This document shows positions 1-64,000 of a DNA stretch of 64,000 nt, in pieces. The stretch's first letter is position 1, and every line of letters begins with the position of its first letter. The position numbers were made by a program, and so were the translations under genes. Source of the stretch: Burkholderia sp. BCC0322 (GTDB lineage: Bacteria; Pseudomonadota; Gammaproteobacteria; Burkholderiales; Burkholderiaceae); NCBI RefSeq assembly GCF_902833045.1, contig NZ_CADFDU010000021.1:1-64000 (forward strand). Direction: 5' to 3'. Under the pieces are notes generated by a model. That model made no database searches and was not told the DNA's origin. It saw only the letters and a list, made by a program, of their open reading frames with translations.

Positions 1-72
1 CGACAGCGCATGCACACGTCGATCGACTACTGCACTCCCGTCGAATACGAAACCCTACGCGCTGCTGCATGA
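1..72 (+). pseudogene. IS3-family transposase OrfB, 3' end only
   Basis: The first 23 codons of the window read in frame to a TGA at 70-72 and end in a motif (IDYCTPVEYE, then LRAAA) that is typical of the C-terminus of IS3-family OrfB (DDE integrase-like) transposases. The 5' part lies outside the window, so it cannot be told whether the complete gene is intact. It faces the IS630 transposase fragment on the other strand, which it appears to have truncated. Confidence 0.7.
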
Positions 73-102
73 CATGCTGTACGTGAAAACGAGGCAGGGT
101 CA
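1..102 (+). mobile_element. Right end of an IS3-family element
   Basis: After the transposase stop there are about 30 bp ending in GGCAGGGTCA at 102. IS3-family elements end in CA, and the reverse complement (TGACCCTGCC...) is a plausible terminal inverted repeat. The adjacent IS630-type gene becomes recognisable immediately at 103, so the boundary is set by where the interrupted gene resumes. The other end is outside the window. Confidence 0.5.
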
Positions 103-281
103 CGCGTGAGTTGCAGGCGCTGCGCGATCGCGCTGTTGGGCTCGCCGTCAGCCGCCGCCAGCACGATGCGCGCCCGCGAGACCAGCGCAGCCGAAATCGA
201 GCGAGAACGCGCTATCGATATCAGTTGCGAACGCTCGTCTTCGCTCAGCACCAGTGCCGCCTTCGGTCGTCCCATCGCCAT
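103..281 (-). pseudogene. IS630-family transposase, N-terminal fragment
   Basis: About 60 codons on the minus strand encode an N-terminus with GRPKAALVLSEDER and an HTH-like stretch (SAIAQRLQLTR) typical of IS630-family transposases. The reading breaks exactly at the putative IS3 end at 102, so catalytic residues are missing and the gene cannot be functional. Upstream, 282-354 probably holds the IS630 terminal sequence: it ends in GGACAC followed by TA, the usual IS630 target dinucleotide. The family call is fairly secure, the exact element is not. Confidence 0.65.
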
Positions 282-363
282 GTTGACGTCTCCCGTTCCG
301 TTGACGTCAACATGCTACGCGAACATAGTCCAGTAAACAACGGAACAGGACACTAGCCCCGGA

Positions 364-936
364 TCAGGTTCGGCCACTGGCCCGTAGCTGAAACGCATGG
401 ACAAAGCTTGGGACGTCGCTTTTCCATTGGCGCAAAATTACTGAGATCGCCAAGCCTTCAATGTCAGCGATTATTCCCAAGTAGATTGCGACGTCAACAA
501 GGACATTGTTCGAGCCGAGCGCGAGCAGTGAGAAAAAGCCAGCGAACAACGCGATGCCCCAGAGCTTTGATGACCACATATGGTAGCTCGCTTCTCGTTT
601 GAATTTGATGAAATCAAAAGCGTAACGGCACAGTTCGAGCGCCACGAGCAGTGCCAGAGGCACCCAACGATCGATTACAGCATATGGGTGAAGGTACCAG
701 ACTGCGAATGTGGCTGCGATGTAGAACAAAGAGTCGGAAATGCTGTCGAGGCGTCTCAGGTTTGGCGTTGCGACCCCAAGGCGACGGGCGATAACGCCAT
801 CGAATACGTCCGATAGGAACGCTGCTACCAGACAAAGTGCGAACGCGCTATTGTTCGGTGCGAACACCGCGAGTAAGAGGAGCACCGGCGCAAGCGCCGC
901 GCGCAGGGCAGTGAGCAAGAGCGGAATGTGTTTCAT
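364..936 (-). CDS. CDP-alcohol phosphatidyltransferase-family membrane protein
   Basis: A 190-residue hydrophobic protein with about five to six membrane segments. Near residues 42-65 it carries the CDP-alcohol phosphotransferase signature: DG, AR, then D and D (SDVFDGVIAR followed by LDSISD). In the classical pattern DGxxARx8GxxxDxxxD, the position of the glycine is occupied by leucine; the two spaced aspartates that bind metal are kept. Such enzymes transfer a phospho-alcohol from a CDP-linked donor at the inner membrane, for example in phospholipid head-group synthesis; the substrate here is unknown. It stands alone between IS debris and the integrase region, so it is probably accessory cargo. 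Start at 936 is the first ATG. Confidence 0.7.
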   Translation of the reverse strand: MKHIPLLLTALRAALAPVLLLLAVFAPNNSAFALCLVAAFLSDVFDGVIARRLGVATPNLRRLDSISDSLFYIAATFAVWYLHPYAVIDRWVPLALLVALELCRYAFDFIKFKREASYHMWSSKLWGIALFAGFFSLLALGSNNVLVDVAIYLGIIADIEGLAISVILRQWKSDVPSFVHAFQLRASGRT

Positions 937-1312
937 GGATCGATTACAGGTGTCAATGATCGCCGTAAAGAACAGGCGCAGCCGGGAAGTAGTCGGACCT
1001 TCAAGATGCGTATTTCAGCGAACGTGACCGCCGATTTCGGGAAAGTGACCGCTTCAGCGGGATTGGGCGTTGCGCGGTGTCGATTGTAGATTTCGTTGTC
1101 AGTTCTGGTCGAGTTCGTCTCCAGCACGTTGGGTTTCGGGGATGCTTTTCGGAGCGATTCGCCGGTGAGCATTATCAGGTGACGCGCAGTCTGCGCTACA
1201 TTGTCCCGACCGCATCAGACCAGAAAGTTACCCTTCCCGCCTGGGTCAGTAGGCTACCGCTGCCGGAACAGCGGACCTTGTGACCACGATGCTTGGTAGG
1301 CAAGGCAATTCT
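937..1312. other. Intergenic, no convincing gene
   Basis: Roughly 375 bp without a supported gene. Around 1018-1057 two short direct repeats occur (AACGTGACCGCC and AAAGTGACCGCT), the kind of sequence often left by transposon ends, but no transposase remnant accompanies them. Short open frames here lack recognisable motifs or ribosome binding sites. Confidence 0.5.
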
Positions 1313-2347
1313 TCAATCGACTTCATGTCGCACCCCAAAATACCGCCGCTGCTCGGCCGTCACGTAGACAGTGGTGGTTTGCAACGACGCGTGCCCGAGC
1401 ACGCGCTGCGCGACGTCGAGTGGCACGCCCGCGGCGACCGTCTGGGTGCCGAACGTATGGCGCAGCGCATGCGGCGAGGTGCGCGCGAGCTGCTGGCGTT
1501 CGGCTTCGGAAAGCTCCGGCAGCGTCGCCGGCCACGCGTCGCGCAGCTGCGCGAGCGCCCAAGCCACCAGGCCACGGGCCTGCCGCACTGCGTAACCGCC
1601 GATTTCGTGGGGGGGGCGCCCGCGGCCAGCCGTGCGGCCTTGGCGCGCGCGGCCGGCGTGGCCGGCATCGTGAGCGGCGCGATGAGCGCTGTTCTTGCTT
1701 TCCCGTTCGATTCGGTTCCGGCCTGGAAATCGGCATCGCGATCGCGCCAGTGCGCGGCCGCGCACGCATCGCTGACCGGCGTCACGCGCGCCTTGCTGCC
1801 CTTGCCCACCACCGTCAGCTGCCAGCTGGCCGGCAGCTGCTGCAACTGGTCGCGCGTGGCCGCGACCGCTTCCGAGATGCGCAGGCCGCTGTCGCCCATC
1901 AACAGCAGCAGCGCGCGGGCCACCCGCCAGCGTGGCGCGGCCTGGCCGTAGCGCTCGCAGTGCTGGTCGAGCGCAGCGCGCACTTTGTCCCATAGCGTCG
2001 CCGGCAATGCGCGGTCGATCTGCATGCGGCTGACGCGCTGTACCGGCTTCGGATCGCGCACCGCGCGCCACGGATTGCCGGCCAAATACCGCACGTCGAC
2101 CTGCCAGTCGAACGCGCCGCAAATCGCGCGGAGCGCGTAGCGCTGGCTGTTGAGCGACAGGCCACCGGGCGCGAACGGCCGCCAGCGCCCGGACGCGCGC
2201 GACGCCGGCGGCCCGACGAACGCATCGGACGGGGCGCGCAGGAACGCCTTGTACGCATCGCCATCCTCGACCGTCAGCGACGAGAGCGCGGTGCCGCGCA
2301 CGGTGATGGCCCACAGCAGCAGCCGTTCGAGTTCGCGCGTGTAAGCC
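1313..2347 (-). pseudogene. Tyrosine recombinase 1, C-terminal half (split by IS66)
   Basis: Encodes the core-binding and catalytic parts of a DUF3701-type tyrosine recombinase that continues on the other side of the IS66 element. Catalytic motifs are visible in two reading frames: the first Arg box (GDSGLRISEA), the Lys region (VGKGSKAR), the HxxR box (HALRHTFGT) and the final LGHAS/Tyr box (TTTVYV). The frame changes near 1600-1616 at a run of eight G on the plus strand (1609-1616), so even without the IS the enzyme would be broken unless slippage restores frame. The closest relative in view is the intact recombinase at 8180-11050. Unlike that protein it ends shortly after the catalytic Tyr (about 12 residues later), without a pRiA4b domain. 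Confidence 0.8.
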
Positions 2348-2431
2348 GTAAGCGGCTTGGGCCGACCGTTTCCCCGTGCTGATTTTTCCAACGCATGATG
2401 GGCGCGTTTAGATTGACGGGGCCAGTCAGTC

Positions 2432-2851
2432 ATGTCGAACGCAGCGGGGCGCGCCCATCCCCATCGCACGTACGCGCGAGAATTCAAGCAGCAGGTGATC
2501 AGAGAGACGCTGGAGCCCGGCATATCAGTGTCGGTTGTTGCGCGACGGCACGACATCAACGCCAATGTGATATTCGGATGGCGTAAGCAATATCGTGAAG
2601 GCAAGCTGGTCGTCCCTGCACTCGGTGTTGCGCCGAGCGTGCCAAGCACGGAACTGCTGAGCGTCGACGTGATCGACACGGAATTGGTACCGCGGGCGCC
2701 GGAGCTGACAGTGGCGTCGGAAGCGATGACGAGCGTACCGATGCCGATGCCCGTGTGCGAGATCGAGGTGGAGATTGGCAAGCGGCGCGTGAAGATTCGC
2801 GGCCTGTCTGCCGAGCGTACCGAAGCGTTCCTGCAGGAATGCCTGAAGTGA
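2432..2851 (+). CDS. tnpA: IS66 TnpA accessory protein
   Basis: A 139-residue protein with an N-terminal helix-turn-helix (YAREFKQQVIRETLEPG, then SVSVVARRHDIN and IFGWRKQY) typical of the IS3/IS66 OrfA-type DNA-binding family. It is the first gene of the IS66 element and overlaps tnpB by four bases (GTGA), implying translational coupling. It assists TnpC-mediated transposition; the exact role of IS66 TnpA is not settled. The gene looks intact. Confidence 0.9.
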   Translation: MSNAAGRAHPHRTYAREFKQQVIRETLEPGISVSVVARRHDINANVIFGWRKQYREGKLVVPALGVAPSVPSTELLSVDVIDTELVPRAPELTVASEAMTSVPMPMPVCEIEVEIGKRRVKIRGLSAERTEAFLQECLK

Positions 2852-3150
2852 TCGCGCTGCCGGCAGGCACGCGCATCTGGCTGGCGGCCGGCGTGACCGA
2901 CATGCGCTGCGGGTTCCAGGGGCTGGCCGCGAAGGTGCAGACAGCGCTCGAAGAGAATCCGCTGGGCGGTCATGTGTTTATCTTCCGCGGCCGCTGCGGC
3001 GATCTCGTGAAGCTGCTTTGGGCGACCGATGACGGACTCTGGTTGCTCGCAAAACGATTGGAGCGAGGCCGTTTTATCTGGCCGCAGGCCGACGATGGAA
3101 AGATCCATCTGACGAGCGCCCAGCTGTCGATGCTGCTCGGAGGGCATTGA
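2848..3150 (+). CDS. tnpB: IS66 TnpB (Orf2) protein
   Basis: A 100-residue protein of the IS66 Orf2 family, recognised from LPAGTRIWLAAGVTDMR near the N-terminus and GRCGDLVKLLWATDDGLW in the middle. The GTG at 2848 is chosen as start because it overlaps the tnpA stop in the usual IS66 GTGA arrangement and gives the family's normal N-terminus; an ATG at 2839 is an alternative. TnpB is required for IS66 transposition but its biochemical role is unknown. Intact. Confidence 0.9.
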   Translation: MIALPAGTRIWLAAGVTDMRCGFQGLAAKVQTALEENPLGGHVFIFRGRCGDLVKLLWATDDGLWLLAKRLERGRFIWPQADDGKIHLTSAQLSMLLGGH

Positions 3151-3224
3151 CTGGCGACAGCCACGACGTACCGCCGCTCTGTCGATGTTGTAAACCGCAT
3201 CGAAGGCTCGTAAACATGTAGTGC

Positions 3225-4745
3225 ATGTCCAAGCATGCGCCGCTTCCTGCCACCGTCGCTGAGCTCCAGGCTCTGGTGCTTGAGCAGCAGGTATCGATCG
3301 CGAACATGGTGCGGGAGATCGTCGCCCGCGACGACGAGATCGAGCGCCTGAAAGCACAGATCGACAAGCTCAAACGGATGTACTTCGGGAGCAAGTCCGA
3401 CAAACTGGCCCGGCAGATCGATAAACTCGAGGCGCTGCTGGAAGACCTGACGGCCGGCCAAGGGGCGGCAGAGGCGCGAGGACAACGAGACAAAGCGTCG
3501 AAGGGGCCACCCAATCGAGGGCCCACACGAGAACCACTGCCGCCGCACTTGCCGCGCGACGAGATCGAACTCACACCAGATTCGGCTTGCCCCATATGCG
3601 CGACTGCGATGCAGTGGCTCGGCGAGGACGTATCCGAATAGCTCGCCCGCGTGGCGGCCGCCTTCAAAGTGATCCGCACGATCCGCCACAAGCTGTGTTG
3701 CCCTGATTGCCACCACATCGAACAGTCCGCGATGCCTAGCCTGCCGATCGAGCACAGCATCGCACATCCGAGCTTGCTGGCCGATATTGCGGTATCGAAG
3801 TTCGCTGATCATCAGCCGCTGTATCGCCAATCGGAGATTGCGGCACGCGACGGCGTGACGCTGGATCGTGGCAGCATGGGCCGCTGGCTCGGGCAGATTG
3901 CCGAACTCTGTGTGCCGCTCGTTGAAGCGATCCAGCGCTACGCGCTGATTCCCGGAAAGGTGCACGTTGACGACACGCCGGTCGCGGTGCTCGCGCCAGG
4001 CAACGGTAAGACGATGACCGGCCGCTTCTGGGTCTACGTGCGCGACGATCGTCGCTCGGGTTCGGCTGAGCCTGCTGCGGTATGGTTCGACTTCTCCTCG
4101 GATCGCAAAGGCGTCCACCCTCAAACTCGGCTCGCCGCATTCCATGGCATAGTGCCGGCCGATGCTTCCTCCGGGTTCGATCAACTGTACGCGAGCGGCG
4201 AGATCCACGAAGTGGCATGCTGGGATCACGCGAGGAGGTACATATACGATGTACACGCGCGCACGCCGACTTCGGATACCCAGCAACTGCTCGAGATGAT
4301 CGGCGAGCTCTACAGCATAGAAGCCGACATCCGAGGCAACGCGCCTGACGAGCGTCTGCGGGTACGGCGGGAGAAGAGCAAGCCGTTGCTCGTGAAGTTC
4401 GAAACGACGATCAGGGCGAAACTCGCGACGTTGTCGACGAAGTCCGCGCTCGCCAAGGCGATCAACTACTCGCTGAATCACTGGGCAGCCCTCTCGTTCT
4501 ACTGCGAGGACGGTCGGGCCGAGATCAGCAACGTACTCGCCGAAAACGCCTTGCGCTGTGTCGCGCTCGGACGCAAAAATTATCTGTTCGTCGGCTCCGA
4601 CAGTGGGGGCGAGCGGGCCGCCGCGATGTATAGCATGATCGGGACGTGCAAGTTCAACGGGATCAACCCGCGTGCCTACCTGGAATACGTCCTGACCCAC
4701 ATCGCTGATCACAAGATCTCTCGCATCGACGAATTGTTGCCCTAG
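3225..4745 (+). pseudogene. tnpC: IS66 TnpC transposase with in-frame amber stop
   Basis: One reading frame runs from 3225 to 4745 except for a TAG at 3639-3641. Residues 1-138 contain the coiled-coil N-terminus (EIERLKAQIDKLKRMYFG) and the start of the zinc-binding region (CPICATAM). The remaining ~365 residues hold the rest of that region (CCPDCHH) and the DDE domain, with VHVDDTPVAV as the first Asp and an ENALRCVALGRKNYLF segment near the Glu. The residue before LARVAAAF is normally Gln, so a single CAG-to-TAG change explains the break. Product would be truncated unless the host suppresses amber codons. An alternative is a translated second half from a downstream start, which would lack the N-terminal DNA-binding part. 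Confidence 0.85.
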
Positions 4746-4941
4746 AACGTGGCTGACAGACTGAAACCCGTCACCCCGCCCACACTCTCAACCGGGTAGA
4801 TCTGGATAGATTTAGATGGATCGTGCCCACGATCGCCGATCATGGACACGATCGCCCGCGATCGACACGGACTCCACCACGCCATCACCATCATGCCTCA
4901 CGCGCGCGCGAACGGGGAAACGGTCGGGCCGAGCCGCTTAC

Positions 4942-5746
4942 TGTAAGCCCGCAGCGTCGCCGGCTGATCGGCATAGCATGCCAGGTACGCGCGCAGCGCG
5001 TCGAGATCGTGGTTCGCATGTAGGTAGCACAGGCCCGGCGCGCGGTTGGCGCCGGTCGCGCCCGACAGCGCGTGCGGGACCGCGAGCCGCTCGAGCGTGC
5101 GGCCGCCGTCGGCCGGCGCCAGCGCGATCGCCTCCGCCGGTGTCGCGCGGTCGAAGGGTTCACTCGCGTCGACGTCGGCGGCGATCGTCGCGCCGAGCGT
5201 GTCCGCCGTGCGCGCGACACCACGCGACCAGCACGCGCGCGCCCGGCGCCGATGCGTGGCACGCGACGCCACCAGCGACGGCCTCGGCGGTTGCAGAACG
5301 CGATCAGCTCGCCGAGCGTGGCGATCCCCTCGCCCGCCAGTCGTCGCGCGATCGGGGGCCGAAACCACAGGCCGACCGCGTGCGTCGGCGTCGGCGCGGC
5401 CGCGGCGAGTTTGGCCGCCGGCCTCGACCATCTTGAGCGACACGGCCGTCAAGCGCGCGCTGCCGTGCTGACGGATGGAGGTTTTCAGGTGTTCGGCTAG
5501 CGCTGACGAGCCGGTCAGCAGTGCGAAGTGCACCAGGTCGTCGCGCATCGTTTTGAGGTGGCGCTCAAGCGCGGCCGGATCATCCTCGTAGGGCGTCGTG
5601 TCTACGTCGTAAGTGTCCGCGTCGTAATAGAGCCGGGCGATGGCCGGTACCGGCACGCGCTGCACCCACGCGCGTAGTGCCGCGAAATCGCTGCGTGTGT
5701 ACGTGCGCGGTGGCGGCAACGTCAGTTGTTCGGCGGGCGCGCTCAC
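4942..5746 (-). pseudogene. Tyrosine recombinase 1, N-terminal half (split by IS66)
   Basis: Begins at ATG 5746 and reads a DUF3701-like N-terminus (TYTRSDFAALRAWVQRVP) closely similar to that of the intact recombinase at 8180-11050. Around residue 108 the frame shifts: the expected helix-hairpin-helix segment (LWFRPP, then GEGIATLGELIAFC) lies in another frame between about 5425 and 5230, before the original frame returns at TLGATIAADVD. Reading ends in the IS66 end at 4941. So the gene carries at least two frameshifts here, a third near 1610 and an insertion. Its start overlaps the stop of the 5743-6096 gene (ATGA), so the two were co-transcribed. Confidence 0.8.
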
Positions 5747-6096
5747 GATGTCCCCGGGTGGGCGTGTGTACCGTACGGCCGGGCCCGCAAGGTCTCCCAG
5801 CGAGCATTCGCCTCGAGCGTCATGAGCCAGTCTAGCGCTGCGTACCCGAGTGCCGTCAATTCGGCGACTTCTATCGGCGCGGGAACATGCCGGGACCGTT
5901 CCGATACCTGTTGCGATAGCCGGATCGGCTGCCGCACCCAGACGATGAAATTCAACTCGACCAGCGCATCGAACACCGGCGTGTGGCGATAGCGCATGAC
6001 TTGGCGCGTGCGCGCGTGACGCAACCCCTCGAGCACGGCTGCGTGCGAGGGCGTGCGCGTGGACGGCTCGGGGGTAGACGGTTCAAGCGTCGTCAT
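5743..6096 (-). CDS. Hypothetical protein upstream of recombinase 1
   Basis: A 117-residue protein with no recognised domain. The start at 6096 (MTTLEPSTPE) is preferred over an upstream in-frame ATG at 6216 because the extra N-terminus overlaps the small antitoxin-like gene at 6149-6295. It contains a moderately conserved-looking middle (RYRHTPVFDALVELNFIVW) and a helical C-terminal part (ELTALGYAALDWLMTLEANA). The stop overlaps the start of recombinase 1 by four bases. This coupling suggests a partner or regulator of the recombinase, which is an inference from position only. Confidence 0.55.
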   Translation of the reverse strand: MTTLEPSTPEPSTRTPSHAAVLEGLRHARTRQVMRYRHTPVFDALVELNFIVWVRQPIRLSQQVSERSRHVPAPIEVAELTALGYAALDWLMTLEANARWETLRARPYGTHAHPGTS

Positions 6097-6148
6097 CGAC
6101 ACCTCGTTATTCGCGGAACAGATCGGCGTAGGTAGGCGTAGGTGCGCA

Positions 6149-6295
6149 TCAAATCCCGAGCTGCCTGAACAGGTCATCGGCGTCGTGGGCGGCATGCAGC
6201 GCTTCGCCGGCTTCACTGCGGCGCAACGTCTCGGCCGTCAGTGCATTGGGCACCTCGATCGACGAGCCCTCATGAAAGCGGTTGACTTCCGACAT
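6149..6295 (-). CDS. Small DinJ-like protein lacking the DNA-binding domain
   Basis: A 48-residue gene with a good Shine-Dalgarno (AAAGGATCACC before ATG at 6295). Its last ~30 residues match the C-terminal toxin-binding tail of RelB/DinJ antitoxins: PNALTAETLRRSEAGE, then DADDLFRQLGI, compared with the well-known DinJ ending DADDLFDKLGI. The ribbon-helix-helix N-terminus is missing. It lies directly downstream of the dinJ/yafQ pair, so it could be a remnant of a second antitoxin or a surviving mini-antitoxin that neutralises a RelE/YafQ-type toxin without binding DNA. Family assignment is by recognised motif; function is inferred. Confidence 0.6.
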   Translation of the reverse strand: MSEVNRFHEGSSIEVPNALTAETLRRSEAGEALHAAHDADDLFRQLGI

Positions 6296-6325
6296 GGTGA
6301 TCCTTTGAACGATGTTGAGGTGCGA

Positions 6326-6614
6326 TTACAGCCCCAGCTCGCAGTGTGAGCCGAGCCGTACCAGTTGCAAGGTCGACGGATCGGGTTTGCGGTAGATCAG
6401 CACCAGGTCCGGCTTCAAATGACAGTCGCGACACCCCTGCCATTCGCCGATCAACGCGTGATCGCGGTACTTCGCGGGTAGCGCCGCATCGGTTGCGAGC
6501 GGCGGTAGCACGGTGGCCAGCAATGTGTCGAGCGACGCGCGACGCGCGATGCCGGCCGACGGCCACGCGCCGGTAGTCACGCTTGAACGCGTTGCTACGA
6601 TCAATCGTCCGCAT
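6326..6614 (-). pseudogene. YafQ/RelE-family toxin, frameshifted
   Basis: The N-terminus (MRTIDRSNAFKRDYRR from 6614) and C-terminus (RDHALIGEWQG, RDCHLKPDLVLIYR, then LVRLGSHCEL to 6326) of a YafQ-type mRNA interferase are both present but in different frames, with the shift near 6545-6565. The catalytic C-terminal histidines and aspartate of the family are in the second frame, so neither product alone would be active. It overlaps the 3' end of the dinJ-like antitoxin gene, the standard arrangement. Loss of the toxin with a retained antitoxin is a common decay route. Confidence 0.75.
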
Positions 6615-6846
6615 GCAGATCCTTCATCAGCTCCTTGCCCTGGCCGGCATCGAGCTCGGCGATTGCCGCGCGCGTTTCGGCGTTCGGCACCAGCACGTCG
6701 AACGGCAGACGGTGCTCGTCGGCGACGCGGCGCATCAACAAGCGGATCGCGTCGGACACGGACAGGCCCATGCGCTCGAGGGCGGCCGCGGCTTCGCGTT
6801 TGGTGTCCGCGTCGATGCGGGCGCGCACATAGGTATCGGTAGTCAT
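6601..6846 (-). CDS. RelB/DinJ-family antitoxin
   Basis: An 81-residue protein with the ribbon-helix-helix N-terminus of DinJ antitoxins (VRARIDADTKREAAAALERMGLSVSDAIRLLM) and the LPFDVLVPN linker; its C-terminus diverges from the usual DADDLF tail. Start at ATG 6846 is preceded by AAGGAG. It dimerises, binds its own promoter and sequesters the toxin. The toxin gene begins inside its last codons. A promoter with an overlapping dyad lies just upstream, consistent with autoregulation. The gene itself is intact although its toxin is frameshifted. Confidence 0.8.
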   Translation of the reverse strand: MTTDTYVRARIDADTKREAAAALERMGLSVSDAIRLLMRRVADEHRLPFDVLVPNAETRAAIAELDAGQGKELMKDLHADD

Positions 6847-6873
6847 GACGAACTCCTTGAGTGGAATACGACC

Positions 6874-6902
6874 AACGTAGCCACGTTGCGACTACATTTC
6901 AA
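6874..6902 (-). promoter_or_regulatory. Promoter and operator of the dinJ/yafQ pair
   Basis: On the minus strand TTGAAA (6902-6897) is followed after exactly 17 bp by TACGTT (6879-6874), about 27 bp before the antitoxin start. A dyad GTAG...CTAC with an AACGT centre spans the -10 side (6878-6895), a plausible antitoxin operator. Confidence 0.55.
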
Positions 6903-6958
6903 AGGTGGAATGGAGATTTTCTGGGGTTAGGTGGATTTTATGGCAGCAAATGCCTCGC

Positions 6959-6976
6959 CGCTAATAAGCATTAGCG
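6959..6976. repeat. dif-like dyad E1
   Basis: Arms CGCTAA (6959-6964) and TTAGCG (6971-6976) are perfect inverted copies around the 6-bp spacer TAAGCA. Extending outwards gives GCCGCTAA against GTCGCTAA (7 of 8). The same layout and nearly the same spacer (TAAGAA) recur at 11261-11278. It lies between the dinJ/yafQ and vapBC-1 modules, which face in opposite directions. Confidence 0.55.
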
Positions 6977-7046
6977 ACTAATAACAAATAAGAGTCGAAA
7001 CAATGAGCGCCTTTGATTGATGCCAAGCCGCATCTAAGGAGCCATC

Positions 7047-7253
7047 ATGCGCACCACCGTGACTGTCGACGACACCCTTTACACTCGCGCGCTCGAACTC
7101 GCTGAGCCGGGCATGGCGCCGGCTGACCTGTTCCGCGCGGCGCTGGAAACGTTCGTGCGTGTCCAGGCCGGCGCGCGCCTCGCTGCGTTAGGCGGGCGGG
7201 TGCCTGACATGCCGGACGTGCCGCGGCGCGCGCCGGCGGCCGACGCCCGATGA
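7047..7253 (+). CDS. VapB-type antitoxin
   Basis: A 68-residue protein beginning MRTTVTVDDTLYTRALELAEPGM, typical of one class of VapB antitoxins (type II ribbon-helix-helix-like VapB with the following PIN toxin). AAGGAG precedes the ATG. The C-terminal tail is Pro/Ala-rich and would wrap the toxin. Its stop overlaps the vapC start by four bases. The partner toxin is frameshifted, so this antitoxin may now be an orphan. Confidence 0.75.
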   Translation: MRTTVTVDDTLYTRALELAEPGMAPADLFRAALETFVRVQAGARLAALGGRVPDMPDVPRRAPAADAR

Positions 7254-7631
7254 ACGTCCTGGTTGATACCTCGGTGTGGGTCGAGCATTTTCGGCGTCCC
7301 CTGCCCGCCCTGGTGCAGCTGCTGCGCGTCGACGGCGTAATCACGCATCCGCTGGTGCTGCTCGAGCTGACCTGCGGGACGCCGCCTGAACCGCGAGCCC
7401 GGACCTTGGGGGATCTCGCGTTGCTGCGTCAGACGCGACTCGCGACGCCGGCCGAGGTCGCGGACTGGATCGAGCGGGAGCAACTGTACGCGCGGCTGCG
7501 ATGCGGTGGATTGCACGCTGCTGGCGTCAACGCTGCTCACGCCGAACACATCGCTCTGGACGCGCGATCGGCGGCTCGCTCAGTTGGCCACGCAATTCGG
7601 CGTCGGCTACGTGCCGACGGATCTGCATTGA
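7250..7631 (+). pseudogene. VapC PIN-domain toxin, frameshifted
   Basis: The N-terminal PIN motif (MNVLVDTSVWVEHF, first catalytic Asp) and the conserved Glu (LVLLELTCG) are in the starting frame to about 7500. The C-terminal half, with the motif LLASTLLTPNTSLWTRDRR and the ending FGVGYVPTDLH at a TGA at 7629-7631, lies in a different frame. The shift is at about 7500-7515, where a few conserved residues (GRGLGWVD in relatives) also seem lost, so a small deletion is likely. As read, the first frame runs on to 7738 without PIN features. The ribonuclease should be inactive. Confidence 0.8.
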
Positions 7632-7800
7632 TCGTCGGTGACGATCGATACCGGCAAAAAAATATTCCGGCGCCGCCGGGATATCCAAATCCAAACACGT
7701 CCGGGATGAACGCGCGAGGAGATCAATCCTCAGTCTAATAGACCGACGATTGGTCTGCCAGTCAAAGATCGTCAAGTGACGGCAGCTGTACTGTCCGGCG
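7632..7800. other. Intergenic after vapC-1
   Basis: No gene is supported. A weak hairpin followed by an A-run (near 7660) could be a read-through terminator remnant. The stretch separates the vapBC-1 module from dif-like site A. Confidence 0.4.
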
Positions 7801-7824
7801 TGCCAATAAGAGGAGTTATCGGCA
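7801..7824. repeat. dif-like site A
   Basis: Left arm TGCCAATAA (7801-7809), spacer GAGGAG (7810-7815), right arm TTATCGGCA (7816-7824); the arms are inverted copies at 8 of 9 positions. The ATAA-N6-TTAT geometry is that of XerCD dif sites, though the outer arm bases differ from the proteobacterial dif consensus. A minus-strand terminator follows 15 bp away, as at sites B and C. Confidence 0.65.
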
Positions 7825-7839
7825 TTGCCGCCGCTCCAG

Positions 7840-7862
7840 AAAAACCCGGCCGTAGCCGGGTT
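7840..7862 (-). terminator. Rho-independent terminator of cassette 1
   Basis: On the minus strand AACCCGGC pairs with GCCGGGTT and is followed by a T run. It ends transcription coming from the recombinase fusion and the broken small gene. Confidence 0.7.
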
Positions 7863-7871
7863 GCCCCAGCG

Positions 7872-8063
7872 CTAACGCGCGCAGGATCAGGTACACCACC
7901 AGCAACGGCATATTCAGGGCGGCGATCGCCGCCAGCGGGTGAACCAGCCCGTAGCTGGCCGGCCAGAGCCGCGGTCGACTGCCACCAGCGCGATCAACAG
8001 CACCGCGGCCGCCAGGCCCCTGCCCCACTCGCCTTCCTTGAACTGCACAGCCGTCAGGGTCAT
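7872..8063 (-). pseudogene. Small two-helix membrane protein, frameshifted copy
   Basis: Homologous to the intact gene at 11533-11733. The N-terminal half (MTLTAVQFKEGEWGRG with the first hydrophobic helix) and the C-terminal half (LVHPLAAIAALNMPLLVVYLILRA) are in different frames because of a 10-bp deletion near 7965-7970. It shares the terminator and dif-like site with the intact cassette copy. Function unknown. Confidence 0.6.
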
Positions 8064-8179
8064 CGTCGAGCTCCTTTGGGTTCACACGGTGGATGCTATC
8101 GCGCCGGCCGGATCCACCGGCCCGTCGGCGTGGGGGGCTCGATTGTCGGGCAAAGCTGCCCTGACCTGCCGCCTAGACG

Positions 8180-11050
8180 TCAGAACACAGCAAGCCGCGC
8201 ATTGGCCTCGGATAATCGAAACCCGTCCGGATCGAACGGCTCGCCGAGCCACGCCAACAGCTCGCGTTTGGTGTCGGTCATCCGGCCGGCGAGTGTGCGC
8301 ACGAGCTGCGCGTAACCTGCAGGGCCGCTGCAGTCCTCGGGCGGACACGCCCCGGCGCCGGCGACGCACCGCGGATAGCACGTGCCCGCAGCCGCTGGCC
8401 CGACCGCCTCGATCGTGACCGCATGCCGCCAGTCGTCGTCGAGATCGTACGTGTAGGTCAGCGCCGCACTGATCGCCGCCACCTCCTCGAGCCGCAAGTC
8501 GGCGGCGACGCTCGCCAACGGATTCAGCGCCCCAACCGGACCCGCAAACTCGAACCCGTAGCGATGCCGGTTGTGCCAGCCCATGGCCGCCTGGATCACG
8601 TCGTGCAGCTCGGCCAACGACATGTCAGCAGGCACCTCGAGGCGACGCCAGATTTCCGGCATCACGTCCTGCAGACTGACCCGCAGCCGCATCACGCGTG
8701 GACCGGGCGCCGTCTCTACGTTATTTCCTGCTGCCAACGCCGAACTTCCCGCCCCGCCCGGAAACGGAATCACCGCATTGCCTCCCTGAGCGGCTGGCAC
8801 CCGATAGGTCCAGGTGCGATCCGTGCCAACCCATTGCGCATCGATCTCGGCCACGCAATGGTGAAGATGCGCTTCGTCGCGGATCTCGTCGAACAGATCG
8901 TCGAGCACAACGTCGAGTGCCGCCTCGCCTTCGTGCAGCACCTTGAGCGCGTACACGCCGGGCGCGAGATGCTCGGCCGCGTGATCGGCCAGAATGCCGC
9001 GCTCAAGCGCGCGAATCGTGCGCGCCCGCCCCCGCCCGTCTGGCGCGACGTTCTCAACGCGCAGCGTGAGCTTGATCGGTGCGGTCCGCATCCCGGCCAC
9101 CTCGTCATCATCGCGCGCACTGAAGGCGTCGCCCTGTTCGTCGTCACGGATCCACTGCGGCGCGAACGCCCCCGCCGATTCGGCGGGGACCGCCTGCGCC
9201 TGCTGCTGATAATAATCGAGGGCCGCTTCGAGCACGCGCTGCTGCTGCGCCTTCACGTAGATCGAGGTGGTGGCGAGCGACGCGTGGCCGAGGATTTGCT
9301 GCACCACGTCGATCGGCACGCCGCGCGCGGTCGCGTCGGTGCCGAACGTATGGCGCAGCGCATGCGCACTGGCTCTTTGCAGTTGCGCCGCATCCCACAG
9401 CGACAATGCCCCCCACCGCTGCAACTCGCCCTGCAGGCGGCTGAGCGCGGTGCGCACCAGGCGGCCGAGCGCATCGGGCGTATACGAACCGACGTCGGGA
9501 CCGCCCTCGGCGACCGGGCCCTCGCCGTGCCGCGCCTGGGCCGCTGCGGTGCCGGGAATCGCCAGCGGCGCGATCAGCGGCGGATCGCTCGTCGTCGCAT
9601 CACGAGCATTGCTCACGCCCCTCCCCTCCAACGCGAGTCCGCGATCCGCCCAGTGCGCACGCAGCGCCTCGAGCGTCGCCGGGCTGACGGGCACCGTGCG
9701 CACCTTGCTGCGCTTGCCGACCAGCGTGAGCGCCCACACCGATTGCCCCTTGATGCCGTCGACGCGTTTTAAGCCGCTGCGCCGAGCGCTGGCCGCTTCG
9801 GCGCGACGCAGACCCGAATCGACCATCAGCCCGATCGCCGCGCGCGCGATGCGCCACTGCGCCGCGTCGTCATCCAGTCGCGCGCAGTGCGCGTCGAGCG
9901 TCTCGCGCAGCGTGCGCAACACCTCCGGCGCCAGCGCCCGCTCGACCTGCAGCGACCACTCGCGCGTGAGCGTGGCCGGCAGCGTGACGGCGCTGAATGG
10001 GTTGCCGGCCAGATAGCGCACCTTGACCAGCCAGTCGAATGCCATGCGCAGCGTGCGGACGGCATAGGCCTGGCTGTCGGCCGACAGCGAACCGGTAAAC
10101 GGCCGCCAGCGGCCGCTCACGCGAGGCCGCTTCGGGCCGCAGAAGTCCGCGCTCGGCTGCCGCAGAAATGCCTTGTAGGCGTCGCAGTCCTCGACGCGTA
10201 GCGACGACACCGCAACGCCGCGCACTTTCAGTGCCCAGAGCACGAAGCGCTCGATCTCGCGCGTGTACGCACGCAGCGTCGCGGGCCGGTCGCGATAGCG
10301 CATGAGCCACGCGTGCAGCGCAGCCAGGTCGTGCTCGGCGCGAATGAACGGGAACCCGACCGCGCGGTTCGTGCCGCCAGCCCCCGACAGTTCGACCGGC
10401 GCTGCAAGCCGCTCGAGCGGCGCAAGCCCGTCCGTACCCGGACCGACCACGATCGCGCGGTCGGGGGTGGGAGTGAGCGGCGCGGCATCGACGTCGGCGT
10501 CCACCCGCACGCCGAGCGTCGCCTCGTGCCGGCGCAGCCACGCCACCAGGGTTTTCGCGCGCAGCGGGCCGATGCGGGGAATCGAGCGCCACCAGCTTCC
10601 GCCGTGCCGGTTGCAATACGCGATCAACTCGCCAAGTGTCGCGATCCCCTCCCCGGTGAGGCGCTGCGCCACGAGAGGCCGAAACCACAGCGCGAGTGCA
10701 TGATCGGCTGCGGGCGCGGCTGCGGCGAGCTTGGCCGCGTCCTCGACCATGCGCAGCGTCAAGGCGGTGAGTTTCGCCTCGCCGTGCTGCCGCATCGACG
10801 CGCGCAGGTGCTCGGCCAGCGCCGCGGATCCGTTGAGCAGCGCCAGGCGCACCAACGCGTCGCGCATCGTGGCCAGATGCCGCTCGACCGCGTCGGCCTC
10901 GGCCAGCACCGCACTGTCCTCGACGTCGTAAAAACGCCGCGCGATGGTCGCGGCCGAGATGCCCTGGATGCGCGCGCGCAGCGCGGCGAAGTCGGTGCGC
11001 GTATAGGTCGCCGGCGGCGGCACCGCGACCGCTTGCGGCCGGTTAGCCAT
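8180..11050 (-). CDS. DUF3701-type tyrosine recombinase fused to a pRiA4b ORF-3-like domain
   Basis: An uninterrupted 956-residue protein. Residues ~14-105 resemble the DUF3701 phage-integrase N-terminus, ~115-180 a helix-hairpin-helix, ~235-350 a SAM-like core-binding domain, and ~365-615 the tyrosine recombinase fold. All catalytic residues are visible: R415, K446, H563, R566, H589 and nucleophile Y598. After a linker comes an unassigned domain (~655-750), and residues ~783-945 match the plasmid pRiA4b ORF-3-like family (PEIWRRLEVPADMSLAELHDVIQ, MGWHNRHRYGF, YTYDLDDDW, and a Cys cluster CYPRC...CPPEDC). Family knowledge gives strand exchange by a covalent 3'-phosphotyrosine; the tail's role is unknown. 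The fusion is unusual. It sits between dif-like sites A and E2, so those are candidate substrates (inference). Start ATG 11050. Confidence 0.85.
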   Translation of the reverse strand: MANRPQAVAVPPPATYTRTDFAALRARIQGISAATIARRFYDVEDSAVLAEADAVERHLATMRDALVRLALLNGSAALAEHLRASMRQHGEAKLTALTLRMVEDAAKLAAAAPAADHALALWFRPLVAQRLTGEGIATLGELIAYCNRHGGSWWRSIPRIGPLRAKTLVAWLRRHEATLGVRVDADVDAAPLTPTPDRAIVVGPGTDGLAPLERLAAPVELSGAGGTNRAVGFPFIRAEHDLAALHAWLMRYRDRPATLRAYTREIERFVLWALKVRGVAVSSLRVEDCDAYKAFLRQPSADFCGPKRPRVSGRWRPFTGSLSADSQAYAVRTLRMAFDWLVKVRYLAGNPFSAVTLPATLTREWSLQVERALAPEVLRTLRETLDAHCARLDDDAAQWRIARAAIGLMVDSGLRRAEAASARRSGLKRVDGIKGQSVWALTLVGKRSKVRTVPVSPATLEALRAHWADRGLALEGRGVSNARDATTSDPPLIAPLAIPGTAAAQARHGEGPVAEGGPDVGSYTPDALGRLVRTALSRLQGELQRWGALSLWDAAQLQRASAHALRHTFGTDATARGVPIDVVQQILGHASLATTSIYVKAQQQRVLEAALDYYQQQAQAVPAESAGAFAPQWIRDDEQGDAFSARDDDEVAGMRTAPIKLTLRVENVAPDGRGRARTIRALERGILADHAAEHLAPGVYALKVLHEGEAALDVVLDDLFDEIRDEAHLHHCVAEIDAQWVGTDRTWTYRVPAAQGGNAVIPFPGGAGSSALAAGNNVETAPGPRVMRLRVSLQDVMPEIWRRLEVPADMSLAELHDVIQAAMGWHNRHRYGFEFAGPVGALNPLASVAADLRLEEVAAISAALTYTYDLDDDWRHAVTIEAVGPAAAGTCYPRCVAGAGACPPEDCSGPAGYAQLVRTLAGRMTDTKRELLAWLGEPFDPDGFRLSEANARLAVF

Positions 11051-11344
11051 TGGACGGCCCTCCCCCGTGCGGACCGATGACGCGCGTGCGGGCAGGCCGG
11101 TCGAGCGACTCCCGGAGGGCGCCCCTGGAGGGATCGCGGCGGGGGACGCGGACGGGCAGGCAGGGAGAACGGCGTAGCACCATGGCGAACGGAACTAAAA
11201 AGGGAGTGTCCCCAAATAGGTAAAGGGAAACACGCCTATTCTAGCCATTAAACGCCAGACTGCTAATAAGAATTAGCAGGCAAGGTGGCACGCTAAAAAA
11301 TCGGACCGCCACATTCCGATGTCGGCGGCCCGCATTCAACCCAA
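11051..11344. promoter_or_regulatory. Recombinase upstream region
   Basis: About 295 bp without a supported gene, holding the recombinase promoter region and dif-like dyad E2 at 11261. An AT-richer stretch (11195-11260) contains A-rich and GGGA repeats but no clear -35/-10 pair could be fixed. Confidence 0.4.
11261..11278. repeat. dif-like dyad E2
   Basis: Arms TGCTAA (11261-11266) and TTAGCA (11273-11278) are perfect inverted copies around spacer TAAGAA; extended arms GACTGCTAA and GCCTGCTAA match at 8 of 9. Same class as dyad E1. It lies 210 bp upstream of the recombinase start. Confidence 0.55.
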
Positions 11345-11460
11345 CTACTCCGGCGGCCAGGCTGTCGAGGCCCATGCGACCACCGCGCCTCCAGCATAGG
11401 CGCTGCCCGGCACGGCAGCAAGGACGATTTCGCGCCCACCCTTGCCGTGCTTGGCTCCCA

Positions 11461-11484
11461 TGCCAACAAGGAGAGTTATCGGCA
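11461..11484. repeat. dif-like site B
   Basis: Left arm TGCCAACAA (11461-11469), spacer GGAGAG (11470-11475), right arm TTATCGGCA (11476-11484), the right arm identical to site A. A minus-strand terminator follows 15 bp downstream. An ATG at 11485 (minus strand) overlapping the right arm opens a 46-codon frame to 11345 with a hydrophobic C-terminal half; it is unproven. Confidence 0.65.
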
Positions 11485-11498
11485 TTGACGGCGCGCAC

Positions 11499-11522
11499 AA
11501 AAAACCCGGCCGGAGCCGGGTT
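11499..11522 (-). terminator. Rho-independent terminator of cassette 2
   Basis: Minus-strand stem AACCCGGC with GCCGGGTT followed by six T. It terminates the vapBC-2/small membrane gene operon just before site B. Confidence 0.7.
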
Positions 11523-11532
11523 GCCCAAGCGC

Positions 11533-11733
11533 TCACGCGCGCAGGATCAGGTACACCGCCAGAAACGGCATGTTCAGGGCAGCGATCGCCGCCAGCGGGT
11601 GAACCAGCCCGTAGCGGGCCGGCCAGAGCGCCGATAGCCCGCAGTCGACGGCCGCCAGCGCGATCAACAGCGCCGCGGCCGCCCCGCCCCTGCCCCACCC
11701 GCCTTCCTTGAACTGCCTCGCTGTCAGGGTCAT
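11533..11733 (-). CDS. Small two-helix membrane protein
   Basis: A 66-residue protein starting at ATG 11733 after an AAGGAG-like stretch (CCAAGGAGCGCGACG). It has a short basic N-terminus (MTLTARQFKEGGWGRG) and two hydrophobic segments at about residues 17-36 and 44-65, predicting a hairpin in the inner membrane. It follows vapC-2 by 32 bp and precedes a terminator, so it is the last gene of that operon. No known family is recognised. A frameshifted copy exists at 7872-8063, showing that the gene travels with the cassette. Confidence 0.6.
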   Translation of the reverse strand: MTLTARQFKEGGWGRGGAAAALLIALAAVDCGLSALWPARYGLVHPLAAIAALNMPFLAVYLILRA

Positions 11734-11765
11734 CGTCGCGCTCCTTGGGGTTCACACGGTGGATG

Positions 11766-12176
11766 CTATCGCGCCGGCCGCAACCAGTTTTCGACCGGCA
11801 GGCCGGCGACACGGGTAAATTCGGCCGTATTGTCCGTGACCAGGACGGCGTCGACCGCCAGCGCGTGCGCGGCGATCAGCATATCGTTCGCCCCGATCAG
11901 CTGGCCTTGCTTCTCGAGGTCGGCCCGCAGCCGGCCGTAGCACCGGTCGGCGTCGGGCTGCAACGGCAACACAGTCAAGCTCGCCAGCAGTTGCTCGACC
12001 CGCTGCGCGAGGGTGGACGAGCCACGCTTCCAGACGCCAAATCGCAACTCCGCCGCCACGATGATCGAGGTGCACACTTGTTCGGGCGGCGTTTGTCCGA
12101 TGCGGGTGGCGCAGGCGCCGCGCGGGTCGCGGATCACGTTCGACAAGATGTTGGTGTCGAGCAGATACAGCGTCAT
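11766..12176 (-). CDS. VapC PIN-domain ribonuclease toxin
   Basis: A 136-residue PIN protein with all acidic positions visible: YLLDTNILS (first Asp, ~residue 7), AAELRFG (Glu, ~43), GANDMLIAAHAL (Asp, ~98) and VTDNTAEF (Asp, ~115). VapC toxins cleave tRNA or rRNA in the cytoplasm and are held inactive by VapB. Its start overlaps the vapB stop by four bases. Unlike the first vapBC pair this one is intact. The last codons fall inside the duplicated cassette-end repeat. Confidence 0.88.
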   Translation of the reverse strand: MTLYLLDTNILSNVIRDPRGACATRIGQTPPEQVCTSIIVAAELRFGVWKRGSSTLAQRVEQLLASLTVLPLQPDADRCYGRLRADLEKQGQLIGANDMLIAAHALAVDAVLVTDNTAEFTRVAGLPVENWLRPAR

Positions 12177-12415
12177 TCGATGTCGACCGGTTCAGCCGGC
12201 AGGCTATCGATGTCGGGAAACGTTTCGTCCAGCGGAGTCCATTGGGCGAACAGCTCACGCAACGGCGCGGCCTCCACGGGCTCAATGATCAAGCGCCGGC
12301 CTTCCCTGTGGATGGTGACTTCCGAGACCTGCAGCTCGAACTCGCGCGGGATCCGCACGGCCTGGCTGCGCCCATTGCGAAACAGGCGCGCATGACGGGT
12401 GTCAGGTGTTGGCAT
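12173..12415 (-). CDS. VapB antitoxin, AbrB/SpoVT-type
   Basis: An 80-residue antitoxin with the swapped-hairpin AbrB motif (ARLFRNGRSQAVRIPREFEL) at residues ~8-30, followed by the toxin-binding tail. The ATG at 12415 is chosen because AGGAGTCGTCCC precedes it; an upstream in-frame ATG at 12481 would add 22 unconserved residues. The pair is an operon with vapC (ATGA overlap) and probably represses its own promoter, which lies near dif-like site D. Confidence 0.85.
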   Translation of the reverse strand: MPTPDTRHARLFRNGRSQAVRIPREFELQVSEVTIHREGRRLIIEPVEAAPLRELFAQWTPLDETFPDIDSLPAEPVDIE

Positions 12416-12496
12416 GGGACGACTCCTATTCAAACGAAACGGCATATGCCACAGCATATCCACGTTTGGTTCGATTCGCAATCATCTCCGAGGCGC

Positions 12497-12520
12497 ATCT
12501 CGTAAGCAGAGTTATCAGAT
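12497..12520. repeat. dif-like site D
   Basis: Left arm ATCTCGTAA (12497-12505), spacer GCAGAG (12506-12511), right arm TTATCAGAT (12512-12520). Arms match at 7 of 9, and the symmetry extends outwards (GGCGC against GGCAC). It sits upstream of vapB-2 and upstream of the divergent gene at 12599, that is, between two cassettes. Confidence 0.6.
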
Positions 12521-12540
12521 GTGCCACTTTTGCACCCGGC

Positions 12541-12589
12541 TCGACGTGCAAGAATCCGTGCTGTATAAAGATATATCTCCATACAGTAC
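12541..12589 (+). promoter_or_regulatory. Promoter with overlapping dyad, upstream of 12599 gene
   Basis: TCGACG (12541-12546) and TATAAA (12564-12569) are 17 bp apart, 30 bp before the start codon. A dyad GTGCTGTAT / ATACAGTAC (12558-12566 and 12581-12589, 8 of 9) centred on AGATATATCT overlaps the -10, so it is probably an operator. A related dyad lies downstream at 13088-13121. Confidence 0.5.
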
Positions 12590-12598
12590 GGTTGGACG

Positions 12599-13054
12599 AT
12601 GACGTACTTCACCCCCGCCGATCACGACGCGGCCGTGCAGGCGATGCTCGCACACCCCGAGATCGGCAGCCGTCACCTGCGCGGCCTGATGAGCGGCATC
12701 AAGCGCCGCGCGCGGGCCCGCGCGGTGATCGCCTTCGTCCAGGCGATCGCCCCACCCCCACCCGATGTGACCATCACGACCACGCGGCAGCTGATGCGGG
12801 TGCTGTTCGGCCACGCGGTGTCGGTCAACGACCTGCACCGCCACTTCGCCACGCCCGGGCGCCTGGCTGACGATCGCGCCGACACGACCGCGCTGGCCAC
12901 CTGGCTCGAGGCCAACCGGGAACGCTTGGCGGCCGACGCGGACACTTTGATGCTCGAGCTGGATGCGGCCTGGAAGGGGTTCACGGCAGCGGCCGCCGAG
13001 GCGGCCGGCAAGATCCGCCAGGCCGGGCGGCAGGAACGTCGTGGCGAGCCGTGA
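12599..13054 (+). CDS. Hypothetical helical protein in a dyad-bracketed cassette
   Basis: A 151-residue mostly alpha-helical protein with no recognised domain. Notable stretches are a basic patch (MSGIKRRARARAVIAF), a Pro-run (APPPPDVTITTTRQLM) and a charged C-terminus (EAAGKIRQAGRQERRGEP). Start at 12599 lies 10 bp after the promoter dyad. It is flanked by two related palindromes and by dif-like sites D and C, so it behaves as an independent cassette. It could be a regulator that binds those palindromes, but no DNA-binding motif can be named. Confidence 0.55.
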   Translation: MTYFTPADHDAAVQAMLAHPEIGSRHLRGLMSGIKRRARARAVIAFVQAIAPPPPDVTITTTRQLMRVLFGHAVSVNDLHRHFATPGRLADDRADTTALATWLEANRERLAADADTLMLELDAAWKGFTAAAAEAAGKIRQAGRQERRGEP

Positions 13055-13087
13055 GAGGGACTCGCCGTTGACGGACGGGCGATGCTC

Positions 13088-13121
13088 CATGCTGTTCAAG
13101 GATATATCTGCAAGCAGCATG
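13088..13121. repeat. Second GATATATCT-centred dyad
   Basis: CATGCTGTT (13088-13096) and AGCAGCATG (13113-13121) are inverted at 8 of 9 positions around a centre containing GATATATCT, the same centre as the dyad at 12558-12589. It lies 34 bp after the stop of the gene it helps to bracket. Confidence 0.5.
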
Positions 13122-13236
13122 TCCAGTGAACAGACGGGACGGCACGGATGACGTTGGCAAAGAACCCGGCCACGGCCGGGGTTGATCAGCGGTACGATTT
13201 TGACATCGACCCTACGCGGCCCAGACGACCGGCACC

Positions 13237-13262
13237 CAAAAACCCGGTCGGAGCCGGGTTTG
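13237..13262 (-). terminator. Minus-strand terminator between cassettes
   Basis: AACCCGGCTC / GACCGGGTT stem followed by T5 on the minus strand, nearly identical to the cassette terminators at 7840 and 11499. A weaker relative is at about 13163-13183. No minus-strand gene directly precedes it, so it looks like the leftover of a lost cassette. Confidence 0.5.
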
Positions 13263-13298
13263 GGAAAGGGTCTCATTGCCGCGTTGACTGTCTTGGCG

Positions 13299-13322
13299 TA
13301 CCGGTAAGCGGAGTTAGCGGTA
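13299..13322. repeat. dif-like site C
   Basis: Left arm TACCGGTAA (13299-13307), spacer GCGGAG (13308-13313), right arm TTAGCGGTA (13314-13322), 8 of 9 inverted. As at sites A and B, a minus-strand terminator begins about 12 bp to the right. Confidence 0.6.
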
Positions 13323-13333
13323 TGGCCGCATGC

Positions 13334-13361
13334 CAAAAAAACGGGCCAATTGGCCCGTCCT
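13334..13361 (-). terminator. Terminator of the 13365-14347 operon
   Basis: Perfect palindromic stem GACGGGCCAATTGGCCCGTT with a T7 tract on the minus strand, directly after the small basic gene. Confidence 0.75.
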
Positions 13362-13364
13362 GGA

Positions 13365-13559
13365 TTACATCGCCTTGCGCCATTCCGGCAGTTCGGGCGT
13401 CATCCGCGTGCTCGGCCGCCGGGCCGCCGCGCGCAACCGCGCCTTGCCGGCCGCGGTCAGCGGCGCCGGCTTCTTCTTACGCTGTGACACGCGCACGACG
13501 ACCTTCACCGCGGCCGTCGTCGGCGCAGTTTTCTTCAGCGGTTTCGTCACGTGGCTCAT
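13365..13559 (-). CDS. Small basic protein, possible antitoxin or DNA-binding partner
   Basis: A 64-residue strongly basic protein (VTKPLKK, VVRVSQRKKKP, GKARLRAAARRPS). Start at 13559 is supported by a four-base ATGA overlap with the upstream 263-residue gene. No family recognised. The Ala/Pro/Lys-rich N-terminal half followed by a KARLRAAARR helix recalls histone H1-like tails, which is only an impression. Two coupled genes of unlike size beside TA modules and a dif-like site suggest a TA pair, unproven. Confidence 0.55.
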   Translation of the reverse strand: MSHVTKPLKKTAPTTAAVKVVVRVSQRKKKPAPLTAAGKARLRAAARRPSTRMTPELPEWRKAM

Positions 13560-14347
13560 ATCAACTCCTTGTCCAGCAGATAGTCTAGCAGCTTTGCCCA
13601 CGACCGGCTGTCGGCACTGAGATCAAACTCCATCAGTCTCTGCGACCCGTGGTCAGCCCACCACGCATCGTCGAGCTCAAGCAGATCCTGCACGGTCTGG
13701 CAGGCGGTGAAGGCTGGAAGTGCCTGCTCGGCCTCCTCGAGCGGCGCATCGAAGCCCAGCTTGGGCCAGTAGCGATAGCCGATCAGATGCGGGTCGTACC
13801 CCTCCCCTCCCCCGGCGATCAGCGTGATTCGGCGGTAGCCAAGGCGGTGCGCGGTCATCGCACACAGGGAAAAAGCCACAGTGCCGAGCCAGTCCGGGGC
13901 CTGGTGCCGCAGAAACACGTGATCGATGTGCAGCGCCTGCACGACCGCGGGCTCCGGGGCGTCATCCGCGTCATCGCCACCCTCACCGAGATACAACGAC
14001 ATTCCGTCGTCCGCGTCCTGGTACAAGCCGACGCGGTTCTTGTGCGGGTGCTGTAGGATGGCCGGCTGGACCGATGTGAAGTACACGCCCGGCGGCGCCT
14101 CGTCGGGCCCTACCCCGTACTGAGCCTGCTCGTGGACGCGCGCGTCCGTAAAGATCATCAGCAGTTGCGCATACTCGGCGCTGGTGAGCTCGATCGCGTC
14201 GAACTCGATGCGTGTGGCTGCATTGATCAGCGTGCCGTCCAGCCGGAACGCGCCTGACAGATACTGCCGGGCGAGGTTGGACGCCTGCAGCCGATTATAT
14301 GCATCCTGCAAGACTCGATCGAAGAAGTCGGTACGTGGCAAAGCCAT
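13556..14347 (-). CDS. Hypothetical protein with a GNAT-like segment
   Basis: A 263-residue acidic protein. No family can be named with confidence, but the central part (AMTAHRLGYRRITLIAGGG and GYRYWPKLGFDAPL, residues ~165-205) resembles the core strands and the Y-x-x-LGF ending of GNAT acetyltransferases. The N-terminal third begins MALPRTDFFDRVLQDAYNRLQ and the C-terminus is acidic/aromatic (DDAWWADHGSQRLMEFDL). It is followed without gap by a small basic gene and a terminator, forming a closed two-gene cassette next to site C. A GNAT-type toxin is one possible reading. Confidence 0.5.
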   Translation of the reverse strand: MALPRTDFFDRVLQDAYNRLQASNLARQYLSGAFRLDGTLINAATRIEFDAIELTSAEYAQLLMIFTDARVHEQAQYGVGPDEAPPGVYFTSVQPAILQHPHKNRVGLYQDADDGMSLYLGEGGDDADDAPEPAVVQALHIDHVFLRHQAPDWLGTVAFSLCAMTAHRLGYRRITLIAGGGEGYDPHLIGYRYWPKLGFDAPLEEAEQALPAFTACQTVQDLLELDDAWWADHGSQRLMEFDLSADSRSWAKLLDYLLDKELI

Positions 14348-14576
14348 GGTGTTGGCGACGAACGAAAACTCGATTCTAGCGGACAGTCCGACCGCGCCGG
14401 CATTTCGTGCGCTTGAGCAGATTGAAGTCCGGGAGAAATGTTGATCCGTTCTCGGCTTAAAGCTCGCGTCGGTGATGTGGGCCCAGTCGGAGTAGTCGAT
14501 CCTTTTACCTGTGTCGCTTTAAGAATGCAGGGCGTCCAGCGCCCAAGCTCGATATCGCCCACCGTCAGGCGTGAAT
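14348..14576. other. Intergenic between cassette region and par sites
   Basis: About 230 bp with no supported gene. It marks the boundary between the accessory mosaic and the maintenance core. Confidence 0.4.
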
Positions 14577-14784
14577 CTTGGCTCGAGCCAAGATGGGTTC
14601 AGCCTGTGTGACTTCGCCTCAAAGTCTTGACTGGTGAGCGCCCTATTCGCCCCGGTGCCAGTCACGTCCGTTAAGGCGCTTTTTCCGCCATTACGCAGTC
14701 TTGGCTCGAGCCAAGTCTAGCTGCAGTCAAGTCATCGACAAGGATTTTCCATATATCGACCTGGGGAACTTGGCTCGCGCCAAG
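14577..14784. promoter_or_regulatory. Three parS-like palindromes upstream of parA
   Basis: The 16-bp palindrome CTTGGCTCGAGCCAAG occurs at 14577-14592 and 14700-14715, and a variant with CGCG centre (CTTGGCTCGCGCCAAG) at 14769-14784. They precede parA and, with the further copy in parB, fit a plasmid centromere bound by ParB, which may also repress the par operon. The region 14785-14927 carries an AT-rich stretch likely to contain the par promoter. Confidence 0.75.
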
Positions 14785-14927
14785 TTCCTCCTCGTTCAAT
14801 CTGAAATCGTTGCTGGGCTGCAACAAGTTCACAAAAATGCGGAGTTATTCCTTAATTGTTTTGACATGTTTTGACTGACGAATAACAATTCGGATGTCAA
14901 TACTTCGACTCTCCGAATGGAGGAAAA

Positions 14928-15599
14928 ATGGTCATTACGATTGGGGCGGAAAAAGGTGGTGTTGCTAAGACGCGATTGGCAACTCACATCGCAGCCTTGG
15001 CTGCATCGGAAGGCGTTGATGTCGTTCTTCTCGACACAGATAAACAGGGATCTGCCATGAGTTGGTCCCGAATTCGGAATGAGGAGGGTGTCACGCCAGC
15101 AATTCCAGTGTTAGCTCTACCGGCAAATCCCGCTCGGGAGCTAGCAAATCTGGCAAACAAGTACACCCTGGTTGTTGTGGACATCGGCGCTCAAAACTAT
15201 CGAACGATGCTCGAATGCGCACTCCTGTCAGATCTCGTTCTTGTGCCATGTGGTGCAGATCAACAAGAGGTTGAGTCGACCTTGAATGTCTTTTCGACCC
15301 TGAAAGACATGGGGCCTCGGCATGAAAGCGGAGAAATCCCCGCATACGTTGTCCTCACCCGGGTTTCGCCGGTCGAAGGGGCTAAGGCGACTGCCGACCT
15401 CCGCTCCTATCTCGAGAGCGAAGAGATCCGACTTTTCGATGCACAAATTCCCCAAAGAGCAGCCTGGCTTGCCACTGGAAAGACGGGCAGGGCAGTCCAT
15501 GAATTGAAGGGCCGCGACAGGTCGAAGAAGGCGATTGATGAAATGGACGCGGTCTACCGGGAAATTCTCGAGCGAATCAATGGCGGTGAGGAAGAATAA
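14928..15599 (+). CDS. parA: ParA-family partition ATPase
   Basis: A 223-residue ParA/MinD-type ATPase. The deviant Walker A (EKGGVAKTRLATHIA) begins at residue ~8, the Walker A' Asp lies in VVLLDTDKQGSAMSW (~33-47) and the Walker B in TLVVVDIGA (~80-90). It is short and lacks an N-terminal helix-turn-helix, as in type Ib-like or MipZ-like ParAs. GGAGG precedes the ATG. The stop codon overlaps the start of parB by one base, so the two are an operon. ParA forms ATP-dependent assemblies on the nucleoid that move ParB-bound plasmid copies. Confidence 0.9.
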   Translation: MVITIGAEKGGVAKTRLATHIAALAASEGVDVVLLDTDKQGSAMSWSRIRNEEGVTPAIPVLALPANPARELANLANKYTLVVVDIGAQNYRTMLECALLSDLVLVPCGADQQEVESTLNVFSTLKDMGPRHESGEIPAYVVLTRVSPVEGAKATADLRSYLESEEIRLFDAQIPQRAAWLATGKTGRAVHELKGRDRSKKAIDEMDAVYREILERINGGEEE

Positions 15600-16564
15600 T
15601 GGCTACCTTCAAGAAGAAGCCCCTGGCGACTGACCGAGTCGCCGCTGTTCAGGACGCGGCATCGACAGCGCCAATCGTGGGCGACCCGCGGATGGCGCCA
15701 CCGGCAATAAATACTGAGCAGCCCAATGCGCGGGAGGTTGGCTCGAGCCAAGATCCGGTCAAATATGAGGTTGGCCAGGTCTATGACGTTCCGATCGGGA
15801 AAATTAGATCAAATCCGTTCAATCCGAGAGTCGTTTATACGGCTTCTGCCGTCTCTGAGATGGCTGCTTCGCTGGTGGCTCGGGGACAGGGTATGTCGGC
15901 AATCGGGTACGCCAATGGGGAGGGAGAGGTCGTGCTCATTGAGGGCGAGACTCGCCTTCGAGGGGCCCGTGCAGCAGGGCTGTCAACGCTGCGGCTCGAA
16001 ATTCGTCCAAAGCCAGCGAGCGACCGGGAGCTGTATGAGGAAGCCCGCGCCGCGAACGTAGAGCGTCGAGATCAAAGCCCGTTGGATGATGCAATCAAAT
16101 GGAAGGAATTGATTGGAAAGAAGATTTATCCGACGCAGGCCGCCCTGGCCAAGGCCCTAAACCTTGGTGAAGACCATGTGAGTCGGACCATGTCGCTCGC
16201 TCAATTGCCGAACAAGGTCGTTCACGCTGTCGCTGAGTATCCGGAGCTCCTGTCTCTCAAAATGCTGAACGCAATTCGAGAATTCTGGGAAGTAAAGGGC
16301 GAGGAAGAGACGTTGGCCCTGATCTCTGAAGCCGCAAAAAGTGGCATGGGCTACCGCGATGTTGCGGCTCGACGTAAAGCGGCTGCGAAAGGGACCGTGA
16401 AGCGGCCTCGGTCGACTCGCGAACAGTTAACCTTCCGTGGAGCGAAGGGCGAGTTCAAATCGTTTGAAGAGGATGGACGGATCGAGTTGAAGCTGAAGGG
16501 CTTAGCGCCAGACGTCGCGATGGAAATCAGCGAAAAGATCTTGGCGTTGTTTCCGAAAGAATAG
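15599..16564 (+). CDS. parB: ParB-family centromere-binding protein
   Basis: A 321-residue ParB/Spo0J-type protein. The N-terminal nuclease-like domain spans ~residues 58-150 (VPIGKIRSNPFNPR; the C-motif-like IEGETRLRGARAAG, close to the GERR box that binds CTP in ParB proteins). The helix-turn-helix follows at ~170-200 (QAALAKALNLGEDHVSRTM). The C-terminus is basic and probably dimerises. A parS-like palindrome lies inside its own coding sequence at 15738-15751 (codons ~47-51), just before the conserved domain. Confidence 0.9.
   Translation: MATFKKKPLATDRVAAVQDAASTAPIVGDPRMAPPAINTEQPNAREVGSSQDPVKYEVGQVYDVPIGKIRSNPFNPRVVYTASAVSEMAASLVARGQGMSAIGYANGEGEVVLIEGETRLRGARAAGLSTLRLEIRPKPASDRELYEEARAANVERRDQSPLDDAIKWKELIGKKIYPTQAALAKALNLGEDHVSRTMSLAQLPNKVVHAVAEYPELLSLKMLNAIREFWEVKGEEETLALISEAAKSGMGYRDVAARRKAAAKGTVKRPRSTREQLTFRGAKGEFKSFEEDGRIELKLKGLAPDVAMEISEKILALFPKE
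15738..15751. promoter_or_regulatory. parS-like palindrome inside parB
   Basis: TTGGCTCGAGCCAA, the 14-bp core of the upstream palindromes, within the region of parB that encodes the variable N-terminus (GSSQD). Confidence 0.65.
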
Positions 16565-16765
16565 CGTAGGCGCGGCTACCGCTGGCTGATGCCGGCGGTG
16601 GACGTTTCTGTTTCCGTCTCTGTCTCTGGTGGGCGGTGCGTCCCAGGGTCGATGGGTGAGGCAATCTCACAGTGGAACAACACCTGTGGGTGCCTTTAAA
16701 AGACAACCCCTTTAAAACCTTTAGGCTCGCAAGAGCCTTATGCAGTAAGGGTTTTGGGGAGGATC
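16565..16765. other. AT-richer region before the iterons
   Basis: No gene. It contains a TTTAAAA-rich stretch (16695-16720), candidate for DNA unwinding, and a small hairpin GGCTCGCAAGAGCC (16724-16737). No DnaA box matching TTATCCACA closely was found here. Confidence 0.4.
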
Positions 16766-17574
16766 GGTCATCCTTTATGGGGCGAAAAGTCAGGGTTTAT
16801 GGGGGGCAAGGGTCATGCTTTATGGGGTGAGGTCATGTTTTGTGGGGCATCGCGATCTTGTCTTAAGAGCATGTCGCAACTTATTGATTAAAAAGCAGTT
16901 TTTATAGAAGTCACGCGAGGGAAGTCAATGACTGGTCGTACTTTGTGGGGTGTAAGGTCGTTATTTGTGGGGCGTGTACGCCGGGTACGACGGCAACACC
17001 TGCTTGTCGAGGCTTAAAGGTCATGGTTTGTGGGGGGCAAGCGAACCGTGAGTAAGTATACACTTCCTTGTAAGTCCATGAAATAAAACGAAAATACCTA
17101 GTCTCATCGGAAAGGTCATCCTTTGTGGGGCGCCGTCTGTCCGGCTTCGGTCCCTGAAGGTCATGGTTTATGGGGAGGTTCCTCCATGGCTAGATTCCTT
17201 GTCCGAGAGGTCGTGGTTTATGGGGAATGGAGATATACGATGCAGTCGCGAGTGCTGCGGCGCGTAGTTCGGGCGGGCGTCGCCCGGTACGTCGATGGGC
17301 TCGAGGCTTAAAAGTCATGGTTTATGGGGGCCTCGATGCATCTCGTTGGCCCGGCGGCATGACAGGTCACGATCGGTGGTGACAGGGGAAAGGGCGAAAG
17401 GTCGGGGTTTATGGGGTGTACCTGTAGGTCGCCAAGATTTCGCGGCAAGCAAAGGTCATGGTCTATGGGGAGACAATCGTCATCAACGAAAGGTCATGGT
17501 CTATGGGGCGCGCAGTCAGTGCGCCTCGAAAGGTCATGGTTTGTGGGGCGATGGAAAGGTCGTGGTTTGTGGGG
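16766..17574 (+). repeat. oriV: Iteron array, primary replication origin
   Basis: Sixteen 17-bp direct repeats with consensus GGTCATGGTTTRTGGGG were located, starting at 16766, 16788, 16811, 16831, 16934, 16956, 17019, 17114, 17159, 17209, 17313, 17400, 17454, 17492, 17532 and 17558; a degenerate copy follows at 17584. They end just before the rep gene, so they serve both as initiator binding sites at the origin and as likely operators of rep. The 86-bp gap at 16848-16933 is AT-rich (TTATTGATTAAAAAG). Confidence 0.88.
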
Positions 17575-17652
17575 GATGTTTAAAGGTCATCCTTGATGAC
17601 TTGCGAACATGACTTTTGCGACCTAGAATGCTCCTCAAACTATGAGGACCGT

Positions 17653-18879
17653 ATGGCGGTAGCAAAACAAAAATCCGGTAGTGCAATGATTGCCAGTGTG
17701 CCGTCGAGCGAGCTTCGCAAGCACGTCGGTACGGTGCATGTCGGAGGTGACCTTGGATTGCTAGGGCGGAAGTTGTCGAATGTCCTTTTGCTGAACGCCT
17801 ACGACAATTTGCTGAAGAAGTCAGTGCATGAGATTCCCGTTGGGATCATGAGCGAGATGCTTGGGTTCGACAGCAAGAATACGACCGCACTCAAAGAGGC
17901 TCTCAAGAAGATCTCCACCACTCCGATCGAGTTCGATATCTTGCACGCGGCAGGAGATGAGGAGTGGGGCGTTACAACGCTCCTGAGCTCGGCAAACATT
18001 CGGAATGGGATCGTCACATACGAGTACAGCAGCACACTTGCGAACAAACTCGCAAATCCTGAGATCTACCTGCTCATCAACATCAACGTCCAGAAGCAGT
18101 TCAGTGGCGCGTATGCCCTCGCTCTCTACGAGAACTGCTTGCGATTCAAACGCACAGGGTCGACAGGTTGGATATCAGTCGATATTTGGCGAAAGCTTCT
18201 CGGCGCTGAAGCGTCAACGTACGATGAATTCAAGCACTTCAATTCGGAAGTGATCAAAAAGGCCGTGAAGGAAGTGAACACGGTATCGAACATCCTCATC
18301 ACACCCGAGTACGAACGACAGAATCGTCGCGTTGCCAAAATCCGTTTCCTGGTCGAGGACAATCCCCAGAGATCGATGTACGACGAGAGTGATAGCGAGG
18401 AGCAAGCAGCGATCCGCGATTCGGAGACATATCGTCGACTCGTGAAGCTTGGCATTTCGGGCCGACTCGCCGTCGACTGGATTCAGCATGATCCAGATCG
18501 GGCGACCAGGACGGCTCAGTATGTTGAGCAGCAAATTCGGAACAAGAAGATCAAAAAGAACGCCGGCGGATACGCGCGCACGGTATTCGAAGGAGGGGGG
18601 GACATCGAGACAGTAGAGGTTATTGAGGAATCCGCGCGGCGGGCGCAGAAGGCCGTGATCGACGAAGCGGAGGCGGCGGCCGATGCAAGGTCGAAGCTGA
18701 TCGCAACCGCGATTCGTGGCCTGTCAGAGAGCGAGCGGAGCGAGTTCGTGCGTCAGTACGCCGCATCCGGAGGGGCGGTCGGGTCATATGTCGAGGCTGA
18801 CGGGGTGTTTAAGAACGTTCTCGAGAAAACGGCGTTCACTGCTTGGCTCGCAGGTAGGATCGGCGAGACGCTCGCTTAA
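17653..18879 (+). CDS. repB: Replication initiator protein, RepB/Rep_3 family
   Basis: A 408-residue initiator with two winged-helix domains typical of Rep_3 proteins: N-terminal block LLLNAYDNLLKKSVHEIPVG, middle block with FSGAYALALYENCLRF and WISVDIWRKLLG, and KIRFLVEDN. The ATG at 17653 is favoured because GAGG precedes it; an in-frame ATG at 17593 would start inside the last degenerate iteron. It binds the 16 upstream iterons to open the origin and limits copy number by handcuffing and autorepression (family knowledge). Residues beyond ~280 form a long charged tail not shared by the smallest members. Confidence 0.85.
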   Translation: MAVAKQKSGSAMIASVPSSELRKHVGTVHVGGDLGLLGRKLSNVLLLNAYDNLLKKSVHEIPVGIMSEMLGFDSKNTTALKEALKKISTTPIEFDILHAAGDEEWGVTTLLSSANIRNGIVTYEYSSTLANKLANPEIYLLININVQKQFSGAYALALYENCLRFKRTGSTGWISVDIWRKLLGAEASTYDEFKHFNSEVIKKAVKEVNTVSNILITPEYERQNRRVAKIRFLVEDNPQRSMYDESDSEEQAAIRDSETYRRLVKLGISGRLAVDWIQHDPDRATRTAQYVEQQIRNKKIKKNAGGYARTVFEGGGDIETVEVIEESARRAQKAVIDEAEAAADARSKLIATAIRGLSESERSEFVRQYAASGGAVGSYVEADGVFKNVLEKTAFTAWLAGRIGETLA

Positions 18880-18912
18880 TTGTCCGGCTAGTTTCACCTC
18901 GCTGGCGCATTG

Positions 18913-19436
18913 CTAGCAGAACTCGCGCGCTGACGTCGGCAGCGCCCCGAGTAGCTCAGTCCGGTCGACGAGCTTGCGCGCAATCAGGTGCCGCACCTTG
19001 CCCTCGGCTTGCCACACGCCGTAGACGGCGAGCAATGCCGCGCCGAGCGCCTCCTTCCGATACGTTTCCAGCAGTTGCGGCCAGAGAATCACGTTCACCT
19101 GGCCAGTCTCGTCCTCGAGCGTCATGAACAGCACGCCGTTGGCCGTGCCCGGACGCTGCCTCACCGTGACCAGTCCGCATGCGCGGGCGAGTTGCCCGCT
19201 GCGCAGCGTCGCCAACTGGTCGGCTGGCTGGAGGCGATCGAGCGTCAGGCGATCACGCAGTCGTGCCAGCGGGTGCCGGCCGAGCGTGAATCCCATCGCA
19301 CGATAGTCGGTCACGATCTCGGTTCCCTCGGAGGCCAGCGGCAGCGCCGGCACCGCGTCGTCGCGTTCGGTACCGCGCAGCAGATCCCGATCGGGTACGG
19401 CCGCCGCCGCCAGCCAAAGCGCCACCCGTCGTAGAG
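18913..19436 (-). pseudogene. dnaE2: dnaE2 (error-prone DNA polymerase) C-terminal fragment
   Basis: About 175 codons match the end of ImuC/DnaE2: DLLRGTERDDA, EGTEIVTDYRAMGFTLGRHPLA, and an OB-fold stretch GVLFMTLEDETGQVNVILWP. Full-length DnaE2 is about 1,050 residues, so polymerase and PHP domains are missing. Homology stops near 19436, where unrelated sequence begins. A leftover of a lost imuAB-dnaE2 cassette or of a recombination with a chromosome. Not functional. Confidence 0.85.
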
Positions 19437-19883
19437 CCGTACGTACTCGCGGTAATTGGCTTGGATCTTTGCCGAAATACGCACATCGTCGTCTCCCATA
19501 AACGTAGACCTTTCGATAGGGTATCGCGGCATTGCGCCAGGCGGACGAAATTCGCTGGCGATGCCTGACGTCGTGGACCGCCCGGTTTCTGTAGACCGGT
19601 GGCATGAAGTGGCAGAGGCTGTTGTCGAAGGGTGGTAGGCGATTGACTGTTAGTTGCATATTTGGAATGCCCCCTCCTGCAAAGCTGGTTTTCTTCGTGT
19701 GAATTCCCGCGGGTCTTTCTGCGCCCACGCCCACCAGTCGAGTGATGCACACTGCCATTGTCGTTGTAGGGCATACATCCGTGCTGGCCGACGGGGTTTC
19801 CCTTGCAAGCGGGCAGGGCCCGCGTGACGCCGCGGCTTGCCGCGGGTCGATATGGGGTGTAGGTAGAGATAGGTTCTGACTAA
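19437..19883. other. Unassigned region upstream of the dnaE2 fragment
   Basis: No convincing gene. A minus-strand frame starting at ATG 19499 (MGDDDVRISAKIQANYREYV) has an AAAGG upstream and runs out of frame through the dnaE2 fragment to 19311; it may be the 5' end of another gene fused at the junction. Confidence 0.4.
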
Positions 19884-19935
19884 GTCCCGACACTTAAAGG
19901 CAAACCGTCCCGACAGTTAAATGCACTTATTCACA
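19884..19935. promoter_or_regulatory. Candidate second origin: direct repeats and a DnaA box
   Basis: Two near-identical repeats, GTCCCGACACTTAAAGGCA (19884-19902) and GTCCCGACAGTTAAATGCA (19907-19925), 23 bp apart, are followed by TTATTCACA (19927-19935), one mismatch from the DnaA consensus. They lie ~155 bp downstream of the RepA-like stop, where IncFII/IncL-type replicons place their origin. Confidence 0.5.
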
Positions 19936-20091
19936 GCTGTGGCTGGCGGCGCAGCGACACCTCAAGAGACTCAGGGCTGCAAACCCGCCAATTGGTCACA
20001 AAATGCTGACAACAGACGGCACCGTCCAGAATCCATGCGACCGCCTTCCTCGCGGTAGCGATGGAAAGGGAAGGGAAGCGGAAAACGCCTG

Positions 20092-20985
20092 CTAGGCGGG
20101 TGGGGCGAGCTGGTTACGCGCGACCCGGAAACACCGGTCGCGATCCCAGCCCGGATAGGTAGCTTTAAGTTCGCCGGCGCGGATCATGACCGCGCGCTCG
20201 AGCTCGGCACGGCGATCACCCTCGGAGAGCGTGCCCCAAGCTGCGGCCTTGACCTGGGCGGCCGCGAGCTTGTCGGTGAGCTGCGTGAGCAGCTGGCCAG
20301 CGCCGGCGCCGACTTTCCGCTCGAGTTTGCGGGCGGCGTCACGCCGACGTTGCGCGCGCAAATGAGCACGCGTGCGCTCGTGCCGCAACCACTTACCCAG
20401 GCCGAATTGCTCGAACAGCGCGGGCGTGACGTACCGAATCGCGGCCAACCCGCGATAGCGGGGCCCTTCGTCACCGATCTCGACCTCGCACTGCGGCCGG
20501 CTCTTCACCAGGCGCGCCGTCACGAGGTCGCGCAGCGCGCGCTCGGCACGGCGCACGGAGAGGCCCGCCTGCTCGGCCAGGTATGGCAATGTGAAATCCA
20601 CCCAGCCGGTCTGGGCCGGCACGGCGATGCGCAACGTCGAGACGTCACAGAATTTGATTAGCGCGCGCACCAGCTGCACACACGCAATGCGGCGTTCGCT
20701 CCGCTGCTGACGACGGCTACCATTGGCCGCGTTCAGGGCAGGCAACCAGGCCTGCGGTGTGTCGAGATAGCGCCCGAGGCGCAGCTTCAGCTCGCGCAGC
20801 AGGCGGGGGCTGTTAGCCGGTGCCGGGCTGGGGATGTCGGCCGGCCAGACGCGCTCGGGCAGCGCCGCGCTCCGGGTGCGCACGAGCGTGGCTGCAGCCA
20901 TCCAGTCTTCGCTGGCGGCCGAGTAGGTCGGATTCAGCGGTGTGTTCGCCAGGATCGGCGACGTACCGGGAATCGGGTGCGTCAT
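20092..20985 (-). CDS. RepA-like replication protein (second replicon)
   Basis: A 297-residue basic protein. A winged-helix-like segment occupies residues ~95-170 (ACVQLVRALIKFCDV, FTLPYLAEQAGLSVRRAERALRDLVTARLVKS), followed by a charged coiled region (RAQRRRDAARKLERKV). It resembles RepA-type initiators of betaproteobacterial and xanthomonad plasmids; the family is recognised by general appearance, not by a strict motif. The ATG at 20985 is chosen because it lies 8 bp after the stop of a short leader ORF, the arrangement used for translational coupling in leader-controlled replicons; an in-frame ATG at 21018 would overlap the leader. Confidence 0.55.
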   Translation of the reverse strand: MTHPIPGTSPILANTPLNPTYSAASEDWMAAATLVRTRSAALPERVWPADIPSPAPANSPRLLRELKLRLGRYLDTPQAWLPALNAANGSRRQQRSERRIACVQLVRALIKFCDVSTLRIAVPAQTGWVDFTLPYLAEQAGLSVRRAERALRDLVTARLVKSRPQCEVEIGDEGPRYRGLAAIRYVTPALFEQFGLGKWLRHERTRAHLRAQRRRDAARKLERKVGAGAGQLLTQLTDKLAAAQVKAAAWGTLSEGDRRAELERAVMIRAGELKATYPGWDRDRCFRVARNQLAPPA

Positions 20986-20993
20986 GAGCGGGC

Positions 20994-21131
20994 TCAGTCC
21001 GTGCCCAACTCTCTCCAACTCTGGATATCCGTGTGGTCGGCGGCCGCCGTCACGGAGCGGCGCAGCGCCGACGCATCTGATACTTTCAAGGTCTCACTCG
21101 CAATGCGGCCATTCTTGTTCTGTTCGTTCAT
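20994..21131 (-). CDS. Leader peptide of the RepA-like gene
   Basis: A 45-codon frame (MNEQNKNGRIASETLKVSD...) whose TGA at 20994-20996 is 8 bp before the repA-like ATG. Such leader ORFs must be translated to allow repA translation in IncFII, IncI and IncL plasmids. No strong Shine-Dalgarno precedes it. The peptide itself is hydrophilic and has no known motif. Confidence 0.45.
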   Translation of the reverse strand: MNEQNKNGRIASETLKVSDASALRRSVTAAADHTDIQSWRELGTD

Positions 21132-21173
21132 CTGATGTGCTGATTCGTTGATTATTGGTCACATAGATGACTC

Positions 21174-21201
21174 TTGACAGTGTCTGCTTCTGTTCTAAAA
21201 T
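21174..21201 (+). promoter_or_regulatory. Strong sigma-70 promoter of a small RNA
   Basis: TTGACA (21174-21179) and TAAAAT (21196-21201) with 16-bp spacing on the plus strand, the best promoter match noticed in the window. No gene with a ribosome binding site follows before a terminator 60-90 bp away. Confidence 0.75.
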
Positions 21202-21207
21202 CCGAGT

Positions 21208-21292
21208 TCATTCTTGTGATGTCTGCGGCTCTGAAGGTCACTGTCGTACGTCATCTTGGTCACGCCCCGATTGCACTCGGGGCGTTTTTTTT
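21208..21292 (+). ncRNA. Candidate counter-transcribed RNA controlling RepA
   Basis: A transcript of about 85 nt is predicted from the promoter at 21174-21201 to a terminator with stem CGCCCCGA / TCGGGGCG (21263-21270 and 21277-21284), 6-nt loop TTGCAC and eight T. It lies on the opposite strand in the presumed leader of the RepA-like mRNA. Size, strong promoter and GC-rich terminal hairpin resemble CopA/Inc antisense RNAs that set copy number. The function is an inference from layout. Confidence 0.6.
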
Positions 21293-21410
21293 CGGCCTCT
21301 CTATCCTCTCCTCCCTAGTAGTAAGCTATACACAACATTCCCCAACAATTGCTTCCAGTCCAGCGGAAATGCGCAGCTCGAAGGCACATACGCCCAACGA
21401 TTTGTTGCGT

Positions 21411-22853
21411 TCACAACCAGTTTGCAGGCCGGTCCTGGTCGACGTACGGCGGTTCGTCGTCGAGCATGGGCGGTGGTTCGTCGGCGATCGGCGGCTCGTC
21501 AAAGAGCGGTGCAGAATCCGGCACCGTCGCAGGGGCCGGAGAAGCCGTCTGCGGGCGCTTTCCCGACTTCCGTACCGTCGAGGCATCTGGCGCCGATAAC
21601 GAAGCGAATGGGGTTGTTGGTTCCGGCGCCGGCAGGCGGCTTGCAGCCTTGCGCGCTGAATCAAATGCGGTCAGCGGAAGTGGGGGCATCGCCTCCATTG
21701 CGGGCCGCCAGATCCACGCATCCAGCTCCGCCTCGGCGATAAGCAGTTCCAGTTCGGCCTGGTAGCCGGACGAGGCGTCGCCCGGCACGACGTAGAGCGC
21801 CGTGCCGCGCTCGGCATCGGTCAGCAAGGCGGTGGCGATCGGGTGCCTCGCCGTCTGGTTGTAGCGAAGGCATTTTTGGTATCGGCGCTTCGCCAACGCC
21901 TTCAGCAACGTGTTATCTGCGAGCGATTCGAACGGGATCCACGAATCGGTGGTCAACATCATCGACACCTCCTGCACGGTGGCGATGCCCGCCACTGACA
22001 GGCTCGCGGTCGCGATGACCATGAGGTGCGTGCCTTCCGTGGCCGCCCAGATCTCGAGCTCCGCGGCGAAGACCTTAGCGATCCGCTTCCTAGTCTTCTC
22101 GTCGATCATCAGGCCATAGTCGGGCAGATGCTTGATGACCAGCTTGAACCCAAAGCGAGCGGTCGCGATTTCCTTGAGCTCACCGATCACCAGCACGAAG
22201 TGCGGCTTCCCCGACTCGGAGACCGAGATCCTGGCGAGATGCTCGGTGCGGCGCTGGGCGATCAGGTCTTTCTGGTCGCCGACGAACATCTCGGGGACGT
22301 ACAGCATGTCTTCGAGACTCATCTTCTTCGCGTTCTTGCCGGCGGCCGCCAACAGCAGGTATTTGCGCACCACCGACCAGTTCCGCTTACCGGCCATGGC
22401 CGGCGACCAGCGATTCAGGCCGGCCTGTTCCCAGAGGTAGTGCAACAGGCCGCGCAGGGTCAGCTTCTTGCCGTCGGCCTTGATGCTGTCGGATTCGCTA
22501 TCCGACTGCTCCGGCATCTCGCGCGGCGCGCCCTTCGCCAATGCGAAACCGAACTTGAGCGTCACTTCGCCGGACTCAGCATCCTCGACGATGGCCGTGC
22601 CGTCGACATCGCCGTAGCCGCTCAGACCCGGTGGCATCTCGTACGAGTCGCACCCCATCTTGTGCTTGGCGCCCGTACCGGGCATACGCTTCACCTGGTA
22701 TCGCCCCTCGAAGCGCGCGATGTACATTGCGATCGGCGGGGCCATGCAAAGGCACAGTGGGCGTGTCTTCGCCTCGTGCGCGGCCGGCAGTTTAGCCAAA
22801 AAGCTGTTGCTGGCCGCGTCGTATTCCTGCCCGTCCAATTCAAAGCGCTGCAT
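21411..22853 (-). CDS. DUF1173-family protein
   Basis: A 480-residue protein of the DUF1173 family found on conjugative plasmids and integrative elements; the function is unknown. Visible features are a Cys-containing N-terminus (ETKRPLCLCMA-type segment KTRPLCLCMAPP), a second Cys (HKMGCDSYEM), a central predicted alpha/beta region (HFVLVIGELKEI, EGTHLMVIATASLSV) and a Pro-rich, acidic C-terminal tail. Full length for the family. The small gene at 22869 precedes it by 16 bp and the pair is probably co-transcribed. Confidence 0.7.
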   Translation of the reverse strand: MQRFELDGQEYDAASNSFLAKLPAAHEAKTRPLCLCMAPPIAMYIARFEGRYQVKRMPGTGAKHKMGCDSYEMPPGLSGYGDVDGTAIVEDAESGEVTLKFGFALAKGAPREMPEQSDSESDSIKADGKKLTLRGLLHYLWEQAGLNRWSPAMAGKRNWSVVRKYLLLAAAGKNAKKMSLEDMLYVPEMFVGDQKDLIAQRRTEHLARISVSESGKPHFVLVIGELKEIATARFGFKLVIKHLPDYGLMIDEKTRKRIAKVFAAELEIWAATEGTHLMVIATASLSVAGIATVQEVSMMLTTDSWIPFESLADNTLLKALAKRRYQKCLRYNQTARHPIATALLTDAERGTALYVVPGDASSGYQAELELLIAEAELDAWIWRPAMEAMPPLPLTAFDSARKAASRLPAPEPTTPFASLSAPDASTVRKSGKRPQTASPAPATVPDSAPLFDEPPIADEPPPMLDDEPPYVDQDRPANWL

Positions 22854-22868
22854 GGCGAATCTCCTGGT

Positions 22869-23081
22869 TTAAACGGCGGTCGACCGCTTGACCGAGCCAC
22901 GCGAGGACGCGTTCGCACGGCGGGGTACGGCTTCGTGGACGTCGAGGCCGCGCGCGCGAGCCTCGATCAGCAGTTGCACGAGCTCGACGGCCTCATCGGC
23001 CGTCATGTCACCCGCGATCGCTGCCGACACGATGCTGCGGGCGGTCACGGGCTTGCCACTTCGGAATACCTGATCGGTCAT
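22869..23081 (-). CDS. Small hypothetical protein upstream of DUF1173
   Basis: A 70-residue protein with a GGAG ribosome binding site before ATG 23081. Its centre (TADEAVELVQLLIEARARGLDVHEAV) predicts an amphipathic helix pair, and the C-terminus is basic. No family recognised. Immediate linkage to the DUF1173 gene suggests a shared role. Confidence 0.5.
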   Translation of the reverse strand: MTDQVFRSGKPVTARSIVSAAIAGDMTADEAVELVQLLIEARARGLDVHEAVPRRANASSRGSVKRSTAV

Positions 23082-23113
23082 GGGGTAGCTCCGGGTATGG
23101 TGATAGGAGTAGG

Positions 23114-23677
23114 TCAGTCGTAGTCGCAGTCGGCCTGCGAATCGCTGAAGACTGTCCCGAGCGCGATCGCGCTGAACAGCTCTCGGGCGTAGCTGATCGA
23201 CGGAATGGCATTGCCGAAATAGGCGTCACGTCCATAGGGGTTCGTGCACCAAAGGCCATCGCCGCTGACGAATTCGAACAAGTGGCCGTTGGCGTCGACC
23301 GATTGACCCACAGTCAACGCTTGCACGAAGGCGTCGGGTGTCGGCAGATCGAGTGCGTCCCAATCAGCTTGTTCGAGCTGCGTCAGTCCGACCTCGCGCG
23401 CAAAGGCGTCGCACAACATCGGCACGTCGGCCAGCAACAGCGGGCAGCCGAGATCGTTGGCACCGACCAGGACAAGATCTCGACCAAGATCTCGTGCCCC
23501 ATAGCGCGCACGCGTCAGCAGTTCGTCGTGCTCTGCGGATCGCTCGTCGGTGGAGCAGATCGCCATCGCGTAGTGGACGCGGGCCTGCAAGGCGCGCGCG
23601 AAAGCGACAGGCACTTCGGGATTGCTAAGGCCAGCCGCAGTCGCCACGTCCGGTCGGGAGAGGTGTTTCGAATCCAT
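23114..23677 (-). CDS. Hypothetical protein, related to the 29057 gene
   Basis: A 187-residue protein starting at ATG 23677 after AAGGAGATCTGC. Residues ~27-65 (FARALQARVHYAMAICSTD and later GARDLGRDL) clearly resemble the 63-residue protein on the other side of the adhesin gene (FARAGEARVQYVYAVCTTD and IALGRA). The C-terminal part contains an aromatic/Gly stretch (GDGLWCTNPYGRDAYFGN). Function unknown. Position directly after the adhesin suggests co-regulation. Confidence 0.55.
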   Translation of the reverse strand: MDSKHLSRPDVATAAGLSNPEVPVAFARALQARVHYAMAICSTDERSAEHDELLTRARYGARDLGRDLVLVGANDLGCPLLLADVPMLCDAFAREVGLTQLEQADWDALDLPTPDAFVQALTVGQSVDANGHLFEFVSGDGLWCTNPYGRDAYFGNAIPSISYARELFSAIALGTVFSDSQADCDYD

Positions 23678-23691
23678 GCAGATCTCCTTGA

Positions 23692-26600
23692 TTACCAAAC
23701 GAAGCCAGCGCCGACGCCGGCGGCCACGGTGCCGCGCGTATCGGTCGAGCCGTTCGCCTTGAGGATCCAGCGGCCGGCATAGCTTGAAATGCCGAGCGCC
23801 ATCGCGGACTGCCCGCCGTACGTCCCCCCTCCGATGGCCACCATGCTCTTTCCGGGTGCCGGCGCCTGGGGCAGACTGGCGATCGCTACGGCCGCGGCGA
23901 TACCGCCATTGGCGTCACGCCGGTCATGTTCGATGCGATTGCTCAGACTCGTCACCGAATCGTTCAGCTGCTGGACGTTGATTGCATCGGTCGGCGCCGT
24001 GCCGGCCGAGACGTTGGTCAGGGTTCGCGTCACACCCGTCGTGGCATTACCGATCGACACCGAGTCGTCGCGGTCGGCCACCGAGCCGGCACCCAGCGCC
24101 ACCGCATTGGCACCTGTGGCTGCGGAGGTACTGCCGATGGCGATCGAACCGGCCCCAGACGTAGATGCGCCAAGACCGATCGCGGCGCTGCGATCGCCGA
24201 TGGCAAGCGCATTGCTGCCAATCGCCATCGCGTCCGTCCCGGTTGCGACAGAACCGGCCCCGGTGCTGTTGAAGGCCGCATATTTGAGGCTGCCCTCGCC
24301 GGGCTCGGGTGGGGTCTGACTCAACCTTGACGGCAGGATCGCGCCGAGCCGGGAGGACAGCGCGTTGATTGCGCTGGTGTTCGCAGCGACGTTTGCATTC
24401 GTGGCGAAAAGCTGGCCACCGTTGACCGCATCCGCGCTGGCCGCAGAAAGTGCGCCGGGCGCAAGGTTGTGAATGGTGACGGCAGCGCCTGCGCCGAGAC
24501 CTCCGAGCGTCACGTTCAGCTTGGTGGGATCGTCGTAGGACAAGGCGTTGCCGGCGATCGTATTGACCGTTCCGATAACCTGATTCAGCTGGCCGACGTT
24601 GACTGCATCGGTAACGTTCACACCGGCTGCCACGCCGGAAACGCGCCGAGCGCCCGCGATGCCGCTGACGTCGATGGTGCTACCGGCGGTTCCGGCACCG
24701 ATCGTAATGACGCCAACACTCGACCCGCCCCGTTGTTGGACGAGTCCGACGGTGCCCGTGGCGAGCTGGCCGGCCAACGCCGAGACGCTCTGATTCGTTG
24801 CGTACAGTTGGCGTCCTGAGACTGCATCGGTGCTGTTCGCCGTCAAGGCGGCGTCGGCGACGTTGGAAAGGGTGACGGGCGCACCGGGCACGCCGAACGT
24901 GACCCGCGTATGCGACGCATCGTCATAAGCGACCGCGCTCGCGCCGATCGCCCCCGCCTGAGCCACCACGCCCTGCAGCTGCTGCAGATTGACCGCATCC
25001 GTGGCATCGGTGCCGGCCGCCACGCCCTTGACCTGGCGCGGGCCCGCCGTGCCGGCGACGTTGAGCGTGGTGCCGCCGGTGTTGGCGCCGATTGTGAGCG
25101 TGCCGGTGCTCATGCCGTCGGTTTGCTGCAACAGGCCGATCGTGCCGGCCGCCAGTCCCGATTGCAGCGCGGCAAGCGTCGCGCCACTCCCAGCCACGCT
25201 GGTCGAAAGCGACGACACGGCGATGCCCGTCGACGTCGACAGCGTTGCGATCGAAGCAGTGTTGCTGCTGATCGCCTGGTTGGCGTCGTAGAGCTGCCGG
25301 CCGGCTACGGCGTCCGTGCTGGTAGCCGTCAATGCGGCGTCGGCGACGTTCGTGAGCGTAACGGGCGATCCAGCAGTGCGCCCGCCGAGCGTGATATGCG
25401 AATGCGTCGCGTCGTCGTAGGAGACAGCGCCGGCGCCGACAGCGCCCACGGCGGCCGTCACGCCCTGCAGCTGCTGCAGGTTGACTGCGTCGGTAGCGTC
25501 CGTACCGGCGGCCACGCCCTTGATCTGACGTGCCCCGGCAGTGCCGGCGACGTCGAGCGCGGTACCACCGGTGCCGGCGCCGATCGTGAGCGTGCCGGTG
25601 GTGGCGCCGCCACTTTGCTGAACCAGCCCGACGGTGCCAGCTACCAAGCCGGACGCAAGGGCAGACACGCTGACGTTGGTCGACGACAAGCCTGTCGACA
25701 GGAACGAAAGAGATGCGTTCGTGCTGGTCGAGAGGCTCGCGATCGAGACGCCGTTATTGGCGATTCCCGTCGACAACGACGACGAAGCCACCTGTGTCGA
25801 TGTGGACAGGGCTGCGATAGCGCCCATGTTGACGTTCGTCGCCTGCTCGGCGGCGTAGAGCTGCCGACCGGTGACGGCGTCGGTGCTGTTCGCGCTCAGG
25901 GCACCATCTGCGAGGTTGGTCAACGTGACGGGCGCGCCTGCTGCGCCAAACGTCACGCGAGTGTGCGACGCATCATCGTAGGCGACCGCGCTTGAGCCGA
26001 TCGCGCCAGTCTGTGCGGCCACGCTCTGCAGCTGCTGCAGGTTGACCGCATCGGTGGCGTCAGTGCCGGCAGCCACACCCCTGACCTGGCGCACGCCGGC
26101 CGTGCCAGCGACGTTCAGCACGGTGCCGCCGGTGCCAGCGCCAACTGTGATTGTGCCGGTGCTGGCGCCACCAGTTTGCTGAACCAGTCCTACTGTCCCG
26201 GTTGCCAAGCTGGACGCAAGACTCGATACACTGACGTCAATAGCAGACAAGCCCGTCGAAAGTGATACCAAACCTTGAGACATGCCTGTCGACAAGGACG
26301 AAAGAGTTGCATTGGTACTGGTCGAGAGACTCGCGATCGAGCCGACGGTACTTGCGACGCCCGTCGAGAGCGAAATCGTCGCGGCCTGCGTCGAAGTGGA
26401 GAGGGCCGTGAGCGCGCCCGCGTTGGCGTTCGTCGCCTGCTCGGCGGCGAAGAGCTGCCGACCGGTGACGGCGTCGGTGCTGCTCGCGCTCAGGGCACCG
26501 TCAGCGAGGTTGGCCAGAGTGACGGGCGCCCCTGCAGCACCAAAGGTCACGCGCGTATGTGACGCATCATCGTAGGCGACCGCGCTCGAGCCGATCGCGC

Positions 26601-28935
26601 CGGTCTGTGCGGCCACACCCTGCAACTGCTGCAGGTTGACCGCGTCTGTGGCGTCAGTGCCCGCAGCCACACCCTTGACCTGGCGCGCGCCGGCCGTGCC
26701 AGCGACGTTCAGCGCAGTGCCGCCGGTGCCGGCCCCAACCGTGATCGTGCCGGCGCGCGCGCCACCAATTTGCTGAACCAGCCCGACAGTCCCAGCCACC
26801 AGACCCGACTGAAGTGCCGAGAGTGCCGTACCGTGATCGGAAACGCTGGTCGACAGAGACGAGATCGACCGGCTTGTCGTGGTGGACAGCGAGGCGATCG
26901 CCAGGTTGGTGCTGGTCGACATAGTCGCGATCGCGCTGACCGTACTCGTGGACAAGCTCGTGATCGTTTGAGCGGTCGACGTCGACAGCGAAGTGAAGCC
27001 TGCCGCCGTATTCGTGGACAAGCTCGCGACCGTCGCATCGATGCCGGTCAGGCCGGTTGAGAGCGAACCGAGACCTGACGCAGTGCTGCTCGACAGGTTC
27101 GTGATACTCGCCAAGTTATTCGCGAGACCGGTCGACAGCGACGTGAAGCCTGCAGCAGTGTTCGTGGACAAACTCGCGACCGTCGCATCGATGCTGGCCA
27201 TGCCGGTTGAGAGCGAGCCGAAACCTGACGCAGTGCTGCTCGACAGGTTCGTGATCCCCACCGTGTTGTTCGCGAGACCGGTCGACAGCGACGCGAAGCC
27301 TGCAGCCGTTGTCGTCGACACACTCGCAACCTTCACCTCGACGCCGGCCAGCCCGGTCGAGAGCGAACCGAAACCTGCCGCTGTACTGCTCGACAAGTTC
27401 GCGATACTGGCAGTGTTGTTCGTGAGGCCCGTCGACAAGGACGTGACCGACTGGGCGGTACTGGTCGACAGTGTGGTGATTGCGCTAACCGCGCTCGTTG
27501 ACAGGCTTCCGACCATTTGAGCGGTCGACGTCGACAGCGATGCAAAACCTGCCGCCGTGCTCGTGGACAGGCTCGTGACCGTCCCGTCGATGCCGGCCAG
27601 CCCTGTTGAAAGGGAGGCGAGCGCGGACGCCGCACCAGTCGACAAGCTCGTGATGCTGGCTGTGTTGCCGGAAACTTCTGTCGACAGGGAATTCGCCATC
27701 GATGCCGTGCCCGCCAGCGCCTGATTCGTCGCGAACAGCTGCGCGCCATTCACCGCATCGCTGCTCGAGGCCGATAGTGTGCCGGCTGCCACATTCGTGA
27801 GCGTGACCGGCGCTGCGGGCGCGGTTCCGCCGAACGTGACTGATGTGCGGCCGGCGGTGTCGTATTGCACGCTATTCGCCACCGCACCCGAAACCGCGTT
27901 GAGCTGCCCGACGTTGACTGCATCGGTCGTCGCCGTGCCCGCCGCGACGCCGGACAGCGTGCGAGCACCGCTCGTGCCTGTGAAATTGACGGATGTTCCG
28001 CCGGTCTGTGAAGCGATCGCGATCACGCCGACGCCTGGCGCCCCACCGATCTGCATCACGAGGCCGACAGTGCCCGTCTTGAGGGCGTTCGTCATGTTTG
28101 TGACCGAATTGGTCGCATTGGCAACAGCCTGATTCATCGTGAACAGCTGCGAACCGTTCACGGCATCCGTACTCGAGGCCGAAAGCGTGCCGGCAGCAAC
28201 GTTCGTCACCGTAACCGTCCCCGAAACGGAGTTCGGTGCCAGCACGTTCCCCATCGTCACCACATTGCCGCTGATCGTGCCGGGCAGTTGGCCCGCGTTT
28301 GCAGCGTCAGTCGCCTGCGTTCCTGCCGTCACATTGATGACGCTGCGCGTGTGCCCGGGGGCGCCCATGCTTACGACGTTTTGACGGCCGCCATCGTAGC
28401 TGTTCGCACCGATGGCCACTGAATTTGCGGCGGTCGCCGTGGCGCCTATTCCGACCGCGATGTCCCCAGAACTGGCGTAAGAACTCTGGCCGATCGCGAT
28501 GGAGTAGTTGTCGGCTGCGGACGCTCCAGCTCCCAGTGCTATGCCCGAGCCTCCAGCGTACGAGCCGGCACCGACGGCCACGGATCCAATACCTGCGGCG
28601 GTGGCAGCCGGTCCCATCGCAGTTGCATTCGTGCCGGACACTGTCGCATTCCCGATCGCGACACCATTCGTCTGCGCGGTACTGGACGTACCGATTACGA
28701 TCGAATCGGATCCAACCGCAGTCGACGCATAACCAAAGGTCAGCGACCGCTGCCCGATAGAGTTGACTCCGGTCCCGAAGGCAATGGAATAGTCACCAGC
28801 CGCGACAGCGCCATTTCCGTTTTCCAGCGAACCGTTGCCAGCAGTCTGCGCAAGCGCTTCGCCGGACGTCGATGCGAGCGCGGCGGCGATCGCGATCGAT
28901 AGTCCGGTTGGTGTGGGTCTTTTCATGATTTTCAT
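23692..28935 (-). CDS. Trimeric autotransporter adhesin (YadA-like)
   Basis: A 1747-residue type Vc secreted adhesin. Signal peptide residues 1-30 (cleavage near ALAQ/TAG); YadA-type head repeats to ~200 (NSIGQRSLTFGYASTAVGSDS style); then neck motifs (TDAVNGSQLF) alternating with stalk. Residues ~410-710 are a striking coiled-coil run built from LSTS/LSTG-containing repeats. Four tandem modules with VAAGTDATDAVNLQQLQ occupy ~700-1350. The C-terminal ~70 residues form the YadA membrane anchor (MVAIGGGTYGGQSAMALG, ending GAGFVW). It trimerises to form its own outer-membrane pore and displays the fibre. The DNA repeats of the modules favour recombination and length variation. An alternative start is the ATG three codons in. 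Confidence 0.92.
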   Translation of the reverse strand: MKIMKRPTPTGLSIAIAAALASTSGEALAQTAGNGSLENGNGAVAAGDYSIAFGTGVNSIGQRSLTFGYASTAVGSDSIVIGTSSTAQTNGVAIGNATVSGTNATAMGPAATAAGIGSVAVGAGSYAGGSGIALGAGASAADNYSIAIGQSSYASSGDIAVGIGATATAANSVAIGANSYDGGRQNVVSMGAPGHTRSVINVTAGTQATDAANAGQLPGTISGNVVTMGNVLAPNSVSGTVTVTNVAAGTLSASSTDAVNGSQLFTMNQAVANATNSVTNMTNALKTGTVGLVMQIGGAPGVGVIAIASQTGGTSVNFTGTSGARTLSGVAAGTATTDAVNVGQLNAVSGAVANSVQYDTAGRTSVTFGGTAPAAPVTLTNVAAGTLSASSSDAVNGAQLFATNQALAGTASMANSLSTEVSGNTASITSLSTGAASALASLSTGLAGIDGTVTSLSTSTAAGFASLSTSTAQMVGSLSTSAVSAITTLSTSTAQSVTSLSTGLTNNTASIANLSSSTAAGFGSLSTGLAGVEVKVASVSTTTAAGFASLSTGLANNTVGITNLSSSTASGFGSLSTGMASIDATVASLSTNTAAGFTSLSTGLANNLASITNLSSSTASGLGSLSTGLTGIDATVASLSTNTAAGFTSLSTSTAQTITSLSTSTVSAIATMSTSTNLAIASLSTTTSRSISSLSTSVSDHGTALSALQSGLVAGTVGLVQQIGGARAGTITVGAGTGGTALNVAGTAGARQVKGVAAGTDATDAVNLQQLQGVAAQTGAIGSSAVAYDDASHTRVTFGAAGAPVTLANLADGALSASSTDAVTGRQLFAAEQATNANAGALTALSTSTQAATISLSTGVASTVGSIASLSTSTNATLSSLSTGMSQGLVSLSTGLSAIDVSVSSLASSLATGTVGLVQQTGGASTGTITVGAGTGGTVLNVAGTAGVRQVRGVAAGTDATDAVNLQQLQSVAAQTGAIGSSAVAYDDASHTRVTFGAAGAPVTLTNLADGALSANSTDAVTGRQLYAAEQATNVNMGAIAALSTSTQVASSSLSTGIANNGVSIASLSTSTNASLSFLSTGLSSTNVSVSALASGLVAGTVGLVQQSGGATTGTLTIGAGTGGTALDVAGTAGARQIKGVAAGTDATDAVNLQQLQGVTAAVGAVGAGAVSYDDATHSHITLGGRTAGSPVTLTNVADAALTATSTDAVAGRQLYDANQAISSNTASIATLSTSTGIAVSSLSTSVAGSGATLAALQSGLAAGTIGLLQQTDGMSTGTLTIGANTGGTTLNVAGTAGPRQVKGVAAGTDATDAVNLQQLQGVVAQAGAIGASAVAYDDASHTRVTFGVPGAPVTLSNVADAALTANSTDAVSGRQLYATNQSVSALAGQLATGTVGLVQQRGGSSVGVITIGAGTAGSTIDVSGIAGARRVSGVAAGVNVTDAVNVGQLNQVIGTVNTIAGNALSYDDPTKLNVTLGGLGAGAAVTIHNLAPGALSAASADAVNGGQLFATNANVAANTSAINALSSRLGAILPSRLSQTPPEPGEGSLKYAAFNSTGAGSVATGTDAMAIGSNALAIGDRSAAIGLGASTSGAGSIAIGSTSAATGANAVALGAGSVADRDDSVSIGNATTGVTRTLTNVSAGTAPTDAINVQQLNDSVTSLSNRIEHDRRDANGGIAAAVAIASLPQAPAPGKSMVAIGGGTYGGQSAMALGISSYAGRWILKANGSTDTRGTVAAGVGAGFVW

Positions 28936-29056
28936 TACAATCCCCGCTAAACATCGAGATCCCGGTCTACGGGACGGTTACACCTGCGTTCGCGCAGGGC
29001 CTGGAACCCTCTGTTCCTGTCCTCCGCCAAGATTCCGGGAACAGAGGGGTGTTTTT
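28936..29056 (-). promoter_or_regulatory. Adhesin 5' leader with hairpins
   Basis: Upstream of the adhesin start, three inverted repeats occur in ~100 bp: CCCGGTCTACGGG (28963), CCTGCGTTCGCGCAGG (28983) and the long stem at 29007-29048. They would fold the mRNA leader, possibly for post-transcriptional control. No clear -35/-10 pair was fixed. Confidence 0.4.
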
Positions 29057-29057
29057 T
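29007..29057 (+). terminator. Plus-strand terminator-like hairpin
   Basis: Perfect 11-bp stem CCCTCTGTTCC / GGAACAGAGGG (29007-29017, 29038-29048) followed by GTG and six T on the plus strand. Surrounding genes are on the minus strand, so it would stop antisense transcription. Confidence 0.55.
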
Positions 29058-29248
29058 CAGCAGCACCGGCGATCCGGCTCAGCTGATTTCGATGCATCTC
29101 GAGCGCGGCCCAGCGCGATCGCGTGTTGCCGCGCGGCATGGAGGTATCCGAACCGCGCCGGCGAACTGGCGTCCGTCGTGCAGACCGCATAGACGTACTG
29201 GACGCGCGCCTCGCCCGCCCGGGCAAACCGAGACAACGTGGCCGTCAT
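29057..29248 (-). CDS. Small protein related to 23114 gene
   Basis: A 63-residue protein starting at ATG 29248, overlapping the upstream stop by four bases. Residues 7-45 align by eye with the N-terminal part of the 187-residue protein at 23114-23677 (shared ARV-Y, A-CTTD, LGR positions). The two related genes flank the adhesin gene. Function unknown. Confidence 0.5.
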   Translation of the reverse strand: MTATLSRFARAGEARVQYVYAVCTTDASSPARFGYLHAARQHAIALGRARDASKSAEPDRRCC

Positions 29249-29727
29249 CGAGCGGTCCCCGACTGGCCCAACAGCGCAGCGGCAATCACGGGAAACGTCC
29301 GCTGCATTGGCGCGTAGCAAATCTGGTTGATTGCACAGCCTTGATAGATCACGATCAGGCCGAACATGTCGTGTGCGTTGACCGGCACCCGCAACCTCAC
29401 CTCGTGCTCGAACACCTCCACTGAACGCCCCGCGCTCGGATCGGTGACGAAGCTGCCTGCGCCGCGCTGGATCGCGCCGAGCCGTGCCCGGCCGTCATCG
29501 CTCACGACCCGAAAGCGATCGCCGTAGAGCCGATAACCATCTGCGATCGCGAAGTGGAGGACGACCGCGCCGCGTTCTTCGGTCATACGAACTCGAAACG
29601 CTTGGTCCGGAGAAAGAAATTCCTGGGCGTGTGCGGAACGTGCGAGCAGGGTGCTCAGGATGCAAGCCAGCAACGCCAGCGACGAGGCCACGGCGAAACG
29701 AAGCACAACCCGAGTTCGGTTAGTCAT
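29245..29727 (-). CDS. Stand-alone DsbD-alpha-like periplasmic protein
   Basis: A 160-residue protein with a signal/anchor (residues ~9-33, ending ARSAHAQ) followed by the N-terminal domain of DsbD: FLSPDQAFRV, HFAIADGYRLYGDRF, and the active Cys pair YQGCAINQICY (C-x5-C), the arrangement of DsbD's alpha domain. DsbD-alpha passes electrons to DsbC-like partners in the periplasm; here the transmembrane and gamma domains are absent, so it needs an electron source elsewhere. ATG 29727 overlaps the previous stop. Context suggests folding help for surface or transfer proteins. Confidence 0.75.
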   Translation of the reverse strand: MTNRTRVVLRFAVASSLALLACILSTLLARSAHAQEFLSPDQAFRVRMTEERGAVVLHFAIADGYRLYGDRFRVVSDDGRARLGAIQRGAGSFVTDPSAGRSVEVFEHEVRLRVPVNAHDMFGLIVIYQGCAINQICYAPMQRTFPVIAAALLGQSGTAR

Positions 29728-30209
29728 CGCGCACCTCGCTTCTTCCACGCCAATTCCGCACGGACCAGGCCATGCAAGATCGGCAGCACCAATAAGCTCC
29801 AGAGGGACAGCGTTGCGCCTGCTACCATCCCGTCGAAACACAAGTCGAATGCAGTTTCGGCGATGGCTGCCCGCGGCGCTGCCGGCGGCGAATCAAAGTT
29901 CCAGACGATGACGATCATCGCCAGCATGCAAAGCAGGGCGACGCCCATGCCAAAATCACGCAGCCCGCGCTGCGCACGGCGTAGCGCGCTCCATGACCCG
30001 CGCTGGGTACACGTCAAACGTACCGCCGGTAAGAAAAGGAATGCCGTAAAAATCGTGGCGATGAACAAGGGTTCCGCGCTGTTCCAGAAGCCGAGCGCAT
30101 CCAGGGAAGCAATGGGTGCTATCAGCATCCAGGTGCCGACCGTCAGCACGGCGAGCATGATCCGCACATGTCGGCGATGAGCTGAATGGCGACGGGAGAG
30201 TGTGCGCAT
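29724..30209 (-). CDS. Integral membrane protein
   Basis: A 161-residue protein with about four hydrophobic segments (VRIMLAVLTVGTWMLIAPI, LFIATIFTAFLFLPAV, GVALLCMLAMIVIVWNF, LSLWSLLVLPILHGLV) and a basic N-terminus. Start at 30209 has AAAGGAGAA upstream. No family recognised. Co-transcribed with the DsbD-alpha-like gene (4-bp overlap). Confidence 0.6.
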   Translation of the reverse strand: MRTLSRRHSAHRRHVRIMLAVLTVGTWMLIAPIASLDALGFWNSAEPLFIATIFTAFLFLPAVRLTCTQRGSWSALRRAQRGLRDFGMGVALLCMLAMIVIVWNFDSPPAAPRAAIAETAFDLCFDGMVAGATLSLWSLLVLPILHGLVRAELAWKKRGAR

Positions 30210-30259
30210 ACAAAGTTCTCCTTTACGCGCTGCGTGCATGTCGAATTGCATCGTGCTGG

Positions 30260-30781
30260 TCATTTGTCAGAATGGGTGAGCACGTAGCGCAGGGCGTCCT
30301 GATTACCTGCCGCTGCGGCGCGCCGCATGAGCCGCATTCCGCTCTCACCATCCGGATCGACTCCAGCCGACGCATGACCTGCGGCAGACTTGGCGTCAGC
30401 GTGTTTCTGCAGTTGCATGCGGGCAACCAGGTACATCGCAGTCGGCTCACCTGCGTCGGCCTCCGTCTGCAGCAAACCCGGATAGTCGCGATTGAAATGA
30501 ACGGCGAGCCAGGTACCTGCAGCGCGATTCCCGTCCCTCATCGCAGACTCCATCGCGGGGCGCATGTCAAGGTAGTCGCGCGAACGCCCCCACTTTTGCA
30601 GGGGACCGTCGGTGCCGGTGATGGCGAACAGGCAAGCCGCGGCCGCCAAAGCGATCCCGAGTCGCTTCAGCGTGCGTTGCGCAGCAGGATCGGGATTGGT
30701 GAGGATCAGCGTGCCATCGGGCCACGCGATCGCTGCGGCCGCTCGCCGGCGCTCGATGGAAGATGCGCGATGTCGATTCAT
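30260..30781 (-). CDS. Membrane-anchored protein with Sel1-like repeats
   Basis: A 173-residue protein. One transmembrane helix at ~residues 40-57 (LGIALAAAACLFAITG) is followed by repeats of the Sel1/TPR type (AGEPTAMYLVARMQLQKHAD and GESGMRLMRRAAAAGNQDAL). Start 30781 has GGAGG eleven bases upstream. Sel1 repeats mediate protein contacts. Role unknown; the gene follows the same strand and spacing as its neighbours. Confidence 0.6.
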   Translation of the reverse strand: MNRHRASSIERRRAAAAIAWPDGTLILTNPDPAAQRTLKRLGIALAAAACLFAITGTDGPLQKWGRSRDYLDMRPAMESAMRDGNRAAGTWLAVHFNRDYPGLLQTEADAGEPTAMYLVARMQLQKHADAKSAAGHASAGVDPDGESGMRLMRRAAAAGNQDALRYVLTHSDK

Positions 30782-30902
30782 TGCTGGTGCCTCCGCAGAT
30801 ACGTGATGTCGGGAAAAAAAGACCAGCCGGGCCAGCCGGCTGGCGTCAAAGGAAGTGCGAAATGGGTACACACACTTCCGGGGATCAATTCAGTGATGGC
30901 GC

Positions 30903-31301
30903 TTATTGGCCGATGCCTCCCTTGGCCACATCCGTCGTTTCAGCAAAGGTGTATTTCTTGACGACACCGCTGTCGTCGAAAAGCACGGTCAAAGTCTTCT
31001 TGCGCACGTCGGCGCCGTGCGCAAACGCGCCGACGATCGGCACGAAGTTGATCGCGTGCGGCGTGGCGTGCGCCAGCTCGTAGGTCCAGATTTCCAGTCC
31101 CGAATCGGTGAACGTGGTTTTGTTCGGCGAACCGAAGGCATCCTGAACTTCCTGCTTCGTGCTCTTGCCCTGCTGGATCTGCGACTGAACGCTCGCCTGG
31201 GTGGCAGATTCGAGATGCTCGTTACCAGTGGTGGCGCAGCCAGCGAGCAACGTGGCGGCCGACAGCGCGACGATCAGGAGCGTGTTCTTCGTGAATTTCA
31301 T
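30903..31301 (-). CDS. SmpA/BamE-like lipoprotein
   Basis: A 132-residue lipoprotein: signal peptide with lipobox LLAGC (Cys ~21), then the SmpA/OmlA pattern IQQGKSTKQEVQDAFGSPNKTTFTDSGLEIWTYE. Proteins of this fold sit in the outer membrane as small binding modules (BamE). A plasmid copy is usually of unknown role and may assist envelope or adhesin assembly. Start at 31301 has GAGGAAG upstream. Confidence 0.75.
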   Translation of the reverse strand: MKFTKNTLLIVALSAATLLAGCATTGNEHLESATQASVQSQIQQGKSTKQEVQDAFGSPNKTTFTDSGLEIWTYELAHATPHAINFVPIVGAFAHGADVRKKTLTVLFDDSGVVKKYTFAETTDVAKGGIGQ

Positions 31302-31353
31302 GGTCTTCCTCGCAGTGTGATGAACAGTCAAAAAATGGTGATTCGTTGTTCGG

Positions 31354-31770
31354 CTAATACAGTCGACCGGATCGCTCGGCTTCACATACAGCGCGATACC
31401 AGTCGTCCATGTGGCGCCTCACTTGCAGCTCGACATAGCTGATGTACGGTCGCCATCTGACGTAGAGCAGCGAGACGACGATGCCGGCGAGCGCGTACTT
31501 CGCTAGCGACGAGTGCGGCACGACGACGATCGGGTCATCCAGGTGGAATCCGTTCGCGATCAACTGCCCCCAGAGGAACAGCGAAGGCGCCCACGCCAGC
31601 CAGCAGAACGCGAGCCATTGCGCGACGTAGCGCGTTGCCCAGTCCGCTTCGATGCGAAGCAGCCGCGGGCTGGTCCACATCCTTCGGCGAACATGGCGGC
31701 GCTCGGCGAGATACAGCCGCGTGAAATGCGGGACCGGTCGCAGACGTTTGGGGCGGTTGAATGGGAACAT
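31354..31770 (-). CDS. Membrane protein of unknown function
   Basis: A 138-residue protein with a very basic N-terminus, two hydrophobic segments (ATRYVAQWLAFCWLAWAPSLFLW at ~45-68; SSLAKYALAGIVVSLLYV at ~87-105) and a charged aromatic C-terminus. AGGAGCTGCC precedes the start, 8 bp after the Zeta-fusion stop, so it is probably the next gene of that operon. No family recognised. Confidence 0.55.
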   Translation of the reverse strand: MFPFNRPKRLRPVPHFTRLYLAERRHVRRRMWTSPRLLRIEADWATRYVAQWLAFCWLAWAPSLFLWGQLIANGFHLDDPIVVVPHSSLAKYALAGIVVSLLYVRWRPYISYVELQVRRHMDDWYRAVCEAERSGRLY

Positions 31771-31778
31771 GGCAGCTC

Positions 31779-33758
31779 CTATCGCTCGATCGCATGCTGG
31801 TGGTCGTACGATCGATCCGCACGCTCGGCCTCGTGATCGCGCTCCTTGACCTGGTGCAGCGCGCTATCCGGCGAATACTGAATCGCCACCTGCTCGCCCA
31901 CCTCGACGTCGCGGGACAAGCGATCGCGCGGATAGACGATGCCGACGGTCTGACCGATCTTGACCAGCGAGTGGTGCGTCGAGTTGGCCAGCACCTCGCC
32001 GCGGTAATGGCGTTCCAGCTGCTGCGCGTCGCGCAGGATCAGGTTGTGGTGATCGCCGGCCAGGCCGATCGCCCGGCGAGAGACGTCGTCCGGCACCTCG
32101 CCCTCGGGCAACTGGCCGCGGTGAATCTGCTCGGACAGGTTGGCGCGCTCGATTTCGCTGTGCGGGACCGTGCTGATCGAGGTCCGCGTTTCGAGATGCT
32201 GGTAAGCGGCGTCGAGCTCGGGGAAGAGGGCAAGCGCTTGATCCCGACCCAGCGTGTCGAAGGCGCGGCCGCGCTCGGCGTCGCGAGCGTGGTCGACGAC
32301 GTGCCGGCGCGGCGCCCGCACCGTGTCGACTTCGACCTCCGACTTTGCCTGCTCGGGTTGGTGCGTAGGTGCCAGCGCTTGCCGCTCGCGCGCCGGTTCG
32401 ATGCCGCCCGGATCCACGACGACGACACGACCATCCACGACGCCCACATTGTCGACACCCTGATCACCCCAGTGATACCCGCGCTGCCGAAGTGCTTCGG
32501 CCGTGCGCTCGACATCGGCGGGTGTAATGCCACGCATATCCGCGCGGGGCATAACCTCGTATCGCAGATTTCCTTCCGTGCCGCTCGCAACCGGCTGCAG
32601 GACTTCGGGATTCTTCGGTCGAACAGCAAGATCACCGGTACCGAGCCTCACCACGTGTTTGTCGTCGGCCGCCAGTACCACAGACGACGCGCCGGCATCC
32701 AGCGGCGTCAGGCGGGACATTCCGAGTTCGCGCAACTTGGCCTCGAGCGCCGGCAGGTGCCTGGACGCAGCGATTTCCGCGGCGACCGGATCGGAATAGT
32801 GCCCCCCGAGGTTCGGCACGTCGCGCGTCATCGAACGGAGGATGTCGCGCAAGCCAGGTTCCGGCGACGAGCTATCCTCGCCGGGCGCTCGAGGGGTCAG
32901 TACTTGCGCAGTACCGTGCTGGATTGCCAGCGCGTGTTCGCGACGCTGCACGATGTCGGCGATCTCCGGGGCGGGTGCGCCGCGCAAGGTACGCGCCTCC
33001 TGGATGTCATCGAGCATTCGAACGTGATTGGTGAGCTCGTCGTGCGTCATCGGACGCTCGCGCTCACGTACGATCGACGCCGCGGCGGCCTGCGGCTCCC
33101 GCCACTCGCCCTGATGCAATTCGTTGCGGTACACCTCGCGGTGGTGCCGATCGACGACCAGGATTCGATCCACCGCCTTCTCGCGCTCGAGCAACGCGAC
33201 GGTTTCCACCATGCCGGCATACGCCTGATCATGCTGCTCGGGATTGACCACGCGCCCAACACCCATCGTGGCGATCTCCCGCTCGGTTCGCATTTGCGCG
33301 CGCGTAAGCGACACTTCGGCTGGCATGGCCACGCCTCGAACCTCCAGCGTGTAGCCGCGCTCGTTGAGCCGCCGCGCGAGATTGCGAAGGCTCTCGGGAT
33401 TGCGCATCGTGCCGTCGACCACAAGATCGCGGCGTGCTTCGGATGCAGCCGTGGTCAACCGGCCCGCCCAGCGACCGGCGTCGACATGCGTCAGGTCTGC
33501 GGCGTGTTGCGGATCGTCGCGAAGAAGCCGGCTGTACTGCGGGAGGTTCTCTCTCATACGGTCCGCATCAATCAACACGGCACCGCCACGTTCTTTGAGC
33601 TCCCCCATCGCCTGGCGCGCGAGGGCTGTCTTACCGGCACCAGGCTGGCCACCGATGAGGATCGCCTTCGGTTCGGCCTGCTCGCGGCTGCCCTCGATTG
33701 CCTCCCGCTCCACGCGCGCATACGCGCGTTGCATCACGACATCCGGAATTGTGTCCAT
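31779..33758 (-). CDS. Zeta-toxin / kinase-like / KfrB-domain fusion protein
   Basis: A 659-residue protein with three parts. Residues ~10-220 match Zeta-toxin family kinases, with Walker A GGQPGAGKT (37-44), VLIDADRMR and VDGTMRNPE. Residues ~330-455 look like a protein-kinase-like fold: AGASSVVLAADDKHVVRLG, then WGDQGVDNVGV and VVVVDPGG, resembling the catalytic Asp/Asn and DFG-type positions. The last ~90 residues (VLANSTHHSLVKIGQTVGIV, VGEQVAIQYS) match the KfrB domain found on IncP-type plasmids. Zeta toxins phosphorylate UDP-GlcNAc; that activity is assumed from the motif. The small gene upstream is a candidate antitoxin. Confidence 0.75.
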   Translation of the reverse strand: MDTIPDVVMQRAYARVEREAIEGSREQAEPKAILIGGQPGAGKTALARQAMGELKERGGAVLIDADRMRENLPQYSRLLRDDPQHAADLTHVDAGRWAGRLTTAASEARRDLVVDGTMRNPESLRNLARRLNERGYTLEVRGVAMPAEVSLTRAQMRTEREIATMGVGRVVNPEQHDQAYAGMVETVALLEREKAVDRILVVDRHHREVYRNELHQGEWREPQAAAASIVRERERPMTHDELTNHVRMLDDIQEARTLRGAPAPEIADIVQRREHALAIQHGTAQVLTPRAPGEDSSSPEPGLRDILRSMTRDVPNLGGHYSDPVAAEIAASRHLPALEAKLRELGMSRLTPLDAGASSVVLAADDKHVVRLGTGDLAVRPKNPEVLQPVASGTEGNLRYEVMPRADMRGITPADVERTAEALRQRGYHWGDQGVDNVGVVDGRVVVVDPGGIEPARERQALAPTHQPEQAKSEVEVDTVRAPRRHVVDHARDAERGRAFDTLGRDQALALFPELDAAYQHLETRTSISTVPHSEIERANLSEQIHRGQLPEGEVPDDVSRRAIGLAGDHHNLILRDAQQLERHYRGEVLANSTHHSLVKIGQTVGIVYPRDRLSRDVEVGEQVAIQYSPDSALHQVKERDHEAERADRSYDHQHAIER

Positions 33759-33772
33759 GATGGGCTCCGGTA

Positions 33773-34021
33773 TCAGGCGCGATCGGCGTTCAGCTGCCGG
33801 GCGCGCGGGCCGTACTCGGCCAGCGCATGTGCAATCGCGACGTCGTCGTCCGGCTGCAGAGCGTCGCGCGCGGCGACCAGCACCTTGCGTTCAGCATCCG
33901 CGGTAGCCACGCGCGCAACATCCGGCTGGCTGCGCGACTCTTCTTCCGCGATGACCGTGACCTGGTGGGCGATCAGTTGGCCGATCGTTTGGCAGGCGAC
34001 TTCGTAATCGACGTGAGGCAT
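33773..34021 (-). CDS. Small protein upstream of Zeta fusion, candidate antitoxin
   Basis: An 82-residue acidic, helical protein starting at ATG 34021 after CAGGAGAACACG. It ends 14 bp before the Zeta-fusion start, in the usual antitoxin-toxin order. It has no clear similarity to the classical Epsilon antitoxin, so the antitoxin role is positional inference only. Confidence 0.5.
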   Translation of the reverse strand: MPHVDYEVACQTIGQLIAHQVTVIAEEESRSQPDVARVATADAERKVLVAARDALQPDDDVAIAHALAEYGPRARQLNADRA

Positions 34022-34066
34022 CGTGTTCTCCTGTGAAAAAGTGGGCATGCGTGCGTACGTCCCGGA

Positions 34067-34693
34067 TCAAACAGCCGGGAATGGTTTGGATTCGTTCCAG
34101 AGCCGCATCCAGGCAGTGCGCACTGCGGCGGCAACCGTCGCGTGGTGCCAGATGACGAGGACGTTTTCGGCGTTGTGGTACGCGCCGGCCTGCGTGTAGT
34201 TCATCGACCCGGTCTGCGTCGTATCCCCATCGGCGACGATGAACTTGTCGTGCATAAGCGGCACGGCCATGTCGATGCGCACCGGGATGCCAGCGGCCAC
34301 GAGATCGGCGAGCTTCGAGCCGCGGCCGTCGAGCTGGGAGCGGTCGAGGACGACGCGGACCTGCACGCCTGCGTGGGCGCGCTCAATGAGGTGGGTGACG
34401 ATCCGGCGATTGGTGAGCTCGTATGCGGCGACGTCGAGCTCCGACTGCGCGCTGTCGATCACGCTCAGCACGAGCGCCTCGGCCTGGCCATCGGGCGAGG
34501 TGGCGAATTGCACCGAGGCGCGGTCGGCGAAGCCAGAGCTTTCCGAATGTGCGGAGCTTTCCGCCGGATGCTTCAGGCCGCTCGCAAAATGACCAACCGA
34601 CGACGGCAGACTGCCCAAATCTGGCGTCGAGCCGTCGTGCAGCACGTAATAGCCGACACCGGCGACGACCGCCAGGCAGAGAAGGAATTTCAT
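34067..34693 (-). CDS. Phospholipase D-family endonuclease (Nuc-like)
   Basis: A 208-residue single-HKD protein. An N-terminal signal/anchor (residues 1-18) precedes a PLD domain with FATSPDGQAEALVLSVIDSA and the catalytic box HDKFIVADGDTTQTGSMN (~157-175). Proteins of this type on conjugative plasmids (for example Nuc of pKM101) are periplasmic, EDTA-resistant nucleases that act as dimers. ATG 34693 overlaps the upstream lipoprotein stop by four bases. Confidence 0.85.
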   Translation of the reverse strand: MKFLLCLAVVAGVGYYVLHDGSTPDLGSLPSSVGHFASGLKHPAESSAHSESSGFADRASVQFATSPDGQAEALVLSVIDSAQSELDVAAYELTNRRIVTHLIERAHAGVQVRVVLDRSQLDGRGSKLADLVAAGIPVRIDMAVPLMHDKFIVADGDTTQTGSMNYTQAGAYHNAENVLVIWHHATVAAAVRTAWMRLWNESKPFPAV

Positions 34694-34827
34694 ACAGGCC
34701 TCCCGACGTGGGAGGTCTGGCCCGCAGCGGCATAGGGTCCGGGGCAGCTGTCACCGGTGTGCGGCGCCGCGCAGGCGGCGAGAAGCAGAGCGGGAATGGT
34801 GAGCGCCACAGCGCGAACTCGACTCAC
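34690..34827 (-). CDS. Very small lipoprotein
   Basis: A 45-residue product from a GTG at 34827 with lipobox LLLAAC (Cys ~18) and a short mature part (AAPHTGDSCPGPYAAAG). No ATG is available in frame nearby. It is coupled to the PLD-family gene. Small plasmid lipoproteins can act in entry exclusion, which is only a possibility. Confidence 0.45.
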   Translation of the reverse strand: MSRVRAVALTIPALLLAACAAPHTGDSCPGPYAAAGQTSHVGRPV

Positions 34828-34956
34828 CGTCGATATCACGCAAATACGAGACGTAAACGAATTAACGCCGCGGCGAATTACGTCATTAACGATTAACTTG
34901 CCACTACGCCAAATAAGGCGTAACGTCAACATTAATTGCGTACGGGGACGCTCATC
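34828..34956. promoter_or_regulatory. AT-rich control region with dyads
   Basis: Between divergent genes, an AT-rich stretch with the perfect dyad TACGCC / GGCGTA (34905-34910, 34917-34922) around AAATAA, and repeated ATTAACG elements (34860-34895). Likely promoter/operator region for 34957 (+) and 34827 (-). Confidence 0.45.
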
Positions 34957-35349
34957 ATGGATTATGTGCTTGCGAATTTCATGGCCGTATTGGCCGCAAT
35001 TATTTTCTCGGTTTTCACATCGTTCATTGCGTCGCGAAGTGGCCGGACCGCTTACCGAAAAATCATGTGGAGCTACCTGATTACATTGCTGATTGCAGCC
35101 ATCGTCATTACGGGAATGCAGCTGCCTTTTGCCATTTTGGCATTCGGCGCGCTCCTTTCCTGCATCTTCGGCGTGTTCGCCCAGTTGGCCATTGCAGTCA
35201 AGCTTGGCCATCTCGTCATGACTGACGGGCACTACGGTGACGGCTGGAACAAGGCTAGTTCGAGCGACAATACAAGCAGCGATCTTTGTAACGATTGGTT
35301 CTGGAGAGACCAACGAAATCAGATGAGTCATAGCGATTGGCGTCATTGA
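34957..35349 (+). CDS. Small membrane protein, plus strand
   Basis: A 130-residue protein with three to four hydrophobic segments (VLANFMAVLAAIIFSVFTSFI, ITLLIAAIVITGM, PFAILAFGALLSCIFGVFAQ) and a polar C-terminus. GGGGA lies ten bases before ATG 34957. A terminator follows at 35367. It is one of few plus-strand genes in the right half of the window and has lower GC than its neighbours, suggesting separate acquisition. No family recognised; entry or surface exclusion is conceivable. Confidence 0.55.
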   Translation: MDYVLANFMAVLAAIIFSVFTSFIASRSGRTAYRKIMWSYLITLLIAAIVITGMQLPFAILAFGALLSCIFGVFAQLAIAVKLGHLVMTDGHYGDGWNKASSSDNTSSDLCNDWFWRDQRNQMSHSDWRH

Positions 35350-35366
35350 TTAATGATTTAGCTTCC

Positions 35367-35387
35367 GGGGGCTGCAAGCCCCCTTTT
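35367..35387 (+). terminator. Terminator of the 34957 gene
   Basis: GGGGGC / GCCCCC stem with loop TGCAA and TTTT, converging on the end of traG. Confidence 0.7.
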
Positions 35388-38300
35388 CATTGGTCAGTGG
35401 GGTTAATGCCTTCCGCATCCGTACTTGGAATCGCCTTCACCACACGTCCGTCCTCCCCAACCCCGCGCTCAGGCCGATTCAACGACGCAAGAGCACTTGG
35501 CGAAGTTGCCGGCCCGCTTACCTCCGATTCGCCCCGTGCTGCATTTGCCGATGCCGCCCCAGCGTTCGATGGTTCGACGTACTGCGAGGGAGCAACGGGC
35601 ATCGCGCCTCCAACTGCTGGCAACTGGCTGACCGGTACGTGGTCGAACTTCGCGTTGCCTTGCCCCCCCGCACCTTGCGGTACAACGCTCGGGCTGTTGC
35701 CACCATCCGCCCTCGAATCCCTGCCGCCTGCAATTGCTGATGCGACCGTCGAACTCCCTGGGGCGGCTGGCCGTGCGGGGGTGGACGTACTCGGCCCAGC
35801 GCGATCAGATTTCGCGTTGTCAATCCGTGCACCGCTGCGTCCCGTCCCGGTTGTCGGCACCATCTCCGAAACGCCGCCGCTACGCTCGATGGAAGCGGTC
35901 GGCGCAGCAGTCACTGACCTGGTGGAACCCGCAACTGGCGGGATTCGACTCGCAACAGTGGGGCGGGCCGCTCCGTCTTGCTTCGAAGCCGCTTGGGTCG
36001 TCGAAATAGGGGAGACAGAACCTGGTTGCACGATTGCGCCTGGTGCGGCCGCGACCGAGCGAGCTTTGTCGCCTGCAGCCCCGCGCTGACTGTTGGTATT
36101 CGCCGCAGCCGACGAAGGGAGGCCGCCACTTCGGTTAATCATGGCGGTCGGCGAGGCAGCAGTGGGCGTCCCAGCGCCAGCCGACCGCTGCTCACGATTC
36201 GAGTCAATCGGACGCGCCACGCCCCCATGCTCCGCGCCAGCATCGACCGTGGTGGTGGGAGCTGATACCGGTCGCGAAACTACCGGCGCCTCACCGGGTA
36301 CAGGGGTCGCTTTGTGAGTGCCGGCGCCGGTCAGACTAGTTGTGTTCGTCGGCGCCGAGATAGCCTCGCCGTCGCCGCGCTTCACGGACGTCGCAGGAGT
36401 CGGTCGCATTGCAGGCGAGGCCGTCGTGGCTCGGCCAAAAGCACCGCCAGCCTGACTGCCACCTTGCCCATCAGGCAGCTGGTCGTTGCCCGCCGGCAAA
36501 GCCACGATCCTGAAATCAGACTCTGACAGGCGCGGTTGCGAGCCAGAGGAGGACGTGCCAATACCCGCCCCGCGAGCGGCTTCCAACGTCGGTCCATTTC
36601 CCGTCGCATTCGGGTTCAGGAACTTTTCAACTACTGTGGGGGATGCTGCTGCACCAGCCGGTGCGAACGGCTGAATCGAATTTCTCCACGCCGTGAGGGG
36701 CGCCGTGTCGTCAGACGCTGGCGCCGACGTCGGCGCAGGTGAAAGCGCGCGGCCTGGTGCCCGCTCGGACGTCATGAGTGGCTTGTTGTTCCCGGAAGGA
36801 TCGACGTGATCGTGTACCTGTTTGATCGGCGCGGCGGACTCGTTTGTGACCCGTTGTCGCGTGGCGTCTACCCGCTGTTGCGCGTCGGTTACGACTTGGG
36901 GCATCAGCGTCGCAATATCGAGGGGTGTCGTGTCCGCGGGGCCAACAGCGCCCGCAAAACGCTGAAACGCGGTGGGCGCGCTTGCGCCAACACCGGCCTG
37001 ATTGCGTTGGTTCTGGCGAACCACATCGGCCCCGCTCGCGGGCAGAGCAGATCCGTCGCGCGCCGTGGTCGGCAATGTGGAATTGCGTACGACGAGCTCA
37101 CGCATCTGTCCGTCTTCGGCGACGAGCCGTGCAATCTCCGGCGTGGGCAGGGTCATCAACTGGCTATACCGCATGCCGTTTCGCGCTGCGACCGCCTGCA
37201 GGTTCTCCGGCGTCATCAGGTTGGTCGAGGTATCGACGCGGTAAACCGTTTGCGTCGATCCACGCTGACGCACATCTGCGCTTCGGGACAGATCCGCCGC
37301 AACACGTGAGCCAGAAGAAACCTGGTCCGTCAGTGACGCAGTGTGGTCCCGACGAACATGCTGGCCCGAATCCATCCCGGTGGAGTCGCTGTGCATCTGC
37401 GTCCCTTCGTGGCTGACCTGATCGCTTTCGGTGTACGCACCCAAACTACTGTATTGATCGACAAATTTTTGTGCGTCCGAATTTCGCCATGACTTGGTAT
37501 ATCCACCTTCACCAGAGAGATCGAGACCGAGCTTCAGACTCGACTGCCCCTTTCCTGTACCTCCTCCATTTGCATAGTCGGCAGCACGCACCTTCGAGCG
37601 ATAGGCATCTCGAATCGCCTGCACTTCCTGCGGCGATTTACCAAGTGACTGTGCTTTTCCTGCAAGCTTGTCTTCCTCCGCCTGGTTGAACAACGGCGAG
37701 TTCACAGCCGGATTACTTGCGCCCGGCCGGCCACTTCCAGAAGTCCCACGCCCGTTACCACCAGACGAGCCGCCCGCTCCACCGCCTGCGTTGCCGGCCG
37801 GCGACCCATCGTCACCAAACGACTTGGAAAAGCCGCCTCCAAGCATGATCGACCCTTTGGCACCCGCCGACGTTACTCCGTCGACAGAGTGCGACTGATC
37901 TATCGCGTACTGCTGATCATGCGCGGTTCGCCGCTCACCAGATTGGGTAGACGACCCACGCGTTCCCGAGCTGGAATCATCCGACGCACGTTGCGTGTTG
38001 CCGCGCTCTTGGCTATTCGTGACGCTGTTCGTGCTCGACGCGAGCTGCTCGCGGCCCGAGAACGTGGAGTTGGTTCGGTTTGCGGCGACGCCCGTCGACG
38101 AATCGGTGCCGAGCGACCGCTCGAACGAATCCTGCGAGCTAGCCGACACGCCCAGATTGTTCTGATAGTCGGTTCGTGCGATGAGCCCATTCGCGAAATT
38201 CGTGAAGGCCGATCCAGTCCCGGTATCGACGTTCATCGAGCCGGTGCGCGACTGCACCGTGCTGTCGTACTTGTTGGCCGACGTCACGTTGCGCGAAGCG

Positions 38301-39769
38301 TTGTCGATCGACGACGAATCCATATGGACATTGCCAATGTTTTCGTCACCTTGCGCCTGTTGGCCGCCGATTTGCTGCGCCGGGCCGGTCAGCACGCTGC
38401 TAAGTTGAGAGAAGGCGCCGACGACACCCGTCGATGCAAAGTTGATCAGCATCCACGCCAGTGGCGGGGTAATGATCACCATGTATCCAAGCAGCGCCTG
38501 CTCGTCGAGCAACGTCGAGCCGAACTTCGCCGACATCCCGAACGGCACGCCGGCCTGCAGCGACATCGAGCGCATCACATGGCTGAGGTGGATCATCGAT
38601 AGCCCATTGATCACGGCAAAGAGCAACGGCCAAATCGATATCCACGCCACCGATTTCGCGTACATCGCGAGAATTCGCTTCGCCGCATCCGCGCCGCTGA
38701 TCAGACACAGCACCAGAACGAGCGGGAAGACCGCGTAGATGATCGCCTCGGCGTAGTTCCGAACGGTCGGCAGCGTGTTCTTCGCCAGGATTGCCATGCT
38801 GGACAGTGAACCGTTCGTGGCGACAGCCGCCTGCGCCGAACTCATCAGCGCATTAACCTCGGCGACGCGTGCGGGATCATTCAGCATCGCGGGCAGCTCG
38901 GCACCTGCCTGGCGCCACACGTTGTTGAACATCGCCTGACGCAGCGCCGACGACGCGTTCTGCGACGACTGAAGGATGAAGCCGTACGAATCACCAATCG
39001 CGTTGACGAATTCCGCCTTCGCCATGGTGGGATTGGAGATCTCCGGATACATTTCGCTGCCGTACATCTGCTCGGCTGCTTGTTCCGCGTCCTGCACGCG
39101 CATCAGCAGCAACGTGCCAATAGCCGAACACGTGTCCGTCGTCGGGTTCGCGGTGAGGGTGTTCGTGGTGACGTACCGCGCCGGGCTGGTAGACGTGAAC
39201 ACGGTATTAAACGGGTCCGTCCCGCTCATGATGGTCTTCGGATCGATCGCGCCGTCTTGAATGTCGTAGACCGTGCATTCCTTGAAGAACTGGATCAGAT
39301 CGGCATGCAGACCCGGATCGGTGATCTCGGCCCTATCGACCTTTTGCAGCACCGAAATGCCAAATCCAACGTCTCCCTTCTTCAAGGTGAGCGTATCCGG
39401 TACGCCGAACACCGTCTCGTAGGACTGTGTCAGCACGCGGGAAATCAGCGTGAAGCTCTGTGCGACCGCCGCCAGGTAGACCGGGACGTGATCCACCTCC
39501 CGGGTCGGCTGCACATTGTTCACGTCGGTGATGAACACGTTCTCCACGGGAAGTAACAGCAGCTGCGTCATCAGGAGCGCGCCGATGAACCATCGGAAAA
39601 TCTCGTAACCCTTCCGACCGATCGCCACGATCGTCCAGATCACCACACCGCTCAGCAACGTGTAGCGAATGAGGCCCGTCCACGTGCCGCTGCCCATGAA
39701 CGACGCGATGCCTTGCATCACGTAGTACAAGGTATCGACGTTGCCGTAGGTGTCTATCTCCATGTTCAT
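35387..39769 (-). CDS. traG: TraG, F-type mating-pair stabilisation/pilus assembly
   Basis: A 1460-residue inner-membrane protein. The N-terminal ~480 residues match the TraG N-terminal domain with membrane segments near 30-75 and 345-455 (AEAIIYAVFPLVLVLCLISGA, SIWPLLFAVINGLSM). The rest is a long periplasmic region of low complexity, rich in Ser, Gly, Thr and Ala, with no clear domain. F TraG is ~940 residues, so this tail is much extended. TraG helps pilus assembly and stabilises mating pairs, and its C-terminus in F acts in entry exclusion. Four-base overlap with traH; last gene of the operon. Confidence 0.88.
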   Translation of the reverse strand: MNMEIDTYGNVDTLYYVMQGIASFMGSGTWTGLIRYTLLSGVVIWTIVAIGRKGYEIFRWFIGALLMTQLLLLPVENVFITDVNNVQPTREVDHVPVYLAAVAQSFTLISRVLTQSYETVFGVPDTLTLKKGDVGFGISVLQKVDRAEITDPGLHADLIQFFKECTVYDIQDGAIDPKTIMSGTDPFNTVFTSTSPARYVTTNTLTANPTTDTCSAIGTLLLMRVQDAEQAAEQMYGSEMYPEISNPTMAKAEFVNAIGDSYGFILQSSQNASSALRQAMFNNVWRQAGAELPAMLNDPARVAEVNALMSSAQAAVATNGSLSSMAILAKNTLPTVRNYAEAIIYAVFPLVLVLCLISGADAAKRILAMYAKSVAWISIWPLLFAVINGLSMIHLSHVMRSMSLQAGVPFGMSAKFGSTLLDEQALLGYMVIITPPLAWMLINFASTGVVGAFSQLSSVLTGPAQQIGGQQAQGDENIGNVHMDSSSIDNASRNVTSANKYDSTVQSRTGSMNVDTGTGSAFTNFANGLIARTDYQNNLGVSASSQDSFERSLGTDSSTGVAANRTNSTFSGREQLASSTNSVTNSQERGNTQRASDDSSSGTRGSSTQSGERRTAHDQQYAIDQSHSVDGVTSAGAKGSIMLGGGFSKSFGDDGSPAGNAGGGAGGSSGGNGRGTSGSGRPGASNPAVNSPLFNQAEEDKLAGKAQSLGKSPQEVQAIRDAYRSKVRAADYANGGGTGKGQSSLKLGLDLSGEGGYTKSWRNSDAQKFVDQYSSLGAYTESDQVSHEGTQMHSDSTGMDSGQHVRRDHTASLTDQVSSGSRVAADLSRSADVRQRGSTQTVYRVDTSTNLMTPENLQAVAARNGMRYSQLMTLPTPEIARLVAEDGQMRELVVRNSTLPTTARDGSALPASGADVVRQNQRNQAGVGASAPTAFQRFAGAVGPADTTPLDIATLMPQVVTDAQQRVDATRQRVTNESAAPIKQVHDHVDPSGNNKPLMTSERAPGRALSPAPTSAPASDDTAPLTAWRNSIQPFAPAGAAASPTVVEKFLNPNATGNGPTLEAARGAGIGTSSSGSQPRLSESDFRIVALPAGNDQLPDGQGGSQAGGAFGRATTASPAMRPTPATSVKRGDGEAISAPTNTTSLTGAGTHKATPVPGEAPVVSRPVSAPTTTVDAGAEHGGVARPIDSNREQRSAGAGTPTAASPTAMINRSGGLPSSAAANTNSQRGAAGDKARSVAAAPGAIVQPGSVSPISTTQAASKQDGAARPTVASRIPPVAGSTRSVTAAPTASIERSGGVSEMVPTTGTGRSGARIDNAKSDRAGPSTSTPARPAAPGSSTVASAIAGGRDSRADGGNSPSVVPQGAGGQGNAKFDHVPVSQLPAVGGAMPVAPSQYVEPSNAGAASANAARGESEVSGPATSPSALASLNRPERGVGEDGRVVKAIPSTDAEGINPTDQ

Positions 39770-41211
39770 TGCGTGCCCCCACCATTCAAGGTCTGGCCGA
39801 ACGCGAGCGAGTTACGCAGCGACGACGAGACATTGGCGTGCACGGCACGCTCGATCGACTGGAGCTGCTCGACCAGTTGCCATGCATTCGATGTCTGGCT
39901 AAACGCCTGCATCACGACACTGCGTGCTTCCGCTTCGACCGTGTCGATATTGGTGTTGAGCTTCGTGGCCTGGTCCAGCAGCGACGTGCTGGATTTCACC
40001 GTGCCGTAGCGCGCGATCGCACGCCGAAGGTCTTCAGCAGATCCGTGGATATACGCCTCGGCGTACTTGGCTGCGATCAACGATTGGTAGGTGCTCATCA
40101 GCTGATCGGCAAGCGTCGAGTTGTTCAGCCGCGTGCCGACCGCAATCATCTTGTAGACCGGCAGGTCCGTCATGCTCAGGAAGCGGAACGTGTCGTCCGG
40201 GTTGGGCATTGGCGAGCGGGCTGCGATCGCATCCGTGATCACCTGCAGCTTCTGCTGAACGAGCGCACGGAAAGGGGTGTAGCCGATCTCCTGCACCGAC
40301 GGGTTCAGGCATTTGGTGTTCTCGTCGCAGACGTACACCTGGATCGTATTGCCGGTATTCGACGAAGGATCATTGCCGACCAGGTCCTGCACCGTGAGGC
40401 TACCGATGCGCGGCAGGAAGACCGGATTCACCTCATTGCCGCCCGAGTCGGACGGGTCCGGGAAGATGACCGTACCGACCAAAGACATCAAGAACTCTCG
40501 ATCGGAAATGCTCAGGTCCGGCAGTTGCTGCAGTGCCTGCCAGGTCACATTTCCGTAGGGTGCCTTGGCTGCGAGGTTGGCGTCAGACGCGGTAGCCGTG
40601 TTGATCGTCTGGGCCGCTTGTGCCGAGTTGTTCGAGATATTCGTCCAGGCATCGGTCATATCCGAATACAGGTTCGTGAAGGGACCCAGGGTGTCGGCCA
40701 GATTTGCCTGCTCTTTCTTCCATGCAACCGGCGTGACGGCATTGACAATGCCCTCGGCAGCCTGGCACGAATCGATATTCATGCGGTTGACGTCACGTGC
40801 GATGGTTTGCAAGGACTGCATCACGTTGTCACACGTCGGGCACAGGTTCTGCAGGGCAAGCTTGAACGCGTAGCCCAGGGCATTCGAACCGATGTTGCGC
40901 AGCAGCGCGACGAATTGCTCCTTGTTGATGAAGCTGAAGCCACCGGTGAACAGGTCGATGCCACCGCAGCCGGCACCCCATTCCGGCGCAGTGACACTCG
41001 CCAGTTGGTAGGTCTTGTGTGGCGTGCGCATGAACACGCTGCCGCCGCTGTACATATTCATCGTCTCACCCTGCAACGCGCGCGGGCTCGATACGTTGCC
41101 CATTGCGTTGATCGAATCGAAGACTTGCTGCATCGACATCGCCTGCGCATAAATCGGGGCGATGGCGAGCACGGCAGCAGTGAGCGCGGCAATCCAGCGT
41201 GTCGGTTTCAT
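39766..41211 (-). CDS. traH: TraH, conjugal pilus assembly protein
   Basis: A 481-residue periplasmic protein with a signal peptide (residues 1-24, AQA) and the TraH pattern: MQQVFDSINAMGNVSSP, CGGIDLFTGGFSFINKEQFV, and the Cys pair LCPTCDNVMQSL near 120-130. TraH works with TraF and TraW in pilus extension at the outer membrane. Start overlaps the traF stop (TGATG). Confidence 0.93.
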   Translation of the reverse strand: MKPTRWIAALTAAVLAIAPIYAQAMSMQQVFDSINAMGNVSSPRALQGETMNMYSGGSVFMRTPHKTYQLASVTAPEWGAGCGGIDLFTGGFSFINKEQFVALLRNIGSNALGYAFKLALQNLCPTCDNVMQSLQTIARDVNRMNIDSCQAAEGIVNAVTPVAWKKEQANLADTLGPFTNLYSDMTDAWTNISNNSAQAAQTINTATASDANLAAKAPYGNVTWQALQQLPDLSISDREFLMSLVGTVIFPDPSDSGGNEVNPVFLPRIGSLTVQDLVGNDPSSNTGNTIQVYVCDENTKCLNPSVQEIGYTPFRALVQQKLQVITDAIAARSPMPNPDDTFRFLSMTDLPVYKMIAVGTRLNNSTLADQLMSTYQSLIAAKYAEAYIHGSAEDLRRAIARYGTVKSSTSLLDQATKLNTNIDTVEAEARSVVMQAFSQTSNAWQLVEQLQSIERAVHANVSSSLRNSLAFGQTLNGGGTQ

Positions 41212-42023
41212 CAGAAGAGCTCCCCTGGCTGCGAGGCAGTCAGAACGAAGATGCGATCGATGATGTCCTGGAGAGACATCGTTCCCGAGCCGATCATGGC
41301 GTGATCTCCGGTCTCTTTCGACGCGATGAAAAGCGCAGGCACCTGCTTCACGCCCCAGACCGATGCCTGACCGTGGTCGGCGGTAGGGCTTGGAAACTCA
41401 GCGATACCGCGACCGTCGAGCGACACCGGCAGCACATCAACGCCGTAACGTTTCGCCAGCAACACAATGGTTGGGGCCATCGCATGGCAGTACGGGCAGT
41501 CCGACCGGAAGAAGAAGATCAGACCGTGCTTCTGTGCGAGCGCACGCAGCTGCGCGTCCTGGTCGGAGTCGCGCGTTTGGTCGTAGGTATGGACCGCGAC
41601 GTTGTTGGTCGGCCGCTTGAGCGAGTAGTCGAGGGCCGGGTTCTGCCACACGACACGGCGCCATTGATCAGCGAACACGGCGCTCTTTTGCTGCACGTAC
41701 TCCCAGAGCTTGATGTACGCCTTGATGTGCTCGGGCGTCGGGTCCATGTTGGCGACGTCGAGGCGGTGCTTCAACGCCTCACGCATCTCGTCGGCCGACT
41801 TGATCTGATCGAAGTCGTCGGGATCGGCTGGCTTGATCGCACTCGCGCCGGTCGGTGCCGCCGGCTTGTCATCGTCATCGCAGTACCAGTTGAATTTCTC
41901 CTGGCCATCGCAGTGCCACGCAGACTGGTAGTTCAGACCGTCTGCGCGTGCGGTGTTCGACACCAGCATCGCGCCGGCAAGGACGATCGACGCGGCCGCG
42001 TCGATTCGACGGAATCTGATCAT
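41211..42023 (-). CDS. traF: TraF, F-type thioredoxin-fold pilus assembly protein
   Basis: A 270-residue periplasmic protein with a signal peptide (~1-27) and a thioredoxin-like C-terminal domain. Unlike F TraF, the CxxC motif is retained (FFFRSDCPYCHAMAP), so it may be redox-active, and WGVKQVPALFI supplies the cis-Pro region. Start 42023 is the ATG with the signal peptide; longer frames are unlikely. It probably assists disulfide-rich TraH/TraU/TraN folding. Confidence 0.88.
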   Translation of the reverse strand: MIRFRRIDAAASIVLAGAMLVSNTARADGLNYQSAWHCDGQEKFNWYCDDDDKPAAPTGASAIKPADPDDFDQIKSADEMREALKHRLDVANMDPTPEHIKAYIKLWEYVQQKSAVFADQWRRVVWQNPALDYSLKRPTNNVAVHTYDQTRDSDQDAQLRALAQKHGLIFFFRSDCPYCHAMAPTIVLLAKRYGVDVLPVSLDGRGIAEFPSPTADHGQASVWGVKQVPALFIASKETGDHAMIGSGTMSLQDIIDRIFVLTASQPGELF

Positions 42024-42084
42024 GAATGCACCCTGTCTGAGGATGCATGCACCGCGTGCATGCTGGTGATCGCGATCTGGAGCT

Positions 42085-42582
42085 TCACTTGGCCGCTCCC
42101 TCACCGTTTCCACGGCTCTGTTCAGCGCGCCGGCGTCCAATCCAGTCCAGGCGTCGACGCAACGCGAGAGGCGATGACGGCGAATAGATCAGATCCAGCA
42201 CGAGCATGACCGTCGCCACAAAGAGCCACACCGTGATCAGACCGCGGCCGAGCTGAGGCGCAAGCGTTGAAATGGAAACGTCTGCGGTGCGCTTCTGAGT
42301 GCAGACAGGGGAGGGCGCGTGTTGCCCAACCGGGTCAGCGCACGACTCGACGCGAATCGTGTCCGGACTCGTGCCCGTGCCCGCTGCTTTTTCGAGCACG
42401 GTCGTCGCGATGCCAGTGAACGACCCATGATTGAGCATCGCGAGCCCAATCCCGGGCAACGCCGCCGGCATAATCACGCAGGTCACGACCAGGCGACGGA
42501 CGTAGCACGGCAGGCTAGCGAGCAGCGCCTGGTGCCAGTTCGAATGGACATGCGAAGAAGGAAACATACTTTCGATGGACAT
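42085..42582 (-). CDS. Unknown membrane protein of the tra operon
   Basis: A 165-residue protein with two hydrophobic segments (RLVVTCVIMPAALPGIGLAML, ~30-50, and LITVWLFVATVMLVLDLIY, ~115-133) and a Cys-containing loop between them (VESCADPVGQ, SPVCTQK). AGGAGCTCTGACC precedes the start. It lies between the 130-residue gene and traF. No family recognised. Confidence 0.6.
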   Translation of the reverse strand: MSIESMFPSSHVHSNWHQALLASLPCYVRRLVVTCVIMPAALPGIGLAMLNHGSFTGIATTVLEKAAGTGTSPDTIRVESCADPVGQHAPSPVCTQKRTADVSISTLAPQLGRGLITVWLFVATVMLVLDLIYSPSSPLALRRRLDWIGRRRAEQSRGNGEGAAK

Positions 42583-42640
42583 GGTCAGAGCTCCTGCGTG
42601 ACGAAGGGTGGGATATGAGCGATCGATGCGTGCCGCGACA

Positions 42641-43033
42641 TCACCGTATTTCTCCAGCGGGTTGCGTTGGTGCGGCCGGCATCAATCCGATGGGCGGCAC
42701 GCGATCACGGCAGTAGTTCATCTTCACGTCGAGACGACCGCTCGTTTCACCGGCCTCGGTCTGCACGCCACGGATGTCGAACAGGACATCGAGACGCTTG
42801 CAACCAGGGCGCGGCAAGTCGTCGATCGGGCGAGCGGTGACGTAAACCGGGCCATTTGCGCGCAGCTTGGCAATCAGGGAGTTAGCGACGGGTCCACGCA
42901 GTGCGCCGAATGCCGAGCCGTGATCAATCGCGTCCACGAGCACCGCGCTGAAGTCGTCGTAGCTGCCCGCGTGCGCCGCCTGGGCGGATACGAACAACAT
43001 CGCGGCGCATGTGAGAGAGGCAATGCGTTTCAT
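42641..43033 (-). CDS. Exported protein of the tra operon
   Basis: A 130-residue periplasmic protein with a signal peptide (cleavage near AHA/GSYDD) and two Cys (PGCKRLDVLFD, MNYCRDRVPP). Overlaps the traN stop by four bases. No family recognised; position between traN and traF suggests a pilus-assembly accessory. Confidence 0.6.
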   Translation of the reverse strand: MKRIASLTCAAMLFVSAQAAHAGSYDDFSAVLVDAIDHGSAFGALRGPVANSLIAKLRANGPVYVTARPIDDLPRPGCKRLDVLFDIRGVQTEAGETSGRLDVKMNYCRDRVPPIGLMPAAPTQPAGEIR

Positions 43034-44313
43034 TGGAACGCCCCCTTACCGCCGGAGCCGATCGATTGCCGTACGCGCTGCAGAATCGCGTCCTGGTCGA
43101 CGGCCTTGGACTGGATGGAATTGACGAATTCTGTAAAGTCGATCTTCGAAAAGTCGATCTGCTGCAGTTGATCCGCAGTGAGGCCACCACAGCCTGCAAA
43201 CGGGATGCCAAGCTGCGCCTTGCCCTGCTGGTTGACGAGCTTCGCGATCAGCGAGTTGAAGCAGCAGTAGCTTTTCTTCTCCTCGACACACACGCCGAGC
43301 ACGCGCTTGGAGCAGCCCTGGTTGTACTGAACGCACAGGTTCTGGCCGCGCTTGAGGCTGAGCACCTGCTCATCAGACGTACATGCGAGCCACATCTGGA
43401 CAAGTTGCGCGGCGATCTCGGCGCCGAACACGTACGGATTGAAGTCGACGAAGGAAATACCGTTCGACAACGAGAACGAGAATTGAAACCCGAAGGCCCC
43501 AAAATTTCCGGAGGTGGCCAGCGCTCTATCGGCCCAGGCACCCATCTGCAGAAGCCCGGAGTTGACGATCGAGCTGTCGACTGTTTCGTAAAGCTGGTCG
43601 AAGACATATTTCGACCCAAGCGCGATGCCCTGTTTGGCTCCCGTACCGGCGATCGACAGGCCTGCGCTCACCGCGGCGCTGCCGATCGCATTGTTCGAAT
43701 ACGCGGCGCCGCCACCGTTGCTGGTGCAGCAACTCTTGATTTCCAGGCCGCCCAGCACCTTGATCGAGCAGCTGCTGTCGTAACCCTTGAAGATGTTCAC
43801 GTTACCCCCGCCGACGCCGTAGGCACCCGCTTCGCGCCCGGTCTCGAGGCCGGTCACGACCTTGCCGAGCGCACCGTCCGCTCCGCTGCTCGAGGAGAAG
43901 CAACCGGCGCCCGGCGCGCACATCGTGTTGGTGCATTGGGTCACGGTCGTCGTATGCGCGGGCGTATCTAGACACTGATAGGTGTACTGCATCGTGTCGC
44001 AGCTGCCTGGCGACGCATCGTTGTATGACACGCACTGCTGGCCGACCACGCCGCAGCCTTGCTGCACCAATGGCGTACAGTCGTTAACGGTGGAGGCCGC
44101 TTGACATTCGTAGGTATCCTGGTAGTTCCAGCAATCCTGATAGAGCGGGATTCCGTTGATGACACGGGTAGCTGCCGGCTCGACGCAGGTTGATCCGGTG
44201 CGCTGGCAGGTGGGTGTGGCATGCGCAACCGGTGTCGCGACAAGCGCGATCGTCATCGCGAAGCCAATGCAGCCGACGGCGCGGGCGAGGATCATGAGCG
44301 GGCGAGTCATCAT
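43030..44313 (-). CDS. traN: TraN-like protein, C-terminal partner
   Basis: A 427-residue Cys-rich exported protein. The last ~130 residues are the TraN C-terminus (CVQYNQGCSKRVLGVCVEEK, SYCCFNSLIAKLVNQQGK, GLTADQLQQIDFSKIDF). The N-terminal half has repeated Cys patterns (DCWNYQDTYEC, CTNTMCAPGAGC). It follows another TraN-like gene with an ATGATG/TGA overlap. TraN is the outer-membrane adhesin that stabilises mating pairs. In F it is one 602-residue protein; here its parts appear in two coupled genes. Confidence 0.8.
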   Translation of the reverse strand: MMTRPLMILARAVGCIGFAMTIALVATPVAHATPTCQRTGSTCVEPAATRVINGIPLYQDCWNYQDTYECQAASTVNDCTPLVQQGCGVVGQQCVSYNDASPGSCDTMQYTYQCLDTPAHTTTVTQCTNTMCAPGAGCFSSSSGADGALGKVVTGLETGREAGAYGVGGGNVNIFKGYDSSCSIKVLGGLEIKSCCTSNGGGAAYSNNAIGSAAVSAGLSIAGTGAKQGIALGSKYVFDQLYETVDSSIVNSGLLQMGAWADRALATSGNFGAFGFQFSFSLSNGISFVDFNPYVFGAEIAAQLVQMWLACTSDEQVLSLKRGQNLCVQYNQGCSKRVLGVCVEEKKSYCCFNSLIAKLVNQQGKAQLGIPFAGCGGLTADQLQQIDFSKIDFTEFVNSIQSKAVDQDAILQRVRQSIGSGGKGAFQ

Positions 44314-45599
44314 TGCACGGCCCGCTGTTCGAATGAGCTGCACTGGTCAATCCAGTTCGGTGTACAGATTGCCGTGCAGATTTGGTTCATCGTCAGCTGG
44401 ACGCGAGCCTGGCCACCACCGTTGAAGCCGTACCCGCCAATCGCAGCCTGGATCTCTACCGTGTTGACGCCTTCGTGCAGATACTGACGGATGTCGATCC
44501 CCGGCGAGATGGTCGAAGGGTTTCCCTCGTATTCGTTACCGAATCGGAAGAATGCGCGGTATTCGGTCAGACCTCCGTCCGCTTTGAAGGCGGTTTTATC
44601 CGAACACACGCTCCGAATCCCGTTGTTGAGCGTCCCGTAGGTGAACACTGCACCGGCAACGGGGGCGGCGAGACTGCCGGCCGACTGCATTCCGGTGGTA
44701 TCAGGTGGGACCGGCGGCAACAGCGCCAGCCCGCACTGCAGCACGCGACCGCCGTCTCGTGTGTCGGTGTAGACGGTCACACCATTGATATCCACGCTTC
44801 GCAACGTATTGTTCGCGGTGATCTGGCTGATGACCGCGGTGCCGACCTGAGCCAGGTTCTGTACGCTGAAGCTCATCGAACCGTAGACTGTGAATCCCGT
44901 GTAGCCCGAGTTGTCGTGATAGCCGGTGTCGGCGCCGAAGTTCCAAAACGCCGAGTTCGATGCCAGACGGGACGCGAAGCCACCGCTGAAGCTGCCCTCG
45001 ACCACACCACCAGCCGCACAGTCCTGGTAGGGTTCCTTGCAGACAGGATCGTTGATGCGGTTGCAGGTATAGGTCTGCGTGCCCACCGCCTGCTCGCAGG
45101 TTTCCTTCCGGTAGGTCGCCGGCACCGTCGACGTCACGTTGTGGCAATCCTGCGAACTCGTCGTCGTGCCGGGATTGTTGATCGTGCCCTTGCTGCCCGT
45201 CACAATCGGATCGCTCGCGGTGATCGGCATGCGATTCGGGGGTTTCTTCGCGAGATAGTTCACGGCGTCGCACTCCTGCCGCCAGTACGCGCTCGGATTG
45301 GCCGGCTGCGTCGAACAGTCCGCTTCCTTCCCGGTGCCGGCCGGCCCGAGGCTACCTTGGCCTCCGCCATACAGCGGCGAGAGCTGGCCGTCCTGGTTCG
45401 TGTAGTTCGGCACGTTCGAGCCACCGCCGGCGATGCTCCCGTGAGCGGCGTTCATCCCCGATCGGCCAAACGACTGTCCGCTGGAAAATGCCGATGCAGT
45501 AGACGGGCTGTCGGCGGCCGCGCGGACACCGATCGCAGCGAGCACGGTCGCGATGCCCAGGGGAGTGAATCGGCGCAGCGCCGACGTCAGCGCATTCAT
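44310..45599 (-). CDS. TraN-like protein, N-terminal partner
   Basis: A 429-residue exported protein with a signal peptide (~1-29) and TraN-type Cys patterns (CEQAVGTQTYTCNRINDPVC, QDCAAGG). The middle (FGADTGYHDNSGYTGFTVYGSM) looks like a beta-rich receptor-binding domain. It overlaps the C-terminal partner. It lacks the SYCCF ending of TraN, so either the gene has split or this is a separate adhesin that partners it. Confidence 0.7.
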   Translation of the reverse strand: MNALTSALRRFTPLGIATVLAAIGVRAAADSPSTASAFSSGQSFGRSGMNAAHGSIAGGGSNVPNYTNQDGQLSPLYGGGQGSLGPAGTGKEADCSTQPANPSAYWRQECDAVNYLAKKPPNRMPITASDPIVTGSKGTINNPGTTTSSQDCHNVTSTVPATYRKETCEQAVGTQTYTCNRINDPVCKEPYQDCAAGGVVEGSFSGGFASRLASNSAFWNFGADTGYHDNSGYTGFTVYGSMSFSVQNLAQVGTAVISQITANNTLRSVDINGVTVYTDTRDGGRVLQCGLALLPPVPPDTTGMQSAGSLAAPVAGAVFTYGTLNNGIRSVCSDKTAFKADGGLTEYRAFFRFGNEYEGNPSTISPGIDIRQYLHEGVNTVEIQAAIGGYGFNGGGQARVQLTMNQICTAICTPNWIDQCSSFEQRAVQ

Positions 45600-46384
45600 T
45601 CCACGTCTCCGAGCGCGCGCAGATAACGGCTGGCGATATCCGCGTAGGCCGGGCTGTGATCAACGATCTGGCGCAATGCGTAGGCCGGCGTCACATCACC
45701 CGAGATCGAGACGTACGACGCCGGCAGAGCGCAGCCGCTGCTGTCGACCTGAGTGTTGGCATCTCCACCGTGGGTGACGACATATGCCGGCACCCGTGCG
45801 ACGCGATATTGGGTGAACGCCTTCGGGTTCACGACGATCCCACCCGATGCGATCCCGAGCCGTTGCATCTCCGCGGCCGTGGATTTGAGAGAGTCGCCCT
45901 TGAAACCCCGAAACACCACGGTGCCGCCCGCCTGGTTCATGGTCTTGACCAGGCGCACCAGCGACGCTGCCGGCATCGAGAAGCTGGCGAACGCGACGAA
46001 CGAGTCCGTGACCCGGCGCTGGGCCCGGCCCTCGTACCGTTTTGCGACCGCGAGGGGATCCGCCGCAGCGGCAGCTGGTGCAGGGGTGGGGAGGTTCGGA
46101 AACGCGTTGCCGTCGTGCGCGGCTTTCGCGGCTGCCCGCTCCATCTGCCGACCGCGATCACCCTGAATCCGGCGCATCTCGGCGTCGATTGCGCTGGATG
46201 ACGGCATTGCCGAGCGGTACCGCTCGGCACCGCTGGCGGCCGCGTCAAAGGTGGCCCGGCGCGTCGTGTTGATCTGTTGCTGCTCACGAGCGAGCGCGTC
46301 GTTCGACACTGTCTGCGCGGCGACCGGAATGGCAGCGACGCCCAACGTGCTGGCGACCGTGAACGAGAAAATGAACCGATTCAT
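45596..46384 (-). CDS. trbC: TrbC, F-type pilus assembly protein
   Basis: A 262-residue periplasmic protein with a signal peptide (~1-23). The C-terminal half is the TrbC_Ftype domain: VAFASFSMPAASLVRLVK, GGTVVFRGFKGDS, and a conserved Pro near VARVPAYVV, resembling a thioredoxin fold without the CxxC. Start 46384 overlaps the traU stop by four bases. Works with TraW in pilus assembly. Confidence 0.88.
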   Translation of the reverse strand: MNRFIFSFTVASTLGVAAIPVAAQTVSNDALAREQQQINTTRRATFDAAASGAERYRSAMPSSSAIDAEMRRIQGDRGRQMERAAAKAAHDGNAFPNLPTPAPAAAAADPLAVAKRYEGRAQRRVTDSFVAFASFSMPAASLVRLVKTMNQAGGTVVFRGFKGDSLKSTAAEMQRLGIASGGIVVNPKAFTQYRVARVPAYVVTHGGDANTQVDSSGCALPASYVSISGDVTPAYALRQIVDHSPAYADIASRYLRALGDVE

Positions 46385-47412
46385 TGCGGGAGAGCTCCAA
46401 GGTTGGCGCCCATGCAGCAGTTGCGCTTGCGGAAGATCTCGTAGGCGAAGTCCTCGCCGGTGTACGGGATCATTTTTCCGGCGCCCCAGAGGGCCGAAGT
46501 TCGCCCATACGGCTGGCAGCACTGACCGTTGATCTGGTCGGTTTGCGCGACCGGGTAGAGCATCGTGTACTTGTATTGGGTCTTGTCCATCACGGGCTGC
46601 AGGTAGTAGCCGCACATGGCGCCGTCGCCCGTCGTTCCCCACATCAAGCCCTCCCGATGCAGCTTCGCGGTCATGCGTTCGACGAGCAGCGACGACGCCT
46701 GAATGGCCGACACGTGGGCCTGCACGTGGCCGTTGAACGGGTAGATCGAGCCGTTGCAACCCGCGCACCAGAAGAGCAGGTTGCTGCCGAACCCGAGGCT
46801 CGACTGCACGCAGTCGCCGGCGCACGCGGCTTGAGCGATCGGGCTGCCGAACAGATAGGTTTCCGGTTCGAGCAGCATGGTGAGGTCGTCGTCGCTCCAG
46901 GTCGGATCGACCTCTGTCATGTACGCGACGTCGAAACTACCGGTCTCCATGCACGGGTCGTCAAGCAGGATCTCGGTGTAGTACATGACCGGGTCCGTGT
47001 ACCAATGGACCTGATAGAAGCTCTGCTTGGTGTCGTCCTTCTGCTCGCGCACCTCACCTTCAGCCGCATGAATGCCGGGGTTGAGCGTGATCCCGCCGAG
47101 AGACACGAAGCAGTAGGGCGAGCGAGTGACGTCGACTCGTCGGATCGGTTCCCAAAAGCTGAATTTCACGCCGAACGTGCCGTTGCAGAAGCAAAGGAAG
47201 CCGCCCGGGTTCGAGGTATCGTCCTGACCCATGTTCATGAACGTCACACTTCCGATGGCCATCGGAAACGCGCACTCCCAGCAGATGTCGGTGATCGGAT
47301 TGGCGAATCGCCCGACACACTGGCCAGCATCGGCCGGTGCGGAAAATGAGAAGCAGCTGGCCAACAGGGCGAGCGAGACGAGCCACCGTCGAAGCAGAAG
47401 GGTGGTGCTCAT
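46381..47412 (-). CDS. traU: TraU, conjugal transfer protein
   Basis: A 343-residue exported, Cys-rich protein with the TraU signature (ICWECAFPMAIGSVTFM near 45-60, PGGFLCFCNG, SPYCFVSLGG, and QCCQPYGRTSALWGAGK). Full length for the family. TraU is needed for DNA transfer more than for pilus growth. Its disulfides probably rely on the Dsb-like enzymes nearby. Overlaps the upstream 337-residue gene by four bases. Confidence 0.93.
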   Translation of the reverse strand: MSTTLLLRRWLVSLALLASCFSFSAPADAGQCVGRFANPITDICWECAFPMAIGSVTFMNMGQDDTSNPGGFLCFCNGTFGVKFSFWEPIRRVDVTRSPYCFVSLGGITLNPGIHAAEGEVREQKDDTKQSFYQVHWYTDPVMYYTEILLDDPCMETGSFDVAYMTEVDPTWSDDDLTMLLEPETYLFGSPIAQAACAGDCVQSSLGFGSNLLFWCAGCNGSIYPFNGHVQAHVSAIQASSLLVERMTAKLHREGLMWGTTGDGAMCGYYLQPVMDKTQYKYTMLYPVAQTDQINGQCCQPYGRTSALWGAGKMIPYTGEDFAYEIFRKRNCCMGANLGALPQ

Positions 47413-48422
47413 GGCAGCAGCTCCCGCAGCGTCGGATACACGTCAAAGGCGACTTCGATCAGGTACGCGCTAAGGTGATGACCTATCCGAAAGGCGATCG
47501 GAAGGAGGACCACGGCTGCCCCAATCACTGCCGCGGTTGCAAGAGCGAACACGATTACCCGAACCGCACGGCTTGCCGCATTGGTTGCTGACTCAAGCAA
47601 CGTGGTAATCAAGGCGCGTCGTGCCGGTTCAACGGAAGCGACCACGTGAGCCGACTCGTCAAGCTGAACCACGCATTCCGGCGGCGCACCAATTCCGAGT
47701 GCGCCCTTCACGCCGTTGTGGATCCGCTCGATGAGATCGATCGCCTCCGCCTCGCTCAGGTTGTCGGCGAGGATCGAAGAGGGGCGGTGGACATCAGCGA
47801 CGTCACCCGCGACTACTCGGTAGGTGTCGTCATGACTCGCCCCGACGAACTGGCGCATGGGCTGAATGGAGAGACGGGCGACCCTGTTGTCGTAAGCACC
47901 GGCGCGCCAGTTATAGGTAGCTAGCGATCCTTTCGCTGCCACGACAACCTGGTCATTCGCGACGTCTACCTCAATCCGGCCAGGCTCGCGCTTACTGCCG
48001 GTCGGTCCAGCCTGGATGACTTCGAGTTCGGTCGTTTCTGCCTCGTCGAGCGGCGGGGCGGTAAAACCGTCGCCCTGCGCGGCCCTTGCGCCGCGTCGCA
48101 ATTGCTCGACCCGAAGGAGGCCAACTGTCGACGGCCCCATGTGCATGAAAATGCCCTCGACTGCCAGCGCAACGAGCAGGTCGTCGGCCAACTTCCGGCC
48201 AGCCACGCCTTCTTCGATGTCATCCAGCGCCTCGCCGAGCACCTCCATAGCCGTGTCTGGCAGAGAGGCAGCGATCGGATGCCGCGCAAACAGATAGTCG
48301 AGCCGCTCCGCCGCCGTCTTGAGAATCTGAAGCACGACGATGCCATTTGCCGTGTTGAGGTTGCCGATGACTTCGCTAGCGATTGGGCCTGCCGTGATGT
48401 CGAGCCGTTCCATGTGATTCAT
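47409..48422 (-). CDS. Unknown protein between traW and traU
   Basis: A 337-residue protein starting at ATG 48422 (MNHMERLDITAGP). No family recognised. The first ~240 residues are soluble-looking (VLGEALDDIEEGVAGRKLADDLLVAL, ILADNLSEAEAIDLIERIHNGVKG), and one or two hydrophobic helices lie near the C-terminus (VIVFALATAAVIGAAVVLLPIAF, ~290-315). No signal peptide, so the bulk should face the cytoplasm. The F operon has no equivalent at this place. Confidence 0.6.
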   Translation of the reverse strand: MNHMERLDITAGPIASEVIGNLNTANGIVVLQILKTAAERLDYLFARHPIAASLPDTAMEVLGEALDDIEEGVAGRKLADDLLVALAVEGIFMHMGPSTVGLLRVEQLRRGARAAQGDGFTAPPLDEAETTELEVIQAGPTGSKREPGRIEVDVANDQVVVAAKGSLATYNWRAGAYDNRVARLSIQPMRQFVGASHDDTYRVVAGDVADVHRPSSILADNLSEAEAIDLIERIHNGVKGALGIGAPPECVVQLDESAHVVASVEPARRALITTLLESATNAASRAVRVIVFALATAAVIGAAVVLLPIAFRIGHHLSAYLIEVAFDVYPTLRELLP

Positions 48423-48475
48423 CGCGGATCCGATAAGGTGGTAGCTAAAAGTTCTTGCGGCGCAGATTCGCCCCG

Positions 48476-49120
48476 TCAACGCAATTGCGCGGCCGGCTCT
48501 TCCTCGAGCAGCAGCTGATTGCCACGCTGACTGATCACGGCCGGCACGCGAGTGATTCCAAAGCGCTGTGTGAGCCGTCCCTGCTGGTCGAAATACACCT
48601 GGCGCTTCCACGCTTTCGTCAGGTCAAACCACGATCCGGCGGTCAGGATCGGCTTGATCGCTTCGCCGGACTTAGCAGTCATCGCCTGCACTGCCTTAAC
48701 TTGCGCCGCGTCGCGGCCGTCGAAGAACACCAGGCGCTCATGCAGCGTCACGATGTCGAGCGGATTGATGCGCGTGCCGGCGGGCACGATGACAGCACCC
48801 TCATCGTTGGTGACCGGCTTCGCGTATGTCACGGTCGGATCGATCAGCCGGCTGGCGTATTCCGTGACGGTGGACAGACCAGGCACGGCGGGCAGGGACG
48901 TGATGTCATGCAGCGCGCGTTGGCGAGCCCGGCGCTCGATGGCCGCGAGCCCGCCATTGGCTCGCAGCGCGAGTAGACGTTGCTTCAGCATGGCGATCGC
49001 GTCGTGTTCAGCGATCGGGTACGTCGGGCCGACCACACCCAGGTCGTCCGCGATCGCGGCAACGGGAGAGGCCGTCAGCATCAATGCGGCAAACCATGCG
49101 ATTGCGGCGCGCTGCACCAC
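48476..49120 (-). CDS. traW: TraW, conjugal pilus assembly protein
   Basis: A 214-residue periplasmic protein matching TraW: LGVVGPTYPIAEHDAIAMLKQRL near the start, IVPAGTRINPLDIV, LVFFDGRDAAQVKAVQAM and the ending GRLTQRFGITRVPAVISQRG. The start is placed at a GTG (49120) because no ATG lies between the upstream stop and the signal peptide (AIAWFAALMLTASPVAA); a GTG at 49117 is equally possible. Confidence 0.85.
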   Translation of the reverse strand: MVQRAAIAWFAALMLTASPVAAIADDLGVVGPTYPIAEHDAIAMLKQRLLALRANGGLAAIERRARQRALHDITSLPAVPGLSTVTEYASRLIDPTVTYAKPVTNDEGAVIVPAGTRINPLDIVTLHERLVFFDGRDAAQVKAVQAMTAKSGEAIKPILTAGSWFDLTKAWKRQVYFDQQGRLTQRFGITRVPAVISQRGNQLLLEEEPAAQLR

Positions 49121-49122
49121 GC

Positions 49123-49407
49123 CTATCTCTCTGTCCAGTAGTCGGCAAGCAAAGAGACGACGCTTGCCGCCGCCCAGCAGATGAACCAGGCTGCCAAAAT
49201 CCCCACACCGAGACAGCAAAGCGTCACGACGGCCGGCACGTAATACGTGGTGCCAATCAGGCCGTTCCCCGGGCCATCGAGCGCTACCTGCGCTTGCAGT
49301 AGCTGAAACATCTCGCCGTGCGTGAAAAATGTGAGCAGTGGCTGAAGTCCTGAGCACATCAACCAGGCGGAGATCAACAAGCCGATCGCAAGTATCGGAA
49401 TAATCAT
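49123..49407 (-). CDS. Small membrane protein upstream of traW
   Basis: A 94-residue protein with two hydrophobic segments (MIIPILAIGLLISAWLMC and VVTLCCLGVGILAAWFICWA). CTGGAGCTCCAG precedes the ATG at 49407. It ends 2 bp before traW. No family recognised. Confidence 0.55.
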   Translation of the reverse strand: MIIPILAIGLLISAWLMCSGLQPLLTFFTHGEMFQLLQAQVALDGPGNGLIGTTYYVPAVVTLCCLGVGILAAWFICWAAASVVSLLADYWTER

Positions 49408-49457
49408 CTGGAGCTCCAGTAGAAGCGACGGGCGAGTGGACGAACGCACGGCAACGG

Positions 49458-49967
49458 TTAGAAAACTTCATACGCCTCCCCAACAATCGCGGATTGAGGA
49501 ACGGTGCCGGCGATCGCGTACCGCGAATCGAGGCTGTTCGGGTTCGGTGTCGCGACAAAGTAGTGATCGGGCGGGATCTCACCGGCATTGGTCGGGAAGA
49601 GTGCGAGGCCGGCGAGCGAGAGGGGCTTGGCGTAGCCGATGTAGGTCTGATTGACCCATACGTCGCGACCGACTACCTGCACGACGTCACCGGGCAGACC
49701 GGCGACGTGCTTGATGAACGTGAGGCCCGCGGGATAGGTAGCGCCACCGTGCCACCGAAACGCGATCGTGTCGCCCAGGCGCGGATGGCATGGCCCCTTG
49801 CGGATGAAATACAGCGTCCCCGGCAGGCTCGTCGACATGTTGAAGGTCAAGCCGTACCAGGGCGTCAGGCCCCAAGTGATGGCCGCGACGATCGAAAGCA
49901 CCGCGACGATGCGCACAAACCGGCGGTAGCGGGCCAGACCCGCAGCGCGAGCGACGAGCACGATCAC
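49458..49967 (-). CDS. S26-family signal peptidase (TraF of IncP type)
   Basis: A 169-residue membrane-anchored peptidase. A transmembrane helix at ~20-37 is followed by the Ser box NMSTSLPGTLYFI and the Lys box FIKHVAGLPGDVV, the catalytic dyad of S26 peptidases; DHYFVATPNPNSLDSRY is the later conserved block. In many F-type systems this protease processes pilin or other Tra precursors. The start overlaps the upstream stop by four bases. Distinct from the thioredoxin-like TraF at 41211. Confidence 0.88.
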   Translation of the reverse strand: MIVLVARAAGLARYRRFVRIVAVLSIVAAITWGLTPWYGLTFNMSTSLPGTLYFIRKGPCHPRLGDTIAFRWHGGATYPAGLTFIKHVAGLPGDVVQVVGRDVWVNQTYIGYAKPLSLAGLALFPTNAGEIPPDHYFVATPNPNSLDSRYAIAGTVPQSAIVGEAYEVF

Positions 49968-50185
49968 TGGGCGTCTCCGTTGTTGCCTGTTTCCCTTACG
50001 TCGATCGGATCCTGGTCATGCAAGACGATGTGCGCAGTTGCATTGGCAACGATTCCGGCAGCGGTCGCCTCCGGGCATTCGCGGCAGGAGCGAGCATCGG
50101 CGGATGCAAATCGCTCGATACGGGTCGCCGATCCGGCGAGGGAACAGGAGGCCGGAATCAGCGATTCCAATGGGCGATGGCTCAT
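49964..50185 (-). CDS. Small unknown protein coupled to trbI and the peptidase
   Basis: A 73-residue protein (MSHRPLESLIPASCSLAGS...) whose start overlaps the trbI stop and whose stop overlaps the peptidase start, each by four bases, so its reading frame is well supported by coupling. Contains three Cys, one pair as CREC. No membrane segment. Function unknown. Confidence 0.55.
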   Translation of the reverse strand: MSHRPLESLIPASCSLAGSATRIERFASADARSCRECPEATAAGIVANATAHIVLHDQDPIDVRETGNNGDAQ

Positions 50186-50550
50186 TTCGCGATCCTCCGT
50201 GCGATCAGGTCCGTCAGATCGGGAGCATCCCCAGCGAGTACCGCGGCCTTGTTGACGACAACGCACCCGCACTGCGTGCCGAGCTGGTCCAGAGCCGCCG
50301 ACAGCCGCTTGGCGTAGTCGCCGGCATGCTGGGTCGCCTTGTTCTTCGCGTCATCGGTCATATGGACCGGATCGCCGTTGTTGAACGTCTTCAACAGGGT
50401 TTCCTGTTCATCGCTGATGAGCTTTTGCACGTCGACGACGACCACCGGCGCAACCTTTTCGCGTTGCGTCCAGAAGTAGACGAGCGGGGAACCCAGCACC
50501 AATGAGGCGCCGATCGAGATAAGGCTTGTGAGTACGAGGTCGTGTCGCAT
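50182..50550 (-). CDS. trbI: TrbI, F-type
   Basis: A 122-residue inner-membrane protein with one N-terminal transmembrane helix (~6-24) and the TrbI_Ftype body (VVVVDVQKLISDEQETLLK, QHAGDYAKRLSAALDQL, VVVNKAAVLAGDAPDLTDLI). Start at ATG 50550, two bases after the traC stop. Influences pilus length and outgrowth in F. Confidence 0.8.
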   Translation of the reverse strand: MRHDLVLTSLISIGASLVLGSPLVYFWTQREKVAPVVVVDVQKLISDEQETLLKTFNNGDPVHMTDDAKNKATQHAGDYAKRLSAALDQLGTQCGCVVVNKAAVLAGDAPDLTDLIARRIAK

Positions 50551-50552
50551 GG

Positions 50553-53147
50553 TCACTTCCGTTTGGCGTGGATCAGGGCGCGGATCGCGTCCTCGGTGGG
50601 CGTACCGCCGGCACGCAGACGTTCCATGAATTCGAAGTCCGGCCCTTTGGTGGTCGCCATGGCGAGCGTGAATTCATCGGGGATATGGCGCAGCAAGTGA
50701 GTGCCGCCGGCGGGATCCACGAGAATGAACTCGCTGTAACGACCGGGCACCGGGCGCAACGACTTGAGCATGCGTTTCAGGCCCGGAGAGAGGTCCATCA
50801 CGTCACCCTTCTCAATCTTCTTGAGCGTGTCGTCGCTTTGCTTGAGGTGGAACTTCCACGCCGAGTTGTCGAAGGCCGCCTGTGTCGCCTTATTCATCGC
50901 GGCATCGGTGATGCCCTGCGTCGCGAAGAAGAAGCTGCCCTCGTACTTTCTCGCACGACGGTAGCCCTCTTCCATGAAGTCCGCGGTCTCCTGATCGTCC
51001 CCAACGATTTGCCACCCCTCGTCCTGCAGGAAGAGCTTCGGTCTCGACCGGTCGAAGCGATACATCTCATTGGTGACCTGGTTGGTCAGGCCGAGCATGA
51101 TCACGGTGCGCAGCTGTGGGTCGCTGTTGAGGTGCTCGAGCTCGAGCCCGACCACTTCGTTGTCGAGTCGAACGTTGGTGCGCCCGTTGACGTAGTCGCC
51201 GTAAACGCCGCCCTTGCAGAACGGTTCGAGCCGCACCGCAAGCTCATACGCGATGCGTTCAGGTTGACCGTTCTGATCCTTCAGGGTCAACAGGGCGTCT
51301 CGCACCAAGGTGGGATTGCCCTCTTGGGCGTACTCTTTCCAGACGATGCGTACCGCGATGTCGAGCAGCGCACCCTCGAAAGGCGTGATCGGCTCGGTCG
51401 GCGAAACCATGCGCGCGATAATCGGACGAATGAACTTCACCTCGCTGTCGAGACCATTTTCCTCATCGGCGCCGGCAGTCGAAAATGCGTTGATAATGAT
51501 TCGCGAGCCAGGCTTGAAGTCGATGTATTGGCCGCCCGCCATGGCGATCTGCTTCTCGTACGAATAGCCCACATCGCAGATGCGGATGATCCCGCCGACC
51601 GAACGAAATGCGCCGATGATGTCGTTCATCAGCACCGATTTACCGGCACCCGAGGTGCCATCGACGAACCCGTTGTAATTCGTGCCGCTCGAATAGATAT
51701 CAACGAGCGCGGGCGTGCCGCGACGACCAAAGAACATCAGACTGGGACGCCCGTCCGTGCCAGACCATTCGCCGAGCACGGGCGCCATATCGGTGGCGTT
51801 CACCGTGGTCTTGGTGGTGATTAGCCGAAACTTCTTCAGGTCGTCGCGCATGTCGCTGGTCAGCATCATGGGCATGGCCGACAGGAACGTCGTGAGCTGC
51901 TGCGTGAGCATCGGGAAGAGCTTGAAGCGCTCGGCCCGCCAGATGCCTCTCGCGGCCGCCACGCACTGCTCGATTCTCTTGCTCGGGGCGAACAGCGTGA
52001 GCGTGTGATAGAGCTCGCACATCGAACCACCCAGCTGCAGCTGCATTGAGACAGCTTTCCAATCCTGGTTCTGCAGCGCGAGCTCCGGCTGCAGCTTCGC
52101 GATCTTCGATTCGGCGTTCTGGGTCGCGCGCGCACCGCGCAGAGCGGCACGCGTCTCGACGGCGTTTTGGTCGAGAATCATCACGCCGAGGGTGATCAAA
52201 TACGGACAGGGGTACTGATGGACATCGTTGAAGAGCGAGCCAACGATGTTGTTCATCTCCCATAGCTCTTTGATTTTCGGATACTGATGCACGCCGAAGG
52301 TGCGCACGGCGATACGTGCGTCTGGTTCGTCCGGTTCCTCCGGCGGCAGCCCGAACATCAGTTGTTTGGCTTTCACGCGCACGCGGTGACCGAAGACCGT
52401 CAACTGGTCCCGGATCGACTTGTCGTCGCTGTAGGTCTGATCGAGCGTGTCAGCGCCGTCACCAAAGAGGGCGCCCGGGTTGAGAATCGGCCAGAGAAAG
52501 CGAATCAGATCGTCGGGTTCGGCCGTGCGGCTCGCGAGGCTGGCGGATTGCAGCGTTGCGCCCACGACATCGCGCAGATTCTGGATTTCCTCGCGCAGCT
52601 TCAGATCATTGAACGCGCCCTTGCGCACGATCGAGAGCATCAGCCGCTTGTCGGTGATCGAGTAGTTCTGACCGAGAAACAATGGCTGACCAAGTTTGGT
52701 GCGGATGGACGCAGCGCGGCGCTCGGCCTGCTCGAGATAAAACGACGGAACTGTTCCCGCTTCAGCATACTGGCGACGAAGGTCGACGTAGGCATTCAGC
52801 GACTCTTCGATGATCGGGTCGCCGAACAGCATCCACTGGACGCCATACCCGGCCGGCACCGAGTCGTATAGCCCATGCAGACTGCGGGTGAGTTCGGTGT
52901 CAGCGCCAGTCTGAGGTGCGACAGCGAGCACGAAACCCACCGAGTCGGTGTTGTAATAAAGTGCGGTGGCCGGGTCATACTGGTCGTATGGCAGAAGCTG
53001 ATGAAGGCCGATTGTGTCGATCCGACGCTGGTCAGCTGCTGTTGGCGCCGGAGGCCCAAGATCGTCATCGGTGCCGAGAATCGCTTCGCTAATGGCCGTT
53101 CGCGCGAGCGATTTCGCGTCATCGATCCAGGTCTGCAGGGTGCTCAT
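50553..53147 (-). CDS. traC: TraC, type IV secretion ATPase
   Basis: An 864-residue VirB4-type ATPase. Walker A GTSGAGKSVL is at about residue 500 and the Walker B region LFLQDEGWQIV at about 700. The N-terminal half has the TraC F-type domain. It energises pilus assembly and the secretion channel at the inner membrane. Full length for the family. Confidence 0.95.
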   Translation of the reverse strand: MSTLQTWIDDAKSLARTAISEAILGTDDDLGPPAPTAADQRRIDTIGLHQLLPYDQYDPATALYYNTDSVGFVLAVAPQTGADTELTRSLHGLYDSVPAGYGVQWMLFGDPIIEESLNAYVDLRRQYAEAGTVPSFYLEQAERRAASIRTKLGQPLFLGQNYSITDKRLMLSIVRKGAFNDLKLREEIQNLRDVVGATLQSASLASRTAEPDDLIRFLWPILNPGALFGDGADTLDQTYSDDKSIRDQLTVFGHRVRVKAKQLMFGLPPEEPDEPDARIAVRTFGVHQYPKIKELWEMNNIVGSLFNDVHQYPCPYLITLGVMILDQNAVETRAALRGARATQNAESKIAKLQPELALQNQDWKAVSMQLQLGGSMCELYHTLTLFAPSKRIEQCVAAARGIWRAERFKLFPMLTQQLTTFLSAMPMMLTSDMRDDLKKFRLITTKTTVNATDMAPVLGEWSGTDGRPSLMFFGRRGTPALVDIYSSGTNYNGFVDGTSGAGKSVLMNDIIGAFRSVGGIIRICDVGYSYEKQIAMAGGQYIDFKPGSRIIINAFSTAGADEENGLDSEVKFIRPIIARMVSPTEPITPFEGALLDIAVRIVWKEYAQEGNPTLVRDALLTLKDQNGQPERIAYELAVRLEPFCKGGVYGDYVNGRTNVRLDNEVVGLELEHLNSDPQLRTVIMLGLTNQVTNEMYRFDRSRPKLFLQDEGWQIVGDDQETADFMEEGYRRARKYEGSFFFATQGITDAAMNKATQAAFDNSAWKFHLKQSDDTLKKIEKGDVMDLSPGLKRMLKSLRPVPGRYSEFILVDPAGGTHLLRHIPDEFTLAMATTKGPDFEFMERLRAGGTPTEDAIRALIHAKRK

Positions 53148-53161
53148 CGACGGCTCCCGGA

Positions 53162-53839
53162 TCAGTGATCCACGCCAGCGGGCATCGTGCCCGCCCGGTC
53201 GATTGCGCCGGCCGGCGTGAGAATGCCCTGCATCACCCGGTCCGCATTCGACATCGACGCCGACGATGAATCGGTGTTGGACGCGGTAGTTGCTGCCTTG
53301 CTACCAGATCCGCCGGCATCCTGCGCAGGTGTCGGCGGCATCACGGGCCGGAACGCTGCCTGGATACGCTGCTGGTTGTGCGCGATCGACCAGTGGCCGG
53401 CATCGACGATCAGGTAGACGTACTCCTGATCGTGCAAATCCGAGTCCGCGTCCTGCCACGGTGCGAACCAGATCCGCATCTCGCGCGATGCTGTGTGAAC
53501 GGGAGCGCCGCTGTCCAGTGCTTTGGGGAGGATTCCAGCGACGCCGAAGGTGGCACGCGAGTTCGTGCCGACAGCTCCGCCCGATGTGCTCGATATCGAA
53601 CTCGGTCCCCCGGTATAGCTGCCGAGCGCGATGTTGGTGGTCGCGCCGGCGGCCGTATGCACGCGCTGGTCTGGCAGGTTATGCGCCATCGCGTTGGCAT
53701 AGATTCCGGACATGCTGCTGCAGAGCACACCTTCAGGCGCCTTGCAGGCGAATTGCGAACTCGCGTCGTATCCGCTGAAGCTGCAACCGGTCAGGCTAAG
53801 AGCAGCGGTGAAAGCGGTGAGAATGGCGTTGCTCTTCAT
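53162..53839 (-). CDS. traV: TraV, outer-membrane lipoprotein
   Basis: A 225-residue lipoprotein with lipobox SLTGCSF (Cys ~19) and the TraV pattern of two later Cys (SQFACKAPEGVLCSSMSGIYANA). The C-terminal part has EMRIWFAPWQDADSDLHDQEYVY, typical of TraV. It forms the outer-membrane core with TraK and TraB (VirB7-like). Start 53839 is 2 bp after the DsbC-like stop. Confidence 0.9.
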   Translation of the reverse strand: MKSNAILTAFTAALSLTGCSFSGYDASSQFACKAPEGVLCSSMSGIYANAMAHNLPDQRVHTAAGATTNIALGSYTGGPSSISSTSGGAVGTNSRATFGVAGILPKALDSGAPVHTASREMRIWFAPWQDADSDLHDQEYVYLIVDAGHWSIAHNQQRIQAAFRPVMPPTPAQDAGGSGSKAATTASNTDSSSASMSNADRVMQGILTPAGAIDRAGTMPAGVDH

Positions 53840-53841
53840 GG

Positions 53842-54741
53842 TCACTTTGCTCCGAGCCATTGATCGATTGCCTCGACGCTGGCTGCGCCAGGCAGTACGC
53901 GTCCGTCCTCGCTCACGAGGGCGGGCGTACCCGAAATCCCCATGCTCGCGGCCAGTGCTGCGTTCGCATCGATAGGGTTCGCACACGAGACGAGCTTCGG
54001 CTCGACTCGCGGCGGCGCAGGTGTCTTCGGGGAGCCACCCTCCGGCGATGAACCTTGATTGCGCATCCACCGTGACAAGGCGAGGGGCATCCATGCACGC
54101 CAGGTGGCCAGCCGGTCTTCCGCGCACCAGATCGCGATGGAATGGGCGCGCGCCCGCGGGTGGATCGATTCGAGTGGATACATGAACCGGTAGATCGTCA
54201 CGTCCTTGAGCTTGGACAGGTCATCCTCCAAGACCAGGCAGTACGGGCAATCGGGATCGTCGAAGATCGCGAGCTTGCGGCGGCCGGTGCCGTGAACCTC
54301 GACGAATGCGTCCTGCAGCCGATCGGCGGGGAACCGAACCTTCTGCAGAGCCTGCTCGACGGGCACCGTGAGATCCTGTTGCGTTACCATGTCGAAGAGG
54401 TGGCCGAACAGGAAGTACCGACCGGTGACGTCGGTGTACGCGACCTTGTTGCCCATCACGACTTCGTAGATGCCCGTCGACGGCGTGGCGGCCACCTCGC
54501 GAAACTGTGTGGACGGGTACCGCGCATGCAGCGCCGCTTTGAGCGCGGCTACGCCGGGATCAACGTTCGGATCGGCCGGGTTGATGGCCATCGCGGGCAT
54601 CGCTGCGGGTGACGTTGATTCGATGGTCGCGGGTCTCGATGCCGCGACGGGCGCCGAGACCGCGGACGTTCCCTGTGCGGTACATCCCCAAGCGACACAC
54701 GTAGTCATCAGCAGAGCAAAAGTGAATTTGGCCTGTTTCAT
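53842..54741 (-). CDS. DsbC-like thiol-disulfide isomerase
   Basis: A 299-residue exported protein with a signal/lipobox (FALLMTTCVAWGC), a DsbC-type dimerisation domain (~75-140: YEVVMGNKVAYTDVTGRYFLFGHLFD) and a thioredoxin domain with active-site DDPDCPYCLVLED and cis-Pro GISGTPALVSEDGRVLPGA. ATG 54741 overlaps the DUF5131 stop by four bases. It should shuffle disulfides in TraH, TraN, TraU and TraV. A partner for the stand-alone DsbD-alpha-like protein at 29245 is conceivable. Confidence 0.85.
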   Translation of the reverse strand: MKQAKFTFALLMTTCVAWGCTAQGTSAVSAPVAASRPATIESTSPAAMPAMAINPADPNVDPGVAALKAALHARYPSTQFREVAATPSTGIYEVVMGNKVAYTDVTGRYFLFGHLFDMVTQQDLTVPVEQALQKVRFPADRLQDAFVEVHGTGRRKLAIFDDPDCPYCLVLEDDLSKLKDVTIYRFMYPLESIHPRARAHSIAIWCAEDRLATWRAWMPLALSRWMRNQGSSPEGGSPKTPAPPRVEPKLVSCANPIDANAALAASMGISGTPALVSEDGRVLPGAASVEAIDQWLGAK

Positions 54742-55829
54742 TGGATTGTTGAGCATGGAGAGGACAAGGTGCCGCCGGCGGACGTGGAAACCGACGTCGG
54801 GAGAAATGCGGTAGGGCGACCTGGCATCGGGAACGCGTGATGCGTGACGCCGTCGAGCATGCGGCCGGCGAGCTTCTTGCCAATGCTGAGCATGTGTGCG
54901 TCGCCTTCACTAAACGCCGTGGGATCGTTGCCCTCGTGTATCTGGCCGGTTCGTTTGACCCACGCGCCCGAACGAGCGGCATCGAGCTGAGCATTGGTAG
55001 CTTCAACACCTGGCATCCACTGGCCCCATTGCTTGAACAGGAACGGAACGCCCGCAGAAGCGCATTGATCGCGAAGCGCGCGGACCCAAGCCGGATGAGC
55101 CATCCTTGCACCGCGGCCACTCTCTCCACCGGTGATCACCCAATCGATCGTGCTCGGAAAGTCGGAGTGATTCGTGAAACCACCTTTCGGCGTGCCGAGC
55201 GCTGCCGCCTTGGCGCCGAGCGCGTAAGGCGCCTGATTCCAGTACCCACCTCGAAGCACATCGACGCGGTGCCCTTGGAGCCCAGGCCACGCGACGGATT
55301 CGAGATTGATGGGACCAAGCAGTGGTTCCAACGACAAGAATCGCAACGGCACCGGAATGGTGAGCAGCTTCGAGATGTCTCGATCTGCCTCGTCCTGGTT
55401 GACGACCGTGGCACCGAGCCATACGTTGACCGGTGTACCTTCGGGAAACATCTCGCCCAGCATGCGCTCGGCGTTACCGATACGCTTGGTCAAGAGAAGC
55501 CAAATGAGCCACGGAGTCTTGAGGATCAGTCGGCCGAACGCGGCGCGCGCGCCGGCCGGCGCAGCGTTGTCGAACGGATCGCATACGCTCGGAAAAACTT
55601 TGATCGGCAGACTCGCTGCTTGCGCGCGCGAGTTCCACCGAAGCGGTTTCTCCCAATGATCCAGACCATAAGTGCGACGCGGTGCGCCTGCCCCCCAGTT
55701 CTCCCCGCGGCGCAGCCAGAGGTTCATTGCCTCCGCGTAGCAGTGGTCGCAGCCCGGTCCAATCTTCTGGCAACCTTCCCACGGTGACCACGTGCGATCG
55801 CACCACTCGATCTTGCTGACCACGCTCAT
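54738..55829 (-). CDS. DUF5131-family protein (phage Gp37/Gp68-like)
   Basis: A 363-residue protein of the DUF5131 family, common in phages. The N-terminal block KIEWCDRTWSPWEGCQKIG, GPGCDHCYAEAMN has the conserved Cys cluster (C-x6-C-x2-C); later blocks are TPWLIWLLLTKRIGN, NVWLGATVVNQ, FLSLEPLLGPI, WVITGGESGRGARMAHP and PFLFKQWGQW. The fold is thought to resemble radical-SAM-type barrels; the reaction is unknown. The gene overlaps both neighbours by four bases and so is built into the tra operon, an unusual place. Confidence 0.8.
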   Translation of the reverse strand: MSVVSKIEWCDRTWSPWEGCQKIGPGCDHCYAEAMNLWLRRGENWGAGAPRRTYGLDHWEKPLRWNSRAQAASLPIKVFPSVCDPFDNAAPAGARAAFGRLILKTPWLIWLLLTKRIGNAERMLGEMFPEGTPVNVWLGATVVNQDEADRDISKLLTIPVPLRFLSLEPLLGPINLESVAWPGLQGHRVDVLRGGYWNQAPYALGAKAAALGTPKGGFTNHSDFPSTIDWVITGGESGRGARMAHPAWVRALRDQCASAGVPFLFKQWGQWMPGVEATNAQLDAARSGAWVKRTGQIHEGNDPTAFSEGDAHMLSIGKKLAGRMLDGVTHHAFPMPGRPTAFLPTSVSTSAGGTLSSPCSTIQ

Positions 55830-56179
55830 CGCCGCACCTTCATGCAAAGGTCGACGCGACGTTGGATTTCCGCCGCGTACAGGCTCAAGTCGCCCGTCAT
55901 CACGAAATGCGTACGCGGCGCTGCAGGCGTGCCTACGTACTTCTCAGCAGAGGTGTCGCCACGCGGCTCGCTTCCGGCAAGGCATACGTTGTAGCCTCGA
56001 GAATTGGCAACATGCGCGAGCGACAGCGTGCCGTTCGCAACCATCTCGTCGAGTAGCGGCCGGATTCGTGCCGCGCTCAGATGAAACTCGCTTGCCAGCA
56101 CGTATGCTGCATATGCGACGCGCGGTCGCATGACGGACAGCACGTCGTTCGCAGTCGGCATATATCTGGAGCGCGCCAT
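55826..56179 (-). CDS. Unknown protein with winged-helix-like segment
   Basis: A 117-residue protein (MARSRYMPTANDVLSVMRPRVAYAAYVLASEFHLSAARIRPLLDEMVANGTLSLAHV). Residues ~10-60 could fold as a winged helix that discriminates targets. Coupled to the DUF5131 gene. No family recognised. Confidence 0.55.
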   Translation of the reverse strand: MARSRYMPTANDVLSVMRPRVAYAAYVLASEFHLSAARIRPLLDEMVANGTLSLAHVANSRGYNVCLAGSEPRGDTSAEKYVGTPAAPRTHFVMTGDLSLYAAEIQRRVDLCMKVRR

Positions 56180-56182
56180 GAT

Positions 56183-56296
56183 TCAGTCCTCCCTCGGCGT
56201 GATGCGTTGCATGAACTCCCGCAATGCGGTAGGTAAAACCTGCGCGTCGGCACCTCGGTGGTCGCGCACAATCTGAATTTCGTGAGGCGAGATCAT
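56183..56296 (-). CDS. 37-residue protein between HNH and 55826 genes
   Basis: A short frame (MISPHEIQIVRDHRGADA...) whose ATG overlaps the HNH stop by four bases and whose stop is 3 bp before the next ATG. The tight fit supports translation. Function unknown. Confidence 0.45.
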   Translation of the reverse strand: MISPHEIQIVRDHRGADAQVLPTALREFMQRITPRED

Positions 56297-56721
56297 TGGA
56301 CGGCTCCCAAAATGGCCGCAGCTGCACCGACACGCTCGAAATAGAAGACAACGGACGCACCGGTTTCCTGAACGAGCCCGTAGCACTTCGCAAGGCGGTA
56401 GATCGGGTGGTACGCATTGAGGGATGCGACATGCCCGGCGAGCAATTGGCGCCATTGTTCGAGCAACAGCGGTCCCTTACTGATGTTGCAAGGCGCGCAG
56501 GACGGCATGTAGTTCGACTCGACGTCGCGTTCGGGATGGATCGCCGGACCGGCCACGAGCTTCCATTGACCGTCGTCCGAACGCTTGCTTTGAACCGCCC
56601 GCACGACCGGAGTAAAGTGGTCGGCATGCCAGCGATCGGCCAGCGTGCTTCCGCAGTACGCGCAGTGCCCGTCGTACTTGTTTCGAAGCTGCTCGCGCTG
56701 CGCCTTCGTCAGTCGGCTCAT
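56293..56721 (-). CDS. HNH endonuclease-like protein
   Basis: A 142-residue protein with a zinc-type HNH module: KYDGHCAYCGSTLADRWHADHF near 14-35 and NYMPSCAPCNISKG near 70-85, giving CxxC...H-x2-H...CxxC...N. The catalytic DH pair (HADHF) is present. Start 56721 overlaps the upstream stop by four bases. Such proteins nick or cut DNA; on plasmids they can be homing, restriction-like or packaging-derived. The neighbours look phage-derived. Confidence 0.8.
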   Translation of the reverse strand: MSRLTKAQREQLRNKYDGHCAYCGSTLADRWHADHFTPVVRAVQSKRSDDGQWKLVAGPAIHPERDVESNYMPSCAPCNISKGPLLLEQWRQLLAGHVASLNAYHPIYRLAKCYGLVQETGASVVFYFERVGAAAAILGAVQ

Positions 56722-57788
56722 GATTCGCGCTCCGAGACGACAGCAGCAGCTCCACGACCGAGCGCCACACATTCCTTGTCGTTGCCAGCTGAAACCGCGT
56801 TCGCACTTCGGCGCAGGTGATGCCGATGCGAGCGAGCCAGAAGCGACGCGCATCGGACCATGATGGCGCCGCCCTCGTTGCGATACTCGATCTCGTTCGC
56901 TGCTGCCCACGCGAGCACGGTGTCCAAATCCACGCCGGCCTGAAACGCGGCCCGGCCTGCCGCGAGCCATTCGAGCGAAGAGGGTGTTGCCGACGCGAAT
57001 TCCGCCGCGGCGATCGCAGTGGATTGCGCCGTGTTCGGGGAACGGATCACAATCTCGACCTGCTCCCACAGCAAGGGCTTGCAGTCACGCGCGAGCTCGT
57101 TGGGGAAACCGGTAATACCGATCGGACCGGCAGACGTCCTGATGTCGAGTTGACCACCCATGACTGGACTGCTTGACACCTTCGTGAGCTCGCCGGAGGC
57201 AACAATTTCGACGGGTACAGTGGCTACGGACGCGATGCCGGCATCCTTGTACCAGTGCATCATCGCGAGCACGGCAACATCAACAGGATCCCCCTTGTCC
57301 ACGTGCGTGCGCAGCATTGCCGACAAGTCCTCGACAGGCGCGCTCCACCAGCCGGCACGCCCTTTGGCCCTGCCCACTGCCATCTTTTCCTTCAACGCAC
57401 GATTGAATCCGTCGAGCACGGCATCGTCGAACGCTGCGGCACCGCTCAGCGCATTCGCCTCCGGCTGATCACCATCCGTTGAGGAATCCGGCGGGTCGTT
57501 GGAAAGGTCCAGGAGCCCGGTGACGTGCTCAAAAAACTTGAGGAAGCCGGATTGAAACGCGGTGTCGCCATGAAACCGAGCGTTCGCAAATTCACTGAAG
57601 CCGCGTATCTGGTCTGCGATGAGCGTGCCCGCACCGAACCAACCCGCGAGTGCCCGGCGCATTTCGGGTTGCAGGTAGTTCCCGTCCATATCCAAGGCGA
57701 ACGAGACTTCGGCACCTGCTTCGTCTGCGCACCGTTGCATCGCATCTTCGAACGCCAAACGAGGCGCGTGATTCTTTTCCTCAATCAT
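56718..57788 (-). CDS. Unknown protein with phage-like segment, downstream of traB
   Basis: A 356-residue protein starting at ATG 57788 (MIEEKNHAPRLAFEDAMQRC), five bases before the traB stop ends. Residues ~130-190 (MAVGRAKGRAGWWSAPVEDL, SAMLRTHVDKGDPVDVAVLAMMHWYKDAG) resemble a segment seen in phage early proteins of the Ead/Ea22 kind. The N-terminal and C-terminal parts are not recognised. Possibly a fusion or an early phage gene recruited to the operon. Confidence 0.55.
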   Translation of the reverse strand: MIEEKNHAPRLAFEDAMQRCADEAGAEVSFALDMDGNYLQPEMRRALAGWFGAGTLIADQIRGFSEFANARFHGDTAFQSGFLKFFEHVTGLLDLSNDPPDSSTDGDQPEANALSGAAAFDDAVLDGFNRALKEKMAVGRAKGRAGWWSAPVEDLSAMLRTHVDKGDPVDVAVLAMMHWYKDAGIASVATVPVEIVASGELTKVSSSPVMGGQLDIRTSAGPIGITGFPNELARDCKPLLWEQVEIVIRSPNTAQSTAIAAAEFASATPSSLEWLAAGRAAFQAGVDLDTVLAWAAANEIEYRNEGGAIMVRCASLLARSHRHHLRRSANAVSAGNDKECVALGRGAAAVVSERES

Positions 57789-59106
57789 CGGTGTAGCCTC
57801 CATCGGTTGCACGGCGATCGCTGGCGATGCCGTCGTTGATGTTGCTGATGTCCGAAAGGGCTCCGTCGTACTCGGCACCCTTCGTCACGGCAAACTCGAC
57901 CACGCGGCCACCGTCCGTCTCGATCACGGGGAAGAGCTTTTCTGCCGTGCGGATGTAGTACTGCTTAAGAGCGTCAGCCCCGCCCGAGACGCCGCTGCCG
58001 ATAGCGGCACGACCGACCTGGCTCGGATTGATAATTGAAGTCGACCCCAGCGCGGTGTTGCTGAGGGTGTTGGCTGATTGATTGAACGCTTGCCCAATAC
58101 CGGACGAGATGCCGGCGAGCACCGACATGGCCAGCGCCGATCCTGCTTTGGAGACCAGGCGGCCGCGCACGCCTTCATGGCCGTCCTCCCCCATGACATT
58201 GCCCTTGATGGGCATTTCGATGGTGCGGCCGTTCTTCAAGATGCAGTCGATGGTCTCGCCACGCATATGGGTGCGCTCGCTTGAGACATCGCCGTATGCT
58301 TGCGTGAGGATCCGGCACTCCTTGATGTCGAGCTTGCGGCTGTTCGGCAGGTTGGCTGCGTCGAGCACCTGGAGGAACACGGGGAGGGGATCGTGCTGAG
58401 CTTCACCCCCAGTCGGTGCATCGACGCCGTTCATCATGAACACGCGGACGAAGGACGTTGCGGGAATGAAGTTAATCTTCTTCTTCCCATTGGCCTTGAG
58501 GCAGTCCTGCTGCGCGCGAGTCGCCTGGTCCATTGGTAACGACGAGTAGCGCGGATCGACACAATCGGTCGCGCTGCCGCTCGGCGCACTGAACTGAATG
58601 ATGTCAAGCCTCGGAGGTGCTGCGACCGTGTCGACCGTACCCGCCTTGCCCGACTTGCCGAACGGCGGGTTCAGGATGGCGCCAGCCTTGGTCGGCGCGC
58701 CGTTGAGGGGGATCGGCTTTTCGAGCAGCGCGCGATCGGTCGCTGGTGCAGTCGTCGGCGCCGGCGCACTCGCGGGGGTGGTCTTCATCGCGTCGAGGCG
58801 CTTGCCGAGATCGTCCTGCGCCTTCGACAAGGCTTTCAGTTGCGACAGCGTATCGTCGGCGCGCGAATTTGCACTGGAGATCTGCCGAGTCAGATCCGCC
58901 AGTTGCGCCTCCGAGTGCGCACGCCAGGCGTTACGATCATTCTGATCGCCCAGGCTCGTGAACGGAACCTTGGTGGTGAACTGACGATTGGTCGGCCCGC
59001 CCTGGGTAAAGACCATGCCAATACCGAAGAGGGCGGCCACTACGCCGAAGCCGACCAACGTCAGGATCCGCTGGCGTCGCTTGGTTGCCTGATTGACGTC
59101 ACTCAT
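57781..59106 (-). CDS. traB: TraB, VirB10-like core protein
   Basis: A 441-residue protein with a single N-terminal transmembrane helix (~15-33), a coiled-coil region (~60-105, AQLADLTRQISSANSRADDTLSQLKALSKAQDDL), a Pro-rich linker and the TrbI/VirB10 beta-barrel domain (INFIPATSFVRVFMMNGVDAPTGG, CRILTQAYGDVSSERTHMRGE). It spans the envelope to join TraC's layer to the outer-membrane core. Start overlaps traK by eight bases. Confidence 0.92.
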   Translation of the reverse strand: MSDVNQATKRRQRILTLVGFGVVAALFGIGMVFTQGGPTNRQFTTKVPFTSLGDQNDRNAWRAHSEAQLADLTRQISSANSRADDTLSQLKALSKAQDDLGKRLDAMKTTPASAPAPTTAPATDRALLEKPIPLNGAPTKAGAILNPPFGKSGKAGTVDTVAAPPRLDIIQFSAPSGSATDCVDPRYSSLPMDQATRAQQDCLKANGKKKINFIPATSFVRVFMMNGVDAPTGGEAQHDPLPVFLQVLDAANLPNSRKLDIKECRILTQAYGDVSSERTHMRGETIDCILKNGRTIEMPIKGNVMGEDGHEGVRGRLVSKAGSALAMSVLAGISSGIGQAFNQSANTLSNTALGSTSIINPSQVGRAAIGSGVSGGADALKQYYIRTAEKLFPVIETDGGRVVEFAVTKGAEYDGALSDISNINDGIASDRRATDGGYTDD

Positions 59107-59845
59107 GGTCGCCTCGCTCGCGGACGACATAGATGATCGTGCTGGCGCCGGCCGGCAGGTTTGCGTTCTCGATCGCGATGGCCAGCACCCCCGGCGCGTA
59201 CAGCTCGCGCTCGTCGATGGCCATGTCGCTGTGGGAGGTATTCGACAGCGTGTACGTTTCCCCCACGAAATCGCCGTCACCGTATTGGCGCACCAGCGTC
59301 AATACCGCTTCCTTCCAGAGCGGCACGACGGTGTCGACCGACGTGTACGACAGCTGCGGCGCGCCCTGGCCGCCGGCCATCGCGAGCATCATGAGCTTCA
59401 CGCGCCGTTGAAATGCCGATGCATGCAGCGTCTGGGCAGAACGTGCCGCAGGCGGCTCGATCCGGATATCCTCGGCCGGGCGCGGGCCAGGAACGAGCAA
59501 GAGTCGATATGTCGTGCCAACGTCATCGATCACAAACACCGTGATCGACTCATTCAGCGCGGTCGGATTCGCCGGCATAAGCCAAAGCTTGCCGCCGTCT
59601 TGCGTCCACGAGACCGAACCAGGTACAGCCGGCACGATCTTGGAGAAGCTGCGGCCACCAGACATGGACAGGACGTTGTACTCGGCTGCGGATACCGATA
59701 CCTGTTGCGCCTGCCGGTCCGCGCCCTTGACGACCTGGATCGCGTGCGCGCTGGCGGTGGTCAGGAATGCCGCAGTGGCGAGGACCAGACGAGACGTCAC
59801 GGCCGTGTGCGATGTCGACCGAAGTCGATCAAAGGAGAGTTTCAT
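59099..59845 (-). CDS. traK: TraK, VirB9-like secretin
   Basis: A 248-residue periplasmic protein with a signal peptide (cleavage near AHA/IQVV) and the TraK pattern QVVKGADRQAQQVSVSAAEYN, NPTALNESITVFVID, then a C-terminal beta-domain (LPAGASTIIYVV). Forms the outer-membrane ring with TraV and TraB. Four-base overlap with traE. Confidence 0.9.
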   Translation of the reverse strand: MKLSFDRLRSTSHTAVTSRLVLATAAFLTTASAHAIQVVKGADRQAQQVSVSAAEYNVLSMSGGRSFSKIVPAVPGSVSWTQDGGKLWLMPANPTALNESITVFVIDDVGTTYRLLLVPGPRPAEDIRIEPPAARSAQTLHASAFQRRVKLMMLAMAGGQGAPQLSYTSVDTVVPLWKEAVLTLVRQYGDGDFVGETYTLSNTSHSDMAIDERELYAPGVLAIAIENANLPAGASTIIYVVRERGDHE

Positions 59846-60453
59846 GATGCGGGAGTCTCCGTGGGGACCAGCGGCGCGACGCCTTGTTTGCCGCGGGTGG
59901 CTTCTCGGATGTCGAGCAACACGAGACGGCCGAAGAGGGTGATTCCGAAATAGACCTCGAAGGTCTTTTGCTCCGAGCTCGTGCGCTTGCCCGAGATGTA
60001 CGTGGTCAAGGTGCCCGTGAGCTTCACGGCTTTGTTGCGGAAATCCACCTCGCCGACACCCATCGGCTCGAAGACGTTCGTCACACCGTCGTGCTTGATC
60101 TGCAGCGCGTCGGCATCCCATTCGGTCTTGAGCGAAGCGCGGCGATCGTCGTCGACCATGGACAGGAGAATGCGAACGTTGTTGTCGACGGTCGTCGGTG
60201 TAACGCTCTTGGACAGGGACAGCACATATGCGGCCTGGTCGGCGAGATACTGGTCATTCGCGTACCTGGCCCCGATCACGTAGGTGCCGCGAACTGCGGG
60301 GGGCATGAGGATGACGCGCTGCGTAACCACCAGCCATGCGCAGGTGAGTGCGATAACCACACTGGTGGTGCCGTTGCCCAACAGAACCTTCTTCAGGAAT
60401 CGGTTTTCGGCGCGCAGCGCGTCGCGGGATTTGGCGGCATTGTTGGGTGTCAT
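59842..60453 (-). CDS. traE: TraE, VirB5/8-like inner-membrane protein
   Basis: A 203-residue protein with one transmembrane helix (~26-46) and the TraE domain (SKSVTPTTVDNNVRILLSMV, GVGEVDFRNKAVKLTGTL). Full length. A bridging component of the pilus assembly machinery. Confidence 0.9.
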   Translation of the reverse strand: MTPNNAAKSRDALRAENRFLKKVLLGNGTTSVVIALTCAWLVVTQRVILMPPAVRGTYVIGARYANDQYLADQAAYVLSLSKSVTPTTVDNNVRILLSMVDDDRRASLKTEWDADALQIKHDGVTNVFEPMGVGEVDFRNKAVKLTGTLTTYISGKRTSSEQKTFEVYFGITLFGRLVLLDIREATRGKQGVAPLVPTETPAS

Positions 60454-60457
60454 CGGC

Positions 60458-60745
60458 TCACCCGTTCAGTTCGCGAAGGTCGGATGGCGGCAGCTTCTTC
60501 GGCCCGAACATCCCCAACACCCAGTACATGACGTGAGCCGACATGCCGGGATGCTGGCCCGAGCTGAATTTCTGCCAGGCGGCTGCAATCGCAACGCCCG
60601 CGACCAAACCCAGCAGCGTGTGGTTGGTTGCCACACCTGCGATCGTGCCGGCGAGGCCGATCGCGGCCACGTCCTTACGAAAGAAGAGAAACTTCTCCGG
60701 GTCGTCAAGGCGACTGGGCACGTAGTGACTGAGATCATCCGACAT
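60458..60745 (-). CDS. traL: TraL, pilus assembly protein
   Basis: A 95-residue inner-membrane protein with the TraL start (HYVPSRLDDPEKFLFFRKD) and two hydrophobic helices (AAIGLAGTIAGVATNHTLLGLVAGVAIAA). Lies 12 bp after the pilin-like gene. Confidence 0.92.
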   Translation of the reverse strand: MSDDLSHYVPSRLDDPEKFLFFRKDVAAIGLAGTIAGVATNHTLLGLVAGVAIAAAWQKFSSGQHPGMSAHVMYWVLGMFGPKKLPPSDLRELNG

Positions 60746-60757
60746 CGCCGCCCCCGA

Positions 60758-61156
60758 TCAGATCGTCGCGGTGTAGCTGGCGTCGATGATGCCGATGATC
60801 ACACCGACAGCGATACCGATGCCCGACGGAATGAGGAACGCGCCGTAGTCCTTGACGAACATGGCGCGAAGGCTCCCGAACAACACACCTGCGAGGGCGC
60901 ACGTCTTGCCGGGATTGCCTTTGGCCCAACCCTCAACGGTGGTAGCACCTTGCTGGAACTCTGCGCCGTCCGTTCCGAACGCGTAGCGGGCGACCATCAT
61001 CAAAGTGAGCGCAAGCAGCACGGCGGTGAGGGCGTTCAGGGTTTCGCGTACTTCGGGTTTCTGCAGGAGTTCCTTGACACGGTCCTCGCAAGCAACGAGG
61101 GCGCTCGCGGCTCGTACTTCGAGCATCTCGAGCGGAGAGGTTTGAGCAGTAATCAT
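60758..61156 (-). CDS. traA: TraA-like pilin precursor
   Basis: A 132-residue precursor with hydrophobic helices at ~40-58, ~86-98 and ~105-125. The part EFQQGATTVEGWAKGNPGK followed by two helices resembles the F pilin order (TTV, W/K, G, hydrophobic hairpin ending in small residues). The N-terminal ~65 residues would be a long leader removed by a peptidase, as for F propilin. Position just before traL matches F. Pilin sequences vary, so the call rests on pattern and position. Confidence 0.7.
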   Translation of the reverse strand: MITAQTSPLEMLEVRAASALVACEDRVKELLQKPEVRETLNALTAVLLALTLMMVARYAFGTDGAEFQQGATTVEGWAKGNPGKTCALAGVLFGSLRAMFVKDYGAFLIPSGIGIAVGVIIGIIDASYTATI

Positions 61157-61200
61157 CTGGTCCTCACGCGTTAAGTAGCCGGTCTATCCGGCCAGGAGTT

Positions 61201-61231
61201 GTGCCCGCGCCGAAATGGACAGCGCGGGCAC
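61201..61231. other. Intercistronic hairpin before traA
   Basis: A perfect 10-bp stem GTGCCCGCGC / GCGCGGGCAC (61201-61210, 61222-61231) with 11-nt loop and no T tract, in the 180-bp gap between the exported gene and traA. It may stabilise or set processing of the pilin mRNA. A second small stem (GCCGG/CCGGC) lies near 61178. Confidence 0.5.
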
Positions 61232-61336
61232 CTTTCGGGGGAGAGTGGTTAAGCAAACAATCAAGCTATTTATTACGGATTGCTAATTACTAGATTTCCT
61301 CCTTGGTCCAGTGATGAAATCGGTCAGCTGCGCGGA

Positions 61337-61729
61337 CTAGTGGGCCGCGGGTTGCTTAGACGTCGACACGCCCGGTCCAGCAGGTGTACACAGCGCACGA
61401 TTCGGCACCTTTGCGACATGACTTACATGTCGGGTGCGGATGCTATGCGAGGTATGCCGCTTAACGATCGGGACAGTGGATGCACGTTGCGGCCAACCTT
61501 CGGCGGCCGGGGAAACAGGGAGGGAAAGATTCTCTGGAACGACCGGAGCGGAAACCGCTAGGTGCTTGATCGTGGGCTCCGGACACGTTTCTGCCGAACA
61601 AAACACGTAGTGGCCTGAGCCGGGCTGACCGATCTGCGTGACGTCGTAGTCCTGGACGCGCGAGCCCGCAAAGCTGGCTTGTGCGAGCACACCGATCACG
61701 ACCGCGAGAAAAAGGGGGGAACGCATCAT
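61337..61729 (-). CDS. Exported protein of the tra operon
   Basis: A 130-residue protein with a signal peptide (cleavage near SFA/GSRVQD) and two Cys (VFCSAETCPEPTIKHLA). The rest is Pro/Ser-rich. ATG 61729 overlaps the transglycosylase stop (ATGA). No family recognised. It sits at the head of the operon. Confidence 0.55.
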   Translation of the reverse strand: MMRSPLFLAVVIGVLAQASFAGSRVQDYDVTQIGQPGSGHYVFCSAETCPEPTIKHLAVSAPVVPENLSLPVSPAAEGWPQRASTVPIVKRHTSHSIRTRHVSHVAKVPNRALCTPAGPGVSTSKQPAAH

Positions 61730-62247
61730 CGCGAACCTCGCTCGGTTGAGTTACCGGGCGTCGACTGCGCGCGGTAGCCGGCGTAGGCACGCTGGACGAG
61801 CCGGACGTAGCGTGCTTGGGCTGCGGCGTTCGTCGAGCCGGGCCCGGTGTTGTAGCAGCCAACAGCGGCCCAGGTTGCGCCCTTCGCTTGAATGCAGTTT
61901 GCGAGCACCCATGCGCTGAGCTTCAGGTTCACGCACGGATTGAGGAGGTCGCGCTGGGTAACGCCGTAGCTGACGAGCTCGGCCAGATGAACGTCGTTGA
62001 TTTGCGCTGCGCCCCACGCACGGTGCCCGTCAGGCAACCGCGGTCCCACAGCGCTGGGCACGCCGCGTGATTCGACCCAGGTAATGGCACGCAGGAGATC
62101 CGGGTCGAGGTGATAAAGGGCTGCCGCCTCATTGAAAATATTGCCCTTGCAGACATCCGCTGCCGCAGGCGAGGTCGCGAGCAGGGCGAACGTGGCTGCA
62201 GCTGCCACGCCGAATTTGCGCAAGACGCACGGTGTGCGGCGACGCAT
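61726..62247 (-). CDS. Lytic transglycosylase (VirB1/PilT-like)
   Basis: A 173-residue periplasmic SLT-type transglycosylase: signal peptide (~1-29, SPAAA), then the motif YHLDPDLLRAITWVESRG with catalytic Glu, AWGAAQINDVHLAELVS, and CYNTGPGSTN near the end, all family marks. It opens peptidoglycan locally for the transfer apparatus. First gene of the operon. Confidence 0.9.
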   Translation of the reverse strand: MRRRTPCVLRKFGVAAAATFALLATSPAAADVCKGNIFNEAAALYHLDPDLLRAITWVESRGVPSAVGPRLPDGHRAWGAAQINDVHLAELVSYGVTQRDLLNPCVNLKLSAWVLANCIQAKGATWAAVGCYNTGPGSTNAAAQARYVRLVQRAYAGYRAQSTPGNSTERGSR

Positions 62248-62668
62248 GGAATAAAAAGAGTAGCGGACCTGGTCGACCCGATACGCTACGAGACCGCCTG
62301 CCGTCGAGGCACTGAGAGAGAGAAGGGGCAGGCGGGGTGCGAGCGACTGAGGCTCGTACCGGAAGGGCGACAACACGAAAGCGGAATTCGTTTCCTCATG
62401 GGAACGAGAGAGCAGGCGGGCGCGCGGAAACACGGCACCGGGCCTGCCGATTGGACGCGAAACGCGGAGGTATGTCCTGTCCGCAATTGATACTTCCCGG
62501 CGCGTTACAAAGCGTAACAACGCACCATAGAACAGGGACATATCAAATGCGTCAAGCCCAATGGATTGACGTACAATATCTGCAGCCACGAGTGGTCTCT
62601 CTCAGCTTTCCCAGCTATTAGCTTGTGGTCAGGCCGAGAAGGGTGTTGGCGCACCCTTCTCGGCCGTT
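62248..62668. promoter_or_regulatory. Control region of the tra operon
   Basis: About 420 bp without a supported gene. On the minus strand TTGACG (62555-62550) and TTCTAT (62532-62527) lie 17 bp apart, ~280 bp before the transglycosylase start. A dyad GTTAC / GTAAC (62504-62508, 62514-62518) lies at the likely start site, a candidate operator. On the plus strand a TACAAT box (62572-62577) points to the terminator at 62632. Confidence 0.5.
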
Positions 62669-62670
62669 TT
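62632..62670 (+). terminator. Strong plus-strand terminator
   Basis: Perfect 14-bp stem GGCCGAGAAGGGTG / CACCCTTCTCGGCC with 6-nt loop and TTTT. On this strand only a short transcript can reach it from the upstream intergenic region, because the tra operon runs the other way. Confidence 0.7.
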
Positions 62671-63001
62671 ACTTCTGGCTTTGCCTTAAAAAAATTCCAT
62701 CTATCTCGACGACAATAGTCGCCGAAGGAACGCAATGCTCCCGCACAAAATCTACGGCATCTTCAAAATGCCGCCATGATTTCGGTGTAGCGCGCTTTGT
62801 TTCTACATCTACCACCTTCCCGGATATCGTCAGCAGACAGATCTGCCAGCTTCTTAACGGTCCGAAGAAAATCTTAACTTCGTACTCTTCGCTCAATTCG
62901 TTCCGGCGCAACTCGGCCACCGTGATTCCCATATCTGTTTTGGCCTTCTTTCTGGTCAAAACAGTCTTTCTCCATCGTCGCGCCGGTCGAAGCAAGTTCA
63001 T
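62669..63001 (-). CDS. Hypothetical protein upstream of the tra control region
   Basis: A 110-residue protein from ATG 63001 (MNLLRPARRWRKTV); a later ATG (MGITVAELRR) is possible and an earlier one at 63166 less likely. It contains GPLRSWQICLLTISGKVVDV and SWRHFEDAVDFVREHCVPSATIVVEID. No family recognised. Position between the tra control region and an XRE-type regulator suggests a role in operon control. Confidence 0.5.
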   Translation of the reverse strand: MNLLRPARRWRKTVLTRKKAKTDMGITVAELRRNELSEEYEVKIFFGPLRSWQICLLTISGKVVDVETKRATPKSWRHFEDAVDFVREHCVPSATIVVEIDGIFLRQSQK

Positions 63002-63334
63002 TTTCCCAATTTTCGATTTCCGGGAATCGGGAATTCGCGCAATGATCGTATCTTTGCAGTGCCCCTGTGTCAACAAGAAAGGCGTCAGGTTTGTTAGATT
63101 GTCGATGGCCAAAGTTGTACGCGGCGATCGCAACCCGGATCCCACGTTGGATCCCCCTATCCGCACCTCTTGCTTCCGAGTCGGCTAGCTCCGGTACAAA
63201 TTACCGTAATATATGAAAGAATCTAAAATGCCACGCGATCTGATGGTCTTTAACATTTCTCACACGTAAAAATACCCGAAATAGGCTTGCCAATCAACCA
63301 TAATTAAGGATTTTGGGGGCGCTATCTTACACGC
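63002..63334. promoter_or_regulatory. Divergent intergenic region
   Basis: About 330 bp between the 62669 gene and the XRE-type gene, with lower GC than the surroundings (63190-63320). TATCTT (63323-63328) lies so close to the XRE start that the mRNA may be leaderless; no Shine-Dalgarno is seen there. Confidence 0.4.
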
Positions 63335-63745
63335 ATGGACAACTCAAATCAGGCGCAAGGCCGCACCCCGTTCGGCGAACGCCTTCTACTAGCTAGACGA
63401 AGGAAGGGCTACTCGCAAAAGCAAGTCGAAGCCCGCGTCGGTATCTCGCAAAGCAACCTAGGAGCGCTCGAAACAAAGGGCACCGGATCCGCTTTTACGG
63501 TTGCCCTGGCATTGCTCTATGGCGTCAGCCCGGTATGGCTCGCGCTGGGTAAAGGCCCGATGGAAGGGGCGCCGCCCGCCCCCGATTGGTTTCTGGATCT
63601 CACGGAGCGCGAGCTTGAAGCGGTACAGGATTTTGCCGCCGGCCTCATCGCCGCCCGAAAAATCTACAGCGTCCCCGCTCGTGCAAAGGCCAGCACGCCG
63701 CTTTCACTTCCATCGCCGGACAAATCAAACGACCCAACCGACTGA
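63335..63745 (+). CDS. XRE-family transcriptional regulator
   Basis: A 136-residue protein with a helix-turn-helix of the Cro/C1 type at residues ~13-67 (FGERLLLARRRKGYSQKQVEARVGISQSNLGALE), then a helical middle (WFLDLTERELEAVQDFAAGLIAA) and a polar tail. Possible regulator of the tra control region or of its divergent neighbour. The start lacks an obvious ribosome binding site. Confidence 0.8.
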   Translation: MDNSNQAQGRTPFGERLLLARRRKGYSQKQVEARVGISQSNLGALETKGTGSAFTVALALLYGVSPVWLALGKGPMEGAPPAPDWFLDLTERELEAVQDFAAGLIAARKIYSVPARAKASTPLSLPSPDKSNDPTD

Positions 63746-63752
63746 CCACGTG

Positions 63753-63974
63753 TCACGCGATCCGATGGTCCGTTCGACCATCGGTCGAGAAGTCCGCACT
63801 GATCGCAGTATGTAGGTCATATGCATCTTGGACCGCTCTCGCGGTGAGCCGCTGTGCTTGCATAACAATGCGCGGGTCAATTGGCCCCGCTTCCATCGAC
63901 GCAAGCAACGCTGCGGCACCGTTGGTCAATGCAGCCCAATCCACGATACGTGCCAGAACAGCACGGGAATACAT
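63753..63974 (-). CDS. Small hypothetical protein
   Basis: A 73-residue frame (MYSRAVLARIVDWAALTNGAA..., QRLTARAVQDAYDLH) converging on the XRE-type gene. Amino-acid composition looks coding, with alternating helical pattern, but no ribosome binding site or family was recognised. Confidence 0.4.
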   Translation of the reverse strand: MYSRAVLARIVDWAALTNGAAALLASMEAGPIDPRIVMQAQRLTARAVQDAYDLHTAISADFSTDGRTDHRIA

Positions 63975-64000
63975 TTCGCTGGCTGCTACTCGTTCATCGG

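Follow-up and report, generated by a model that had tools for sequence, protein, structure and literature searches.

Organization of the locus

The window (the whole stretch of Burkholderia sp. BCC0322 DNA that was analysed, 64,000 nucleotides) carries toxin-antitoxin genes, tyrosine recombinase genes and a parAB-Rep3 gene group, interspersed with short palindromes, which are named below by their first position. The genes around these sites are:

1313..5746, minus strand: second DUF3701-type recombinase, present only as fragments flanking an IS66 element (about 2432-4745, TnpA/B/C domains)
6326..6846, minus strand: YafQ/RelE-type toxin and RelB/DinJ antitoxin, lying between the broken recombinase and site 6956 (profile search)
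7047..7738, plus strand: VapB/VapC-like pair, lying between site 6956 and site 7801 (Pfam matches below cut-off)
8180..11050, minus strand: intact 956-aa tyrosine recombinase with DUF3701, catalytic domain and C-terminal PRiA4_ORF3 (Pfam)
11533..11733, minus strand: small protein of 66 aa, to the right of site 11461, a putative membrane gene in the sequence-only reading; no match in Pfam or NCBIfam
11766..12415, minus strand: PIN (VapC) toxin and AbrB/MazE-type antitoxin, adjoining a site in many Burkholderia plasmids
12599..13054, plus strand: 151-aa protein, between two sites in the window and in records L009 and L010; no match in Pfam or NCBIfam
14928..18879, plus strand: ParA-like, ParB-like and Rep3 replication initiator genes, adjoining the site cluster

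The intact recombinase scores 96.7 bits against PF12482 (cut-off 26.9) and 62.4 bits against PF00589 (cut-off 27.1), and is the only DUF3701 recombinase of the window in a single open frame. The columns that we read from the motif as the catalytic R-K-H-R-H-Y are invariant in alignments A1 and A2. A Tn3-family transposase is annotated beside the second recombinase of L006; none was found among the subset of window proteins scanned.

Palindromic sites of the window

Six dyads reported in the sequence-only reading were all found in their places when 9-bp arms around AA-N6-TT were required to match in at least 7/9 positions. They start at 6956, 7801, 11258, 11461, 12497 and 13299, within 6.4 kb. 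The comparison with shuffled sequence, set beforehand as the check on which the claim could fail, showed them to be far commoner than expected: region 6000-14400 has 6 dyads, where 300 shuffles averaged 0.18 and never exceeded 3, and the entire window has 8, where 60 shuffles averaged 1.8 and never exceeded 6. The sites and associated features are:

6956..6979, minus strand: site CGCCGCTAA-TAAGCA-TTAGCGACT, 5' of minus-strand genes whose last member is the broken recombinase; accessory motif weak (5/9)
7801..7824, minus strand: probable orphan type I site TGCCAATAA-GAGGAG-TTATCGGCA, second copy (dyad search, site comparison, accessory-motif scan)
7801..8116, no strand: direct repeat, left copy (site I and small gene), 87% identical to the right copy; the pair flanks the recombinase III module
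11238..11257, minus strand: accessory element TGGCGTTTAATGGCTAGAAT, abutting site 11258 on its recombinase-facing side; 9/9 match to GTTTAATGG
11258..11281, minus strand: putatively live core site with type III arms, GACTGCTAA-TAAGAA-TTAGCAGGC, lying 207 bp 5' of the start of the recombinase profile
11461..11484, minus strand: probable orphan type I site TGCCAACAA-GGAGAG-TTATCGGCA, its left arm altered but the right one preserved, lacking the accessory element
11461..11786, no strand: direct repeat, right copy, 87% identical to 7801-8116
12497..12520, minus strand: probable orphan type II site ATCTCGTAA-GCAGAG-TTATCAGAT, right arm as in the type II site of L008 and L011, left arm changed
13299..13322, minus strand: probable orphan site TACCGGTAA-GCGGAG-TTAGCGGTA, arms 8/9, lacking the accessory element and an adjoining recombinase

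The dif-like character of these sites is upheld. Their inner TAA-N6-TTA geometry holds in five of the six; at 11461 an inner CAA replaces TAA. The earlier division into GNRGAG and TAAGNA sites is not a natural one: in 16 plasmid stretches type I arms bear the spacers GGAGAG, GGGGAG, TAGGAG, TACGAG, TACGAA, TAAGAA and GCGGAG, and ATCTG arms bear GTAGAG, GAACAA and CTATGC. Because one arm family carries many spacers, classes defined by the spacer were rejected, the spacer being free to vary, and the six dyads are one family of sites. Three of the four GNRGAG sites are indeed followed by a minus-strand terminator-like hairpin (read by eye).

The arms differ from XerCD dif, as had been observed from the sequence, with right arms TTATC or TTAGC. 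Burkholderia dif-like sites, found in 48/65 genomes, read CGATAA-N6-TTATGTNAAAT, so that the half-site GATAA is common to both kinds, which might suggest that host XerCD acts on the window sites. The XerD-like half TTATGTNAAAT occurs, however, in none of the six, and a resident recombinase with matched arms is present, so we regard action of the host enzymes here as extremely improbable.

Site 11258 is the only one in the window with both an accessory element and an intact recombinase, which is also the one site with which the resident recombinase of the earlier reading goes. Orthologues of this recombinase in L001, L002 and L083 have an upstream site of the same kind. Site 6956 looks like the partner of the IS66-broken recombinase; its outer arms are unlike each other, and it may be hybrid or decayed. 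Sites 7801, 11461, 12497 and 13299 look like orphans. Left arms are changed at 7801, 11461 and 12497, and the search for DUF3701 recombinases found no type II enzyme in the window. The missing accessory element at 12497 says little, because type II sites lack the motif anyway. Sites 7801 and 11461 are not independent, because both start a direct repeat (326 bp, 87% identical).

Possible exchange of segments between sites

In the cassette reading proposed earlier, the segments between dyads are mobile modules exchanged at the spacer, as in pdif arrays. Acinetobacter pdif modules are dif-like sites near plasmid toxin-antitoxin genes, with distinct XerC and XerD halves, and use host XerCD. The window shares with them dif-like sites near such genes on a plasmid, but has a resident DUF3701 recombinase with a matching site and no XerD half like TTATGTNAAAT. 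Exchange would fit the 151-aa gene, which has a site on either side and differing neighbours in the window, L009 and L010; the latter two were the only plasmid records matching the gene, the L009 interval holds a second gene between sites of different arm types, and a plasmid search with window positions 12460-14400 returned only 4 records. It would also fit the direct repeat at 7801 and 11461 and the left edge of homology, which falls at 11460-11473, on site 11461, in 49/51 plasmid matches; these edges reflect a single event, or a few, in the lineage of the window. On the other hand, spacers differ among the window sites, several types of site occur together, the left arm is altered in three of them, and a side-by-side comparison of 40 sites showed no evident hybrid between arm types (6956 being doubtful). 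Relatives of the VapBC pair and of a 263-aa gene were moreover found with no close site. No TAA-N6-TTA dyad of at least 7/9 occurs in 12.6 kb of L102, an 81% VapBC relative (relatives H232 and H233 left out), nor in L096, a relative of the 263-aa gene, and in L097, another relative of that gene, a single 7/9 dyad lies at a distance of about 5 kb. On these three records, the VapBC and 263-aa segments were rejected as cassettes. Dif-like sites and a resident recombinase stand; a working array is not established, only 11258 being complete, and we consider it unlikely.

Probable core sites beside DUF3701 recombinases

Palindromes of the same kind accompany many relatives of the window recombinase. 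In a first set of 80, which includes near-identical plasmids, 48 have a TAA-N6-TTA palindrome of at least 8/9 within 8.5 kb upstream, and downstream sites for those 48 number 3 altogether; no such site was found for the other 32, some of which have short upstream sequence. Dyads of at least 7/9 number 30 in the first 450 bp upstream of the 80 and 1 in the first 450 bp downstream. In some plasmids the site lies several kb from the recombinase, at the operon start. At 79 loci, 44 matches of at least 8/9 have a spacer of 6, against 0-5 for each other spacer from 0 to 14, and perfect 9/9 matches number 30 against 0-1, in a palindrome search itself biased toward symmetric sites. A second set of 80, at least 8 of them identical to first-set genes, gave 26 matches at spacer 6, 1 at spacer 7 and none elsewhere, with no site of at least 7/9 for 45. 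One score band of this set has a site in only 5/37 recombinases. Contigs of 0.8-1.4 Mb carry 17 of these 37.

The arms vary together with the enzyme. Outer-arm agreement is 3.77 of 4 within sites and 1.92 between sites, and arm distance correlates with recombinase distance (Mantel r 0.50, 0/5000 permutations, 31 dereplicated pairs), part of this signal being linkage because arms and genes are co-inherited. L011 encodes recombinases of two types, and each has a matching site of its own. Counting type I arms with at most 2 mismatches (type III left out), exactly one site was found in 12 of 16 plasmids, three of these single sites (W01, W02, W09) being orphans; W10, W12 and W13 have two or three, and W08 lacks type I sites but has one of type II.

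Sites that adjoin an integrase gene are typical of attP, and the direct repeat flanking the window unit resembles an integration product. The recombinase might accordingly integrate the plasmid, or else a module, at a host site (attP/attB). Yet in 6/6 genomes with a GATAA-type recombinase site, GATAA-N6-TTATC was not found a second time in exact form with an identical spacer, these being drafts in which diverged partners would escape. Perfect type I arms occur in 13/65 Burkholderia genomes (16 sites), and 11/16 of these sites have a DUF3701 match within 6.5 kb, two of the 11 being type III enzymes. We consider an attachment site very unlikely.

The accessory element

A motif, GTTTAATGG, matches in at least 6/9 positions on the recombinase-facing side of 46/48 sites, against 3/48 on the opposite side and 3.2% of random windows, the motif having been derived from most of the sites on which it was then tested. 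Searching conversely for the motif (at least 8/9, with AAAA or AGAA nearby) gave 38 loci whose adjoining 24 bp, at the best of three offsets, form a dyad of 9/9 in 20, 8/9 in 11, 7/9 in 5 and 5/9 in 2. The motif is absent at type II sites (L008, L011) and in the Tn4401-type branch.

The palindrome could instead be an operator, bound by a repressor or by the recombinase to control the recombinase operon, with no recombination there. Many palindromes lie within 450 bp upstream of recombinase genes, TTATCR of the arm and TAAAAT of the accessory element, with a separation of 17 bp, could serve as -35 and -10 boxes, and promoters are also described within Tn3-family res/irs sites (PMC7157771). Nevertheless, the inner TAA-N6-TTA is the Xer geometry, of exactly 6 bp, the catalytic columns are conserved, and a binder would need to change along with the recombinase. 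A purely regulatory role is therefore unlikely, though control and recombination can coexist at the palindrome. The accessory element was also considered purely as a promoter, which is possible, yet leaves the conserved GTTTAATGG unexplained.

Comparison with known systems

We propose that the dyad is probably the core site of DUF3701 tyrosine recombinases, the TnpR subgroup that includes the Tn4401 resolvase (PMC8138268). The window recombinase has the same Pfam domains as Tn4401 TnpR (PMC8138268), which is 68.7% identical to L006:23033-24724; the latter shares 33% identity with the plasmid type I recombinase. In genes of the Tn4401 branch, TAA-N6-TTA dyads lie at 33-72 bp from the start of the profile, and Tn4401 itself (L098) has only a degenerate ATAA-TCGTTA-TTATC (read by eye). 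This branch lacks the GTTTAATGG element, whereas the window type carries the C-terminal PRiA4_ORF3.

Cre/loxP resolves plasmid dimers with one recombinase and palindromic arms, of 13 bp around an 8-bp spacer; arms of DUF3701 sites have 9 bp or slightly more and the spacer 6. XerS/difSL and XerH/difH also consist of one tyrosine recombinase and a near-symmetric site beside its gene, the difH centre being 6-10 bp (PMC5357621), much as the window has one intact tyrosine recombinase and a near-symmetric site 207 bp from the profile start. They are, however, chromosomal and FtsK-dependent, with other arms (PMC5357621), in contrast to the plasmid location, DUF3701 domain, type-specific arms and asymmetric accessory element of the window type; its recombinase scores 31.5 bits against NCBIfam XerS, below the cut-off of 267. 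TnpI/irs of Tn4430 and Tn5401 resembles it in having a tyrosine resolvase, an inverted-repeat core upstream of the gene and accessory sequence (PMC7157771), but irs has the direct repeats DR1 and DR2 (PMC7157771), where DUF3701 units have one accessory element, unlike the arms.

Proposed unit and its possible role

We think it likely that the window holds a single-recombinase system for dimer or cointegrate resolution, repeatedly renewed and leaving relics, and not a working pdif array. Its unit would begin with a 24-bp palindromic core of two 9-bp arms, each binding one monomer of the same recombinase, with strand exchange expected in the free 6-bp spacer. Toward the recombinase there would follow, in types I and III as in many relatives, the accessory element TTGCGTTTAATGGGTAAAAT, which is asymmetric, and beyond it the recombinase gene, or an operon with the recombinase last. 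Plasmid dimers and cointegrates would most likely be resolved at the core by the recombinase, as by XerS/difSL or Cre/lox; no recombination product was seen in the sequences compared. The accessory element could confer directionality, and the DUF3701 domain may hold it. Site 11258 with the gene at 8180-11050 would be the one live unit of the window, and the other five sites appear to be remnants, accumulated beside parAB, of earlier units with different specificities. The flanking 87% direct repeat suggests that the live unit arrived by recombination at an old type I site.

In the open-access literature searched we found no earlier description of this site and recombinase system, nothing on multimer resolution in Burkholderia, and a single paper mentioning DUF3701. 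DUF3701 genes are present in 60/65 Burkholderia genomes searched; the plasmid records examined call them simply phage integrase family protein or site-specific integrase. Under the question "Plasmid resolvases?", a 2012 survey considered plasmid tyrosine recombinases and found that role unsupported in the families examined, the passage not stating whether DUF3701 was among them (PMC3414803). It is conceivable, as a tentative extension, that DUF3701 recombinases are a large unrecognised single-recombinase resolution family of beta-proteobacterial plasmids and transposons, with a self-evolving arm code (orthogonal lox-like sites). In the plasmid branch, the DUF3701 domain might read an asymmetric accessory element that enforces resolution. 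In a chromosomal branch, site and enzyme might have become separated, the site fixed near dif on chromosome 1 and the enzyme encoded by a different replicon.

The window sites resemble the target of a plasmid recombinase family that has received little study. With core and accessory site defined, a resolution role becomes directly testable, the motif can be used to locate the resolution site of large plasmids, and many naturally different recombinase/site pairs are on offer. The finding also bears on cointegrate resolution by Tn4401-type transposons, and it suggests that in many Burkholderia-type plasmids fused copies may be separated in this way.

Six dyads on a plasmid and the family they belong to

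The six dyads described in the sequence-only reading are all present, starting at 6956, 7801, 11258, 11461, 12497 and 13299 of the window (9-bp arms, AA-N6-TT, at least 7/9 arm matches). They are enriched over shuffled sequence: positions 6000-14400 contain six, against a mean of 0.18 and a maximum of 3 in 300 shuffles, and the whole window holds eight, against a mean of 1.8 and a maximum of 6 in 60 shuffles. The window is a Burkholderia-type plasmid, as shown by its matches to 40 plasmid records, of which 38 are from Burkholderia, and by genes of ParA-like, ParB-like and Rep3 proteins to the right of the sites.

All 16 plasmid stretches compared (L001-L016) contain one or more palindromes that are perfect or nearly so, for example TGCCGATAA-GGAGAG-TTATCGGCA, ATCTGATAA-GTAGAG-TTATCAGAT or CTGCTAA-N6-TTAGCAG. 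The spacers of these palindromes are many and differ widely, and the two classes of sites formerly distinguished by spacer are therefore better regarded as one family. The integrases of these plasmids and of the window group as the arms do:

Recombinase types and their arms
Type I: TGCCG arms
Type II: ATCTG arms; 33% identity to the type I recombinase of L003
Type III: CTGCTAA arms; window, L001 and L002; 48-50% identity

One stretch, L011, carries recombinases of both type I and type II, and a matching site for each. PMC8138268 places DUF3701, the domain of these tyrosine recombinases, in the TnpR subgroup together with Tn4401 TnpR and describes its function as not known. The catalytic part is nearest XerC and XerD, yet scores far under their cut-offs; by sequence, its closest relatives of solved structure are XerD and XerA, and XerH ranks lower. 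No earlier description of these sites was found in the open-access literature searched, including passages of PMC8138268, PMC5357621, PMC7157771, PMC11724359, PMC13367494 and PMC3414803.

Sites upstream of DUF3701 recombinases

A profile scan with recombinase alignment A1, one genome per species, gave at least 79 loci. Among the matches listed, TAA-N6-TTA dyads of at least 8/9 were concentrated at spacer 6, with 44 there and 0-5 for each of the remaining spacer lengths between 0 and 14; the counts for perfect dyads were 30 at spacer 6 versus 0-1 elsewhere. The first set comprised 80 recombinases of nearly full length, drawn from plasmid loci, from genome loci among the matches listed and from the window, with near-identical ones kept. 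A site of at least 8/9 was located within 8.5 kb upstream of 48 of them, and downstream sites of those 48 numbered three in total. At 7/9 or better, 30 sites fell within the first 450 bp upstream versus one within the first 450 bp downstream. Arm distance correlated with recombinase distance (r 0.55, n=48; 0.50 for 31 dereplicated; 0/5000 permutations each), arms and genes being co-inherited; the correlation for spacers was weaker (r 0.42, n=48, 0/5000; 0.23 dereplicated, 45/5000). The outer four arm bases agreed at 3.77/4 inside one site versus 1.92 across sites, in a search that favours symmetric sites.

PF12482 (DUF3701) is present in 60/65 Burkholderia genomes. From these 65 a second set was taken: of the matches whose open frame spans 500 aa or more, the best 80 by E-value. 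At least 8 genes repeat the first set, and three loci (L151, L160, L182) have little upstream sequence. An upstream site was found at 8/9 or better in 24/80 and at 7/9 or better in 35/80 (38 sites); 45/80 had none at 7/9 or better. At 8/9, 26 matches had spacer 6, one had spacer 7 and none any other. The main negative result in this set concerns one score band, in which only 5/37 recombinases had a site. Seventeen of these 37 lie on contigs of 0.8-1.4 Mb, possibly a third replicon, 19 on shorter ones and one on a longer one. Most of the band start behind a constant TTCTGTCAAACTGGCGCCCATG (L120, L122, L127, L130-L132, L136 and others).

An accessory element on the recombinase-facing side

Toward the recombinase, the site runs on into TTGCGTTTAATGGGTAAAAT, positions 5-11 being most conserved (32 sites). 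The motif GTTTAATGG, derived from 32 of the 48 sites tested, occurs at 6/9 or better on the facing side of 46/48, on the other side of 3/48 and in 3.2% of random windows; both exceptions on the facing side belong to type II recombinases (L008 and L011). A motif-only search (GTTTAATGG at 8/9 or better, closely followed by AAAA or AGAA) gave 38 places, upstream of 38/80 recombinases, seven of which were absent from the palindrome-based set. The 24 bp beside these places, at the best of three offsets, matched at 9/9 in 20, 8/9 in 11, 7/9 in five and 5/9 in two. The spacing from TTATCR of the arm to TAAAAT of the element is 17 bp, so that a promoter may overlap the site and the element.

Tn4401 tnpR-like genes of the second set have dyads at a distance of 33-72 bp from the profile start, for example GACAGATAA-N6-TTATCTGCC, and the GTTTAATGG element is absent beside them. 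Dyads are also present in Tn4401-type relatives fetched separately (L099, L100, L101 and, in L006, the gene linked to Tn3). The dyads of the relatives are clear, while that of Tn4401 (L098) before tnpR is a degenerate ATAA-TCGTTA-TTATC only. In L100, from Cupriavidus metallidurans, TTGCGATAA-GAAAAG-TTATCGCAA precedes the DUF3701 gene, with the same spacer as a Burkholderia chromosomal site.

A possibly related chromosomal site

This chromosomal site, GATAA-GAAAAG-TTATC, occurs at 45 places in 44/65 Burkholderia genomes. Among 20 loci viewed, the left flank is seemingly conserved and the right far less. Eight places were checked, all on contigs of 3.5-3.9 Mb, and six of them lie 45-55% of the way along the contig. 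The dif-like CGATAA-N6-TTATGTNAAAT is also present on 25 of the contigs; the two sites are 0.8-30 kb apart on 23 of these and farther apart on the other two (115 and 151 kb). In two genomes (L152 and L198) a DUF3701 domain match lies some 340 bp downstream of the site. A chromosomal DUF3701 recombinase may therefore use it, with a gene located elsewhere in other species. The genome search found the site without a DUF3701 match in two genomes (G019, G060).

Organization of the window

The window contains two DUF3701 recombinases, and no others were found there:

8180-11050: intact DUF3701 recombinase, type III
1313-5746: DUF3701-type recombinase in pieces, split by an IS66 element

Site 11258 matches the sites of the orthologues, faces the intact recombinase and has the accessory motif at 9/9; site 6956, with 5/9, precedes genes ending in the broken recombinase. 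On the gene-facing side of 7801, 11461, 12497 and 13299 the motif reaches 2-3 of 9, 12497 being a type II site, where it is not expected. Sites 7801, 11461 and 12497 have a right arm identical to that of their own type and an altered left arm. The recombinase III module is flanked by direct repeats (7801-8116 and 11461-11786, 87% identical). We infer that a circle bearing a type I site recombined into a resident type I site, an entry that would be expected to leave such repeats around the module. Comparison of 11440-11800 with plasmids gave 51 matches, 49 of which start at 11460-11473, on or inside site 11461; this shared edge is one or a few events, because L001, L002 and L083 have their left flank here in common with the window.

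A 151-aa protein (12599-13054), with no match in Pfam and NCBIfam, lies between two sites in three plasmids (the window, L009 and L010), and its gene has ATATATC-containing dyads on either side.

Putative role in resolution

Whole-plasmid scans, which cover type I and type II arms, found exactly one type I site at two mismatches or fewer in 12/16 plasmids, the single site being an orphan in W01, W02 and W09. Two or three were found in W10, W12 and W13, and none in W08, which has a type II site. Perfect type I arms occur in 13/65 Burkholderia genomes (16 sites), with a DUF3701 match within 6.5 kb of 11/16, two of the 11 being type III enzymes. Six genomes bearing a recombinase site of GATAA type were searched for a further copy with identical spacer and exact inner arms; it was found in none of the six, which makes an attL/attR pair unlikely there. 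In the window and in 9/16 plasmid stretches (L001, L003, L005-L008, L011, L013, L015), parA and a site are at most about 4 kb apart; the other seven have no parA within the fetched stretch, and L002 has a ParB-like gene about 17 kb from the site. One site with one recombinase, often beside partition genes and on different backbones, fits best with a putative role of these sites and their DUF3701 recombinases in dimer or cointegrate resolution.
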